Shown: positions 1-64,000 of the stretch, in pieces
Layout: each line of letters starts with the position of its first letter
Numbering within the stretch: position 1 is the stretch's first letter
NCBI RefSeq assembly: GCF_000208865.1
Contig: NC_018396.1
Location: 186,001 to 250,000 of the forward strand
DNA: 64,000 nucleotides
Direction: 5' to 3'
Origin: Neospora caninum Liverpool
Lineage: Eukaryota; Apicomplexa; Conoidasida; Eucoccidiorida; Sarcocystidae
Notes under the pieces: generated by a model
What the model was told of the DNA's origin: nothing
The model's input: the letters and a program-made list of their open reading frames with translations, nothing else
Databases searched by the model: none
Made by a program: the position numbers and the translations under genes

Positions 1-127
1 TGCTCGTGTCTTCTCTATGGGGAAGGTTTCGGGGTTTCCTTCTTTTGGCTTCTTCGAACATCCATATTAAAGTTGTACTAAGTACCGAAATATTTTAGTT
101 ATCCACACGTTTGAGGAACGCAACTTG

Positions 128-3100
128 CCTGCAGTGGGATCTCCCTCTACTCCCTCGATGGGCCACACACGCGCCGAGGTGACGCCGACGATGCTGCTCA
201 AGTTCACGTAGTTTCTGTCGTGTTCGAATTTCATGCCGACCTTGGACACAACATCAGATTGGGCGACTGGCAAGCAAAGGGGTCAAACAAGTCAACGAGA
301 GAACACGCAGACAACGCCACGAAAGCGAACGCGAAAACCCCTCAAGACTCTCGACAGAAAAGACGAGGCACTGGAAGGGCCCTGAGGCGAAGAGAGACAG
401 GCGCGGAGAGGCGAGAAGACGCTTTCCCTGTGTTGCTTGAGAGCCCGCTGGTGTGGCGGCCGACCCGCCGAGGCAAAAACGACGAACGGGGACGGTCACG
501 ACGGCCAGGCAGAACACGAGAGCGCAGAGACAAAGGGAACGAAAAGGCAACAAACGACGAGCCGGCACGGTGCGTGAACCTCTACGGGGACGACGACGCA
601 GGCCGGGAAAAATCAGACCTCGTCGTCGCCGTCGTAGGTGACAGGAGCACTCCGCAACCAGCAAAAGACAGAGTCGAGAGGAAAAGCGATCGTGAAGAGG
701 AGGGTGCGGATGCCCCGCCCAACGCTGACGACGGCCGAAAACGGGGAGAGAGTACAGCGAAGGAAGGCGAAGAAGGGGCAGAGAGGAATAGAGGCAAAAA
801 GAAACAGAGAGGACGATAGATAGGAAGAACCAGAGCGGACCGAGAAAAGGGAGACTCACATTGGTTCGGTGGACCCGGACAATATCGCCGCACGACATGC
901 AGGGGATGTCTGCAGGACAGCCTTTCGTCTTCAGCTTCAGTCGCGACAAAACCGAATCGTAGGGACAGGCAGAAAGACAAAAAAGAGATCCCATGACAAC
1001 GTCAGACACGCCGGGACGTGCTCCATCGATGCAAGGCGCAGCGGGAGCATTTGGAATTGAGGGAGGACGAACCACTGTCGGTAGACGAGAGGCAATTCGA
1101 GCAAAAAAGGAGATGCGCGAGTCCGTCTTAAAAAGAGACAGGAACGAGATAAACGCGAAAACCAACACTTCACGGTGGTTGTCCTAGACTTCTTCTTTCC
1201 CCCCCTGGCGATGCGCGGGGTGTCGACCGCTTTCACAGCGCCTCTTGCGACTTCTCATCCCCCTGGATGTTGGTCCTTCCTGCTTGTCCTTCCGGGTCAT
1301 CCCCTCATTCTGGTTTCGTTCCCTGAGTTCTCCCGACGGTTCCTCGTCTCTGGAGTTCGCGGCGCTTCTCGCCTTAAAGGGCGCGTCGAGGCACCGCCGC
1401 CGAGACTCCCCGGCGCACGTGCAGCTTCATCTTTTCTCGACAGATTCGGCTCTGAGCCTCTGACAGCCTTCGTGCGGTTTGTGTGACTGCCCTCGTTCTC
1501 TTCGCGTGGTCTTTCTTCGCGACGGAGGACTTACCGCGAGACTGAACTCCTCTGAGGAGCCTCCGGGCGCCGTGTCTCTGCCGACGTCGAACTTGACGGT
1601 CTCGTCGAAGATCGCGACATTCATGAGGAAGATAGAGGGCGTCGTCTGGCTTTTGCCGCCAGCTGCATGCAGAGTTGGAACAGAGGGGCATTCGCGTCGA
1701 AATCAAAAGACAACACCAGGAACGGCAGGACTGTCTTCACGCGAGAGAGAACGGGCCCTCTGCAGGGACATCCGCGAGCCGTCTCGAGAAGCCCCTGGCC
1801 ACAAGGAGAAACGGCAAACACGGCAGGCTCGGAAAACGAAGCCAAGGAGCAAGCCGCGAGGGTAGACTTTCAGAAAGCGAGGGCACTCAACAGTAGGCGA
1901 GCACGGGACAAGTGTCCTGTCTTGCGTGGGAGTGACTTACGTTGAGGCATCAGCGCTTTGCCAACCTCCCAAACGATTCCGTACAGATTCGTCTGCGTGC
2001 GCGAGCAGGCATAAACCAGAGATGACATGCAGAAACAGGGAACTGTAGAGGCGATGGGGACACACCAGCAACCTAATGACGAGATGACACTGCAGAACGG
2101 TTACAAAACTCCTCTGTTCCGTCCTTCAAAGGGCGAGAGTCACGATCGACGGGATTACAGGGCGTTTTATGCGCCACTCCGCTCGCACGTATGAATACTT
2201 ATCTATGTATCTGTGTATATACACCTCTTCGTCAAACGATCTACGCGCGTGAACAGTTGGATCGAAGGGAATGGTGACAGAGAGGCAGGCGCGGTAGATA
2301 CGGCGCCACGATAGGGTGGGGGAGATGGGTATGCGTGGCTGTTTCCTTTCCTTTTCTTGCTCCGATTGGGGCCGTTTCCATCATTTCGGAGCTAGTCGTG
2401 GCGCCTGTAGAGAAGCCCCGTGTGCTCGGTCCCGCGTTGCGGCAAAAGCGCTCACCCCCCGATTCGCTTGCAGACTGGCGAGATCGGTGTAGACATAGTC
2501 GCTCTCTGTTGCGCCCTCTCGTCCTGAGGCTCGCGCGCTCGAGGCCTGAGCAGCTGTTCGTCGTGCTTCGCGCGGTCTCTCGCCTTCTCCGGCACCGGTC
2601 TCGCGCTCGGAAGGCACAGCCGAGGACGAGCGTCCCGCGGTCTTTGAGTCTCGAGAAGGGCTGGTCGTGCGAGGAGCGCGGCGAGAGGATGGAGACCCGG
2701 GAGTCGACGCTGGCCCCTCCTGGTTCTCGTCTACACAAGACGACGACGCACAGCCCTGAAGAGATCTTTTGAGTTCATCCGACCGCTTCAGGACGCGACT
2801 AGCAAAGATCGACCGGAGCGTCTGGGCGTTGCGGGCGACAAGCCAGTCCGGCAGAGGCAGTGAAGAGGGAAAGGCGGAGCAGGTGACAAGCTCGGGAGCA
2901 CTGAGGCTGAAGGCGGGGAGCGCAGGAGCTGACTGGGGTTGAATTGTGATCTGCGAGGGCAGGCAGTTGGAGATGGCGTGGCTGAACGTGAGAGGCGTCA
3001 TCATGCTCGTCAACACACCACGCACAACGAAACGCGACCAAAACGCTTATCCAGGCATGCACGTTCGCCTCGCCACTTTCCTGACTCCCACGAAGAGTCC

Positions 3101-5179
3101 CGCTGTGCGCAGGTGCCTCAGTGAGCCAGAATCGCCGACTCGCTCCAGGGCGGCATCCGAAAACAGAGGAACAGATATACTTATGTGCACTGGCGGGGTA
3201 TGTAAATACGGGGAAATCGATACAAGTGGCGGCGCATACATTTTACCTGCATGGATAAATGCAGGCGACACCACACAGGAAAAGTCTCCCGCGTCCGGTT
3301 GCTCCGATATCACATGCATTTCTCTTTCTCTATCCCAGGCAACGAGGAACGAAAAAAACACAAAGAAGCGAAAAAACACGCTGGCGAAGCGAAATAACTG
3401 ACAAGCACAAATGACCTTCGGCGTACCTTGGCATCATCATAGACATCGGCCAGAGTGAGGTAGTGCGTGGTGCAGACCCGAAGCAACGGATCAGAGGCTC
3501 CATCGCCTCCTGGCTGGCCCGTCCGGAGTTGATTGAGACACTCCGCAGCCCAGGAGTAGAGGTCCTCTCTTCTCCCGGGACGAAAGAAAGGTCGGCATCG
3601 AAGGCCTTCCAATACTAAAGTGTCCTGCGCACATGGGGAAAAAACAGTGTAAAGGGGCAGAAGGGAAAAGACAGCAATCAGAGAGAAACGAGAGAAACGA
3701 AGGAAAGAGCAAAGTGGAGACAAACGGGGAGAAGAAAGGGAGCGCGAGGAAAGGAAGAGATCGACGAACGGGAGAGGGGGAGGAATGCTACGGAAGGCAG
3801 ACGGAATGTTTGATACACGGTGTAATGCCGGTAAAGCAAATATCCAGGAAGCATCCAGTGCTATATAATGTATTTTTAGCAACTCTGGATCCTGCTCGCC
3901 TCAGTCCTCATGCAAGTAACTTCTACGAGCCGCAGTGCATAACGTGGGCAGAGGTAGATGTTGACTCGAGCAGCATCTACAGGATACAAGGCGTACAAAG
4001 TATATCAACGCATATGCACATAAGGAGAGATGCGCCTGCAGGTACATACGCTGTCACGGACGCAGCCGTGAGACAAGACAGAAACGGTTATGTAGTGTGG
4101 GAAGAAAGCAGACGAAACTGACGAAGCATCCAGACGCACCTCGACTGAAGCGATTCCGTTCAGAACCAGGGAAGCAAACTTGCCCTTGAAAATGACAAGA
4201 ACTGCTTCAGCGTCTCTGACAGGGCACACGCCACTTTGTGGTGTGTCAGTCAGTGTCCGCGGTTCTTTTTCTCTGTCTTGGGCATCCTCGTCGACCTTGC
4301 CCACCTCATCCACCTGGTGTGCACCCTCTGTTCGCTTGTCCTTTAGCACCTTCACGACGGCGAAGGCGAGAGGGCAGTCTAGATTCTGGAGAGGATTGCA
4401 ACGATGTTTTCTCCCGAGACACAGAGCAAGTTGGCAGTGTTTCCTGCATACGCATGTGTGGAGGTCCTGAGAAGTGATTCCAGTGCCCTCCTCTGCAATA
4501 TGGGCCTGAGAAGAGATGAGGGGAAGGGGTGAGGGAGCCGTCATTCTCGGAAAAGAAAAGGACGGGAAAGCAGAAGCCGGAAATGCCGCGCAGTTCATGT
4601 CTAGCCATGGCGACAGAGTTCCCCGATCTCCAGCTCCTCCACAATAAGGGGGATGTTGACCCCCCAGCGCGGTAATAGCGGAAATACCGGAACTGGACAG
4701 GTTCATGGAAGCCCGGTTTCCGTCCATCCTAGGACTCCGGCTGGCTGAAGACGCAGCTGCAGCCTGGGCAAGGCGCCTCGATTCAGGAGGGGAGGACAGC
4801 GTTGGGTGGCCTCTTGGGTGATAGGCAGACCGCAACTGCAGTATTGAGTCGGAGCAACTGTCCTGTACTTTTGAAGCGTGGCTGATGCCGCTTTCAGCCC
4901 CAATGGAGGTGAGTGCCGTCCCTTAGATCTCGCATTCGATTCGATCTCCCAGCACCTCCGTGTGCGGACTGTAAAAGCCTCCTTCCTCAGGCAGAATGGC
5001 TCTGCTCCTCTGAGAACCAATAGGATGTGCTGCCTGGTGACGCTGGCGGCACTCGCCTGGACTATGCGGAGGCACTCTTGAGTCGCCTGTATAGTGGGCG
5101 CTGTGACGTCTCCGCCGTCACTACGCTTCCGTTTCTGTGCAGGGTCTATGGTCACCTCTAATCGCGGGCGCTTCTCCAC
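128..5179 (-). CDS. POT1-like telomere single-strand-binding protein (multi-exon, 3' end outside window)
   Basis: Proposed exons, 5' to 3' on the minus strand: part of 5179-4860 (boundaries unresolved), 4505-4140, 3624-3427, 2950-2456, 1992-1941, 1662-1535, 934-860, 240-128. All junctions from 4505 leftward keep one reading frame. The last four exons form a POT1/TEBP-alpha OB fold: YTDLASLQ at the end of 2950-2456, then TNLYGIVWEVGKAL, then FLMNVAIFDETVKF, then GDIVRVHR and an NVGMKFEHDRNY strand. The GDIVR(V/F)HR motif and the order of strands match POT1 OB1. By family knowledge the protein binds the G-rich telomeric overhang. Upstream exons carry an extension of 300 or more residues, including a possible further OB-like piece (AFAVVKVLKDK; AVLVIFKGKFASLVLNG). 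The 240-128 exon seems to end at a GC donor (AG|GCAAGT). No initiator ATG could be fixed. Family is confident; the 5' half is tentative. Confidence 0.72.
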
Positions 5180-6584
5180 GCTGCTCGCAATTCTCGATAG
5201 TTGGGATGGAGCGGAGTCATTCGCATAGGTATGAGCAGCAACGGAACGAAGCTATCGGGGTTCTCATCAGATCGTTTCATCGGTGTTGCCACCGGCGCTG
5301 CCCTGCTGGCGCGTACCGTCCTTCTGGGGTCTCCGGGTTTGTGCTAGCCTCCCATTATCGATGTCGGTGGATTTTCTCCAGGTTAAAGAGGATCGCATAG
5401 TTGGGGTGGAGCTTTTGGAGCCAGTTGAAGATCGTTCGCTAATTTCTTTTCCTTTTTCTGAGGGTTTGAACCGAAGACCGAGGGGCCTTCTCCGTTGCAA
5501 GTCGAACGCGTGACGTGAAGAGAGGGCCCCCCCCAAAGATGCAGTGGAGGGCGAGAGGAAAAAGAAGTTACTTTGCTCCCAATAGTCAAGTAGGCATTTT
5601 GGAAATGAAAGATCGTAGCGGAGGGTTGGTTCCTAACGCTTGCTTTATCGTATATCCGCTGGCTGCACGCAAGATGTGCAACCCGACGAAAAGGAATCGG
5701 ATTTTGTCGCACGGGTCACCTGCATGAAGAAGGAAAACTTTAGAATCAAACAGCAAGCATCTTACTATCTCTTCAACAAGACAACGCAAGACAAGTTCAG
5801 GACCGTTTCCCCCGCTTCCTTGATACTGAAATTCACACCAAAAAAGTGGAGACCAGTACAACTTTTCGACGTCGGCCAACCATGCAGCCCTCCAAGTACA
5901 CTTTGCCAGCCGGTAGTCTCACGGGGTCTCGCAAGTCCTGAATGCTGGTAGCAATGCTGGTTGCCTTTGGTACGTCAAAAAGAGTGGTAAGACGTTACAG
6001 TAAACAGCGTGTTGTTGATTTTCGTGGTCACCAGAGGAGCGGCACACGGCGTCCCAGACTCTTCTTTCAGGTAGACTGCATGGAAAACCTACATGTTTGT
6101 TGTCATTTAGCCGCAAAATGGGGCTCGTGGCACCGCCAAGGTTCCGGAAGTCCCAACCAGGATGAGTTACGATTCCTCTGCTCTGCCTCTGCTGCGTCCG
6201 CTCCCCTGATGAAGAAGGACCACAGCAGAAAACGTTTTCGAATCTTGTAGCTATTGAGAGAATCGTATCTGTTTACATGTCCTAGACACCTGCCTCCGAC
6301 TCGTCGTGAGGTGTGCACCCGCACATAATTTGTAGCCCGCTACGACCTGGAAGGTGTCGCTCGTCAGGCGAGGAACAGCCTCTGCAAAAATCGACTCAGC
6401 TTCTCCCTGATGAGAGTTCGGTGGGGTTGCACTCCACGGATGTTAGAAAACCCAGCCATGAGATGTACGTACACCATAAATTAGCCGCCCTCGAAGTGGG
6501 GAACCAGCCCGGCAGAGGTAGCTTTTGTATATCTGGGTAGCCTGCAGGACCAACGTTTCTGTGAAACCAGCACTCCAGGCAACC
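5180..6584. other. Intergenic region between divergent POT1-like (-) and 226-aa (+) genes
   Basis: Probably holds both promoters and the unresolved 5' exons of the POT1-like gene. Short open stretches exist on both strands around 5590-5950. On the minus strand one (about 5843-5784) is flanked by a good acceptor and a GTAAGA donor, so it could be a 5' exon of the minus gene. On the plus strand a possible two-exon 41-codon reading (5882-5912 joined to 6071-6165) starts in a good ATG context. None of these is strong enough to call as a gene. Confidence 0.4.
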
Positions 6585-7550
6585 ATGGATATTCCAACTT
6601 TTCTTCCCCTATTAGCGAAAGGGCGGAAACTTGTGGAAGACTTCCACTGGGACAGGCGGGAAGCAGATCTTCGGCAAGCAATTACTACGATTGCGAACAG
6701 GCTCGGGGAGCTGCATAGAGAAGACGCCCAGCTTCGACAGAAGAAATTCATCAACGAAGAGAGGCGCAAACGACGAATGCTCGTTACAGATTCGTCCTTC
6801 CCGTGCTCTCTGAAAGAGGGAACACCTGAAGCAGTCCTAGACCAAGGCGCTTCCCACGGCGTAAAGCCCCTGCCTAGCAATCGGTCATACTGCCCGTCCA
6901 CGTTGTCCCGCGGTTCTTTTGACGCGCCTGAATCGGCATCTCGGAGCAGTCGATCTCGCGTAACCAACTTCTGTGAGCCGCCTGCTAGTCTGGCCAGTAG
7001 GAGCTCGCTTAGGTACGCGTCGGATAAGGCGAGTATGATCACAAAACCCAAACGACTTCGCTTGTGTCAGGTCGAGTCGAAGTCACTGTAATAAGCCGGA
7101 ACAAAACCGAAGGAAGAGAACGCTGGTACCACAGCGTAAGCGCGTGCATCGCCTGGCCCCTACCGTGGTTACGTGATTCTATCTCTATAGCGCACCGCCC
7201 TGGTCGTTGTGTATCCCGTCCATCCGCGTCCTGGTACGAGCCAGAGGAACGGCCCAGGTGAGTTCTTCATCTCACGTAGCCATCTCTATCTGCCTTCACA
7301 TTATTTTTGCCAGTGAACTGCAACTTGTCGACGAGATAAGTGGCAGGGTGAAGGAGTACCCGATGTACAATGATGCCGAAATAGGTAGATCCCATGGTGC
7401 ACGAGAGATATTGTGATGATGTTGAAGAGCTTGTCCTTTCCAGGACTGGCCAACATCGGAGAGGAAATGGACAAAGAAATGGCTGCTGTTCCTAAAAGCT
7501 GCCGTGATGATGACGACGTAATGACGACCTCTGAAATACTAGAACTGTGA
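6585..7550 (+). CDS. Hypothetical 226-aa coiled-coil protein, three exons
   Basis: Exons 6585-7087, 7314-7384 and 7444-7550 total 681 nt, or 226 residues plus TGA. The start ATG lies in a strong context (CAACCATGG). Exon 1 alone reads to a TAA at 7089, but GTAATA at 7088 is a usable donor. The two downstream exons, each behind a pyrimidine-rich CAG, continue in phase with clearly protein-like sequence (ELQLVDEISGRVKEYPM; LANIGEEMDKEMAAVPK). Residues about 20-70 are charged and helical (RREADLRQAITTIANRLGEL, then a KK/RR-rich run), so a short coiled coil is likely. The middle is Ser/Arg-rich and the C-terminus acidic. I do not recognise the family. Exon 1 could be the whole protein (168 aa), but the spliced form is better supported. 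Confidence 0.65.
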
Positions 7551-8396
7551 GCTAAAATCGCTTTGTCTTCCCGAACACACCTGACTAACATTTGATTCAG
7601 TGGAAACAAAACGGTTGAATCATACCTTGCACGAACAGTCACTTTAGCTGGCAGGGTCCTCGAGCGAGATCAGGCTTCAAGGATAGAACAGTTCCGGAGA
7701 AAGTTCTGTGTCCCTTGACAGCTCCTGGAGGCGTGTCAGGAAAGTCATTGCTCATGGCCATTAGGTGAACTGGGAGGTTTTCTAGCATAGGATGTATGAG
7801 GTGGTTTTATCCGCTTGTCAGGAAACTTGCTTTGTAGTTACCACACGAAATGCACAATAATTCAGCTAAGAATGACAATTGCCGCTGAGCTCTCCATAAC
7901 TTGAATATGTCACTTTCATTGTGGCGGAAGTAATTATATTACTGTACTGTACTGTGACTCGATGAGACATATAGCCTGGAGGTCAGTTGCTGAGGCGTAA
8001 GGGAACACATGATATGCTGGCCGCGTCCACCGACGAGAACGACAAGCCATAAACGCACCACTCTATATCATCAATAGATCCTATACTGAGTTCTCCAGTT
8101 CCACGAGTTTACCTTGGTTCTCCTCTTCCGGCAGGCCGATTTAGTGGCCATACTGTCTAAGTTTTGTGTTCGTTGCGCAGGAGTACCGCCGACAGCTAGC
8201 CCGTTCGTGTTCGGCGGGCGTAGGTGGACGGCGAGCAAGGACATCAACACGCTAGCTCCTCAGTTCTTACTGCCGTCGTTCACTTCCGGAGATCCCTTTC
8301 GCGTACATTGAGATTGTCGTAATCCACGTAAAAAGTCATACGACCTCGAAAAGTATCCATCGAGCTTCAATCCAGAAGCGCTAAAGTTTCGACAGC
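7551..8396. other. Intergenic region, no gene seen
   Basis: A/T-richer than the flanking exons and rich in stops in all frames. It contains a short pentamer run (about three ACTGT units near 7941-7957). It should hold the 3' UTR of the 226-aa gene and the promoter of the secreted-protein gene. No conserved motif was recognised. Confidence 0.5.
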
Positions 8397-10622
8397 ATGT
8401 TCTTCGCTCTACAGCTTGTGGCCTTGTTGATAGGAGGGACGCTGCTCGAATCCGATCATGCAGCAGCGGAGGAACACAATCAATTGATAAATAGTTCCTT
8501 GGGTCTTTTAAAGACGCCAGAGAATGCGGTGTCGTCTCTGCCGAAGCCACCAGCTATTTCAAACAATACCGGTAGCATCCAAGATGCGGCTTCCTCCAGT
8601 AGAGATGAGATTGTCCCCTTGCAGCCGACTGCTTTCTTCCACCAGATGAACGCCAAAGCGACTAGGGATCTAGGGAAAAAGCCCCTCTTCAGAAAGGTAG
8701 AGGAACCCGTTCATCTGGTTCCCATATATTCGTCCTTGCTGGGTGACAAGTACATATCGCCTTTCGAACCGCCAATTCCGGTTCATCTTCCCTTCTCAGG
8801 CATCGTTGTGCCAGGTATCGCACATCTTACTCCTAAAGTGAGTGCCACTGCACATTGGGAACGCAGCCCTTACATTGGCACAGCTTTATCTTGGTGAACC
8901 ACCTCAGGGAAGATGCAACAGCTTGTTTCGTCACAGGCAGAACGGCACGCGCATATCATGTGAATAAAGGGTTGCGTACCATTACCGATATAGTGTTTTA
9001 ACTCTTTGTTGTCTGTCTCTGCAGGGGACGCGCCCCGCGTCTGTGTATCCGGCATCTAAATCCGGTCCTCCGCTCAATGGACGGCGTCTAGAAGTCAAGA
9101 ACCGATTAAAAAGGAAGGTAAGACAGCCCATATGGTCGCCTCCAGAATGAGCTGAGCCGCCACCAGATAAGACGAGAAGAGGTCGGAGGTAACATAAATT
9201 TTGTATGTGCCTTATTCCCTGCCATTCATGATGCAGAAAGTGTACTGGCCAGCAACGTTTACGGAGAAAACAATTCCAGACCTTCGTCAAAACGAGCTGC
9301 CGGAGATGAATATTGTCGGAAGTGCGGAAGGCGCTCCGTTAGGTCACTTGCTGCAACCTGCGGTTGTATCTGCTCCGAGTACCCTAGTAATTTCGTCCAA
9401 GGGAGAGCCGCCAGTGGTGCCCCTCCTTTACGAGGGTGCATGGGACAAAGACATTACACCAGGAGCACACCAAATATACACGAGCAAATACTACGATTTT
9501 GAAGCGGGAGAATATCGACCAAGTCCTCGGATGGCTCATGCCAGGAGACTAAGCGAGAGCGAGCCGCTCGCCAGCCCACAAACCGTAAGCAGGCTGAGGC
9601 GATGTGCAGTATCTCGGGTCGATTGCCCGTACGTGCCAAAGTTTACTTTACAGCCACGAGTAATCAGCATTGCCAGGTGCTAGCCGCGCGGTCGTAGTTG
9701 TCTTATGTCCACAGACTGTGCCTACAAGAATACTTATCAAGGACAGATACACTGCTAACATCAATCCCTGGTCCGTTCGAGCAAGAGCACAGCCGCCGAT
9801 GATATTCTACTACCCTCAGACTGCAACGCATATCGTGGAGGAGCTCGAGGAGGATCAAGGCATCGAACGAATTTACGCGAAGGACTTGCCTGCAGTACCG
9901 CCTCCGCCTCCTTGCGTCGGCCTCGGTGAGGAAATAGCTCAGCACTTCACGGGGTGTTACGTATGGAAGAGCACACATCATTACCCCGGTTCACGTTTTC
10001 ATCTTTAACAATAGCTGTACTTGCGAAGATTTAGTGCCAACGGTTTGTTGTTATGTGTCGAGCAGGGTGCTACCGGCGTCTTGGTCTGAAGAAGAAGCCG
10101 ACTCTGTTTGCCCCACCTGATCCTGTAGTCGTTGTAGAAGTGACCGAAGAGAAAAAGAAGGCAGAACCGAAGGAAAAGAAAGTCAAAATATCCGCACCGC
10201 CAGAGATTCGATATATTCCTCTCTCGAAGGAATACATACCGCTCCTAGCCTGGCCAGTGACTCATCCACACCCGGCTGGCTCAAAGCATGGCGCGCATGG
10301 ATTGGGAGGAATATCCTCTCATCCTCCGCAGATGGTGGGTCACGGTGACTATTTTTACGCGCAGCATCATACTGGGTTTGGTGGCGGATATACCGAAGAG
10401 CCATTTAATGCATCGCATGTGGCGGGTACGGGGACACCCATGTCAGCGGCACGTGAGTCTCCAGCTACCACGGAGTATGCACAGTCCTTGGGTAGTAGCC
10501 GGTCGCAATCAGAAGCATCTATTCCCAGTCACATTGATCAAGAGGCGTATGCAGTGCCCGACAGCATGGGTTCAAGTATGATTCTTCCTTACACGGCAGC
10601 CGGTGAGGGAGCCACACTTTAG
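8397..10622 (+). CDS. Secreted or membrane-targeted 574-aa protein of unknown function
   Basis: Exons 8397-8837, 9025-9117, 9237-9659, 9715-9925 and 10066-10622 total 1725 nt and stay in one frame through four introns; stop TAG at 10620. The start is chosen because residues 1-26 form a typical signal peptide (MFFALQLVALLIGG core, AAAEE after the likely cleavage site). The rest has no clear domain. It is rich in Pro, Tyr and short V/I-P-containing strands (HLVPIYSSLL, PPIPVHLPF, IRYIPLSKEYIPLL). A charged linker (VVVVEVTEEKKKAEPKEKK) follows the fourth junction, and the tail is Gly/His/Ser-rich. No transmembrane segment follows the signal. The V/P-rich texture loosely recalls alveolin-type or secreted cytoskeletal proteins, but a signal peptide argues against an alveolin. 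Function unknown; the gene itself is well supported. Confidence 0.75.
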
Positions 10623-12530
10623 TGGCCACGTGTGGGAAGCCGTAATAATCCCTGAAGCTTGAGGGCTGGCTGTAAGTGCCAATGCTTCGTCTCGAATCAA
10701 CTGTTGCCCCCTCGTTGCTCCTATCCGTTCAATGTTTCACTGACCTTTTTAGTAAAATCCTTACGTGCATGCCATGAACGATGAGCCTCGGAAACCGGAA
10801 TATGTCGGATCCGGCTTCCAATTTCCCTTTCTTAACACAATACAGAGTGCCGACTGGGCTGCCGGCACAATTCCGCTTTTTCTGGTACACAGCCTTCAAA
10901 ATAAAGGCGTCTCTTAAAATTCTGAAAAGTACACGTTTGCTTACGATCCTGCGCAGTCCCCAGCGCGACGCCACCATAAAAGCGAGCTGACACCCGTGTT
11001 TGGTTCAGGCGTTATACTCTCGACGCACTACCACATAAAACAGTAACTGAGAGTGTTCTTTCTACTGAATCTCTGATTATATTCTCCAAAAACCTCCTGT
11101 GTGGACGGCTACTGCGTCGCCTTTCGTCTCCTAAGGTGATTTTGTCGAGAGTGGCACGTGCTCGAACGGTTGACATCTGATGTCAGCCATTATGTAAAAG
11201 AGGACACTACGTGAGCAAACTGAAAGTCGTGACACGAGAATAATGGAGAACAATCCAAAACGCAATATGTTTTGCGTGTCCCTGTTTTGACAGTGTAACA
11301 AGGTACCGTTTCCGAGAGACTATCGAAGAGCACGACTTCGGAAGTGAGAAGTTCCTGCTGTGTCCAAAGCCTGAAAATACGACCGGCTGTTGTAGGGCGC
11401 TACATGGCATCAGAAAAAAGAGGAACTAGGGGTTGGCGACTTTTATTTTTTGTTTGTCACAACAGTGTTTTATGAAAACGAGCTGGAAATGGTTTTCCTA
11501 CAGTGAGTTGACATGGTACGATTCTAACTATTTGCATCATACCACTGCATAACTTTGGTGCTGCCTTTTACCAGTATTGTGTCCTCCCGGAATGCACACT
11601 CCCCGTGGTCGTCGGTGGGGGGGTGCTGCATTCTTTCAACAAACTCAGCCGCTTGAGAGTTTCACTCTCGTTTTCCACAGAACCAACACCTCACTGGCCT
11701 GATGCCCCTACATGACATATAACAGCTGCTCCGGGTTTCCAGGAGAGCTTCCAATCGCTTCTTATCCAGTTCACACCCCGCAGGGTTCGCGGTTTCCACC
11801 TAACTGGACAGTGTGTTATATGCCACGGTACTGGATGAGGACACTGTTTGTAGAGTGTTTCCAATGTTTTTTTCTGTAGAATGAGACTGTTAGCTTGTGG
11901 TCGCTTCTACATGGTGATCAAGAAAAGCTGCACGCATGCTTCTGAGCAACGGGGCGAGACGAGGATTCAATGTCGCAAACGCTGAAGTTTTATCCAGCAT
12001 CGAAACGGCCACTGCTTTTTTGATCTGATTAGTTAAATTCTCCAAGGTCCACTGCGTGGTCCAAGAGCAACTCTCTTCAAAACTGTTAGGCTGGAAAAGC
12101 ATTTGAAAGACACCGAGACCACTGTGGGATTTGCGAATATCATGTTCACGCCAACTATGCGGATAAGGCTTTAAGGACTTAGTGGCCTGTCAGGAATAAC
12201 CAGACAAGGCTAAAAAATGCAATCACGATAATCTTGTACGCTCTACGAGCAACGAACCAGCCCGTGTCACAAGCGAGAGTGAAGGCAGCCACTCTTTCTC
12301 TCCAGTTCGTTTCTGCTGCCCTGCAAGAAGCTTACATGAGCTCCCTAGCTCCAGAAAGTCGTAAACCACAGCACCAGGGCTTGATGTCAATCCCTACGAC
12401 CCATAAGAGGATTAGATCCGTTTTGCTTTCCTTCGGAGAGTAGTGGTTTTGATCTTACGGAATACTTAGGAGAGCCAGCTAGGCAGACACTCCGAACGAG
12501 CATTTCCTGGTTCCAAACGCGTTCGTCAAG
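10623..12530. other. Intergenic region with one weak minus-strand reading frame
   Basis: About 1.9 kb between the secreted-protein gene and the PKA gene, both on the plus strand. Most of it is stop-rich and A/T-rich. The minus strand at 12102-11890 has an ATG-started 70-codon frame of protein-like composition (TLENLTNQIKKAVAVSML; LRSMRAAFLDHHVEATTS). An in-frame acceptor lies just inside it, so it could be a terminal exon of a small minus-strand gene, but no upstream exon was found. The plus strand at 12234-12443 also has a 69-codon frame without ATG. Confidence 0.35.
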
Positions 12531-15876
<3,346 letters not shown>

Positions 15877-18176
15877 GCGGGGGTAGAGAGAGAAGGCCCT
15901 CATAAGCTTTTCTGATAATCCCTCGACTTTTTTGGTTACAAAGAACTGGAATTCGGGACCCTAACTGCTAGTCTGTCCTCTTGCCAAGTTGAAGTCCTTA
16001 GAAAAGGATGACATTGCTCGGCGTGAGGGAGGAGTGTGCTTCCAGGAAACTTTCAGGAAAATGACTCGTTCTCGCATTCAGTATGAAAAAGACGTAGTTG
16101 CCAGTAGGAATTAAGTCGGTCACACTTTCCTCACGTTGGCCACCCATCAAAGACGTCGGCAAAAACGCCTGAACCAACCGCTTTTCTTTTTAACAATGGC
16201 ACCAGGATTGTTGACGTGATTGAACCGACACAGACAGAACATTCCTTTCCCTTGAGGGCCACCCGTGTGCACACAGCGCCGTGGGCTTTTCTAGGGGCCA
16301 CATACGATCTGTCCCAAAGCCTGCGGCTCTGCTTTCTTATTTCCGGGGTACACTGATTCAACTGTGGCAACACTACGGGGCTCGAGCCACCTGGGTATGT
16401 GGGGGCTACAGCCCAAGGAAAGAATCCCTCCTTTAGTAGTTTCTTCCGTTCGTGAATTATGTTTTCTGAAAGAACGACTTCCAGACAAGGACCTGAATAT
16501 CCAGCTTTTCAAAACGGTATGCAGGCGCATGTGATGAGAGTCACCCGTGACTTGATTCTTTCTGTGGCAATGGCACTCTGCGGCGCGTCCCCTCGTAAAG
16601 CGAAAACGAGTGTCTTACTGTTTGTCGCGCACTGGTCCACGATGTTTTGTGGCCCCTCAGTGCGCCCAGTTTGGTTTTCTCTGTCAGCAGTTCAGCACAC
16701 GGCTAACAACTGCAAGTAGTCAGAAATCCTGCCCCACAGAGGCAATAGTCTCCTGAAGCAACTTACACCACTCATGATGTTGCTTACTAGCACGCACATC
16801 TCGAAACGCGCTTCCCCTTATCTCCCACTCGCGCATACACCAGGCTGGCGTCTAAATATATCTGATGTGTGTAGTACTAATGCTTTCGCAAGCTTCGCTC
16901 CCCCAGAACCGTACGTTGTTGGCACTCATTCCTATCGGAACTGACGAAATCTGGTTTCCCCTGTGGCTACCCAAAACAGCGACGCCGTCGGAACAACGAG
17001 GTTATCGGCGAAGCGCCGACACAGCGAGCGCTTGAATCGCACAACTCGTGATCTCCTGGGCCCCATATGTGTCGCTTTGAAAGCGGTCCGCTTGGATACT
17101 GCCCAAAGGAGTAAACATTCTTATGCCTTGGCTGTCCTTTATAGAGATGTATTCTGTTATCACTGTTTTACAGACTGACGCAAAACTGCCTGTGGCCACA
17201 AAAGAATCCGACCGCTGATGCAGAATGCCATAGGACGTGGAGTCGCATGTGTGGAATGAACGGAACAACTTCATATTGTTTCCGTCTTGGCCTAAAAAAT
17301 TTAGTGGAGATGCGCACTACCTAAGCTGATCAGAATTCCTGCCTCGCATGAATCGCTCCAGATTGACAATGAACAACGGTGTGAATTTTTATGTACTGCT
17401 GCTTTTCCACGGCACACAACCAGCGCGAGGGGTTGGTTCGTGTTTGAGGCTGACGACATTTGATGCTCTGAAAACGCGCCTCCGAATATGTGTATTTACA
17501 TACACTCTCTCGTTTGTGGTCAAGTAGAATGAGGACAAATGTCGGAGAAAGACAAATATTCGGTAAATGCATTGCCTTGTAATAGCCCTGCTCCACGAGT
17601 AGAAGAACAGCCTACATGCAGACATGCGGCAGCAAAAGGAATTGTAGTCAGACGCATGATTTCGTGCCATTAGGGGCATCCGTCAGACAGGCCAAATACT
17701 TTCCTCAGCTGCTGCTAGCTTCAAACTGAACCGTACTTCTTGCAGCACACACCAGCCCTAGGAAAGATACGAACTTGCATGTGGTCGGGTTGTATTCCAG
17801 GTGTTAGAGCTGCGAATAATGCCGTTACAGAAAAGGAGATGGGCAAAATGTACCCTGGACCCAGCTCCTTTTGATGATGCCTGATGAAATCGTTTCGAGG
17901 CTGTTTCCAGGAAGAGAAATGAGCGGAGATAGTGCAGCTTGAGGGGCAGCAGAAAATCGGCATGCAAAGAAAGACGGCCCCCCCCTTGTTGCCATCCCGA
18001 GGTGGGCTCCCCTACAGTCCCATACCGTGGCAGCTCACTTCAGTCTCACCAGAGTGGAAACGGGGGAGCGAGACGAGACGGGGTCATTCTGACCCACAAG
18101 GAAGTCTTCAAAAACGTACATAGCTGCGTATGGGCTGAGAATGGCAAGCAAGTGACTCTGGCGCGTCTTGGGTGCC
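15877..18176. other. Intergenic region with an exon-like open stretch at 15989-16114
   Basis: About 2.3 kb between PKA and the 209-aa gene. Just downstream of PKA, 15989-16114 is preceded by a pyrimidine-rich stretch and AAG. It reads 41 charged codons (LKSLEKDDIARREGG...; FRKMTRSRIQYEKDVVASRN) to a TAA. A GTGAGC donor overlaps the PKA stop codon, but the phases do not join, so this may be chance, an alternative 3' exon or a relic. The rest shows only short frames on both strands. It should include the PKA 3' UTR and the next promoter. Confidence 0.35.
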
Positions 18177-19144
18177 ATGGATTATTTTGACTACATGCAT
18201 CCGAGCGTCGGATTGTGTGGAGGAAGGGACAGCAGCTGTGGCGTGCGACAGGATCCCGATCAGCAGAACGTCTCAAAACAGGTGCACGAAACGGCGGAGA
18301 GAGACAGCGCGACGCCCTTTTCCACGGCAACTGAATCGAAGCTCCAGCTCAATCTTCCAACAAAGGAGGCAATATACGATCTCGGTAAATGAAATTCCCT
18401 TCAAAATGCCACGGAGCAACACAGGCGTTCAGGCTGCTGGGGTAGACGGAGTGTGGTTTAGCTGTGACACAACAGGATCACCGATGATTTCCTTTATGGG
18501 AAATGACTCTGCACAAGGAATTTGTCATACGTGCCGTTGCTGGCTGCTTGTCAGATGTTGTAAAATGGGCTCCGAGCCGAAAGCCAAACACTTGGGATGG
18601 TTGACTAGAAATGACAACTTAGCGTTGGGTCTAGGACATACTGTTGTGTTTTTAGCCCACAATTGGCCCACTCTGCAATCTCTACAATTACTTGTATGCT
18701 TCCAGTGTATTGTGTCTTTTAGAAGTTCAACAGCTCCGGGAACTAAAGAGCAAATTACTGGAGTCTCTCCAAACAGCGGCGACTCCACTGCGACAGGGTC
18801 GTCAGGAAGTGATACGTCTTCTCAGTCTCGTAGAGCTTGAGATCCGGGAGAGAGAGTCGTGTGCTCACATGATCAACAACATACTCACAATCCAGTCTAC
18901 ACCAGACGCTCCAAAAACAGGCATTCTTTCTTCGTCAACGGAGATTAGGCACGCCAGCAGCCTTCCAAGCAGGGATCCAGCTGGCGAACGCGAGGTCGTT
19001 GAAAAGACAGAAAACAACTTGACTCCCCAGCAAATCATTTGTGATCAGGAAACTCCGGCGTTGTCGTGCGATTCACGCCTCCATTCAACCGTTTCCGCCT
19101 TTGCCGTAGGCAATACATCTCCCAGTAGTGTGTCGATCGTATAA
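18177..19144 (+). CDS. Hypothetical 209-aa coiled-coil protein, two exons
   Basis: Exons 18177-18384 and 18723-19144 join in phase 1 (630 nt, TAA stop). The start ATG has a strong context (GTGCCATGG). Residues 1-70 are Asp/Gln-rich without a motif. Around the splice the sequence becomes a regular amphipathic helix (VQQLRELKSKLLESLQTA, then QEVIRLLSLVELEIRERE), about 50 residues with heptad-like Leu spacing, so a coiled coil is likely. The C-terminal 80 residues are Ser/Thr-rich and probably disordered. The family is not recognised. It lies 304 bp upstream of the TTLL gene on the same strand, but nothing shows a functional link. Confidence 0.65.
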
Positions 19145-19448
19145 AGCACCGAAGCACCAGGCAAGCAGTAGTGGTGCGCGATATCAACCGATTCGCAACT
19201 CGATGTGATAGTTAGCGAACATAGCCATTACCACAGCTTGGCAGTTTGATAGTGCTACTAGACAGCAGCTAAACAAGCACCGTCAGGCGCAGTCTCATGC
19301 GAGACTGATACATGGTCATTCAAACAAGCCAAGCCAAGGTGCATTAGCACAACCTGAACTGCATACAAAAGTTGATCATCGAGAGGGCTGTGGCTCACTG
19401 AGGTATGAGCGAAAGGTTTCTGGACGCTGGCATCTCCCTTTCTGCGTT
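19145..19448. other. Short intergenic spacer
   Basis: A 304-bp gap between two same-strand genes. It must hold the 3' end of the 209-aa gene's transcript and the TTLL promoter or 5' UTR. No motif or reading frame stands out. Confidence 0.5.
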
Positions 19449-22400
19449 ATGTCTGTTTTGTCCAAGGCGCTGGAGAAGAAATTATTCGGAGAAGACGCGA
19501 ACTCTGTTAAGACCACTCCTGGCCTTGCCGCTCCAGTATTCGACAACCGTTCGACTGCAAAGAACGAGGTCCGTGGTTCACATACTTTAGTCTGTCTGCT
19601 ATTGTCACCGTCCCCGCTCCTTACCTATCTTTCTGCTTGACCGCTGGCGGAAAACCAAATTAATCATTTATGCGCATTTTATCTCAGGTTCCTCCGCTGC
19701 GCTCCCAGCGGAAAAAACCTTCAAAGAAGAAAAAGAAAGGACCTTTGCCCAGCAACCCGACTGCCGAGGAGGCTGCCGTACGTGAAACGAAACCACGGGT
19801 CTGCAAACTTGGCACGGTTCTCTCTCATATGAACGGGGGTGCAAAGAAACGCTGGCAACAGAAGGAGCCTTCTTCTGCACTAACGGAAGACTTAACGAAA
19901 TCTGAAAAGAAAGTCAGACACTCCACCTGCAGGAAGGTATCTGAACAGCAAGGATCCGCTTCAGAAAAGAAGCGGGTAAGCAAGGGGGCCACACTTTGTT
20001 CATCTAGAAGCACCGTGGCTGACGAAACTGAGAAAGACTTGGGGTCAGGGGACCGGAAACGATTTTCCCCGATTGAGACAGCGGCTGGTCACGGAGATCC
20101 TGCGCAGGCCATCCGTTCCGTGGATCCATCTGGATCGTCGCGAAGATTCACAGAGGAACGTGGCAAGGTTGACTGCGACCAGGAACTCGCTTTCCAAGGT
20201 CCTTGTTACCCTGACACTTCAGAGTCGCCTAGTATAGGGAACACACCTTCTATCCAGCCCCCCTGTCAACACAGCCACCGGCTCACAGTTGTAGGGAAAA
20301 GGGAGGCGCCTGCTGTTGCAAAGCTAGAGACCTTTCCAGGCCTCGGCACATCGGAGAAAGATGATGGCGAGGCGACGTGCCCAACAAGCAGAGAGAAACA
20401 GTGCACCAATGGGGACGCCACATCAGCGAAAGAACAGGCGAACAGTATTTCTGGAATGCACAGTTTCTCAAGAGGAACTCGGAGGTCTGCGTCTGTCACT
20501 GCCAGCTTCACTCCAGTCACTCAGTCGACCAACTGTTTGGAGGCGGAAATCTCCGAGGTAGCCCCAGAGAACGGACGTGTCACCTGTAGAAGTTTCAGAA
20601 AGCAGGACATAGATTCCTGTCATCGCGGCCACGCAAAACTCTTAGAATCGAAACGGCAAGGAACAAGGCCAGTGATTTCAGCGTCAAGCGAGGAAAACCG
20701 GAGAGCCCTGCATCGGACACGATCCATGTGCACAGCTACTCTTGACCGTCGTCGCTGTGTTCGACAAGGAAACGACAGCAAAGCTGAAGGAAAAAAAACG
20801 GGAAGAGCGTTTCCGGGCGAAACAGACCGAATCTCGGGAAGAGGCAATGCAGATGACGGCTCTCTTTTTCTTTTCGTCGATCATGAGTCGGCACATCAGT
20901 CCATCCGAAATTCAGCACAGGGCGCCATCGGTGCGCTTGCTGCGGCTCTGGAGTCCATCCAATTGTCCTTGCCGTATGACTCAAAAGGCGAGATTTTACA
21001 CGAAGGAAGAAACCCCGCAAGCGAGCTTCTTTCAGATTCAAGAGATGCCCTCGGAATCGAACAAGAACTGACCCGAACTCAGGCTACATCAGGATATGTA
21101 GCAGATCCCGCTGAAGAAGGCTTCAAGGAAGATCAAAACAGTGGGGCAGCTGTTGCTCGCCGCTCCGACGAAGGGTCGCAAGACCATTGCCACTCCACCA
21201 GTCTTCATCTCAGAGACTCTCTGGAGGAAACCAACCAGGGAGATGACGATAAAAAGTCCAAAACGGAAGACGAAAGCGATCTGTCCTGTCCCCCAGGAGC
21301 CGAAGCAACCGTGGAAACAGTTTATAGGTTGTTAGCTATTGTCGATGCCCACCGTACAAGAACGATAGAACACCAATCCCAAGGCAGTCTTGTAGCGAAT
21401 TCGCCCTGCGATTTGGGGTGGAAGATAGAGATGGGCAACGACGACCTGGTTGACGCAGCCAACCAAACTATCTCCATAAAGCAGAAGGCCGGTGAGGAAT
21501 GCCATGACAATATCCTAATCATCCCTGAGAAACGTGCTGAGATCTGGACCGACCATGCGTCGAGATCATTCTTACGTCAATCCGACACAGGGGATCCGTG
21601 GGGTGGCGTGTGCCCTCCGGCACACCAGAAAACCAGGACAGAAACTGAAGCAAGTGAAACTGTGGCGTTGCGACCCCTTGACAGCCGGACAAGTATCTGC
21701 AGGCCTCTCTCGCCGGAGACGGAGTTGATGCGAGATTACTACCGGCAGTTCCCAACTCTAGGAGACCTGTTAACAGAACCTGACAGATCGAAGCACTGTG
21801 ACATATTCAAAGAGATCCTCATCAGCAACGGCAAATGCTGCGCAGATATCCAGACAGCAGCGACACTGTCGAGCACTGTAAAAACTGATGAAACTGGCGC
21901 AGATTCTCCTCTTGAAGACATCCTTCATTCTCGATATTACAAGGTTGAGAAAAGCCGGCACGAGGTCTACAAAATTGTTAGCAGGTTAGTAGATTGCACC
22001 ATCACTTACGGACCTCCATATACCTGTTTGTATACATATATACCTGCATATATGTATAGGTGTACATTTGTTCAATATATTTTGCACTTGCGGAAAGCGA
22101 AGCCAAGCCAGGGGAAGCAGCTTCGGCGTGACGTGGCATGAACATGGCACTCCGCAGGGGATATACCTCCGTGCGTGATGGGTTGCGCCAAGCCGAGAGC
22201 CAGCGAGAGCACAGATCAAGATTCTCAGGCGAGAAACGTCCTTGCGGTACAGATTTAGGGTCATGCCCGATTTGTCGGCATTTTCTCACAGCGCCTTCAG
22301 GAAGGTCGGCGGCTGGAAGACGCTGCCGGAAGCACCTCACTGGGATTACGCATGGAATTTGCTGTGGACGTGGCACCGGCCGAGAATCGATTACAACAGA

Positions 22401-25272
22401 CTGTTGTCTTTCCAGAAGGTTAATCATTTCCCTGAAAGCAGGCAGTTGACAAGGAAAGACAATCTGAAAAGGTGCATTGAACGATTTCAAAAAGCTGCTG
22501 GCCGGCGAGCGGAACACTTTCGCATCATTCCTAAGACCTTCTTGTTGCCAAAAGAGTATACAGCCATGGTCTCGGAGATGTGCGAAATGCCGGATTATCC
22601 AACTAAGCAGAAGCGCGTGTGGATCTGCAAGCCCAAAGGTGGGTACACGGTTCGGCGGCATTCGGCGTATGCTGGCCGAGTGTTCAGCGTGCGAATCTTT
22701 TCTACGGATAGGCGTTTAGCGTGGTCCGAGAAGTGGCTGTCAACACGGTTTCGCAGTGGCTTTTTCCAGAGCCAGTCCCATGCGTGTTGCGCGGCATCAC
22801 GTTCCTGTGTTCCGACGGAAGACCTCCAAACGACGGCAGGCGCTTGCGCCTATATGAGGTGCGCGAGCAAAGCGCAACTTGTCTTTCCGTCCTCGTCAAA
22901 ACAAGCATCCCCTCGTCTGCCTCTTTTGTTTTGTAGCGATGGAATGGTTGCTCATCTGTTAAACTGCTTCAGACAGCTCAAGAGGCCGCGGGATTTTCTT
23001 GACAAATTCCGTCGACGACATCCGGTACACCGACAACTTGGTGGTTCAGGAATATATCGCCAACCCCTTGCTGCTGAACGGGCGCAAGTTCGATCTGCGC
23101 CTGTATGTGCTGGTGACTTCATTCAATCCGCTCGAGGCTTTTGTATATAAACAGGTGACGTTCCCACCCTGCGCCGCGGAACCCGGCGCCAAAGTAGAGC
23201 GGCGAGACGACGATTGCACGTCATTTTCTGTGGACACAAAGAACCACACGAGGGAAACGTCTCCCTGTGCAGAGGCAGGTGTGAGGTCAGTACACTTCTA
23301 CCTCAGAAAGATGGAAAAATGAACACCACCAGTTAATTCACGGAACGCGACAGCAGGCACAGGTACGACAAAGGGACTTGATGATTTGAAAACGTTGTCG
23401 CGAAGGGTGAACTGCAAGTCCCCGCAGGAAAAGGCAGGAAAGCGGCTATCTCATTCTTCCGTGGTGGGGCCATATTTTAGTCAGCAGTCATATGCACGAA
23501 GCACCTTACAGTGGTGTCATATGCATAGGCGAGGCATTATTTTCTTGTCCATTGCCGCACTCACATTTGTCATATTTCTGCATCGGGTCTTTTCCAGTGT
23601 TCGAAACTTCAAAGCCGGTTTACAGTAAACGGATGCCCTCTAACTGACCACTAATGTTTTCCTGAGGCACTGAATAACCTCCCGTGACTTTTTGAACACC
23701 TGTGCTTGTGTGCTTGCAGGGCTTTGCTAGAATCGCTCGAGTTCCTTTCACGCTGGATCCTGAGCACCTGAACAATAGGTTCATGCACCTAACGAACGCA
23801 GCAATTCAGAACGAATGGCAAGAAATTTCCAGTGACTCAGACAATGAGGTGGCATCTCCTCGGTACCAAGAGAGCTCTCCAGCTTCTACGCTTTCTTCCA
23901 GGCGGCGCCGAATGTCGAAAATACGGAAGACAACCACGGTGTCAGACGCGTCGCCCCGATGTCTACGAGATTCCAGTTCTGAGAACTTTGTAGGCGTCTC
24001 CTCCACAGTTTTCGACGTGGATAGTCGTGTTGGGGAAGAGGCCGAGAGGAGATGCACAAAGAGGTCACGACTACAGGAAGATGATGAGGGCATCGGGACA
24101 GGGAGACACGAGGAGAAGAATGAGTTTTCCGGTGAAGACAGCAAAATTCTGCTTGACGAACTGAAGCAGAGACTCGAAAAAAATGGAATCGACTGGGAGG
24201 CTGTCTGGCAGAAAGTTCTGCTTGTCATTTTGAAAAGCCTCTCCTGCTGTGGAGACTCCATTCCTCACCACCCAAACGCATTCGAGCTTTTCGGCTACGA
24301 TGTGCTCATTGATGCTGACATGAAGCCATGGCTTATTGAGGTTAATTCGTCGCCATCCATGGGCCAGGAACACGAAACTGACAGAAAAGTAAAGCCAGGG
24401 CTGATCGAAGACACCCTGCGCCTAGTTAATCCAATGCCATACGACCGGCTGAAGCTCACTGAGGTAAGAACAGAATCCACGAGCGGTCGAGGCAAGAAAT
24501 CGGACGCCCCGGTCCTCCCCCCCGCCGCCTCGTTTGATCAGTCTCAGCCCTCATATCTCGTTCTCATGGCCCCGTGCCGGTCTCTGACTGGCCACATGAT
24601 AGTATGTGACGAACACGATTTTTGAATGCGCGATCCCAAAATCGCTTCTTGGTCTCTTCGGCTTCAGATCTGAACGAATGCGACTAATCGGTAAATAGAG
24701 AAACAGATGGGACCGAATGCACTTCGTAGGAGGAAATACTGCACTATGGTATGAGTTCGTGCATTGCGTCGATACGGTTTGACTCGCTGTGGATTGAAAG
24801 GCAAAGTTGGCAAAACAGTCACGTTTTGTACACCTCACTGTTTCTCTCAGCAGCCACGCGTCCTCGATGGTGCTTGCGTCTTCTGCAGATAATAGCAGGG
24901 AGGTTAAATGAAGCAATGCCCCAAGAAGCGCACCCAGTCCACGTATCTCCTCGGCGCCTCGCTGGACTATCACACCAGAAAGCTGGGCCGTTAGAGCAGG
25001 ACAGCAGCAGACAAGGCATGCAAACCCACCGTCCGAAGCCTAGCGACACTGACAAACAACCTGACCGCCGACGCACAACGAATCGGCGGCTCTCGAAAGA
25101 GCATCACATGAGGGATCTCCTGGTTCTTTTCCACAAAATCCGACCTCGGGAATATGGAGAAATGCCTGCAGAGCTCGGACAATACGAAAGAATAGCGCCG
25201 TCAAAAATGTGGTGTCAACTTCAGACAGTGATGCAGACGATCTGTGGAAGAAGCCAGCAGAGCCCCACATGA
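19449..25272 (+). CDS. Tubulin-tyrosine-ligase-like protein (probable tubulin polyglutamylase), 1357 aa
   Basis: Exons 19449-19568, 19688-21984, 22292-22638, 22973-23154, 23720-24463 and 24889-25272 total 4074 nt, all in phase. TTLL enzymes are ATP-grasp ligases that add amino acids, usually glutamate, to tubulin tails. The first 800 residues (exons 1-2) are low-complexity, Ser/Glu/Lys-rich, with an early [10 protein letters not shown] basic patch. The catalytic domain spans about 806-1170: [39 protein letters not shown] joined to [40 protein letters not shown], and GYDVLID with [10 protein letters not shown]. The ATP-grasp Lys, Asp, Glu and Asn are present. A Ser/Glu-rich insert sits between the LTNAA motif and the last motif. 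The C-terminus ([16 protein letters not shown]) resembles the extension seen in elongating TTLLs. Glycylation instead of glutamylation cannot be excluded. Confidence 0.9.
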
Positions 25273-26107
25273 AAAATCTGAAGATCCTGAAAACGGGGGA
25301 ATCCGTATACCGCTATTGAAACCAACAGCATGTTTTTCACCCCTGGCTGTGAACTTTCGTCATCTCATGGCCTCTGAAGAATCGATCTTCTGCCTGAGGC
25401 CACGCGCCGTTCCGCCTTTTTTTTCCGCCACAGTCGTGAGTGGAGCTCGCGGGGGGATTCTCGGTTTACGTGTGCTTGAGGACGCTGAAAATAGTGTCCC
25501 TTCTATAAAGTTGACTCAAGTTCCTCTTACGCCAGAAACAACGTTAACTGCTGCCACGTGTTTCGTCCACACCGGCAGACAAGACCGCTGATCACGTTGG
25601 AAATCGGGGTCCGTACGGAACGGACCTCCAGGAGCGCCACGGGTCCATCATCAGCAGCGTTTTTGGTATTCTACAGGCGATGTTCAGGCTAGCACTCGTC
25701 CCACGACACCCAATAAGCAGCCCAGACTTGTATTTTCCCATTTGCACGCGGGGAGTGTCGAATGCTAACAGTGTGCGAGCAGACTCCTGGTCACAAACTA
25801 CAGAGCGAATTTGTGTAGTCGGTTCCCCGTGCCGGGAGCAAATTAACTTTTATGCAAAGGTTTTGGATTTCAATAGGTTCTTTACGCCTAGAAACGAAAT
25901 AAAACGTCTCAAAAGAGAACTGCATTTGGTCCCGACACAGAAACCTGCTTCCTCTTTACCCGTGGTGCTCGCGCCCCATGCCCGAAACGCCTTACAGATC
26001 GTTCTGTGCCCCGTTCAAGAAGAAGGCACACTTCCACTTAGCCCAACTCGTCTCAGGTGCGTCGTTTGTACCTTTGCTCGGCTTGGGAGCGATTTGGTGT
26101 CTCGCAT
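25273..26107. other. Convergent intergenic region
   Basis: Between the 3' ends of the TTLL (+) and PX-WD40 (-) genes. A 219-codon plus-strand frame from ATG 25680 runs into 26339, but from 26108 it lies antisense to the well-supported last PX-WD40 exon. It has no splice partner and no recognisable motif. Most likely this stretch is the two 3' UTRs. Confidence 0.5.
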
Positions 26108-29100
26108 TTATGAAAAGGCACTGCGTAAGTCATCCAAATCCTCGTCATCGTCGTCACTTTTCGGTTCGAATGGCGTCGGGAATTTTTCTTTCGATGGGGC
26201 AGCAGAGCTGCTCAGGGCTGATGCTGACGCTGGAAGGGCGTTTTCACCCTCCTCGTCTCCTGTAGTTCGTGAGCCTATGGGATCATCCCTACACAGAGCA
26301 GATCGACTTGTCCCTCTCCCATTAGCAGCCCTCACGTGACCACTTCTCTCCGCTGTGTCATAGTCGTCTGACTGGACGACGCCAAAAACGTCTTTAGCAC
26401 CGCATGGACTCTGGCTGTTGCTGCTGCGCCCGATGGCCACTGGCTCGTATCCCTGCGGATGGTGGGTCCCAGGCCGCTTCTGATGAGCAAACCCCACTTG
26501 CATCGATTCGTCTTCATCTTCATCTCGCGTCAAAGAGAAACTCGTGGTTTCGTCTGCCTCTCGCCAGCCGCTAACCGACTCTCCTCCGCCGCGTTGCTCC
26601 TCTGCAGCCGGCGGCTGCCAGAGACGGAGATCCTGAGCCGGCGGAAGTCGCCACACCTGCATTGGGCAAAACTCCCACAACGTCAGAAGCGGGTGAAGGA
26701 AACGGTTTTCAGCAACACGAGTTGGGTAATCCTAGCCTGTCCCACATACATTTTCCTATCATGTCCCGGCACTGTTGCCCACGAGACAGACGACATACTC
26801 ACACATACAAACCTTGTTTTTCCTTTCCTGGTTATCCACGGAACGTGGCACTCCTGGAATTTGGAGCCGCCATCCATCTAACCTTTCCCGCCGTACACAA
26901 GAACTCCGCGATGACGGCTATGCTGGCTTCCCCAGTTACGCCCTGCTCTCACCTTGGTGTTGCCACTATCTCCTCCGGAAATGATAATGTCACTCCGGTC
27001 TGTGAGCAGCAGCTGATGAACCTGAGACCGGAAGGAAACAAAAGAAATCCCACTCGTTGAGGTCCCGATTCACTGGCTGGCGCAGGAGCGAGGCCACGCA
27101 GCGTCACGTTTGTAAAAAGCTTGCGCACAAACGGTCGAGTTCCCAACTCAGCAGCTGCGCACTCCGTGGCAGCATCCAAGTGAGCCTGTCCATTTCCACA
27201 TGGACGCATGCAACACGGGAAGCGTGTGTTTTCTCCATGTGGGAAGCGCCACGTAGAAAGTCAAATACGCTCCGCGAGGCATGGGTCAGGGAACGTCTGC
27301 CGACCAGCTGGGAGAAGAGGTCGCATCAAGGATCCGGTGAAACCTACGCTGGGTTCTCTTCTTTCGAGTTTTAACCGTTCACAGAAACACTGCGTTAGAG
27401 GGGCCAAGCATATTTTTGAGAACGGAACACGCAAGCAGAGATCGGGGAAAAGCCAGGACGGTAGAAAGTCGCGCACTCACCCCTCCGCCGTGTCCTTCCC
27501 ATACGCAGAGAGGTTGGCCGCTTTCAATTGACCACCACGCGATCGCCGGCTGCACACCCAATGGAAACGAAGGGAGGGGCAACAACAGCCGATGGGTCTG
27601 AAATGCGTCGCGTGTTGTGTTGGGTTTCCTTTTCTGTTTCCACACATGCATTCTCACGTCATTTATTTCTCCTGGTTCGGCTCTGTTTCTGCTCTCCAGA
27701 CATGTCACTTCGATTGCAGCGCTGACTAAACATCCTCGCCTGGCGCCATTCGTTGCTGCTGCTGTGTGGGGTGACTCTTTCGTTTTCCGCTTTTCTCCGT
27801 TTTTCTCTCTTCGGGATTCGATCTCGTCATACATCGTAGCCGACGAGGAGCCGTTTCTCGGTTGGGTCGTAGACCATGGAGAGTACTGGGGACGGGTTCT
27901 CCTTTAGCGTCAGCACGGCGACTTTCGAGAACTTCTGTTCGGTACGCCTCTGCTCCACGCTTATCACCGACACGTACTCTCCATGGCCGAGGAACATGTA
28001 CCTGGGAAGCCGAAAAAACGAGCAAAGAACTCGTGTCTTACGTCAATGCGAGGGACAAACAGCAGTCGGTTTGTGCGCAACGCATTCCTCTTGCCGCCTG
28101 CATGCCCCGCCACGCCGCACTGATGGGAAGACAGAAACAGACAAAAAGTCTGTCTGTGTTGATACTGGAAATTGCTCACTCTCCTTTTTGTGCGTGTGAC
28201 AGTGACGCAAGGCCTTACATTTCCTTCTTCCACTTACTGTTTATCGACAATAAGCGTCTCCACTGGATAGACCGGGTGGACTGTAAGGCCTTGAATGAAC
28301 GAGGGGGGATTGCTTTTTACTGCAAATACAAGAACTTGGCCCCCCGACGTCCCTGCACAAACGTGAGAGATTGAAGCAAAGCGTGCCCAATGTGCACCTT
28401 CAGATACAAGCCTGATCAGCCTGCAGTGAAGACACGTTTGCCCACCAAACCACGCAAGCCGCGTCTCTGCAAATTATCGCGGAAACCGACTGCGCTCTGC
28501 CCCGAAAGACTCAAACATGGTGACTTCCTTTTCGGGATGAAAACGGGAAGACACAGCTCTCGAAAGGCCACTGACCTAGATACACTGTGTCGGTCTCGTC
28601 GTCAAAGTGCCCGACGGTCAGGTGCGCTCCCGCTCCCAGCCGCCGCGTCAGTCGCCCGCCTGAGAGCATCTGATGTGTGGCGACTGCAAAGAGGACCGAG
28701 GCACATGCACGCAGCAAGCAGGGCATGTAGGCTTCAACAACTTTGCGGGAGCGAACGACGGGCTGCTGTCAACCCGGACACGGAGGCGATTTCAGACGCC
28801 CAAAAACACGAATATGCAACAAAAGCCGCGAGAAGCAAACGGATTCGCTGCGAAAACACTGTCCCCCGGATCCGCACGCCGCTCGTTCCAGGCCGCACAA
28901 CGCCGCGGGGCCGGGGGGACACCATGGACGGCACAGCGGCGTATCAACTAGGGTAGGCAGTTTGTTGGCTGTCGGTCGGATTCCCTCAGAGTCACCGGAG
29001 AAAAAAGCAGCCTCAGGTTCTTGCCATGCTGTAAAAGCTGTCCTGTCCTCACACGCGCAGCTAACTGGCAAAGACACCGAAGCGTGGACGCATCATCGGG

Positions 29101-32100
29101 GCCCGCTTACTGTCGATGACGCGAATCGCGCCGTCGAAGCCGAGAGACAGAAGCCGCTTCTGCTTCGATTTTCCTTGAGCCAGGTGCATGACAGCTGCCG
29201 TGTGGAGATCGAGGTCTTTGATCTAGAAAGTCAAGCAAACAGGAAAAGAAGTACTTTAGGCGAATCGACCTCGGACGTCTCCACAGTCAACCGCACAGCC
29301 TGAGAGTCGAAGGAACGACAGCTCGGCAGAGGAAAACCAAAACTTTGCAGGCTGGCGAACACGGACACACTCTTCTTTCCTCACCTTCTCTAGTTTCAAC
29401 TCGTCAGTGTCCAAGACGTACACCGAAACTTTGCCGTCTGCAGAGATATGCGCACGCAGTGGAGCGGAGAGAGTCCTACAAGCGGTAGATTCAGGTTCAC
29501 CCTGTCTTCCCCGTGAAGTCACGCGCGGGCAGCGATACGGTCGGCCCGTACGCTCGGAGTTAATAAACGAGTGCATGCATTTTGGATATGTGACATGTCT
29601 AAGGTGTTAAAAAGGCTGTATCGTCTCGTGGCAGCGTTCGGCCGCTTCGTCTCTCGTTGAGGAGCGACAGTCCCGGGCCGACCACCCACCTCCCGCCGTC
29701 ATAGCAAATTCTCGAGCCTAGCGTGTCAAGCCCTCTGCTAAGCACACTGAACCTCTCGTGGAATCAGCTGTTTTTAGCTTCTCACCATCTTGTCCGACGA
29801 AGAGTTGATTGCTCGGCTCATCGTAAAACATGCAACGAACCTAAAAACGAACATTCCTCGCACAGAGAGCTTAGTTACGCGCTACAGCGGCAAAACGAGG
29901 GCAGCCGCTCCTCCTATCCCGTCGCGAAGACATCGATCCGCAGATCGACACAAACAAGCGTTCCTGCCCGACACGCATCACGGATTGAATAGGTCCACCT
30001 GTTGTTTGCATGCACGAAATCGCTGAAAAGGAGGCATTTCCATGGAGCCGGTCACCCCTCGCAGCCCTCGAGGTGTACAGGGCACAAAAGTCAGTCCTGC
30101 GTTCGGCGCCCTCTCTCGTATGTCGGTCCAAGCAGAAGAGCAGCGTGCATTGCGTCCGCCGCTTGATCGCACTCTATTTCTCATGAAAGAAACCGGGGCT
30201 GAGGACAGATTCAACACGGAAGGTTGCGCGACGTCGCACGGTAGATGAGGTTGTGAAAGGCTCGCAGAGACAATCCTTCTCGCTCTAAGCTTCTTTTCCG
30301 CGCATCTAGAAGAGGTGCTGGATGTAGGGCAAGTCTAGGGCGCTTAAATTGCCCCTCGTGTCGCCAGCAAAAAAGAGTCTCGGTGGACGTGACTGGAGAA
30401 CAAGCTTCGACAACGCGTTCGTGGTCCCCAGGTGACAAACCAGCAAAAGTGCGGAAGCGCGAAAGAACATCAAGGACGCCTTGAGCAGTCAAGACGGAAA
30501 GGCGTCTTTCCGAAACCCTCACCTTCGGTTGGGTCTTGATGGACTGCATGAGGGATGGAGAGTCCATGTTGGAATCTGCAAGGGGAGACATGTCAAGCAA
30601 ATTTGGGAGGCGTGTAGAGTGAACCGTCCAGAGACAGATTGGTACCGACTCAGATCTCACTGCAACAAAATGCACTGAGCAAATTAACGAGATGGTGACT
30701 CCTCCGTTTTTTCTCGCATCAGGCTACTTCCTGGCAGCAGGCCGGCTGCCTGATTTTCTCCCGGGCGTGGTCCCCCCACGCTCAGAAACACCCTCTCCAA
30801 GAAACCGTCTGAAAAAGCCTTCAAAGGCCACAAAATCCATTCCTTCTGCAGCGTGTAATCGTCGATGCCTTAGCGAAGCAGGCGTACCAACGGCCCAGAC
30901 GTTGATCATGCCGAACTCGTCCGGTTCCACGAGACTCCAGAGACGTCCGAGACGGGATAACCCTGTTTTATCCTGACGCGAGAGATGGCACCGCACAGAT
31001 GGGAGGTTTTGTTCTTCAGGTTGGAGCGGAGCGGCGCAAGACCGAATCCGACAGTTTATGGGAAACTCCGAGAAAACGCAGGGCGGGTGGAAAAGGAATC
31101 GACGGCGCGCTCGCCACAGGCTGCCTCGACATCAGACTAGCTGGACGGCACTCGCGATGCGCTTCCCAAACAGAAGACACCTACTTCATGCCCAACGATG
31201 ACGACCCTGCTCGAGCGTGAATAGACAAGCGAAGAGACGGCGAAGCGCTGTGCACCGGTGGTGCACACGCACCACGGGCGCAACGGCGGAACGTTCAGAC
31301 TGGCCTGGAGAGATCAAGGGAGGGAGAGACACGAGAAGAAGGGGTGCACGAGACGGTCCGGTCTTTGCAGATCTCTGCATGAATATTCCAAGGGGGAAGT
31401 GCGTTGCCAAATAAGGCCAAGAGCAACCCCCGTGGAGTGATGAAACTGCCAAGGCGCCAGGAAAACTGCGGCCACGAACCAGGACCGGGCAGGCGCGTGC
31501 TACCCGCAAAAAAGCCCAGCGAAACGTCGTCCAGTGGAAGCGGTAAACGGTTGATTCCCTCTACTATCTCTTCCACACAGCTGGCCGTGGTGAAGGACGC
31601 CCCACCCTCGCCACCTTCGCAATCGTAACGCAACGCAGACACGAGACTCCAAGAGAACAAACCTGTTCACTGAAAAGAAGGAAATCGAGCAAAGCCGGAG
31701 CCGTCCGCGTGTCCGGTCTCCGCAGAAGTTCCTGCCGAGCAACGAAACAGTTCCAGGTCGCATGCGGTTCTTCAGAAAGCAACGCGCCAGGACAAATGTG
31801 AGGTTCCAAAGAAAATATGGTGTGAATCAACCCCCTGGAACTCGGCAGCGTAGGAAGCAATGCGGCTCAGGATGACCACAGATTGCTCGGCACGCGAGAA
31901 GGGTGCACAGGCCTTCCCTCGTGAGGAATCGCGGGGGGAGGAACAACGACACGGATGCATACATACACAAACACAAAAGCCTGAAGAGACAGAGAAACTC
32001 GTGTCTGAGAATGATCAGGACTCTAAGGCTGAGCTTACACGGAAGGTGTGTCGAAGAGCCCTCAAGGGAGAGACTCTTCAATTGACCGGGACGCGTTCTT

Positions 32101-33322
32101 TCCCTCCGGAAAAGTCGCTACACGCCGAGGTGAGGGAAACGAAGAAGAGAGCCAGCCAATCGTGATACACTTTTTAGATCCACGTACCAGGAGAAAATAC
32201 TGCAGCCTGTGTCGTCGATCCGCCAACAGCCGGGGATCGTACGGGGCTCCGGCGAGTGTCTTGCCTGGCAGAGGCGGCAGCGCACAGTAGCCACTGCAGC
32301 AGAGAAAAGCACAGCGGCGTCGCACCCTCGCAAAGTCTTGGTGAGACCGACGGGGGGCGAGAACTTCGCGTCGCCGATTGAAAACCTTGGACGAGATCCG
32401 GACCTGCTGGCTTCCATACTGTTTTCTACCGGCATTCGGCGGCGCAATCCCTTCTGCGCCAAGACATGTCTCCTGCAGCCCGCGAACTGGGACACGGTTG
32501 AGGGACGAATTGTTTCCCAGAGTTTCAATCTATTAGCCCGACAGAGGGGCGGCGCACGCAGCTGAAGCGCTTCTTCTAGGTTCTTCCGCGATCGGATGTT
32601 CACTCGTGTCCTAGGAAACGAATCTACGGCTATGCTCCGCATCACGCCGTGAGTATTTTGACGCCCTTTCTAGAGTGCAACACCCGCCCGGTACCACTTG
32701 TGCGGCAACGGTTTCCGTCCCACTGCATGCTTTGGCGGCGCTTACTCTCGATCTAGGGCCCGGTACAGTTGGGCGAACTGACTGTAACGACGCCAGACTG
32801 TAGACAGACGAGATGCGACGGCACACACGCATACCAGAACTTTGCATTAGAGCTCGGGTAACGAAGGCAAACGGAGGGACTGAACCAGAATCGCACGAGC
32901 AGCCGCCTTCGTTTCTCTCCACACGGCACTCCCCGGTAGGCGAAACCTTCAGCAGACATGATGGTGTTCAGCTACAAACGGCAGACACGGGCGTTTGAGG
33001 CAAATAGGCATTTTTCTTGTTGTGGCAGGTTTTGGGGCAAGACGAACGTCCTGTCACTGCTTCACACAGGATCCCATATGGTTGAGTGCCGAGAGAGAAA
33101 AAAGGCCATTCTCTGTGAAACGCCCCTGGAAGGCGCAGTCTCTTTGTCTCGGCACAAACTCTCAGGATTTCAGACCCACACGAGGCCTGGCGCGCGTTCC
33201 CGCCGAGACGTACCATCCCACGACAGCTTGCCGTACTCTACGGCGATGGCGTAGGCCACCGGACCATTCTCCTCGGTGATTTGGTAGCTTGGCACTGCGA
33301 CCTTGAGCCTCGAAATATCCAT
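26108..33322 (-). CDS. PX domain-WD40 repeat protein, 575 aa, 15 exons
   Basis: Exons, 5' to 3': 33322-33214, 32797-32746, 32293-32188, 31731-31663, 31606-31504 (acceptor least sure), 30962-30888, 30575-30523, 29840-29786, 29437-29385, 29222-29111, 28683-28576, 27978-27833, 27549-27481, 27021-26953 and 26656-26108; 1728 nt with consistent phases. Residues about 5-112 form a PX domain: VAVPSYQITEENGPVAYAIAV, WRRYSQFAQLYRAL, the Pro loop LPPLPGKT and DRRHRLQYFLLELL. PX domains bind phosphoinositides, mainly PI3P, on endosomal membranes. Residues about 147-397 form a WD40 propeller: GMINVWAV, LFVGQDDGKVSVYVLD, LLSLGFDGAIRVID, RLLVGYD, IAWWSIESGQPLCVWEGH, DIIISGGDSGNTKVWRL. The single-exon tail (about 180 residues) is disordered and ends with an acidic run (DDDDEDLDDL). 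The plan resembles WDFY proteins, with PX in place of FYVE. A membrane-recruited scaffold is inferred. Confidence 0.87.
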
Positions 33323-34183
33323 TTTTTGCCGTACGCGCAAAGGCAGTCGCCTCTTTCACACCCACGCAGTGCCCCGTTCCTTTCTCTGGAGAGGGTTCGT
33401 GACAGCTCCCTTGGACAGGCCTGGTGGTCCTCTTGACCCAGATACGATGAAACGCAACGATGCTCCTTCCCTGTCCAGAGGGAGGGATTTGACGATAGAA
33501 GACACCACGGGATTTCGCAGCAGTCGCTCTGCGGGCGGAACCTTGACACTCAAGTTGCTCCGCGCAAAAGAGTCCACTGTCGACTCGGTTCACGATCTGT
33601 CGAGATTGGGTCCTTGCCGCGGCGAATTGAAAATGCGGAGACCTCTCCTGCGAGTTGAAACAAACACCCAATGGGGCAAAATCGAGATAAGGACCAAGAA
33701 GCGCCTGACGGGCTCAGTTGGACACGCTGAAGACAGCGATTAGGCGTCGAGCGGTGATGCTTGAATGTCGATTCGATAGCCCCTGGAAAGTCGTTCCGGG
33801 ATGTGGCGTCGCCAAGAAGTCGCAGGATGGAACGGCAATCAACGGCGCTAGTTCTTGTTTGGGGAACCCCGTTTTTTTAAGACACGGACATCTGAGGACG
33901 CGTTTCCGAAAATGACCCCAACGAAGACAGAAACTCTGTAGTCAAAACAACACGCTTTGTGGCATCGGATGGGAAGACGGGCGCCAGCAGATGAACTAGT
34001 GCTCAGCTGGAGGAAAACAATAGCCACAAAGTAGTCCGATAGGTCTATTTGAACGAGGGAGTTGCAAGCGCGGAGAGCCGGCACCTTGTTAGGATCTCGT
34101 GCCCTCGCCCCACTTGGAAGCACAGAAGGTTCGACAAGTACTTGAAGCCCAGCTCACAGAACTCTGCGCAAGTTCACAGTCGT
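33323..34183. other. Upstream region of PX-WD40 gene
   Basis: Probably the 5' UTR and promoter of the PX-WD40 gene. A plus-strand frame at 33303-33743 is antisense and lacks coding character. A minus-strand stretch near 34081-34001 looks coding (VPALRACNSLVQIDLSDYF) behind a weak acceptor, and might belong to the candidate gene at 34184-34830. No firm call. Confidence 0.35.
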
Positions 34184-34830
34184 CTACTCTTTCGTATGTG
34201 CTCGGTGAGACAGCCTTGTTAACCTTCTGCCCCCACGGAGACAGGGGAAAGGGAACTTTCCCGCTGGCTTACAGGACGCAGCTGAAAACGGGAAGCCTAT
34301 ATAGACAACTAAACGGCACGTATGGAACAATCGCGGAGACTTTTTCCTGAACAGAGACCAGAAGAGCCCGAGAAAAGCCGCTGTTCGTTCAGATTCCTTG
34401 GCAATTAGAAAGAGAACACGGACATTTGGTGTACGGCTTTCACCATAATGGACACCATCGAATTTAACTTGATAAAAACCTGCACACCGCAGCTGGCCAC
34501 GAACCATCCCAACACGACATGGCCGTAGGAATTTCTGCGCAAACGATAATTCTCCCTTTTTTACCAAACAATAGCGTCGCTCGACGGAGTTCACTTTGCG
34601 CCGACCGGCACACCGAAAAAGGGGGGCTGCCGAGCGAAGAAGACCTTCGAAGAGCTGATCGACTCTCCAACGGCAACGAAAAGCTGGCCTCGTGGTTGGC
34701 GTTTTCGCTGCGCTGCCGACGGATTCTCCATCGGTTTTACCACTGATTGGTGAAGCGGGTCGGAAGATATGCTTGCCCTTTCAGCGAGTGTGTGAAAGCT
34801 AAAGTCGGAATCCTTTGTTCGTGTTTGCAT
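34184..34830 (-). CDS. Candidate small minus-strand gene, at least two exons
   Basis: ATG at 34830 opens a first exon 34830-34645 of 62 codons (MQTRTKDSDFSFHTLAERAS; MENPSAAQRKRQPRGQLFVA) ending at AAG|GTC. After an intron of about 110 nt, a pyrimidine-containing acceptor leads in phase to 34534 (KFLRPCRVGMVRGQLRCAG, then YQVKFDGVHYGESR). The continuation to the TGA near 34184 loses coding character, so a further splice is likely and the 3' end is not fixed. No family recognised. A competing plus-strand exon-like stretch (about 34126-34203) overlaps the tail. Confidence 0.33.
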
Positions 34831-35580
34831 GTCTTGTTTCTTGGTAGTGTCTTCGCAAACCGGCGCCTATGTCTCGGGAAAACAGATCGATTCGTGCCTG
34901 CTCCGAGAGGCGCACACTCTCTGGTGCGGAAGGCGGCAGGAAGAACGGACGATTTGCTAGCGACGCAGACGTCGCCAACATAGAGGGGGTGTGTACTGCA
35001 AGAAAGACATTAACAGGAAGAGGGTGGCTAAAAAAAGTGAGATGGCCTCAGTGTAATACTTGACGCTGGAGAGGATTGAGCGGGCGCCTGCGCTGTTCAT
35101 ATGAACGGAGGAACCAACCATTCGCTGGCGACCGGTGCCAGTTACGGGGCATATCACCGGTTGATTGGTATGGAGTTACCTGGGTGTGAAAGTTCCATCA
35201 AACCGAAAGCCGCTAAAGGAGGTTTGCAGTCACCGTACACCCCAGAAACTCAATTGTCCCCATGGTAGTACATATCCGAGGACGGCAGTGGCTATAGTAA
35301 GTAGATATAGAACGAAACCAGAGATCCAAGAGGCGCGTGTTTCTTGGCTTGCTTTTTCCCGGCTGGGGGGCTTCTCACTACAGTGCCCAGCCTAGAAGAC
35401 GATCTGTCACCAGCAGTCCGAACCCACGTCTTTGTTTTCTCCTCTTTTTCGCGCGGCAAGAGCGTCGCGACACATGAGCCCGAACGGGGGAAGGAATGCG
35501 CGAGGGTGCCCAGCCATTTGCCAGGCGTTGTGGCCGAGTGAAACAGTGACGTGGTTGCCTCGAGGGTGACACTTTCCAAA
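34831..35580. other. Intergenic region between candidate minus gene and 63-aa gene
   Basis: Only short frames; no splice-bounded coding stretch was seen. It would contain both promoters if the two flanking models are right. Confidence 0.4.
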
Positions 35581-36017
35581 ATGGGATTTCTAGCCTTCGA
35601 GAAAAGTAATAGAAGATAAAGTAGATAGCATCGGTGCTGGAGCTTAAGTCTTTTCAGGAGTGTTCAACGTGATTGATGCCGAGGATCCGCATTCCGTCTA
35701 CGCCGTGCCCTCAAAGCCTGAGTCCTCCATGTACGTCTGAATGCAGTCGCTGTTTAAAAGTGCCAAGGTTTTCAGTAACGTACGACATTCAGGTTATTCC
35801 ACGTCGGTTATGCTCTAGGAGCAAAGGATTAGGATAGATGCGTTTTCAACAGTTGAGAGTTAACATGATGCTTGGTTCTCATGACGCCACGACGCTGAGT
35901 GAGTGCTAATTCACTCTTTACAGTGCTTGCGTAGGTTCAGAGGGATTCCGAGGATATACTCTCCAGCAAACGGTCCCTCACCCCCGTTTCAGCATGTCCC
36001 CAGGGCGCCGTTCATGA
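35581..36017 (+). CDS. Small 63-aa protein encoded by three short exons
   Basis: Exons 35581-35605, 35658-35730 and 35924-36017 give 192 nt, 63 codons plus TGA. The ATG has a strong context (CCAAAATGG). Acceptors are TTTTCAG and TCTTTACAG; donors are GTAATA and GTACGT. All phases agree. The product starts MGFLAFEK, continues FNVIDAEDPHSVYAVPSKPE and ends YTLQQTVPHPRFSMSPGRRS. It is free of low complexity and looks under constraint. No family is recognised; the size and the Pro/Tyr/Arg texture loosely recall small microtubule-associated proteins, but that is speculation. No exon is long enough to appear as an ORF alone. Confidence 0.6.
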
Positions 36018-38098
36018 CAAGAGGACAGTTTCTTCAATCAGGAGAGTGAGCATCGTTGGACCATACAAAGGAGTGACTCGGGTTGCATATGTGCGCATTC
36101 CCTTACCAGGACATGAGCCTCTGCGGCGCAACTCGCACACCCTTGTACGACACCACAGAGAGGCTTTCTGTCAATGCTCAGCCCCTTCGTACCCTGTGCG
36201 AGTGAAAAGGGATTTGTGTATTGATTTCTGTAGCCCCTGACTAGGCGAACACCTTGAATTACTACTACCTGCATCGCTGTCAGGGACACAAAGCCCAGTG
36301 CAGAGCGCCTCATTGCTACCGCCTACGGAACTCTGGCGCGAGGCATCCACTTCGCCTGTTAGAGTGTGGTCTTTGAACAAACTACCAGAAACAAACAGCA
36401 GTGCTGGGTAGAATACACCCCCGCACCCTGACAGCCAGGCAAAATAATTGGGGTCCTCACGATCGAATCTCCTCGAGGTGCGATTGTGCTCCTTTTTTGC
36501 CTCTAGACTGTGTTTCTCCCTTTCGTTGCCTGAATCCAGCCGAACAAGCGTCTGCTGAAATTTCGAAAAGACAGCGGAAGCCGCGGATGATTACCTTTTC
36601 CGTGGCAGGGGTTTCAAAGGCGCCGCTGGCTCATTCCTTTGGTTTCACTCTGAGAAATGCATACACTCCAAAGTGTGTAAGCAGATATGTGGAAAATGGA
36701 TTTGCAAGCACTCTATCTGTTTTCTGGACCTTAGCAAGCTGGTGGAGTTGGACTAAGCATTTCCACTGTTCAGGCACGAAAATACTAGGGGGCCCGTACC
36801 GCCTACATGAGGAAATTTGGAAACTGGGCATTACCTATGCAAGACCCAGAGTTGCATAGGAGAATCATTCGACACAGAAGCATAGAGGATGTTTTTTCTC
36901 ACCGAGTCTTTCAGGTTTCAGTTTCTTCCAGGACGGTGACCGCCGTGTCGAACCGTGTAGGGTCTCTCTTTGGCTCCCTGTGGCTAGACGTGGCTTAACA
37001 GGCATGTGTGTGGTGTCGTTCACGCTTAGATTGCTTTGTAAGCATCAGCAGAAAAAAGAGAGTCGTGAACCACCAATTTCGCACGCTAAGTCCAGATCAA
37101 AGAGCACAGAGCAGTACGAGATCTCACCGCTCTTCACACTCACGCCCTAAACGCCCCGCAAACAGAAAAACGCAAACGAAAGGAAGCCGCCTTCCGTAAC
37201 CCAGCGACGGATGAGAGGTGGCGCGCTGTCTCCCCGTCGGCGGTTGGTTTAGTCCGATCTTACAGGCGCTCCTACCTTCGTCACACTCGCTGCCGTTTCA
37301 GAAACCAGCGGAGCTTTCTATAATTGTGGACATGGTGTCTTCCGGGTGTCGCCACGGGTCATGTTTCCCCGCCATGGCCCAGAACATACCTGCAGCCGCG
37401 CCTCTCTGACCCATTTCTTCTAAGGCGGGTTGACACTGGAAGACGTAATGATGCATGACCGCTCACGGTCTACCTTAATATTTGCAAATAGATCTCCTAT
37501 GGCCGTGGTACACAAACGAATTGTGAGGAGTCAGAATCTCAGGTTCTGCTGATAATGGACTCAGGTTCACTGCAGCCTCTGGACCGCGAGAACTACCATG
37601 CACACATCGAATCTCCCTCCGTGTGGCGCTACCGGAAGCTCCCAGCCGCGGAGCACCAGAAAACTTCTGAGTTTCTGCAATTTGGGCGCCTATGGGATTG
37701 ACGCGCTCGTTTCACCTTTTCCCTGACGGAGAGGATCCACATAATTTGGTTGGGATCTTTTCACCACATCTTTTCTGCGGACCGTCCGCGCGGCGTGTGC
37801 TCATCGCCGCTGCTGCGAGGACCGGCGCTGATCCCTCCAGCCGGGACTTAGTAACTCGCTAGTGTGTTCATGCGCTGGAACTTTCGTTCCATTTTTTCCC
37901 GTGTGCTTCGCATTTCTTTCACTTCGCTCCCTCCCGACCCCTCCACGTCGTTCAGCAAACCCGATCGAGTTTTCACCGTGGCGAAGGCTGCTCTTAAGGA
38001 AGTCGAAGGGCGGCGGAGTGGTGGAACCGTCCCTTTTCCGCCCACGCGCTGATACCCCCAAAACTCTCCCGTTGTAAGGAGACAAAACCTTTTCAGGC
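36018..38098. other. Intergenic region upstream of the Rictor-like gene
   Basis: About 2 kb. Short frames occur on both strands (for example 36401-36859 plus), but none shows splice-bounded coding character. This should hold the 3' end of the 63-aa transcript and the promoter and 5' UTR of the large plus-strand gene. Confidence 0.45.
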
Positions 38099-41000
38099 AT
38101 GCAAGTCTTCGTCCTGCCTCGGTTCAACTCATATGGAGGAGCCGTATGCTCGCCGGCGCCCGTGTATGATACGCCCTCGGAGCCGCGCATGGAACGGCCT
38201 TCAGTGTCGAGCGCTGGTCCCGTCGTGTTCTGTTACGAGGCCTCTCCCTTCGACAGCTGTCTTCCGCCACATTTGCGCGAGGCCCAGATCTTCCAGGTGG
38301 GGCGTCGAGGAACCTGGACTTCCTTGGAGACTGACGAGTATCCCCGAGACGCAGCCTCCGTGTTTGTCGGCCAGCAGAGCAGCCGGCCGGTCGCTTTGCT
38401 CACTGTCCGATCAGACACACAGTCTCCGCCCACCCAGTGGAACGTTTTTCCTCCCTCGCTGAAACCGCCCACGTCTCTGAAGTCGATAGCATCCGAGGTT
38501 CTCTTCTTCGTCTGCTCTTCGGTCTCCGCTCTGACTGCAGCTGTCGTCACGGTGTCAACAACCGCCCTCTCTTCCCTCGGTGCCGGGGCAGTTTTGTTAG
38601 GGGCATGCGCAGTAGACTGTTGTTCGTCCGCCTGCGTGTCGCCTCAATGGCTGTCAGCAGAGGATACCTTTGAGAGGTATCGAACGATCCACTCTTCCGG
38701 CCCGAGTTCCCCGTATTTATCGCCTGTCTCGCCTCTCCCTCCAACTCTCCCCGACTTCTACTTACGAGAAGGACAACCGAGCGCCTTTCGGCGAGCTGTC
38801 GAGCTGGGGGCCCTCGACAGATACGGAGGATCCAGGGGCGGATCAAGGTGTCTCCCACCAGGTGTTGACAGAGGACAGTCTCCAATCAGGGAGGCGGTAC
38901 CGGTCATCTACATTGAGAACTACTGGGGCAGGTCGCTTCCGAGAGGGAACACGGAGGCATAGTCGCCAGGGAGCAGCCCTGTTTCCGTTGCCTCTGTTTT
39001 CTGCTCTTTGAGCCCAGAATCCCGCTTGGCTGGTCAGGAGTTTTTCGACTTCTTCAACATGCCTGCACGGCAGGTGAGACAGCATAAGAGAGTCACATGC
39101 AGAAAAGACGAGAACGGTAGGTCTCAACGCGTGAACAACCTCTTGGTGACGAGACACGAAACTTCATGGGCAAAGAATGAGCGACTTTCCAGGCGAGGCC
39201 GGCGCGCACGTTCCTTCCTCGGAGGGTTCGCCGGAGGCGCCAAGGCACGCAGGATGCCCGCCTTCCAGACAAATAGGCGCGCCTACGGCTGGCCTCTCCT
39301 TCAGCGGTGCGATCCCCTCTCCATTCCCGGCGACTTCCGCCGCATTTTCGTTCACTCGTAAAGAGAAGGTTTTCGAGGGAATACGCACGCCGAGGGAACA
39401 CAGCAAAGCTACAGACGGCGTACACGTCTACACACCTTTCAGTCGTGAACGGGCGACGCTGGACGTTGACGGAAGCTCGGCCTTCGCTTCCGAAGACGAT
39501 GATGTCACTCCGCTTCACCAGGCTGCGTCGCTGGGCGCTTTCGGGCGACGTGACATGCCTGGTTTGTCCGACCTCCCTCACGAGCATGAAATCGGCCATG
39601 GAACGTTTACAGTTCCGCACCGGCTGCGAAAGCGGGCGCTCTCCATCGCAGCCGCTGGCATGGTCACAGCGGAGGAGAGGAACCATAGCGCAGAGAGTTT
39701 AACAGAGCAGCCGCCTGGCCGCAACAATGGATGGGGCAGACGTCGCTTTCAGAGTGAATGCTATGCTGCGGACTGTTTTCCGCAGTTCCGCCCCCCAAGC
39801 TCTGCAGGTTTGCCTTCGTCAGACGGAGAGCCGCGACGTGGCGCCGCGGCCGATCCTCTTCCAGGTGCGCCGGCGGCTTTTTTTAAGCCGAACGTTTTTC
39901 GTCTGAGGAGCCCCATGCCAGTCGGCACCCGGCCAGAGGCAAAACCGGAGAGAACCACAAGGGCACCAGTGTTCAGCCGCTACGTATCTCAACGAACTTC
40001 CCCGTTTCCTTTTGTCGCGAACCGACGAGGAAAGCTGCGGTGTCGGAATGAGCCCCTCCCGCCACGCGCTATTCGGGAGCAGCTGCATGTCCTACGTCGC
40101 CTGTTTCGCCGGATCACACACGTGATCAGGCATACCACATTTGCGTGGCACGAGGAAGACGAAGACTCTCTATTAGGTGACAACACGTCGGAGGCCGGTG
40201 AACGGAAAGAGAGCCGTTGCAGCGACAGCAAGCTGGCATGTCGGAATGCATCGGGCAGGCGTACGGAACAGCCGACCTTCGAACAGTATTACAGCCTTTC
40301 TGAGGTGAGTGGCTCGGGCCGAACGTGCCGGAGTTGGAGCGCAGGCGAGCTCGACGGCCCCGTCAAGGTTGCAGAGGTGCCGACGACCCCGAACGCGGGA
40401 GCGTCGGGAGGCGGATCCGCACGCATGGTGGTGACCGAGACGGAAGAGACGTTTGAAGACGACGGGGTCCTGACGGAGGACGTCCCCGATCAAGACCGTG
40501 TCACCTCCCCTAGCGTCTGGTCCCGCTGGCCGCGAAACGAAGTGCCCAGCGACGAGAAGGACCCGACGCAGCGCTCTCGCGAGGTGCTGTTTTCGGCCCA
40601 GAGATCCGGCAGCTTTGGAGTTGACCGGTGGGAGGAGAGCAGGAGAAGGGACGGGGAATTTGACCTGTGCTGCCTTCTTCGGAGGCTCGTCACTGTGCTC
40701 CAGCAGAGAGGGACGGGCGCGGCCAAAGACGATCTGCGCGGAAAGGAACGACGAACCCGCAGTTGGCTAGTCGGAGCAGACTCCAGGGCCTTGCCAGCCC
40801 CGAATATGTACGCCTATCCGGATTCGGGTGAAGAAGAGTGGCAGACGCCGACGGCGCGAGGTCGCCCGGAAGCCAGAAGTTCGTCGTGCCCGGTCTCTGC
40901 TCTGGACCTTCTTCCTTTGTCGTTTATCAGGACTCTGCGTCTCCTTCTTGTTCATCCAGAGCCGCACTGCCGCGTCCTCGCCATCGAAGCTTGCACGACT

Positions 41001-44000
41001 TTACTGACCTCTGCAGTGCAGCACAGGCGGTTTGCCTCGCTTCTGGTTCCGAATATAATCGCGAAGGCTCTGCTTCGAGAGCCCGAGGCTCTGTCGTATT
41101 CGTGCTTCGAGCAGCCACAGAGAGGTGGTGTTTGCCCCTTTCACACAGGGCGACTCGCGCCGGACCGGCGATGGCCCCCCGAACTGCATGCATCCCTCCC
41201 CTGCTCGGGATTCGCCTCGTCTGCTGGGCCCGACTGCGGGGACGAGACTGAGGCAGCCGCAGCGTCAGCGACCGGCTCCGGCGCGGTGTACTTCGAGCGC
41301 GAAGCAGCCCTCACGTTCGTCAGGGTTTGGACCGCTTTAGGCCGTGGTGCATCCCGCTCTTCGGATGGGAGGAGAGTCGCCGCGTCTTCGCTGCAGCCGT
41401 GCGGAGCACCCTACTGTCGGTGTGTTGATCTCGATCTGTTCACACGCCCTCTTCTCCCGGATGTTTTTGTCTACACGGTCACCTCAATGGCTGCTGCCAC
41501 CGAGGACGCCGACGCGAATGTGGCGGTCGGCGCGCAACCTGGAGCCCATTTCCGCGCCTCCAGCACGGGGAGAAGTTCAGGCAGGCACATGGCGCATCCA
41601 CATGCTGCGCCAAACAGAGCAATTGCACCGCGCCTTGGGGAGCCGGCGGGAAGGGCGTTTGAGGGAAAGCCCCACCACGGCGCTGGGGCCGGAGACGGCC
41701 AGCGCGCTGAGGACACCAGAGGCAGCCACGAAGGGCGGAGTCGGTGGGAGTCGACCTGTGCATCCGCAGCCATGCAGTGGAGGGTGGCGTGCTTGGAAAC
41801 AGTCTTGGGCTTTGGCCTTCTCTGCCCGTGTATCCTGGTGGAGACGCGAACTACCGGGGTTCTCGTGGACGCACTCACTGACGTAGAGGCTCAGGCGTAC
41901 AACCCCGGATTAGGCCCCGCGATATGCGTCTTCCTCATTGCCCTTCTCTCCCATCGGTACCCGCAAAAGCTCGCAGAGGACTCTCCGCCGTCGCCAGCCG
42001 TCGCCGGCACGCCCCGCTTGGCTTGCCAGACGATTTCGCCGTTCGGCGCAGGGCGTGGGGCGCCGTCGACATTGAGAGAACAGTTCTCCGCGTGCACGTA
42101 CGGAGCAGCCGGGGGCACGTCCCCCGGACAGGCTTGGCAAAGACGTGATGTGGACTCCGCACGGAAAACAGTCGTGGAAGATCGGTGCGTGTGCGGTCGG
42201 CCGCTTTCCTCGTCGTCCCGGCTTCAGCTCGAGCAAACGTACATAACGGAGCTGTCGCGCCTGTGCGGCGTCGCCATCGAGATTGTGCAGGCCTGCTCGT
42301 CTCCCGGATCTGTCGCGGCTGCTGCCGGGGGCCGAACAGGCGCCGGACGTGGGGCTGTCCCTGGCGAGCCTGCGCGGCGACACCAAACGGCGCCGGGTCC
42401 GGTGTTTCAACCGCGCAGGTCATCTGGGGCAGCCGAGGGGCCTACTAGAGGGTCGGGCGCGGGGGCGAGGGCGACTAGCAAGGCGCCGGAAGGTTTCGCC
42501 GCAGCGCGCGCCTGCACGAGACCCAACGTTGCGCCCGCAGCGAACTTTTTACCAAGCGGCTTTAGGTCCGCTCTCCGGCTGTACCGACGCTGGATCTTGG
42601 TCTCCTCCGCTCTGTTGTGTCTATCCCAGTCCTTCTCGACGCTGATGGCGCTCTGGCGCCTGCCGACGGGGCTGCCGTCTCTGGTGAGGCTTCTCGCCAG
42701 CCCCATCGATCCTTGCGCCATGTGTTGGATTTTGCGCCTTTTCCACGCCATGCTATCGTATGCAGTCGGCTGTCAGGGTCGCCGTATGACGCTGGCCGAG
42801 TGCGACAGCCTAAGCAACTGCCAAATCGATAGATCTGCGGCTGCATGCGTTTGTCCAAAACGCACAGGCGACAGGAGCAGAGAAAGTGGGTCAGCGCGCC
42901 GCGATCCAACGAGGTCTTCCCTGGCACGAGAGCCTGCCGGGATAGACGCTCTCATACGCCGACGTTTCACGTCGGGCAGAGAGGACGAACGGCCGTTCTC
43001 CTGTCCCTGGGCATCTGACAGCGGACCCAGGTCGCCTTTCTCTGGCCCGTCGAGCCCCCGACGGCGAGCTGACTTGTCGGGCCTGTACTTCAGTCCGTTC
43101 GGGCTGCGCGGCCGAACCACCTACACGCCGCCGCTCTCTGGCGCGGACCCTTTCGTTTCGGGGTCGGCTGCGTCTGCTGACTACGGCAGCCACGACTGGC
43201 CCGAAGATTCCGACCCGACGAAGAACGCATATGGAGACGTGGCTTTCCCGTTTGCGAGTGCCGCGGAGGCTCCGGACAGAGCTGCGCACAGGAGCAGGCC
43301 CCCAGGATGTGCGCCCTTCCGTTGTGCCTCCTCTGCGAACCAGCCCGTGACGAGAGATATTGTTGAGACGCGCTCGCTTCTTGTGGCGCGTCTCATGCTG
43401 CATGCACAACTGCATGTAGTCCTTGCAGGCCTTTGCTCGCTTCGCGATGACCACCATCGCCGTACGGCTGATACACCGTGCTTGATTCCTGTCATTCCCT
43501 CCGATGTGCAGTTCGTGCCGGAGACTCTAAAGATCGACGTTCACGGGGTGACTGAATTGTCTTCGTCCTTCGCGAAATGCCTCCTCTGTGCCGAGCGGGG
43601 CCCGGCCCCAAGGGGATTCTCGGGATGGTCTAGCAACAAGACAGGCATCCTCTCTGCGGCCCCACCACGAGCCTGCCAGCAGCGGACCCCGAAGGACGTT
43701 GCAGTCGACACGCGGCTCCCCGGATCCACATTGCAAAATTTCATCCCTTTTGCCGCCATAGTGCGGACTGAAGCAGCGCACCTACTGTATGCGCTGGTCC
43801 ACACAGTCGCAGCCTTCTTTCCGTTGCACCTGCTTCGCCACAAGTTGGACGCCGAAACAGTCTTCCGCCAGCTACGGCCTCCACCGCCTGCGGGACCGGC
43901 TCAGTGCGCCTGGGTGGACCGCGAGCCGTCCGCTCGAGCTCGCGCGCTGAGCAGCCAAGCTGCACAGCCTTTGCATGCGCAGTCGCAAGAATTCTACCGG

Positions 44001-47000
44001 GGGGCTCCTGTCGACGCCGTTCCTTCCTCACTTCACTCCAGGTGGCGGCAAACGGGCGAGCGCGGACCGCAAGGAGGCGCCCGCGACAGACTGCCGCACA
44101 ACAGGCGCGGGGGACAGGGTTGGAACGAGCTGCGCCGGGCCACGAATTTCGGAGACGACTTGCGACTGCGACGACCTTTCAGCGAGAACTACCAGGCGAA
44201 CACGTGGTCGGAAATTGCGTCGCGATCTGTCCACAACGTTGCCTTTTCTGACCACATGTCCCTAGCCACGCTGTCCGACTCCACTGCGCGGGGTGAACAG
44301 TCTTCGGCCTCTGTGTGGCAGGGACCGAGAACGTATCATCGGGTCTTGGCCTCTTGCTTCAAGAGGGGTTCTGACTCGACCAGCCTGAGCGTGATTTCGA
44401 CGCTGTCGCTCCTGCACTTTGTAGCAGCCCCGCCTGTGCGCTGTGGACTCCGCTCGCTCATCGCCGGTGGCAAACTGGTATGCAAAAGCGAAGGCACCGG
44501 CATCTACGGCTCACTGCGCCTTCTTCTGCGATACGGGAACCGCGCCGACGCACAGGCTCCACAGTGTCACACGGCGGACAGCGTACTAGCGGAGCACGCC
44601 TGCGAACAAACGCCTCTGGAGGACTTGGCGCCCTCGGCGTTTGACGAAGACGCGCCCGTCGGAGAGATGGACGCGGGACGGACCGCCTTCAGCGGTCCCC
44701 AGCATCCAGACGGTGCCCTGCAAGATCCGCGTGCGGGCGTCAGAGACCCAGCGAGCCTTCCGGCGTTGAACGAGAACGGCGTGTTGGCGGCTAACAGCGC
44801 CGAGGTCGGCTGCGCCCTCCAGCCCTTCACCGGGCCTTCTTTCGTTGAAGATCCGTACCCACACCTGGAATCCGAGAGAGGCAAGCTTTCTGAGTGTGCG
44901 AATCACAGCGTAACGACGCGAATGACAGGCTGCCAGCAAAAACGGTCATGTCCGTCCCCGTCATCGGAAGCAAGCGCTTTTTACGATCGGCGTGGGCCAT
45001 CGATTCGCGGCTTCTCGACGTCTTCTTGCCAGATTCAAGAGGAGGTTCTTCGGCGGCTGATGGTGTTGCATGAAGAAGAAGAAGGACAGTTGCAACACGG
45101 GGGAAGCTGCCCGACGCTCCAGATGCTCAGCGACGTCGTCCCGTTTATCTTCGGAGACAGCGCTCGCATCGGGGTGAGTTCTTTGCATGAGGGAACAGAA
45201 AAAGCACTTCAGTCGGTTGGCGCGGCAAAGCCATTCAGTTCAGTGACCGCGCTGCCTATCGTGGTGGCGTCTTCACACATAAGCTGCAAAGCCTCACGCG
45301 TCCTTTCCTCGCTGGTGGCCGGCACCCCAGAACAGGACTGAAACGTTATTGGGAAAGACTCTGCAGGCTTCAGCGCGAACCTGAGCCACGCGCAGCTTTT
45401 TGCCGGGACGTACCATGGGAACCCGGCAGTGTGTGGAGTCGGCGAGAGCGCTTTGTGTTGGGTCGGGGATCTAGGTGCCGAGCCGACCCGCCCTTGCTCA
45501 GCCTTGCTCGTTTCCTTCCTGTTTTTCTTGTTTCGACAGCTTGCTCACAGAATCGAAGTATGCTGGCACGCGGCGCCATGCATGCCAATGGTGCTTCCGC
45601 GCCGATCGCTTTCGGGAGGACCTGCAAGTCTTTCGCCCCCGTTCGCGATCTCCGACGCCCGTCCTAGCGGCAAGGTGGTGCCTGAGTGCGTCGATGTCTC
45701 AGGGCGAACTACAGGGTCACGCGTCCCCGGTTCCGCTCTTTTCTCTGTGGCACCACTGCCGAAGCTGTCTCTCGGGTCTGGCGTGAATCAGGCGAACTTG
45801 CAGGAGGAAACAGTCAGGAATATCGACACAGGGCGTGGCAGCAAGCGTCAGGATTCAGCGGGGGCGGCCTCCCTCGCGCAGCCAGCGGGCTGGCCAACTG
45901 CTTCACGCGGTCCCCTCCCGGACGCCCACTTCTCCACCCCGAGCGCTTCCTCGATGTCGGCCTTAATCGAGCTGATGAACGCTACGGGGGTTTTGAAGTA
46001 CTCCGTTGAGAGTGCTGGCCTCTGGTAAGTGTCTAGAAACGATGGTTCCACAGTGCGCGTCGCAGGCACAGTGAGTGAAGCACGCGCGACTCGATCACGT
46101 GGCAGCAGCCATCGTTTTATATCCTGATCTCCCGCAGCAGCACATATTGACCGGAACCCGCTCATTGGGATTCTCGTCAGCTCGTGGCGAAAGGAGCGAA
46201 CTGTTTCGAAGCCTGTGGCCGTGGAAGAGTGCTTTTCCACGGCGCATCGTGTGCTTTAGGAAAGGTGTTATAGAGCAGTGCTCGTTGCCGCAGAAAAGGG
46301 GCTCTCCGCCTTCGAACAGCAATGCTCGTCGCATATTGTGTATCGTTGAGGTCGGGGCGGTGCTCAGGGAACAGATTCGACGGATCGTTTGCTTCACATG
46401 TTTCAAGGCAGAATGCGCATCCGTACTGTCCGTGAACGTTCTTCCTTTCTTGCAGTGTACCGGATCGATTTACGGCTTCTTGCCAGGCTGTTTTTTTTTG
46501 CGTTTCCACTCAGGGATTGGCAACTGATCTCGCGTCTCCTGTTTGGCCCTCTGGTGTCGCATCTGCGCTTCCTGGTAGCCTTCTCGGCAGACCTGACCCG
46601 GGTTTTCGAAGTGTTTCTTCAACAGGTTCTTGCCTTTTTCTTGCCGTCGTCATGCGGCTTCGCCTGCTTGCCGTGGGACATGGACAACCTTCACTTTCTG
46701 CTGATTGCAAACGCCCTTGTGTCCCTCCTCCTCATCGTTCCGCACAACGCTCTCACCCTCTCGCTCCCGCTGTCTTCTTCTCTGTCGACCGTGCAAATGC
46801 TTCGGCTTTGCGAGAAGCCGCCCCAGGGGCCGCGGGCTCCTTCCTGGTGTCAGGGAAACAGGCGGCTACGGTCAGTCATGCCGCGGATCGCATGCACGCC
46901 AGTCGACAAGGGCCAGACCGAGCGGAGGCAAGTCTCCGAGCAGGAAGCGGCGCATCGAGCTCAGCCTTTGGTAGGTCGCCGCGCCTCCTACTCCCCGGGT

Positions 47001-50000
47001 TCGTTTCACCGAGCGGAGTCGGCAACTGGGAGGCCGGTCGGGCTCCGCACAGCGTCGCAGTCGGATGCGGGGCCTTCGGGAGGTCTGTCGGGCAGCCAGA
47101 GCAAAACGCCAGTTGGTGCGGCGAAGCGAGGGGCTCCCGATGAAGAGACGGGCGCTGGGCTTTGTGGTCGGCGGGCGCTGCTGATGGAGATTGCAGGACT
47201 TTTGCTGCAGGAACTGCTCCTGCCTCCCCACGTCAGTCCCGCGTCTGCGTGCCGCTGCTCTTCCTTGTGCACGTCGCTCTCCACTCCGCACATGTCTCGG
47301 TTTTCTCAAGGCCCTCTGGCCGGGGCTGCCTTCCCCCAGACCGTGGAGGAAGGAAGGGAGATCCGGACTCCTGCTGACACCGCCTTGCGTTCTGGTGCAC
47401 CTCGAGGGAATCAAACTGGACAAGGCAGCGAAGACGGGAACCTGAGTTCCAGCACGGACGGCCCAGAGCCTCAGGAGCAACACGCAGGTGGCGGGGGAAG
47501 CCCGGAGATTCTTGAGCGGTCGCGTGGTGTCGATGCACGCGGGCAGAGTGTGGAGGCCAAACAAGGACGGCGGCCAGACTTGGAACGAGGTTGGGAGAAC
47601 CGCACGAAGCGCTTGGACGGGAAGCCGGCAAGGGAGACGAGTCCACTGACGCTGGCCTCGCGCATCCCTCTCGTCGAGAAGACTCTGTCGTTCGCCGTTG
47701 CCGCCGACACGTCCATCGTGAGGCTGCGAGGCAAACGCCTCGTGTATCATGTCCACATGCGAACAGCTGAGCAACTTCCTACCCGACTGGCGAAGCCGAG
47801 GGGAGGCAATCAGGCATCGGGTACGGGGCTGCAGTCGTCAGGCCACCACACGGCGGCGGGAGCGCGACAACCAGATAAAAGCGGAAAAGGCCAGGCTCGA
47901 CCTTGTGCCTCTAGCTCGTCTCACGTCTGCAGTGCCGACCGTCCCGGTGTCGGGAGGGAGCCGCCGCCATCGCCTTCCGTTCGGAACGAACAGCTGCGAC
48001 TCGCGGCAGTCCTGCCCCGTGTCCTGGCAGACCACCACACTCGGCGGACCTTGTCAGGGCAGTATGGGGCGATTGTGGGTACGTTTTCGGCCTCGCTGGA
48101 GGGCGTGATTCAGCTCTCGAGAGCAGGGATTTTCGCGCTCCTCATCCAGCTGATTGATCAGGGGCCGGCAAAAGACGCGCTCGTGGGCCACTTTTTCCCC
48201 CATCTCTGCTTAGATTTTGTCCCGGCGCGACGCGTGCTCAGCAGGATTCTTAGTCGCGGCTCTCTCTTTCTGAGGCTCCGCTGTCTAGCTTACTGGCAGC
48301 GGCAGATTCTCGACGACGGTGCGCGAGCGGATGACGCAGTGTGCGTTGCCGGAGACCAGGCTGGTCTCGACGTAGGCCTCGTCAGACGCCACGGAGAGCC
48401 GACAGAGACGTTTCGGAGTCAATCGCCAAAGGCACAAGAAGGCAATGGCCGACGGCGGAGCGGCACCAGAGACTCTTGCCGCCCAGGGAGACGGGAGGCA
48501 GTTGGAGCGTCGCTGGGTGACCAGCGAAGGAGCGAAAGTGAGATCTCGCAGCCGCAACATCCAGGCAGCGATTCGGACGATGCGTGTGCGCCGTCCTCTT
48601 CAGGCAGCAACGCTAGCCTCTTTGCGAAAACTCCCCGGTGGGCGTGGCAACTCCAGGAGGTGATTCTCAAGTGTTTAGGCACGAACCAGCCAGCCCTTCT
48701 CCGCAGCGAGGCGATACGAATCGTAACGATTGTGTGTCGTCGGAAGACTCGCCGCGCTGTGCGAGTCATTTTAAACCTTATGGAAACGGGAAAAGTGTCC
48801 ATTGAAAGCTGGCCGCGAGTGCTTCAGCTACAACTGCTCAGGGCTGACGATGGCGTCCAGACGGGAACGAGAGACGGCTGGGTGCACCGTCTCCTAAATG
48901 AGTACATAGCAGCAGCTCATGGCGATGGCGTCGAACGCCCGCATTGCTGGGAAGCCGCTAGCTCAGTAGGACGGAAGCACGCCGGGAGAGACGAGACCTC
49001 GGAGGAGCCGGAGTCTCAGCAGCGGCCGACGCGCAATAGCGAATCGGAGAACCGGCTACCCGTGCAGGAGCCGGTGTGCGAGGAAGTACGAGCGAGAGGT
49101 TCGGGGGCAGAGATACACCATTTCGGCCCCCTGACCGGAATGCGGGGTTCAAACTGCGGGAGCGTTCCGCGTGTGACGTTGCGAAGCCAAACACCTCTGA
49201 AACGATTCGTCTACGTTCGGCTCATGGAGCACCTCATGACAAAGGTACGTCGTTTGTCTGAAAGGGGGGAAGAGGAGCCGTTGCCGGATAAGTGACTCTT
49301 GGGGTACGGTTAAATACACTGACTTGAGTTGGTGCAGCCTACGGCGCGTGTGGGGGAAAGGCGCTAGTGTGACGCGGAAATATCGGCGCGGAAGGGCCAG
49401 CTGTGCGAGACGAACGGCTCGGTACCTGCGCGGTCCGTGCTTTGAAAGCATGCGGCAGCATTCGTGCTCGAGGGCCATCGGAAAACCGAGGGTGAACGCG
49501 TCCCGTCGAACACATCGACCCGACGTGATTGGCCCGCGGCCGCCCGGGAAGCGAACCCCGGTGTGCACTGTCGATTCGGCGGCCGGGGTCGTTGCTGTGC
49601 ACGTTTGATTTTTTTTCGTCTCCCAGGCACCCGTCCTGTGCGTTTGTGTGATGCGGCGTTGTGCTCCAGGTTTCCAATTTGCCGGAAATTTGGGAAACGC
49701 GCATGCTGGGGTCAAAGGCCGTTGATCTGGACCTCTCTGTCCCCGCTGCCTCTTCGCCTGGGCTCCACCGTCCGCCCCCTCTGGGTCAAAGTGGCGGCGT
49801 CCCGGCGGCTTCTGCCTTTGCGGGTTACCCTGACGCTTGGGCCTGGAGTCGCACACATCCGAGAGGGAAGCCTGCGCCGCCGCACTTCCCACCGCTTCAG
49901 GCAGAGTTAGACCCTGGACACGTTGAGAAGCTGGTTTACGTTCCAGGGTCGGCGCTTTCGCCAGGTGTTCAGCCGACTGGAAACGACGCCCATTCCCGCG

Positions 50001-53000
50001 TGCCGTGGATTTTCCATTTGCTCCAGCGGGAAGAGGCGGCGGGAAGCGCCATCGCGCCTGTTCGCGGGCTGCCTGTCAGTGAGGAATCACGAAGGTGCGC
50101 AGACGGGAAGGGGAGACGTGGCTCTGCGTCAACTGCCCAGTCAGTCGTTGAGGCCGCGTTCGCGCAGCTGGACGCCAACGTTGTCGTGCCCGGAGTTGCC
50201 GGAGCGATCCGGTTTCGACGAGGCACGATGAGAAAAGGCGGCGGCGGTCCGGGATGCACGTGGATGTCCCACGTGCCTTGTCAGTTGCAGGTGCAATTGG
50301 TGGCAATCTTGGAGTCGAGGAGGCAGGCCGCGCAGCTGCGTCGCACAGGAGGGGGAAGCAATGCAAAGGGAGAGGCGACTGTGGGAGAGAGAAACGGGGA
50401 GGAAGGCGAAGACAGTGGGGGCCTAGGGAAAAACAGCGGTGAAGGCCGACGTACAGGAGCCAGCGTCCGTTGCGCAGAGGGTTTGTTGGGCGATCAGGCT
50501 GAGAGATTGAGAAACGGTTGGAGGGGAGGCGCCACGCCGGTGAGAGGCGATGCCGTGGACGAAGAGGACGAAGATGAGAGGGTGGCGGCGATCATTCGTG
50601 AGAAAGGAGTTCGTATTGCGTTAGAGGAAGGGTTTGTCAGTGAGGAGGCAGTCACCGCGAGAATGTGGATTGTTGAGCAGTTCCCCCTCGACGGAATGGT
50701 TTTCGCAGACTCCGTCTCAGCCGCTCAGCGGGCCGCCATGCGCCATGTTTGTACGTCCTCTTCTGTCTGTTCTGTTTCTCCTGTCCCCTTGTCGCGCCGT
50801 GGTTCTTTTGCCTCTTCGTCGGCGTCTTGGCGTGAAGTCCCGGGGACATTTTCCAGTGTTAGGGATGACCACTCCAACGCCTCTACTGGACTGTCGTTCC
50901 CCGAAGCTTCCTCAGACGGGCCGTCGGACAGGCAGTCCCGGGCGGGAATGAGCGAGGCGTCCAGCACCGCAGCAGAGCAGGTGAACCCCTCCGCGAGGCA
51001 GGAGCAACGGCAAGGGCGGGCGTCGGCTCTGGATGGTCTTGTCGACTTATCTCACATAGAGGAGTCGTACTCTCTGGTCAGTTTGGGCAACCAAGAGCAC
51101 CGAATCCCCGTGCGCAAATTCCTGGTCCCGCGTCGCCTTCTCAGTGACCGGTCCACCCGGGCTGACACCGCACAGGCTCACGTCGAGGGGAGGGCGTCAC
51201 GCAGTCGGCCTCCGAGCCGCACGAAAGAAGACGCTGACTCTGGGAATGGAGAGCCGTTGTCTCCTTTCCTCGACGTGGCGTTGCGCGTTCGCGTTGTTGC
51301 TGGTGGCGCGTACGCCGACAGGACAGGTCGCTTTCAGCGAAACGCGGAGAGGGCAGCTTGGGAATACCTGTCGCGAACGGAGCAGACGGCGAGTATCTGG
51401 GAACAAATGAAAAACCGCGGAACGGCTGCGGCCTCTGACGGCGGACCTCCACCTTCGGCGCGAACCGCGTCACCACAGCCGGGCAGCGTCCAGTGCGGGC
51501 TGCTAGAGGTTAACCAGGAAAACGATGCCGCTTCCTTAACGAGTGCGCCGGAAGGCGAACACCGCCATCGGGGTGAACTGCGCAGAGCGAAGGACGAAGA
51601 GCGCCGGCGAAGAACCTTGTGGAATTCCATTGGACCCCGCTGCTTGACTTTCAACATGGAGTCCTTCCTTCCTCCAGAGGGAGACGATGGGGCGCGTCGG
51701 TGGCGAGACAGCCACCAAGAGAGAGCGGCTTGCCCACCGCAGGAAGCGTCCACGCTGGGACCCGTGGTGTTGTGTACTGGGAATTTCCGTTGGGTTTTCT
51801 GCATGCATCGGCAGCCGGAACAAGACAGACGGGATTTCACCGATTTCGGCGTGTTTCGCCGACGCTGGGAACACGAGCTATACATGTTACATCTCGTGAG
51901 GCTCCACGGCCCCATCGTCGTGCCACGCGCCAGGCGCGTTGCCGCGGCACCGCCTCCCTCCATCATTTCGTACCTCGCTCTAAGCCATTCAGGTACGTGG
52001 ATGCAGCGCCACGCTCTCAGTCCCTTTTCGCCTCCGAGCAGAGAACGAGGCGGAATCGCGAGAGTGCTCATGTGTTCCGTCGTCCCATTCACCTCCTCTC
52101 GGTGTTCACCGGAAGCAGTCTACGTCGACGGTATATCTCATGTCGGTCTAGCTCCGGCGCTGCTCTCGTTCTTGTTCGCCTTTGATCTGTAGCCACTCCA
52201 AACAAGATGTGGCTGCGGTGCCTGTCTCTCCTTCAGGCTGCCGGGTCCTGCTCAATCACCCGACGTTCCTGCCCTACTTGGAGTCGGTCCTTCGGCGGCC
52301 GAGCCGCGTCAAGCCTGCAGAGGTGTGCGCCGCGATCTGGTCCGTCTGTCAGATGGCCTCGACGTCCCTGGGAAACGAGTACCTCCTCGAGTACGACAGG
52401 CAAAAGGAGCGACGCCGCAAAAACGCCAAGGCGTCCGCCTCGCGCCCACAAGGGGGTGACCGCGAAACGCCCATGAACGCCAGTGTCCGTTCCGGGCATG
52501 TGCCGGGACAGGCGCAAGGAGGCCCGGAGGGAGGAGGGAACTCTGGTGACGCCTGTCGACGTGAGACCCGAGACTTAAGGTTGCATGGTGCAGGTACCGA
52601 ACCTAAAGCGGGCGCTGGCCAGGGGAGCTCCCCTGCACATCCGTATGTCGTTCCGGAGGCAGAAGAGGGACGCTGTGAACGTGACCGGAGAGAAAATCAG
52701 TCTGACCCACCGAGCTGTACCGACGGCGAGCTGGAGTTGCCGAGGTCCGTCAACGGGGAGGTGAAAAGTGGAGAGGGGCGCGGGAAACACGAACCTAATC
52801 TGGCTCGACTGGAAGCCCCCGACAGTCGCGACGAGATGAGCAAACAGGAGACTGTTGCTCGCCTGGGACACTGCGAAAGGGATTCATCTCCCGAGGTGGT
52901 GAACAAACATGAAGAGGAAAGCACTGTGAGCAGCAGCGCACTGCTACGGCTGGTGATGCGAATCGCATGCCGCGGCACTCCGCCCTGCATCCGAAGCACG

Positions 53001-55218
53001 TGCCTCCACGCGCTGTCTCTGGTCCCGGTGTGCGAGCCTGCGGAGAACGCTGCGGCCGCGACTCACTGGGATCTCGCAGCCAGGGGACCTGTGCAGGAGC
53101 GTCTGTTTGAATTTCTGGCTGGAGTCGCAACAGGTTCGGAAGAAGACACGACCGACACGGAAGGCGAGTGCAGCGCTTCGGGCAGAACGGGCGGACAGGC
53201 CGAAAAAGAAAAGCAAGGCCGTTCAAACACCGAGCACAGACCCCTCGCACGCCTTGGGAATGGGAGCGGAGCGTGCACGTCTGGGAAGAAGGAGGCAGAG
53301 GCGGCGGAAGTGCAAGACCACTGGATCGTCCTGGGGAAGTAAGTCAAACTCCAGCTCTACCCCGCAAAAACCGTAGGCGCGTTGTTGTTCGAACCTAAGG
53401 TGAAACGGAACAAGCTGGTACTCACCACGACGTCTGGACCGCAACTTTTCCGTGCACGTGCTGGCTGTCAGTGAAAACCCCCAAGTACGTTTCTGACCTT
53501 CGCGACGGTTCTCGAGAGCCTGGGGCCGCGTTGGCGACTCCTCGTGACTTCCCTGTACGCAGACGGGTTTTGGCATTGCCCGGAACACGACGCGGGGACT
53601 CTTGGAAAACCCGCAGTTCGGTCGTTTATCCTTCATCCCTCGCTCCGCACGTTGTGGGTTTGGGTTTGCCTTCGCCTATCCTGCGCAGGTTGGTTTGGGC
53701 TCCGCCGTTCAACCCCCCGGTCCCACAAGATGGCCGCAGATATTCTTCGCTTTTCTCCCTGGAGAAGGCGAGAGGCTGCCTCCCAAGCAGCTCTCAGGCG
53801 GGGGGCGGAGGGACTCCGAGGACGTCGATCAGCGCGACACGGACGCCGCGCAGACGAAGCAAGCAGGAAATCCTCCAAAGGCTCGAAGAGAGTCAGAAAG
53901 GAGACACGTGCCTACGCGATCTAACTGTCGAGGGAGGCAGTCGTTCCTCGTCCGTCCGCGAGGACAGCCTACAAGATAGTTTTTCTTCAGCCCTCAACTC
54001 GCAAGACTTGCCGTACACTGGAGGTCCCCCGAGGAAAGCTCTGGCGCGAATCGAGGAAACCGCGTGGACCCTCTCGGACGAGTCCCTTCGGCCGTCGTAC
54101 GCGTGCTTTGGCAGCCAACATTGGTCTATCTTGGAGATGGTGAGAATGAGGCGCTCGGTGCGTCTCTTACGGAAACAAAAAGCGACAAGATACATTCGGC
54201 AAAGAGACTGCAAGCTGCCGGGAATCGTTGCTAGAGCATGAGTACAGATTGGTGTATGACAATCGGGGGGCACCCGTGTCTCGTCAGGACACTTCTACTG
54301 TGCTGCCGCTTTTGACAGAAAGCGCGAGGGGGTGTGCATGGCGGTTGCAACACCCTAGCGTTGCCACTGTCTTGTGCTGTGCGTTTAGATTTCCAAGTTG
54401 CCGAACTCAGTTGCTGTTCGCATCAGCGGTTTGATATCGCACCTTCAGTCTATCAAGTAAGTCTCGGCAATGATGGCGCGGATCTCTGAAAAGGCCAGGA
54501 AAACCGCCGCGTACGTGTACCAGGAAAAGGGTGGTATGTGCCTTTCTGTGGAAGGAGATATGCCGCGGACGATAGTTCTCGTGCCGTACGCGGGTCTGAC
54601 GAAAACCGCAGTGTACCTGCCGTACCTCCAGCATAATGAGTCACCGATCTGCGCAAGCTGGGCTTGTTGGAGTCAAAGCGCGCTCGCGAGTGGTTGGAGG
54701 CACGTGCTTTTCAGTACCGTACTCAGTAGTGCCTGTTTTGTCTCTTCACATCGTCGTATTTCAAGTTGCGGTGCACAGCGGGCCCCCAATGGCTCCTTGG
54801 GTTGTCGCTGCGTTGTGTTCTCTGCCCACAGACAGAGGAACCCCTCGCTTTTTCTATCGGTTGAGCTTTGGTGGCGAGTGGAGCAACTGATGTGCCTTTA
54901 CTGCTTCTCTGCTCACCTAAGGTAAGCGATTTTTTCGTGGGAATTCAGAACGGGCTTCTTTGTGAAGTGCGTGTTGCCGCACCTTTCTTTATTCAGGCAG
55001 ACTCGACGGCCCTACTCGCGCACATCTGTTATTCCGTTTTGTTTGTTAGGCGATTCGTTGCGTCACTTTTCGGCGAGACGTTGAACGATCCCACCGCTCT
55101 GTCGTATCTCGACGCCTTGGCAGAACATGTGTCGCAGCTGCAAGGAGATGGCTGCCACGACGTGGACGGCATGGCTAGGAACCGAACCGGGAGTATTTTG
55201 CTTTGTGGTGACTTGTAA
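38099..55218 (+). CDS. Giant Rictor/Pianissimo-like protein (TORC2 subunit), about 4,701 aa, 10 exons
   Basis: Exons 38099-38861, 39041-39073, 39193-45173, 45540-46024, 46514-49244, 49670-51992, 52237-53338, 53689-54139, 54389-54456 and 55050-55218 total 14,106 nt and keep phase throughout. Rictor is the scaffold that defines TOR complex 2. Conserved helical-repeat blocks appear in Rictor order: TLRLLLVHPEPHCRVLAIEA with EREAALTFVRVW; RVACLETVLGFGLLCP; LRLYRRWILVSSALLC; RTEAAHLLYALVHTV; DWQLISRLLFGP at 46024/46514; IVGTFSASLEGV with ARRVLSRILSRG; LLRSEAIRIVTIVC; LALSHSGCRVLLNH at 51992/52237; AAIWSVCQMASTSLGNEYLL with CIRSTCLHALSLVPV...HWDLA (RICTOR_V-like); and a C-terminal SVAVRISGLI plus RFVASLFGETLND. 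Long Ser/Gly/Arg-rich insertions make it nearly three times the human length. Exons 1-2 are uncertain: exon 1 has a hydrophobic segment (TAAVVTVSTTALSSLGAGAV) and might be a separate gene. Confidence 0.82.
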
Positions 55219-57881
55219 TTTTCCGGGTTTTCCACCAGTCAGTGATAAAGACCCCCACGCAGAGGTCTTTTCCAAGGATCTAAATCTCGACGGTGAATAA
55301 TCAACAAAGAATCACTCTGTTTCCGTTATCGGAAAAATAAAACTTCTGTATCGATGTGCCCCGAAGCGAAACGGGCACCAGAAGTTTTGCTGAATGTCCG
55401 TGTCGGTCGGTTCTGTGCACACTTTCCCCGTTCTGTGTGTCTCCATGATATTGCGCCAATCGCTGGGTTGTCTCACTGTCGCCAGACCCGCTGGGTTGTC
55501 TCACTGTCGCCAGACCCGCTGGGTCCATGCGACTGGTAGCCGCAGAAGCTCGGCACACGCAGCATGCAGTGAGCACGTCTCCGTCACGCGTGTCGTAATC
55601 CACTGCGTAGGAGAAGCAAAGCAACATTCCCCGATATGTCGCGAGTCTGAGGATGATTCGTTCCGTATCGTGTGGGACGGACCCAGCAGCAGTGAGGAGA
55701 GGGATACGTGAAAAAGCCGTCTCAGAATTGGCGAGTCCCATGGGCGGAACAGAGCTTTTTTTGCACGTAGGCCGTCGGTACAGGGAGAAGCACGGGGAAT
55801 GCAGGCGACTGTTTCATGCAGGTCGTCAGCGCTTAAACATTTTTTTACTGAAGTCTTCACCCACCATCGGACGACACTTTACGCTGAACGCTGCCTGCAG
55901 CAGCTCTTGTGTGCGGAAGCCGTGGAGGTCCCGAGAACGGTGCACGGGTCCGCGTGTGTCAGATGGAAGAAAGCCTTTGCTTCCGACAGGCGCAGAACCG
56001 GAGACACGGGTATTTCTCGACCCCCCATAATTAGGTAGTTTGTGCAAACCTAGGAAGCCGCAATTTTCCTCATACACAGAGTGCAGACTCGCGCATTTCA
56101 CAGCGAACGACTCGGCTGCCCAAACATGAACGCCATGATTGCACCAGGGGTTCCCCCTCGTCGCCAGATATTTCCCTGTTCCAACTAAACACACTTCTCG
56201 CCCACCCCTTTACGTATCTCCGGCCGTTTTGATAGCATGCAATATCTGTTGCTGATGGCAGCTCGTCCCGACATTTGCGGCATGGGACGAGCAGGTTTAG
56301 CCACCAGGGTGCGATGCTAGGGACGTCTTTTCCACAGGGTTCGGGTGCACTTGTATTGTTGGAGAAGACAATTTCGTACGCCTCTCAGTAGCAGAACACT
56401 GTGGTCAGCGCCGCGACAGCGCTCACATCGGATGTGGCGGCGGTCCCTTAAAAAAGAGAGCAAATGGTTGGGGCATGAAAGATCTGAACCGTGTTCCCGG
56501 ACTGTGTGATGGAGTTGCGGCACATTTGATACGGTACGGTGGACGCGGTCGCCGAAATTGACTAAAAGACAACGTTGACACTACACCGCCGATTTTCAGA
56601 AATAAAAAGTGACACGAGAAGTGGCAACGCGGTTGAGCAGCACCATCTACTGGAAATCCGTCCAGCTACCGGAAGTTCCTCTCAAGCGCATGGCGTTGCC
56701 ACAAGGCCGCAATAGCCCTACGCCCACATCTAGATACCTCAATCGTTTGCCCTCGTAACTCGATTCAGCTAAAGTTGTGCTTTTTGAGTTTATACTTATT
56801 CTCAAGAAAAAATGCCGAAAAACCGTGGATTGCGGCAGGTGTTCCATGACCACAGGGTGTCACTCTGACGATTCTTCAGTCACCGTTCTTCGAAATGGCT
56901 CCATTGGGGGAGCCCTCACTTACGCAGCACGTAGACGTAACCCTCTGAATGACTCCTCGAGAGTCAGCCGGTTTCAGAGAGCCTCCCGCCTCGTGTGAGA
57001 CGAGCAGTTTTTCGCTTCTTCGTTGGAAGAGCGACGTGGCTGTCCTCTACGACTTCTTCGCGATCTTGTCAGGCACATTTTCGGGCTCACGCCGGCGCCT
57101 CGCACATTTTTTGGCGTTTCATTTTCCTACCCCTACAAGACCCAGGCGGTTTTACCAGTGTGGCATCAATACTAGAAAAGCCAGGACACCTGCGCACGTG
57201 GCTAGAGAGGCGGTGCCTCGGAGCAGCGGCTCGCTGTGCTTCGTCAGTTCACAGAATGAACATTCGCCTTCGTGGTCCGATTTGCACTCCATTCAGGCAC
57301 AGACTAGCGAAGTGTCAAGAGGTTCAACGAGATGGCCGGTGCACCGCGGCACACCGGTTGTACCCATGCTTGCCTCCCGACTCAAAAGTGTTGCACGACC
57401 CGCCGCATGCTAGCGGGTGACACGACAGTCGGCAGTACTGGCGTTTCTGGAAAGTCGTACCAGCTTGAAGGACAGCAAGTATTTTTTTGTATAGTTGATT
57501 GTTTGACAAATTCATGCACATGTGTCCTAGCTGGCAGTAGTCGACGTAGCGTGTTTTGCTTCTTGCCGTTGTCAAGTGTCTGTACGGTTCAGGCAAGGTC
57601 TCTCTGGTCACTGAGTGCACCATTCCCCCGTTCGTGTTCGATGGTGGAAATTGCTATCCATTTTTCGTGCTTACGCGTTCAAATGAATTAGAACTGTATA
57701 GATGAAGACGGCCGTTCAACGGCTACCAAGTCGTCATTCCACCGAGGGGCCTTGCATTGTACCCAGCTGACCCCCGAGGCCGTAACGGAAAATGAAAAAA
57801 TCCTATCGCAGAAGGTCGAGGTGGAGATAGCCTCATTTCCCAGAACGGATCCCCGAATTACCTTTTCAGTTCTCGAAGGCA
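55219..57881. other. Intergenic region between Rictor-like and F-box genes
   Basis: About 2.7 kb. It contains a 28-bp tandem duplication (55463-55518), annotated separately. An ATG-started 79-codon plus-strand frame at 55799-56038 (ALKHFFTEVFTHHRTTLYAE; GSACVRWKKAFASD) has some coding character but no partner exon or motif. A CTTTTCAG acceptor 16 bases before the F-box ATG hints at a non-coding or extra 5' exon within this stretch. Confidence 0.4.
55463..55524. repeat. Tandem duplication of a 28-bp unit
   Basis: The unit beginning CTGGGTTGTCTCACTGTCGC occurs at 55463-55490 and again, identically, at 55491-55518, followed by a 6-base partial copy. It lies in non-coding DNA downstream of the Rictor-like gene. 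Identity of the copies suggests a recent duplication, useful as a strain marker. Confidence 0.9.
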
Positions 57882-60800
57882 ATGGCGCAAGGCGTCAATG
57901 AGCGAATTCCCTGTGAAACCAGCCCGCCTGCTCCGGCAACTCGCTGTGAGCACTGCCACACTGCGGCTCAACTGCAGACACTGGAACCTTTGTGTTTTGA
58001 CCACCTTCTTTCTTTCCTGGACCTTCGTGACTTCTGCGCGCTTTCTTCGGTGTCTCGGTCGCTCCGGGCCACTCTCCTGACCGATCTGTCAAGGGCAGGG
58101 CGGTGCGTTTCGTGCCTCGCAGTCCATTGTCTCTGCGATACGCCGGTTCACCCACCTCTCGGCGTCTTGCGCCATGCGCGGTCCCTCGATTCGGTACTGC
58201 CTCTTTCCGTCGGAAGCACCACCTTGAAAAGCGACACGGTATTGCTTCCCGAGAATACGAGAGGGGAGACCTACCTCGTCGATCCGACGCTCCCATCCTA
58301 TCGTCTGCCGGAACGTTTTTTGCCACACGATGAGGGATCCTCTTTCACAATTGAAAGCGGCGCTTCCTTCTGCCGTGCCGCCCCTACACAAGGCAACTGT
58401 GGGTCGGACAAAAACGCGGAAGTTCTCTCGGTTCCGGAGTGTCGACCATTAGGGCCTCGGACTCTGACTGCTCCGAGCTCCGCACCGCCGCAGGGTATCA
58501 CCATTTGCTCTAAGCCAGTCGGTGGAAGTGTCGAGGAAGGAAGCGGCGAGGGCCGTTTCTCAGGTGGGTGCGTAGGAGGTCCAGGTGAGTCTTCTCCAGC
58601 TCCGCTGGTGGCGCCCTGTGAGGTGCCGGAAGCGACGGTGGATCCTTCCAGAAGCCGCATTCTCAGTGATACGCAGGCCGCTCCTCTGCACGGCTGGTGG
58701 AGTTTTTCTGACGAAGCATCCGGGTGCTCCCAACTGTGCGCAGTTCCCCTCTGGAAGGCGTTCCTTCTCGTTGCCAAGGGCCTTTCTGTCCTGCGTGTGG
58801 GTCCCCCGGCTTTTGGAGCTGTGCCTCTGGCTCTGTGGGGACACCTGCTGAGAGAAAACGCGGCGACTCTGCGAGAAATTTCAGTCTCCAGCACGCTGCG
58901 GTGGGAGTCTCGACGGCAGCAGCAGCGCCGGCAGCGGGCGTTGCTGGATCTTCTGTGCCGTCTCGAAAGCCCATCCAGCGACATCCAGGCGGCTCTCGCT
59001 TCGGCGTCCCGGTTTCTCCCCCCAATTCCCTCGCGCCCGGATTCCCCACCTTCTTCGCTTTTCCCAAAGGGCCGTCCCCCTCGATCGGAACACAGCGAGT
59101 GCACCGGGGGCGAGCAAGAGACTGGGCGGTGCGTGTCGCACTCGGCGGCTATCCAGGCTTGTCGCAGTCTCTCTAGGCCTTGTGAGGACATCCTCCTCCC
59201 GGCGCTGAAGAGCCTGGCGATCGCGTGGGGGCCTTGTAGTGGACTTCTCCAGCTCTTCAGGCGGTACACATGCCGACAATGTGAAGAGCTGCAGCTGGTG
59301 GTGGCGGACATGCCGACGGCGACTTGCTGGAGTGACGCTGTGGAGAGTGTCCTGGACCGGGTCGGAAATGGGGGGAAACTCCGTCGCTTTCGCTTCGCCG
59401 TCGCTCCCAAAGGCTTCGTCCAGGAGCGCAGTCTGATCTGTTGGCTCTTGCCGTCTGCCGAGGACGCCGATGGACGCATTGACTCGCGCCGGCACCCGCC
59501 AGAGGTCCCCAACGCCTCGTGGCTAGCCGCGCTCGAGGAGCTGTCCATCGACACAGACGACCCGTGGCTTCTGCCCAAGGCTGCTCAGCTGATTGCAGCC
59601 GTCACGCGGCCCTCCGGACAGCCTGCCGGCCTTGCAGGCCCCCGTCCGCCGGGGGGAACCGGACCAGCGCCTCGAGGAGAGGGAGCAGCGCCGTCTGGGG
59701 ATCCGAGGGAGACGCTGTGGGGAAGCATGGGGACTCCGGATGGGGTAACGGCCAGGCGAGGTCTGAGGAATGTCTCGGAAATCTCCGAGTCGGGTGCCGG
59801 CGCGGAAAGATTGGGAGGCGGCGTCTGTTCTGCCGCGGTGACCGGTAACGCTGCAACCTCCAAGGGCAGGCGCGTGCGCCATAGATCGTGCGGCCTTCTG
59901 GAACGGCGACAGGTGCGAGGAAAGAGTGACGGCCAGGAAGCAGAGAGGAGCCCCCATGCCGACGCGCACCAGGCGGCTCAGCGACGCCTCTCTGGGGTCG
60001 AAACTAGATCAGAAAGTCCAGGAGCCGCAGCGTGTGCATTTCGTCAGACGCCGTGCGGAAGAGTGGAGCATCTGGACAGTGGCAGAGACGAGACAGGCCC
60101 GCAGACCGTCTCTCGAGCCAGTGGTGAGGAAGGGCGTTCCGCCGTGTCTCTGCAAAATAGTCGGCCTGTGTCCAGGACACTTCGAGACGTCGACGATGAA
60201 GTTCGCTCGGAAATGTCCAGCTCTTGCGTTCTCCGATTCCCCTCTCTGCGGGTTTGCAGCTTCCGCTGCGGATCCGTGCCTGCGGCCGGGGCCGGCTGCT
60301 TCTCGTGGGACTCGGTCGAGTCGCTCTTGGCATCTGCCCCGGCTGGCTGCGCCCTCCGGTTTCACGGGGATATACTTTTCACCACGTGCTCGTATGGACC
60401 GTGTCGTTTTCTTGCTTCTTCGGTCTCGCCGTCTCGCTCTCCCGTGGGCCCAACAGTCAATCCTGCAGAGCACGAGAGGCGATCCAGTTGTTCGCGAGGA
60501 AGAGTAAACTCGTCGCGAACCGTGGCAGGTCGAGACAGTGCACGGCCCTCTTCCCCTCCACATTGGGAACCGTTTCTCGACGCTTCCCTGCCGGCGCAGA
60601 GATCCGCGTCAACTCGACAGGGTTTGCTGTGTGCACCGCCACGCCGCGAAGAGCACCCGAGACAGCGACAGTTATTCCCTGGCTGCCGCGTGGCCGATCG
60701 TCGGCCGCAGATCTGCGTGAAAAGTGCAACGGTCGTGCTGCAGGAGATTCGCGGTGAAGCTTCGTTGGATTCCCTTCTGTCGCCAGCGTTTCACGCGCCG

Positions 60801-63107
60801 TTGAGGCTCTGTTGCGTGCGCCGCAAGGCCGCTACTGCCAGTGGGCGGGACACAAAGAGAATCGAAAGGCGTTCAGCGAGCCGTGTGCATTGCGTGCGGG
60901 GCGACCAAACGCGACGGGAGTCGCAAGGATGTACACAAGGAGAAACGCCAGCAGGCGGGTGTAGAGATGTTCGATTTCGAGCGCACTTGGAAGTTCCTTT
61001 TCTCCCCAAGTCGAGCGGATGGGGCAGCCAGGTTGCGGACGCGAGCAGCCATCGGCGGTGTGCATATGCTCAGACGACGAAAGCGTGGTGCGGTTCTGGA
61101 AACGTTTCCTGTCCCCCGGAACCGAGTTTGCTCCCAACAGGGCGTGCGCTGTTTGGCTCGGAGTCGGGGAAAGGTTTCCGTCCAAAACTCCTGTTTCCAG
61201 CTGTTCAAGTCCAACTGGCCAGTCCCGTCGAGGCGGGTCCGAGTCTGTCTCCTTCGCGTCCAGAGACGTCTCCGTCTCAGTCAGCGGAACTCGAGGACGC
61301 GTACGTGGAAGGCGGTGGTGAGCAGCCTCTCAGGAAGAGCACTCAGGTGCCTGCGTGGCCTGGAGCTGACGGGCTTGGCGCCACAGTTTCACGGCTTGAA
61401 GAGAAGCACAGCCAGCGCCGACCCCGGCAGCACAGACTTCCTGAGTGGCGTCTGTGGTGTGCAGAGTACCTCTCAGGTATCCTGGACGAGCTGCCAGGGT
61501 ATTGCCTGTTTTTCCCTCCGGTAGCGCCTTTCCCCACTGGTGCGGCGCACGGGTGTGGGGCCCTGGATGCGGCGCCTCGTTCTGAGAATGATGCATGCGT
61601 GGGAGCGCATTCGGACGTGCGAGGAGCGCATTCGGACGTGCGAGGAGCGACGGCCAGAGACCAGGGTGGGGCCTTACGAGGTAGGCATGACAGCCCCTTC
61701 GACAGAGAGCCATCAGGACGCGCGAAAACCGGCTGGCAGTGCTGTTGCGTGTTCAGTCAAGGAGAGCGCGGAGACGAGCGAGGGACCGAAGGGAGCAGAT
61801 GTGTTTTCACTTTGCACCGCAGAGGAAGCAGAGGGGAGAGACGGTCAGAGAGGAGTCGGAACCCGATCGTGGGAAGCGAAAACGGACGGACCTGGGCAAC
61901 GTGGCCTCTCGAAGGAGAAGGCGATCGCCAGCCCAGTGGAGGGCTTGGCGAACCATTCCGTGTCTCCATTTCTGAGATTGGCGACAGTCAACCTGACAGC
62001 GTAGCTCTACTCACTGCTCTCTGCTTAGATGCGGAATCACGGCAACGGTTTCGAGGCATAGCCCTAGAGTGCATTTTCTCAGCTGCACAGCCTGCAGCCT
62101 CCAGTGCCGATAGATCTGCACGAGCTTCAGACATCTCATGTGTAGAGATAGCAGCGGAGTGTCTGGCACCGGTGCAAATGCTGCTGGAACGTTTGCCGGA
62201 TTCCCTGCGCCCTCCCCTAGAGATCCTTCGCCTATTCGTAGACGCGACCGCGACGGAAGACGCTGTGGTAGCGAACCCGAGAAGCTGTATAAGCGGCCCG
62301 ATTCGTACCGTGTCGCCGACTTCTCTTGACGGCTATCGTATTCCCGCAGATGTGTGCGTCGCCCAGCAGGAGAAAGAGGACGGGTCAGTATCCTTGCCAG
62401 CACGACTTATTGAGAGGAGGGCGACTGAGGGCGAACATGACAACTTCAAGAAACCGCCCGCGAGCGGCTGTGTTGCCAGTCAGGCATATGACCCAGACGG
62501 CGCAAGAGGCGGGAGAGAAGTCCATGCCCCGGGGAGCAGATCTGCACGGTCGGTGCCTGAAGGTGGGGAGGACGACCACAGTGCACAGGGTAAAACAGTC
62601 ACCTCGCACAGTCGGAGGGCCGTTGAAGATGGTCGAGGAAAAAGACAACAGCTTTCCAAGAAGGCCGTTCTCGAGGCCTGTCGTAGGAGCGAAGACCTCT
62701 CTCTGTCGGATGCAGCCACCTGCCGAGACTGTTTCTCCCTGGCCAGGACTACTTGTGTGCAGGCCGATGAGTCTACTGCTTTATTATTCCCGTGTGCCGA
62801 CACGGCCGGAAAAGGATACGGAAGTCTCGTATCTCTCCTCTTCGCATTGCGTCGGGTGTACACGGACCTCAACCGCGTCGAGGTTCGCGTCCTACGGGGT
62901 GACCCCCCCGGGACAAAATTCGCTGCGTGGAAACTCGCGACAGTGGAAGGAACTGAGGCAAGCGACTGCTGGTCCTGCCTTGTGTCCAACAGTGCGCGTT
63001 TGCGGGCTCTTCACCAGGTGCTAGTCTTCTTTCAGTTCTACCCTGCTTGTGTGTGGCACGGCCAGTACGTCTTTGAAACATTCGTTGCCTACGTAAGAGA
63101 CGGGTAA
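57882..63107 (+). CDS. F-box protein, 1741 aa, single open frame
   Basis: A continuous frame from ATG 57882 (GGCAATGGCG) to TAA 63105. Residues about 33-68 match an F-box (LEPLCFDHLLSFLDLRDFCA, then LSSVSRSLRATLL): helix, Asp-Leu pair, and the basic SxxLR close. F-box proteins bind Skp1 and bring substrates to SCF ubiquitin ligases. Cysteine pairs flank it (CEHC at about 22-25; CVSC and HCLC just after), which may bind zinc. Scattered Leu-rich helical stretches occur near 285-350, 435-475 and 570-600. The middle is long, Ser/Arg/Gly-rich and probably disordered, with a 7-residue tandem repeat. The C-terminal 90 residues are ordered again (SLLFALRRVYTDLNRVEVRV; LHQVLVFFQFYPACVW). Introns inside the low-complexity part cannot be excluded. 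An acceptor just upstream of the ATG may mark an extra 5' exon. Confidence 0.72.
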   Translation: MAQGVNERIPCETSPPAPATRCEHCHTAAQLQTLEPLCFDHLLSFLDLRDFCALSSVSRSLRATLLTDLSRAGRCVSCLAVHCLCDTPVHPPLGVLRHARSLDSVLPLSVGSTTLKSDTVLLPENTRGETYLVDPTLPSYRLPERFLPHDEGSSFTIESGASFCRAAPTQGNCGSDKNAEVLSVPECRPLGPRTLTAPSSAPPQGITICSKPVGGSVEEGSGEGRFSGGCVGGPGESSPAPLVAPCEVPEATVDPSRSRILSDTQAAPLHGWWSFSDEASGCSQLCAVPLWKAFLLVAKGLSVLRVGPPAFGAVPLALWGHLLRENAATLREISVSSTLRWESRRQQQRRQRALLDLLCRLESPSSDIQAALASASRFLPPIPSRPDSPPSSLFPKGRPPRSEHSECTGGEQETGRCVSHSAAIQACRSLSRPCEDILLPALKSLAIAWGPCSGLLQLFRRYTCRQCEELQLVVADMPTATCWSDAVESVLDRVGNGGKLRRFRFAVAPKGFVQERSLICWLLPSAEDADGRIDSRRHPPEVPNASWLAALEELSIDTDDPWLLPKAAQLIAAVTRPSGQPAGLAGPRPPGGTGPAPRGEGAAPSGDPRETLWGSMGTPDGVTARRGLRNVSEISESGAGAERLGGGVCSAAVTGNAATSKGRRVRHRSCGLLERRQVRGKSDGQEAERSPHADAHQAAQRRLSGVETRSESPGAAACAFRQTPCGRVEHLDSGRDETGPQTVSRASGEEGRSAVSLQNSRPVSRTLRDVDDEVRSEMSSSCVLRFPSLRVCSFRCGSVPAAGAGCFSWDSVESLLASAPAGCALRFHGDILFTTCSYGPCRFLASSVSPSRSPVGPTVNPAEHERRSSCSRGRVNSSRTVAGRDSARPSSPPHWEPFLDASLPAQRSASTRQGLLCAPPRREEHPRQRQLFPGCRVADRRPQICVKSATVVLQEIRGEASLDSLLSPAFHAPLRLCCVRRKAATASGRDTKRIERRSASRVHCVRGDQTRRESQGCTQGETPAGGCRDVRFRAHLEVPFLPKSSGWGSQVADASSHRRCAYAQTTKAWCGSGNVSCPPEPSLLPTGRALFGSESGKGFRPKLLFPAVQVQLASPVEAGPSLSPSRPETSPSQSAELEDAYVEGGGEQPLRKSTQVPAWPGADGLGATVSRLEEKHSQRRPRQHRLPEWRLWCAEYLSGILDELPGYCLFFPPVAPFPTGAAHGCGALDAAPRSENDACVGAHSDVRGAHSDVRGATARDQGGALRGRHDSPFDREPSGRAKTGWQCCCVFSQGERGDERGTEGSRCVFTLHRRGSRGERRSERSRNPIVGSENGRTWATWPLEGEGDRQPSGGLGEPFRVSISEIGDSQPDSVALLTALCLDAESRQRFRGIALECIFSAAQPAASSADRSARASDISCVEIAAECLAPVQMLLERLPDSLRPPLEILRLFVDATATEDAVVANPRSCISGPIRTVSPTSLDGYRIPADVCVAQQEKEDGSVSLPARLIERRATEGEHDNFKKPPASGCVASQAYDPDGARGGREVHAPGSRSARSVPEGGEDDHSAQGKTVTSHSRRAVEDGRGKRQQLSKKAVLEACRRSEDLSLSDAATCRDCFSLARTTCVQADESTALLFPCADTAGKGYGSLVSLLFALRRVYTDLNRVEVRVLRGDPPGTKFAAWKLATVEGTEASDCWSCLVSNSARLRALHQVLVFFQFYPACVWHGQYVFETFVAYVRDG
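61603..61648 (+). repeat. 21-bp in-frame tandem repeat in the F-box gene
   Basis: Two identical 21-bp units (61603-61623 and 61624-61644) plus a 5-base partial encode GAHSDVR twice. The repeat lies in the disordered middle of the protein and looks recent. The in-frame length of seven codons suits a coding region. Confidence 0.9.
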
Positions 63108-63364
63108 CAAGTCTTTGCCTGCAAAGGCGACAGCAGGCATTTTTGCCACTTAACTGTATCGGTTTGGACGTCATCGTCTCTAGGGAAGGGCAGAAACGCC
63201 GGGAATCAGTTTTGTAACGTGGGAATCCGTCTGGGAAGCGCCGCAGGTTTATGCACAACTGGGGACAGCCCCAACTTAACCGGGGGACGAGTAAATACTC
63301 GTGGCGAACTGTATTTTTCTCCCATTTTCCGCTTGCCTGCAACTGGTGTCGGCGGTTCACTTTT

Positions 63365-63892
63365 TCACTGAACAGCTGCTGTAACCTGCCACTGGAATAG
63401 CTCCGGCCGGTTTTCGGCGTCTAGTAACGATCCTTCCCGTTCACTTTTGAAGACAGAAAAGGCTCTCAGCGCGCCGTTGGCTCTGTCGGCTGTAAGCGAA
63501 ACCACGTATCCAGCCGGGTGACACTGCCTTCCGTCTGGGCGGCACACTTTCCACCGGTGCAACGCTGCTTTTGTGTGCAGCAGTATTAGGATAGGCTTGG
63601 CTGAACTGTGTACACGTGGGTGTAGAAAGCAGACCGGCTGTTCACAAATTAGGTAAATGAACTTCAAGCGACGGGCGAATCTCGGCTCTGAAGCAAAAAT
63701 CAGGACAGGGGGCTGACCTGACGCAGATCGCAGAAGACTCGTGCTGTCTAACGAGCGCCGGAGGACGAGCCGACCGCTGGTGAACCCGGCCTCCCACGGT
63801 TGCTCGGGAGCGCGGTGCTCCTACAGAGAGTTAGCCCAGGCTTACGTATCTGGCTTCCTGGCACACCATTCGTTTTCCTTTAGGCGATCCAT
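63365..63892 (-). CDS. Small 95-aa protein, two exons
   Basis: Exon 1 63892-63846 starts at an ATG in near-ideal context (AACGCCATGG) and reads MDRLKENEWCARKPD to a GTAAGC donor in phase 2. Exon 2 63605-63365 follows a CAG acceptor in phase 2. It runs SAKPILILLHTKAALHRWKV, then CRPDGRQCHPAGYVVSLTAD, to TGA. Total 288 nt. Basic in the middle, no low complexity, no motif recognised. The first exon lies only 41 bases from the ATG of the divergent secreted-protein frame at 63934, so one of the two starts may be wrong or the two share a very compact bidirectional 5' region. Confidence 0.55.
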
Positions 63893-63933
63893 GGCGTTTC
63901 GCGGAAGCTGAAACCCTCCCTTTGACCAGCAAA

Positions 63934-64000
63934 ATGAGGAGTTTCGCGATCTTCCTCGCAGCGGGGGCCTGCGCTCTTTTGCAGTCTCCCGTTCTTGCCT
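63934..64000 (+). CDS. Start of a secreted protein (partial, right edge)
   Basis: ATG in context CAAAATGAGG opens a frame that stays open to the end of the window. Residues 1-22 are a classical signal peptide: short basic start (MRSF), hydrophobic core AIFLAAGACALL, and a VLA cleavage motif. In a coccidian this suits a protein sent to micronemes, dense granules, rhoptries or the surface. Nothing of the mature protein is visible, so no family can be named. Confidence 0.5.
   Translation, partial: MRSFAIFLAAGACALLQSPVLA

Follow-up and report, generated by a model that had tools for sequence, protein, structure and literature searches.

The gene at positions 39177-55218 (plus strand) of the analysed window, a stretch of 64,000 nucleotides corresponding to C12:186001-250000 of the Neospora caninum genome, very probably encodes a divergent coccidian Rictor. 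Its product is predicted to scaffold a TORC2-type complex that would also contain TOR and, likely, Lst8 of the parasite. Rictor is the subunit that defines the growth-control complex TORC2. The Neospora gene is composed of nine exons and encodes 4471 aa, compared with 1708 aa in human Rictor (chain 6zwm_E) and 1430 aa in yeast TSC11; a first-pass annotation of this DNA was thus fair in calling the homologue nearly threefold enlarged.

The exon chain was derived from splice sites and reading frames, independently of the database protein of N. caninum Liverpool (P0001), and disagreed with the database model at a single acceptor. At this site our own choice, 53563, was dropped for 53689, which is favoured by both the database model and the alignment to Besnoitia. 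The resulting spliced frame and the database protein are identical at 4471 of 4471 residues, and all eight introns (128-489 bases each) are bounded by GT..AG. Two junctions on which the first-pass annotation had relied, reading GLW|DWQLIS and SHSG|CRVLL in the protein, are indeed created by splicing 46024 to 46514 and 51992 to 52237, respectively; both show GT..AG borders, compatible phases and the frame of the database protein. Its start at 38099 and its count of ten exons have to be revised, as the database model begins at 39177 and has nine. The ORF at 38078-38959, considered for a first exon at 38099, has neither a Pfam match nor an observed tie to the gene and was discarded. The features of the locus are:

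39177..45173, plus strand: exon 1, residues 1-1999, N-terminal half with the RICTOR_N-like region; frame identical to the database protein
40920..42197, plus strand: RICTOR_N-like region, residues ~582-1007 including inserts; core positions 68-262, 37.5 bits (cut-off 28.5)
45540..46024, plus strand: exon 2, preceded by an intron GTGAGT...ACAG; frame identical to the database protein
46514..49244, plus strand: exon 3, containing the RICTOR_M domain; 5' junction gives GLW|DWQLIS
48018..48290, plus strand: RICTOR_M domain, residues 2663-2753; 28.0 bits in the full protein (Pfam cut-off 27)
49670..51992, plus strand: exon 4; frame identical to the database protein
52237..53338, plus strand: exon 5, containing the RICTOR_V-like region with its internal insert; 5' junction gives SHSG|CRVLL
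52326..53027, plus strand: RICTOR_V-like region, residues ~3876-4109, interrupted by a low-complexity insert; 18.3 bits (cut-off 27 not reached)
53689..54139, plus strand: exon 6, acceptor as in the database model, in agreement with Besnoitia
54083..55143, plus strand: C-terminal block, residues 4345-4447, across exons 6-9; aligns with yeast TSC11 and human Rictor
54389..54456, plus strand: exon 7, starting with ISKLPNSV; frame identical to the database protein
54832..54921, plus strand: exon 8; frame identical to the database protein
55050..55218, plus strand: exon 9 and stop codon; frame identical to the database protein

Relatives of the protein are BESB_058540 of Besnoitia besnoiti (4259 aa, found by protein search), TGRUB_228390 of Toxoplasma gondii (2320 aa, 23 member sequences) and HHA_228390 of Hammondia hammondi (2319 aa). 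Judged by their sequences, all three are likely orthologues of the Neospora Rictor. The C-terminal block is largely invariant in the four coccidian proteins, and the motif ISKLPNSV at the start of exon 7 is present in all four. The coccidian protein is an addition to the Rictor family, and not a new family, as UniRef already labels it automatically, with a name starting 'Rapamycin-insensitive compan' for both the N. caninum and the B. besnoiti protein.

TGRUB_228390 and HHA_228390 begin at the residue corresponding to Met2217 of N. caninum; their N-terminal half has either been lost or was left out of the gene model. Together with an N-half query that found no match among proteins of fitting length, this would suit a locus of two proteins, in which only the C-terminal part is a Rictor, as modelled for T. 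gondii and Hammondia, and the N-terminal part is a protein of its own. We regard such a split as very unlikely: the N. caninum (4471 aa) and Besnoitia (4259 aa) models read through, the LWDW junction is found in both of them, RICTOR_N lies upstream of RICTOR_M as it does in Rictor, and the T. gondii start corresponds to an internal Met and may reflect a cut gene model. With the locus taken as a single Rictor gene, for which we rely on the gene models, the order N, M, V, C is found on one protein.

A genome-wide search (57.5 Mb, 14 contigs) with the RICTOR_M profile gave one match at E<=1, and this match, with 35.5 bits, lies in the gene at 39177-55218. In the single ORFs, RICTOR_M alone exceeded its Pfam cut-off (30.8 bits vs. 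27), with RICTOR_N and RICTOR_V below threshold and arranged as in Rictor. In the uncut N. caninum protein, RICTOR_M was again the only profile above its cut-off, by a margin of 1 bit (28.0 vs. 27); RICTOR_N scored below its cut-off in the uncut proteins of Neospora (12.6 bits) and Besnoitia (13.6 bits). All four full coccidian proteins carry RICTOR_M above the cut-off, at 28.0-29.3 bits, the upper value being that of Besnoitia.

For the core of the protein, 27 blocks covering 1700 of the 4471 residues were chosen by eye for conservation among the coccidian proteins, with the resemblance to Rictor already known. In the N. caninum core, RICTOR_N reached 37.5 bits (E 1.8e-9; cut-off 28.5), RICTOR_M 30.1 bits (E 4.2e-7; cut-off 27), and RICTOR_V 18.3 bits (E 0.0027), under its cut-off of 27; their order is that of Rictor. 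RICTOR_V stayed below the cut-off in every form tested, and its best E-value in the three coccidian cores was 3.3e-5. RICTOR_M and RICTOR_V match all three cores and RICTOR_N two of them, the T. gondii protein being devoid of that half. The first-pass annotation had named a better profile match to another armadillo/HEAT family as what would speak against Rictor; at E<=1, a Pfam search of these cores returned RICTOR_N, RICTOR_M and RICTOR_V and no other family, armadillo/HEAT families included. The reversed core, used as the Pfam control, matched 0 families.

The first-pass annotation had also described at least ten conserved blocks in Rictor order between long low-complexity insertions. Blocks in this order, with long and poorly conserved stretches between them, are borne out for the four regions tested (N, M, V and C-terminal). 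The length outside the conserved blocks amounts to 2771 aa. Identity to Besnoitia is 71% in the core (1204 of 1700 positions) and 25% outside it (705 of 2771 positions; Besnoitia has a gap at 628), and the fraction of disorder-promoting residues is 0.47 and 0.67, respectively. Most likely, the long inserts form disordered loops, which make the protein longer but leave its core unchanged.

A profile of the V and C-terminal blocks (301 positions) was searched against PDB sequences and gave eight rows at E<=10. Seven of these belong to Rictor or TSC11, with E-values of 4.1e-5 to 1e-4 in six cases and 0.058 in the seventh. In human Rictor, profile positions 69-180 and 210-276 align with residues 879-992 and 1615-1679; in yeast TSC11, positions 111-167 and 210-276 align with 1149-1205 and 1342-1407. 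Blocks are in order in both proteins, which supports the Rictor identity. Taken singly, alignments of the C-terminal block are weak, with 12.6 bits for yeast TSC11 and 7.4 bits for human Rictor. The top row of this search is a leucine-rich-repeat protein, 4ow2 (E 7.6e-7), which we read as a repeat artefact because its E-value adds up five weak pieces, none of them above 8.4 bits. With a profile of the 1700-aa core, no PDB chain of Rictor was matched significantly, the sole Rictor among its five rows at E<=10 being TSC11 (E 1.7), and the uncut ORF of the M exon had no PDB matches. AlphaFold models are of low confidence (mean pLDDT 51.4 for the M region, 33.5 for the N region); a Foldseek search with the M model gave nothing at E<=0.001, and none of the 50 matches listed is a Rictor.

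The Neospora protein shares with Rictor/Avo3 (TSC11) the domain order N, M, V and alignable V and C-terminal blocks. It differs in being far longer, in a V region split by a long insert, in a RICTOR_N score that passes the threshold only once the inserts are removed, and in a RICTOR_V score that stays under it in all forms tested. The low scores, a RICTOR_V under its cut-off and the lack of a fold match are what one would expect of a different armadillo/HEAT protein whose likeness to Rictor is accidental. However, three Rictor domains occur in order with no other family beside them, the reversed core is empty, and the sequence search finds both human and yeast Rictor, which renders a chance resemblance extremely improbable.

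A TOR gene is located at C13:4918684-4923536, where FRB, PI3K-type kinase pieces and FATC lie within 5 kb. Its FRB is split over two exons (44.0 and 38.7 bits), its kinase domain is represented by three PI3K-type pieces (one at 95.1 bits; 26.2 and 14.5 bits are below the cut-off), and its FATC scores 52.4 bits. For the second FRB exon and for one of the kinase pieces, TOR2/mTOR chains are the best matches.

An LST8 candidate, to which the human LST8 query pointed, is located at C6:1126918-1130914, with stretches collinear with yeast and human LST8. When its pieces are joined, the candidate aligns with LST8 chains as a single stretch at ~4e-27 to 1.4e-26, a score that is flattered by the selection of these pieces through the LST8 alignment itself. 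Three WD40 proteins, each with a score added up from many repeats, rank ahead of the LST8 chains, and two more are interspersed among these chains; with the stretches taken singly, the 60 PDB matches listed for each are generic WD40 proteins. On this basis of sequence similarity, the candidate is likely LST8. Three further loci matched by yeast LST8 resemble other WD40 genes and were set aside.

For Raptor, neither the Raptor_N profile nor the N-terminal piece of human Raptor had a match genome-wide, a search run without a positive control and hence not proof of absence. For SIN1, the CRIM profile, likewise run without a positive control, had no genome-wide match, and the SIN1 profile gave one weak genome match (19.3 bits) that contains a stop. 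A RagA-type GTPase is present in the genome in three stretches (100, 66 and 33.9 bits). Rag GTPases sit oddly with a loss of TORC1, and make it less likely that everything on the TORC1 side has simply disappeared.

The undetected SIN1, the very long inserts, and Rag-type GTPases next to an undetected Raptor, which may indicate an unusual TOR wiring, could be accommodated by a Rictor descendant that now serves as a scaffold outside any TOR complex. This is unlikely in our view, as the genome also has TOR and an LST8 candidate, and as the four coccidian proteins have kept the C-terminal block largely unchanged. The co-occurrence of TOR and the LST8 candidate with Rictor in one genome fits a retained TORC2-type core, and we infer that its members may assemble, be expressed and function as a working TORC2.

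A comparable set of components is listed for ciliates. According to a 2025 survey (PMC12467227), RICTOR occurs in all ciliate species, RAPTOR is absent, and SIN1 is found only in Paramecium. Neospora resembles these component lists as reported, having TOR and Rictor, an undetected Raptor and a SIN1 represented only by a weak match with a stop; it differs in its Rag GTPases, and its Raptor and SIN1 negatives come from searches without a positive control.

The same survey describes apicomplexans as uniformly without TORC1 and TORC2 (PMC12467227). The Rictor, TOR and likely Lst8 of Neospora, along with the coccidian relatives of its Rictor, contradict the TORC2 part of this uniform-loss claim. 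The survey discarded matches below 100 bits and used PTHR13298 as Rictor HMM (PMC12467227); the 100-bit threshold may explain why the coccidian Rictor was missed. In two other papers, Plasmodium falciparum is named as lacking TOR (PMC5745459) and a T. gondii TOR is mentioned (PMC9002357). In the open-access literature, we found no paper plainly about a coccidian Rictor. For Neospora, a livestock parasite, and its relatives, a working TOR complex is a plausible prediction. Moreover, the case illustrates a problem of method, in that large inserts push true homologues under score thresholds.

The yeast complex suggests how the coccidian protein might work. In TORC2 of yeast, Avo3/Rictor occupies the HEAT repeats of TOR on which Raptor docks as well, the C-terminal part of Avo3 is thought to cover the FRB domain, and loss of the last 157 Avo3 residues renders TORC2 rapamycin sensitive (PMC5700991). 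The coccidian C-terminal block aligns to TSC11 residues 1342-1407 of 1430 and falls within this 157-residue stretch; a role as in Avo3 may be assumed. By analogy with yeast, the coccidian Rictor would dock on the HEAT repeats of TOR and shield the FRB surface with its conserved C-terminal block, which would leave the complex poorly sensitive to rapamycin. A tentative and rather doubtful extension is that tissue-cyst coccidians use TOR only as TORC2, with Rictor kept and Raptor lost as reported for ciliates, and that the C-terminal FRB cap explains the poor action of rapamycin. In a study on T. gondii, the effect of rapamycin on autophagy is modest and requires a high dose (PMC3228817), an observation that a capped FRB would fit.

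The database proteins of the N. caninum Rictor homologue's relatives in T. gondii (TGRUB_228390) and Hammondia hammondi (HHA_228390) both begin at an internal methionine, which corresponds to residue 2217 of the N. caninum protein. The N-terminal half is therefore absent either from these two gene models or from the genes themselves.

As regards the expected TORC2 partners, a TOR kinase gene is located on contig C13 of N. caninum (4918684-4923536), comprising an FRB domain split over two exons, pieces of the kinase domain, and a FATC domain, the last residues of which read GWCPFW. A candidate LST8 with several collinear stretches maps to C6:1126918-1130914.

Rag GTPases are regulators of TORC1 and, according to PMC5745459, were lost along with TORC1 in intracellular parasites, e.g., P. 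falciparum. The N. caninum genome reveals a RagA/Gtr1-type GTPase at C12:2057042-2059339 (three stretches; 100, 66, and 33.9 bits) and a second, sub-threshold Rag-type candidate, likewise in three stretches, at C6:494702-496644.

Two further features are located in the window:

22179-24622, + strand: tubulin-tyrosine ligase family matches in two ORFs (41.4 and 105.9 bits)
57831-63104, + strand: open frame of approximately 1757 residues, downstream of the Rictor homologue gene on the same strand

The long open frame has no Pfam match at E<=0.001. The two tubulin-tyrosine ligase ORFs are probably exons of a single gene.
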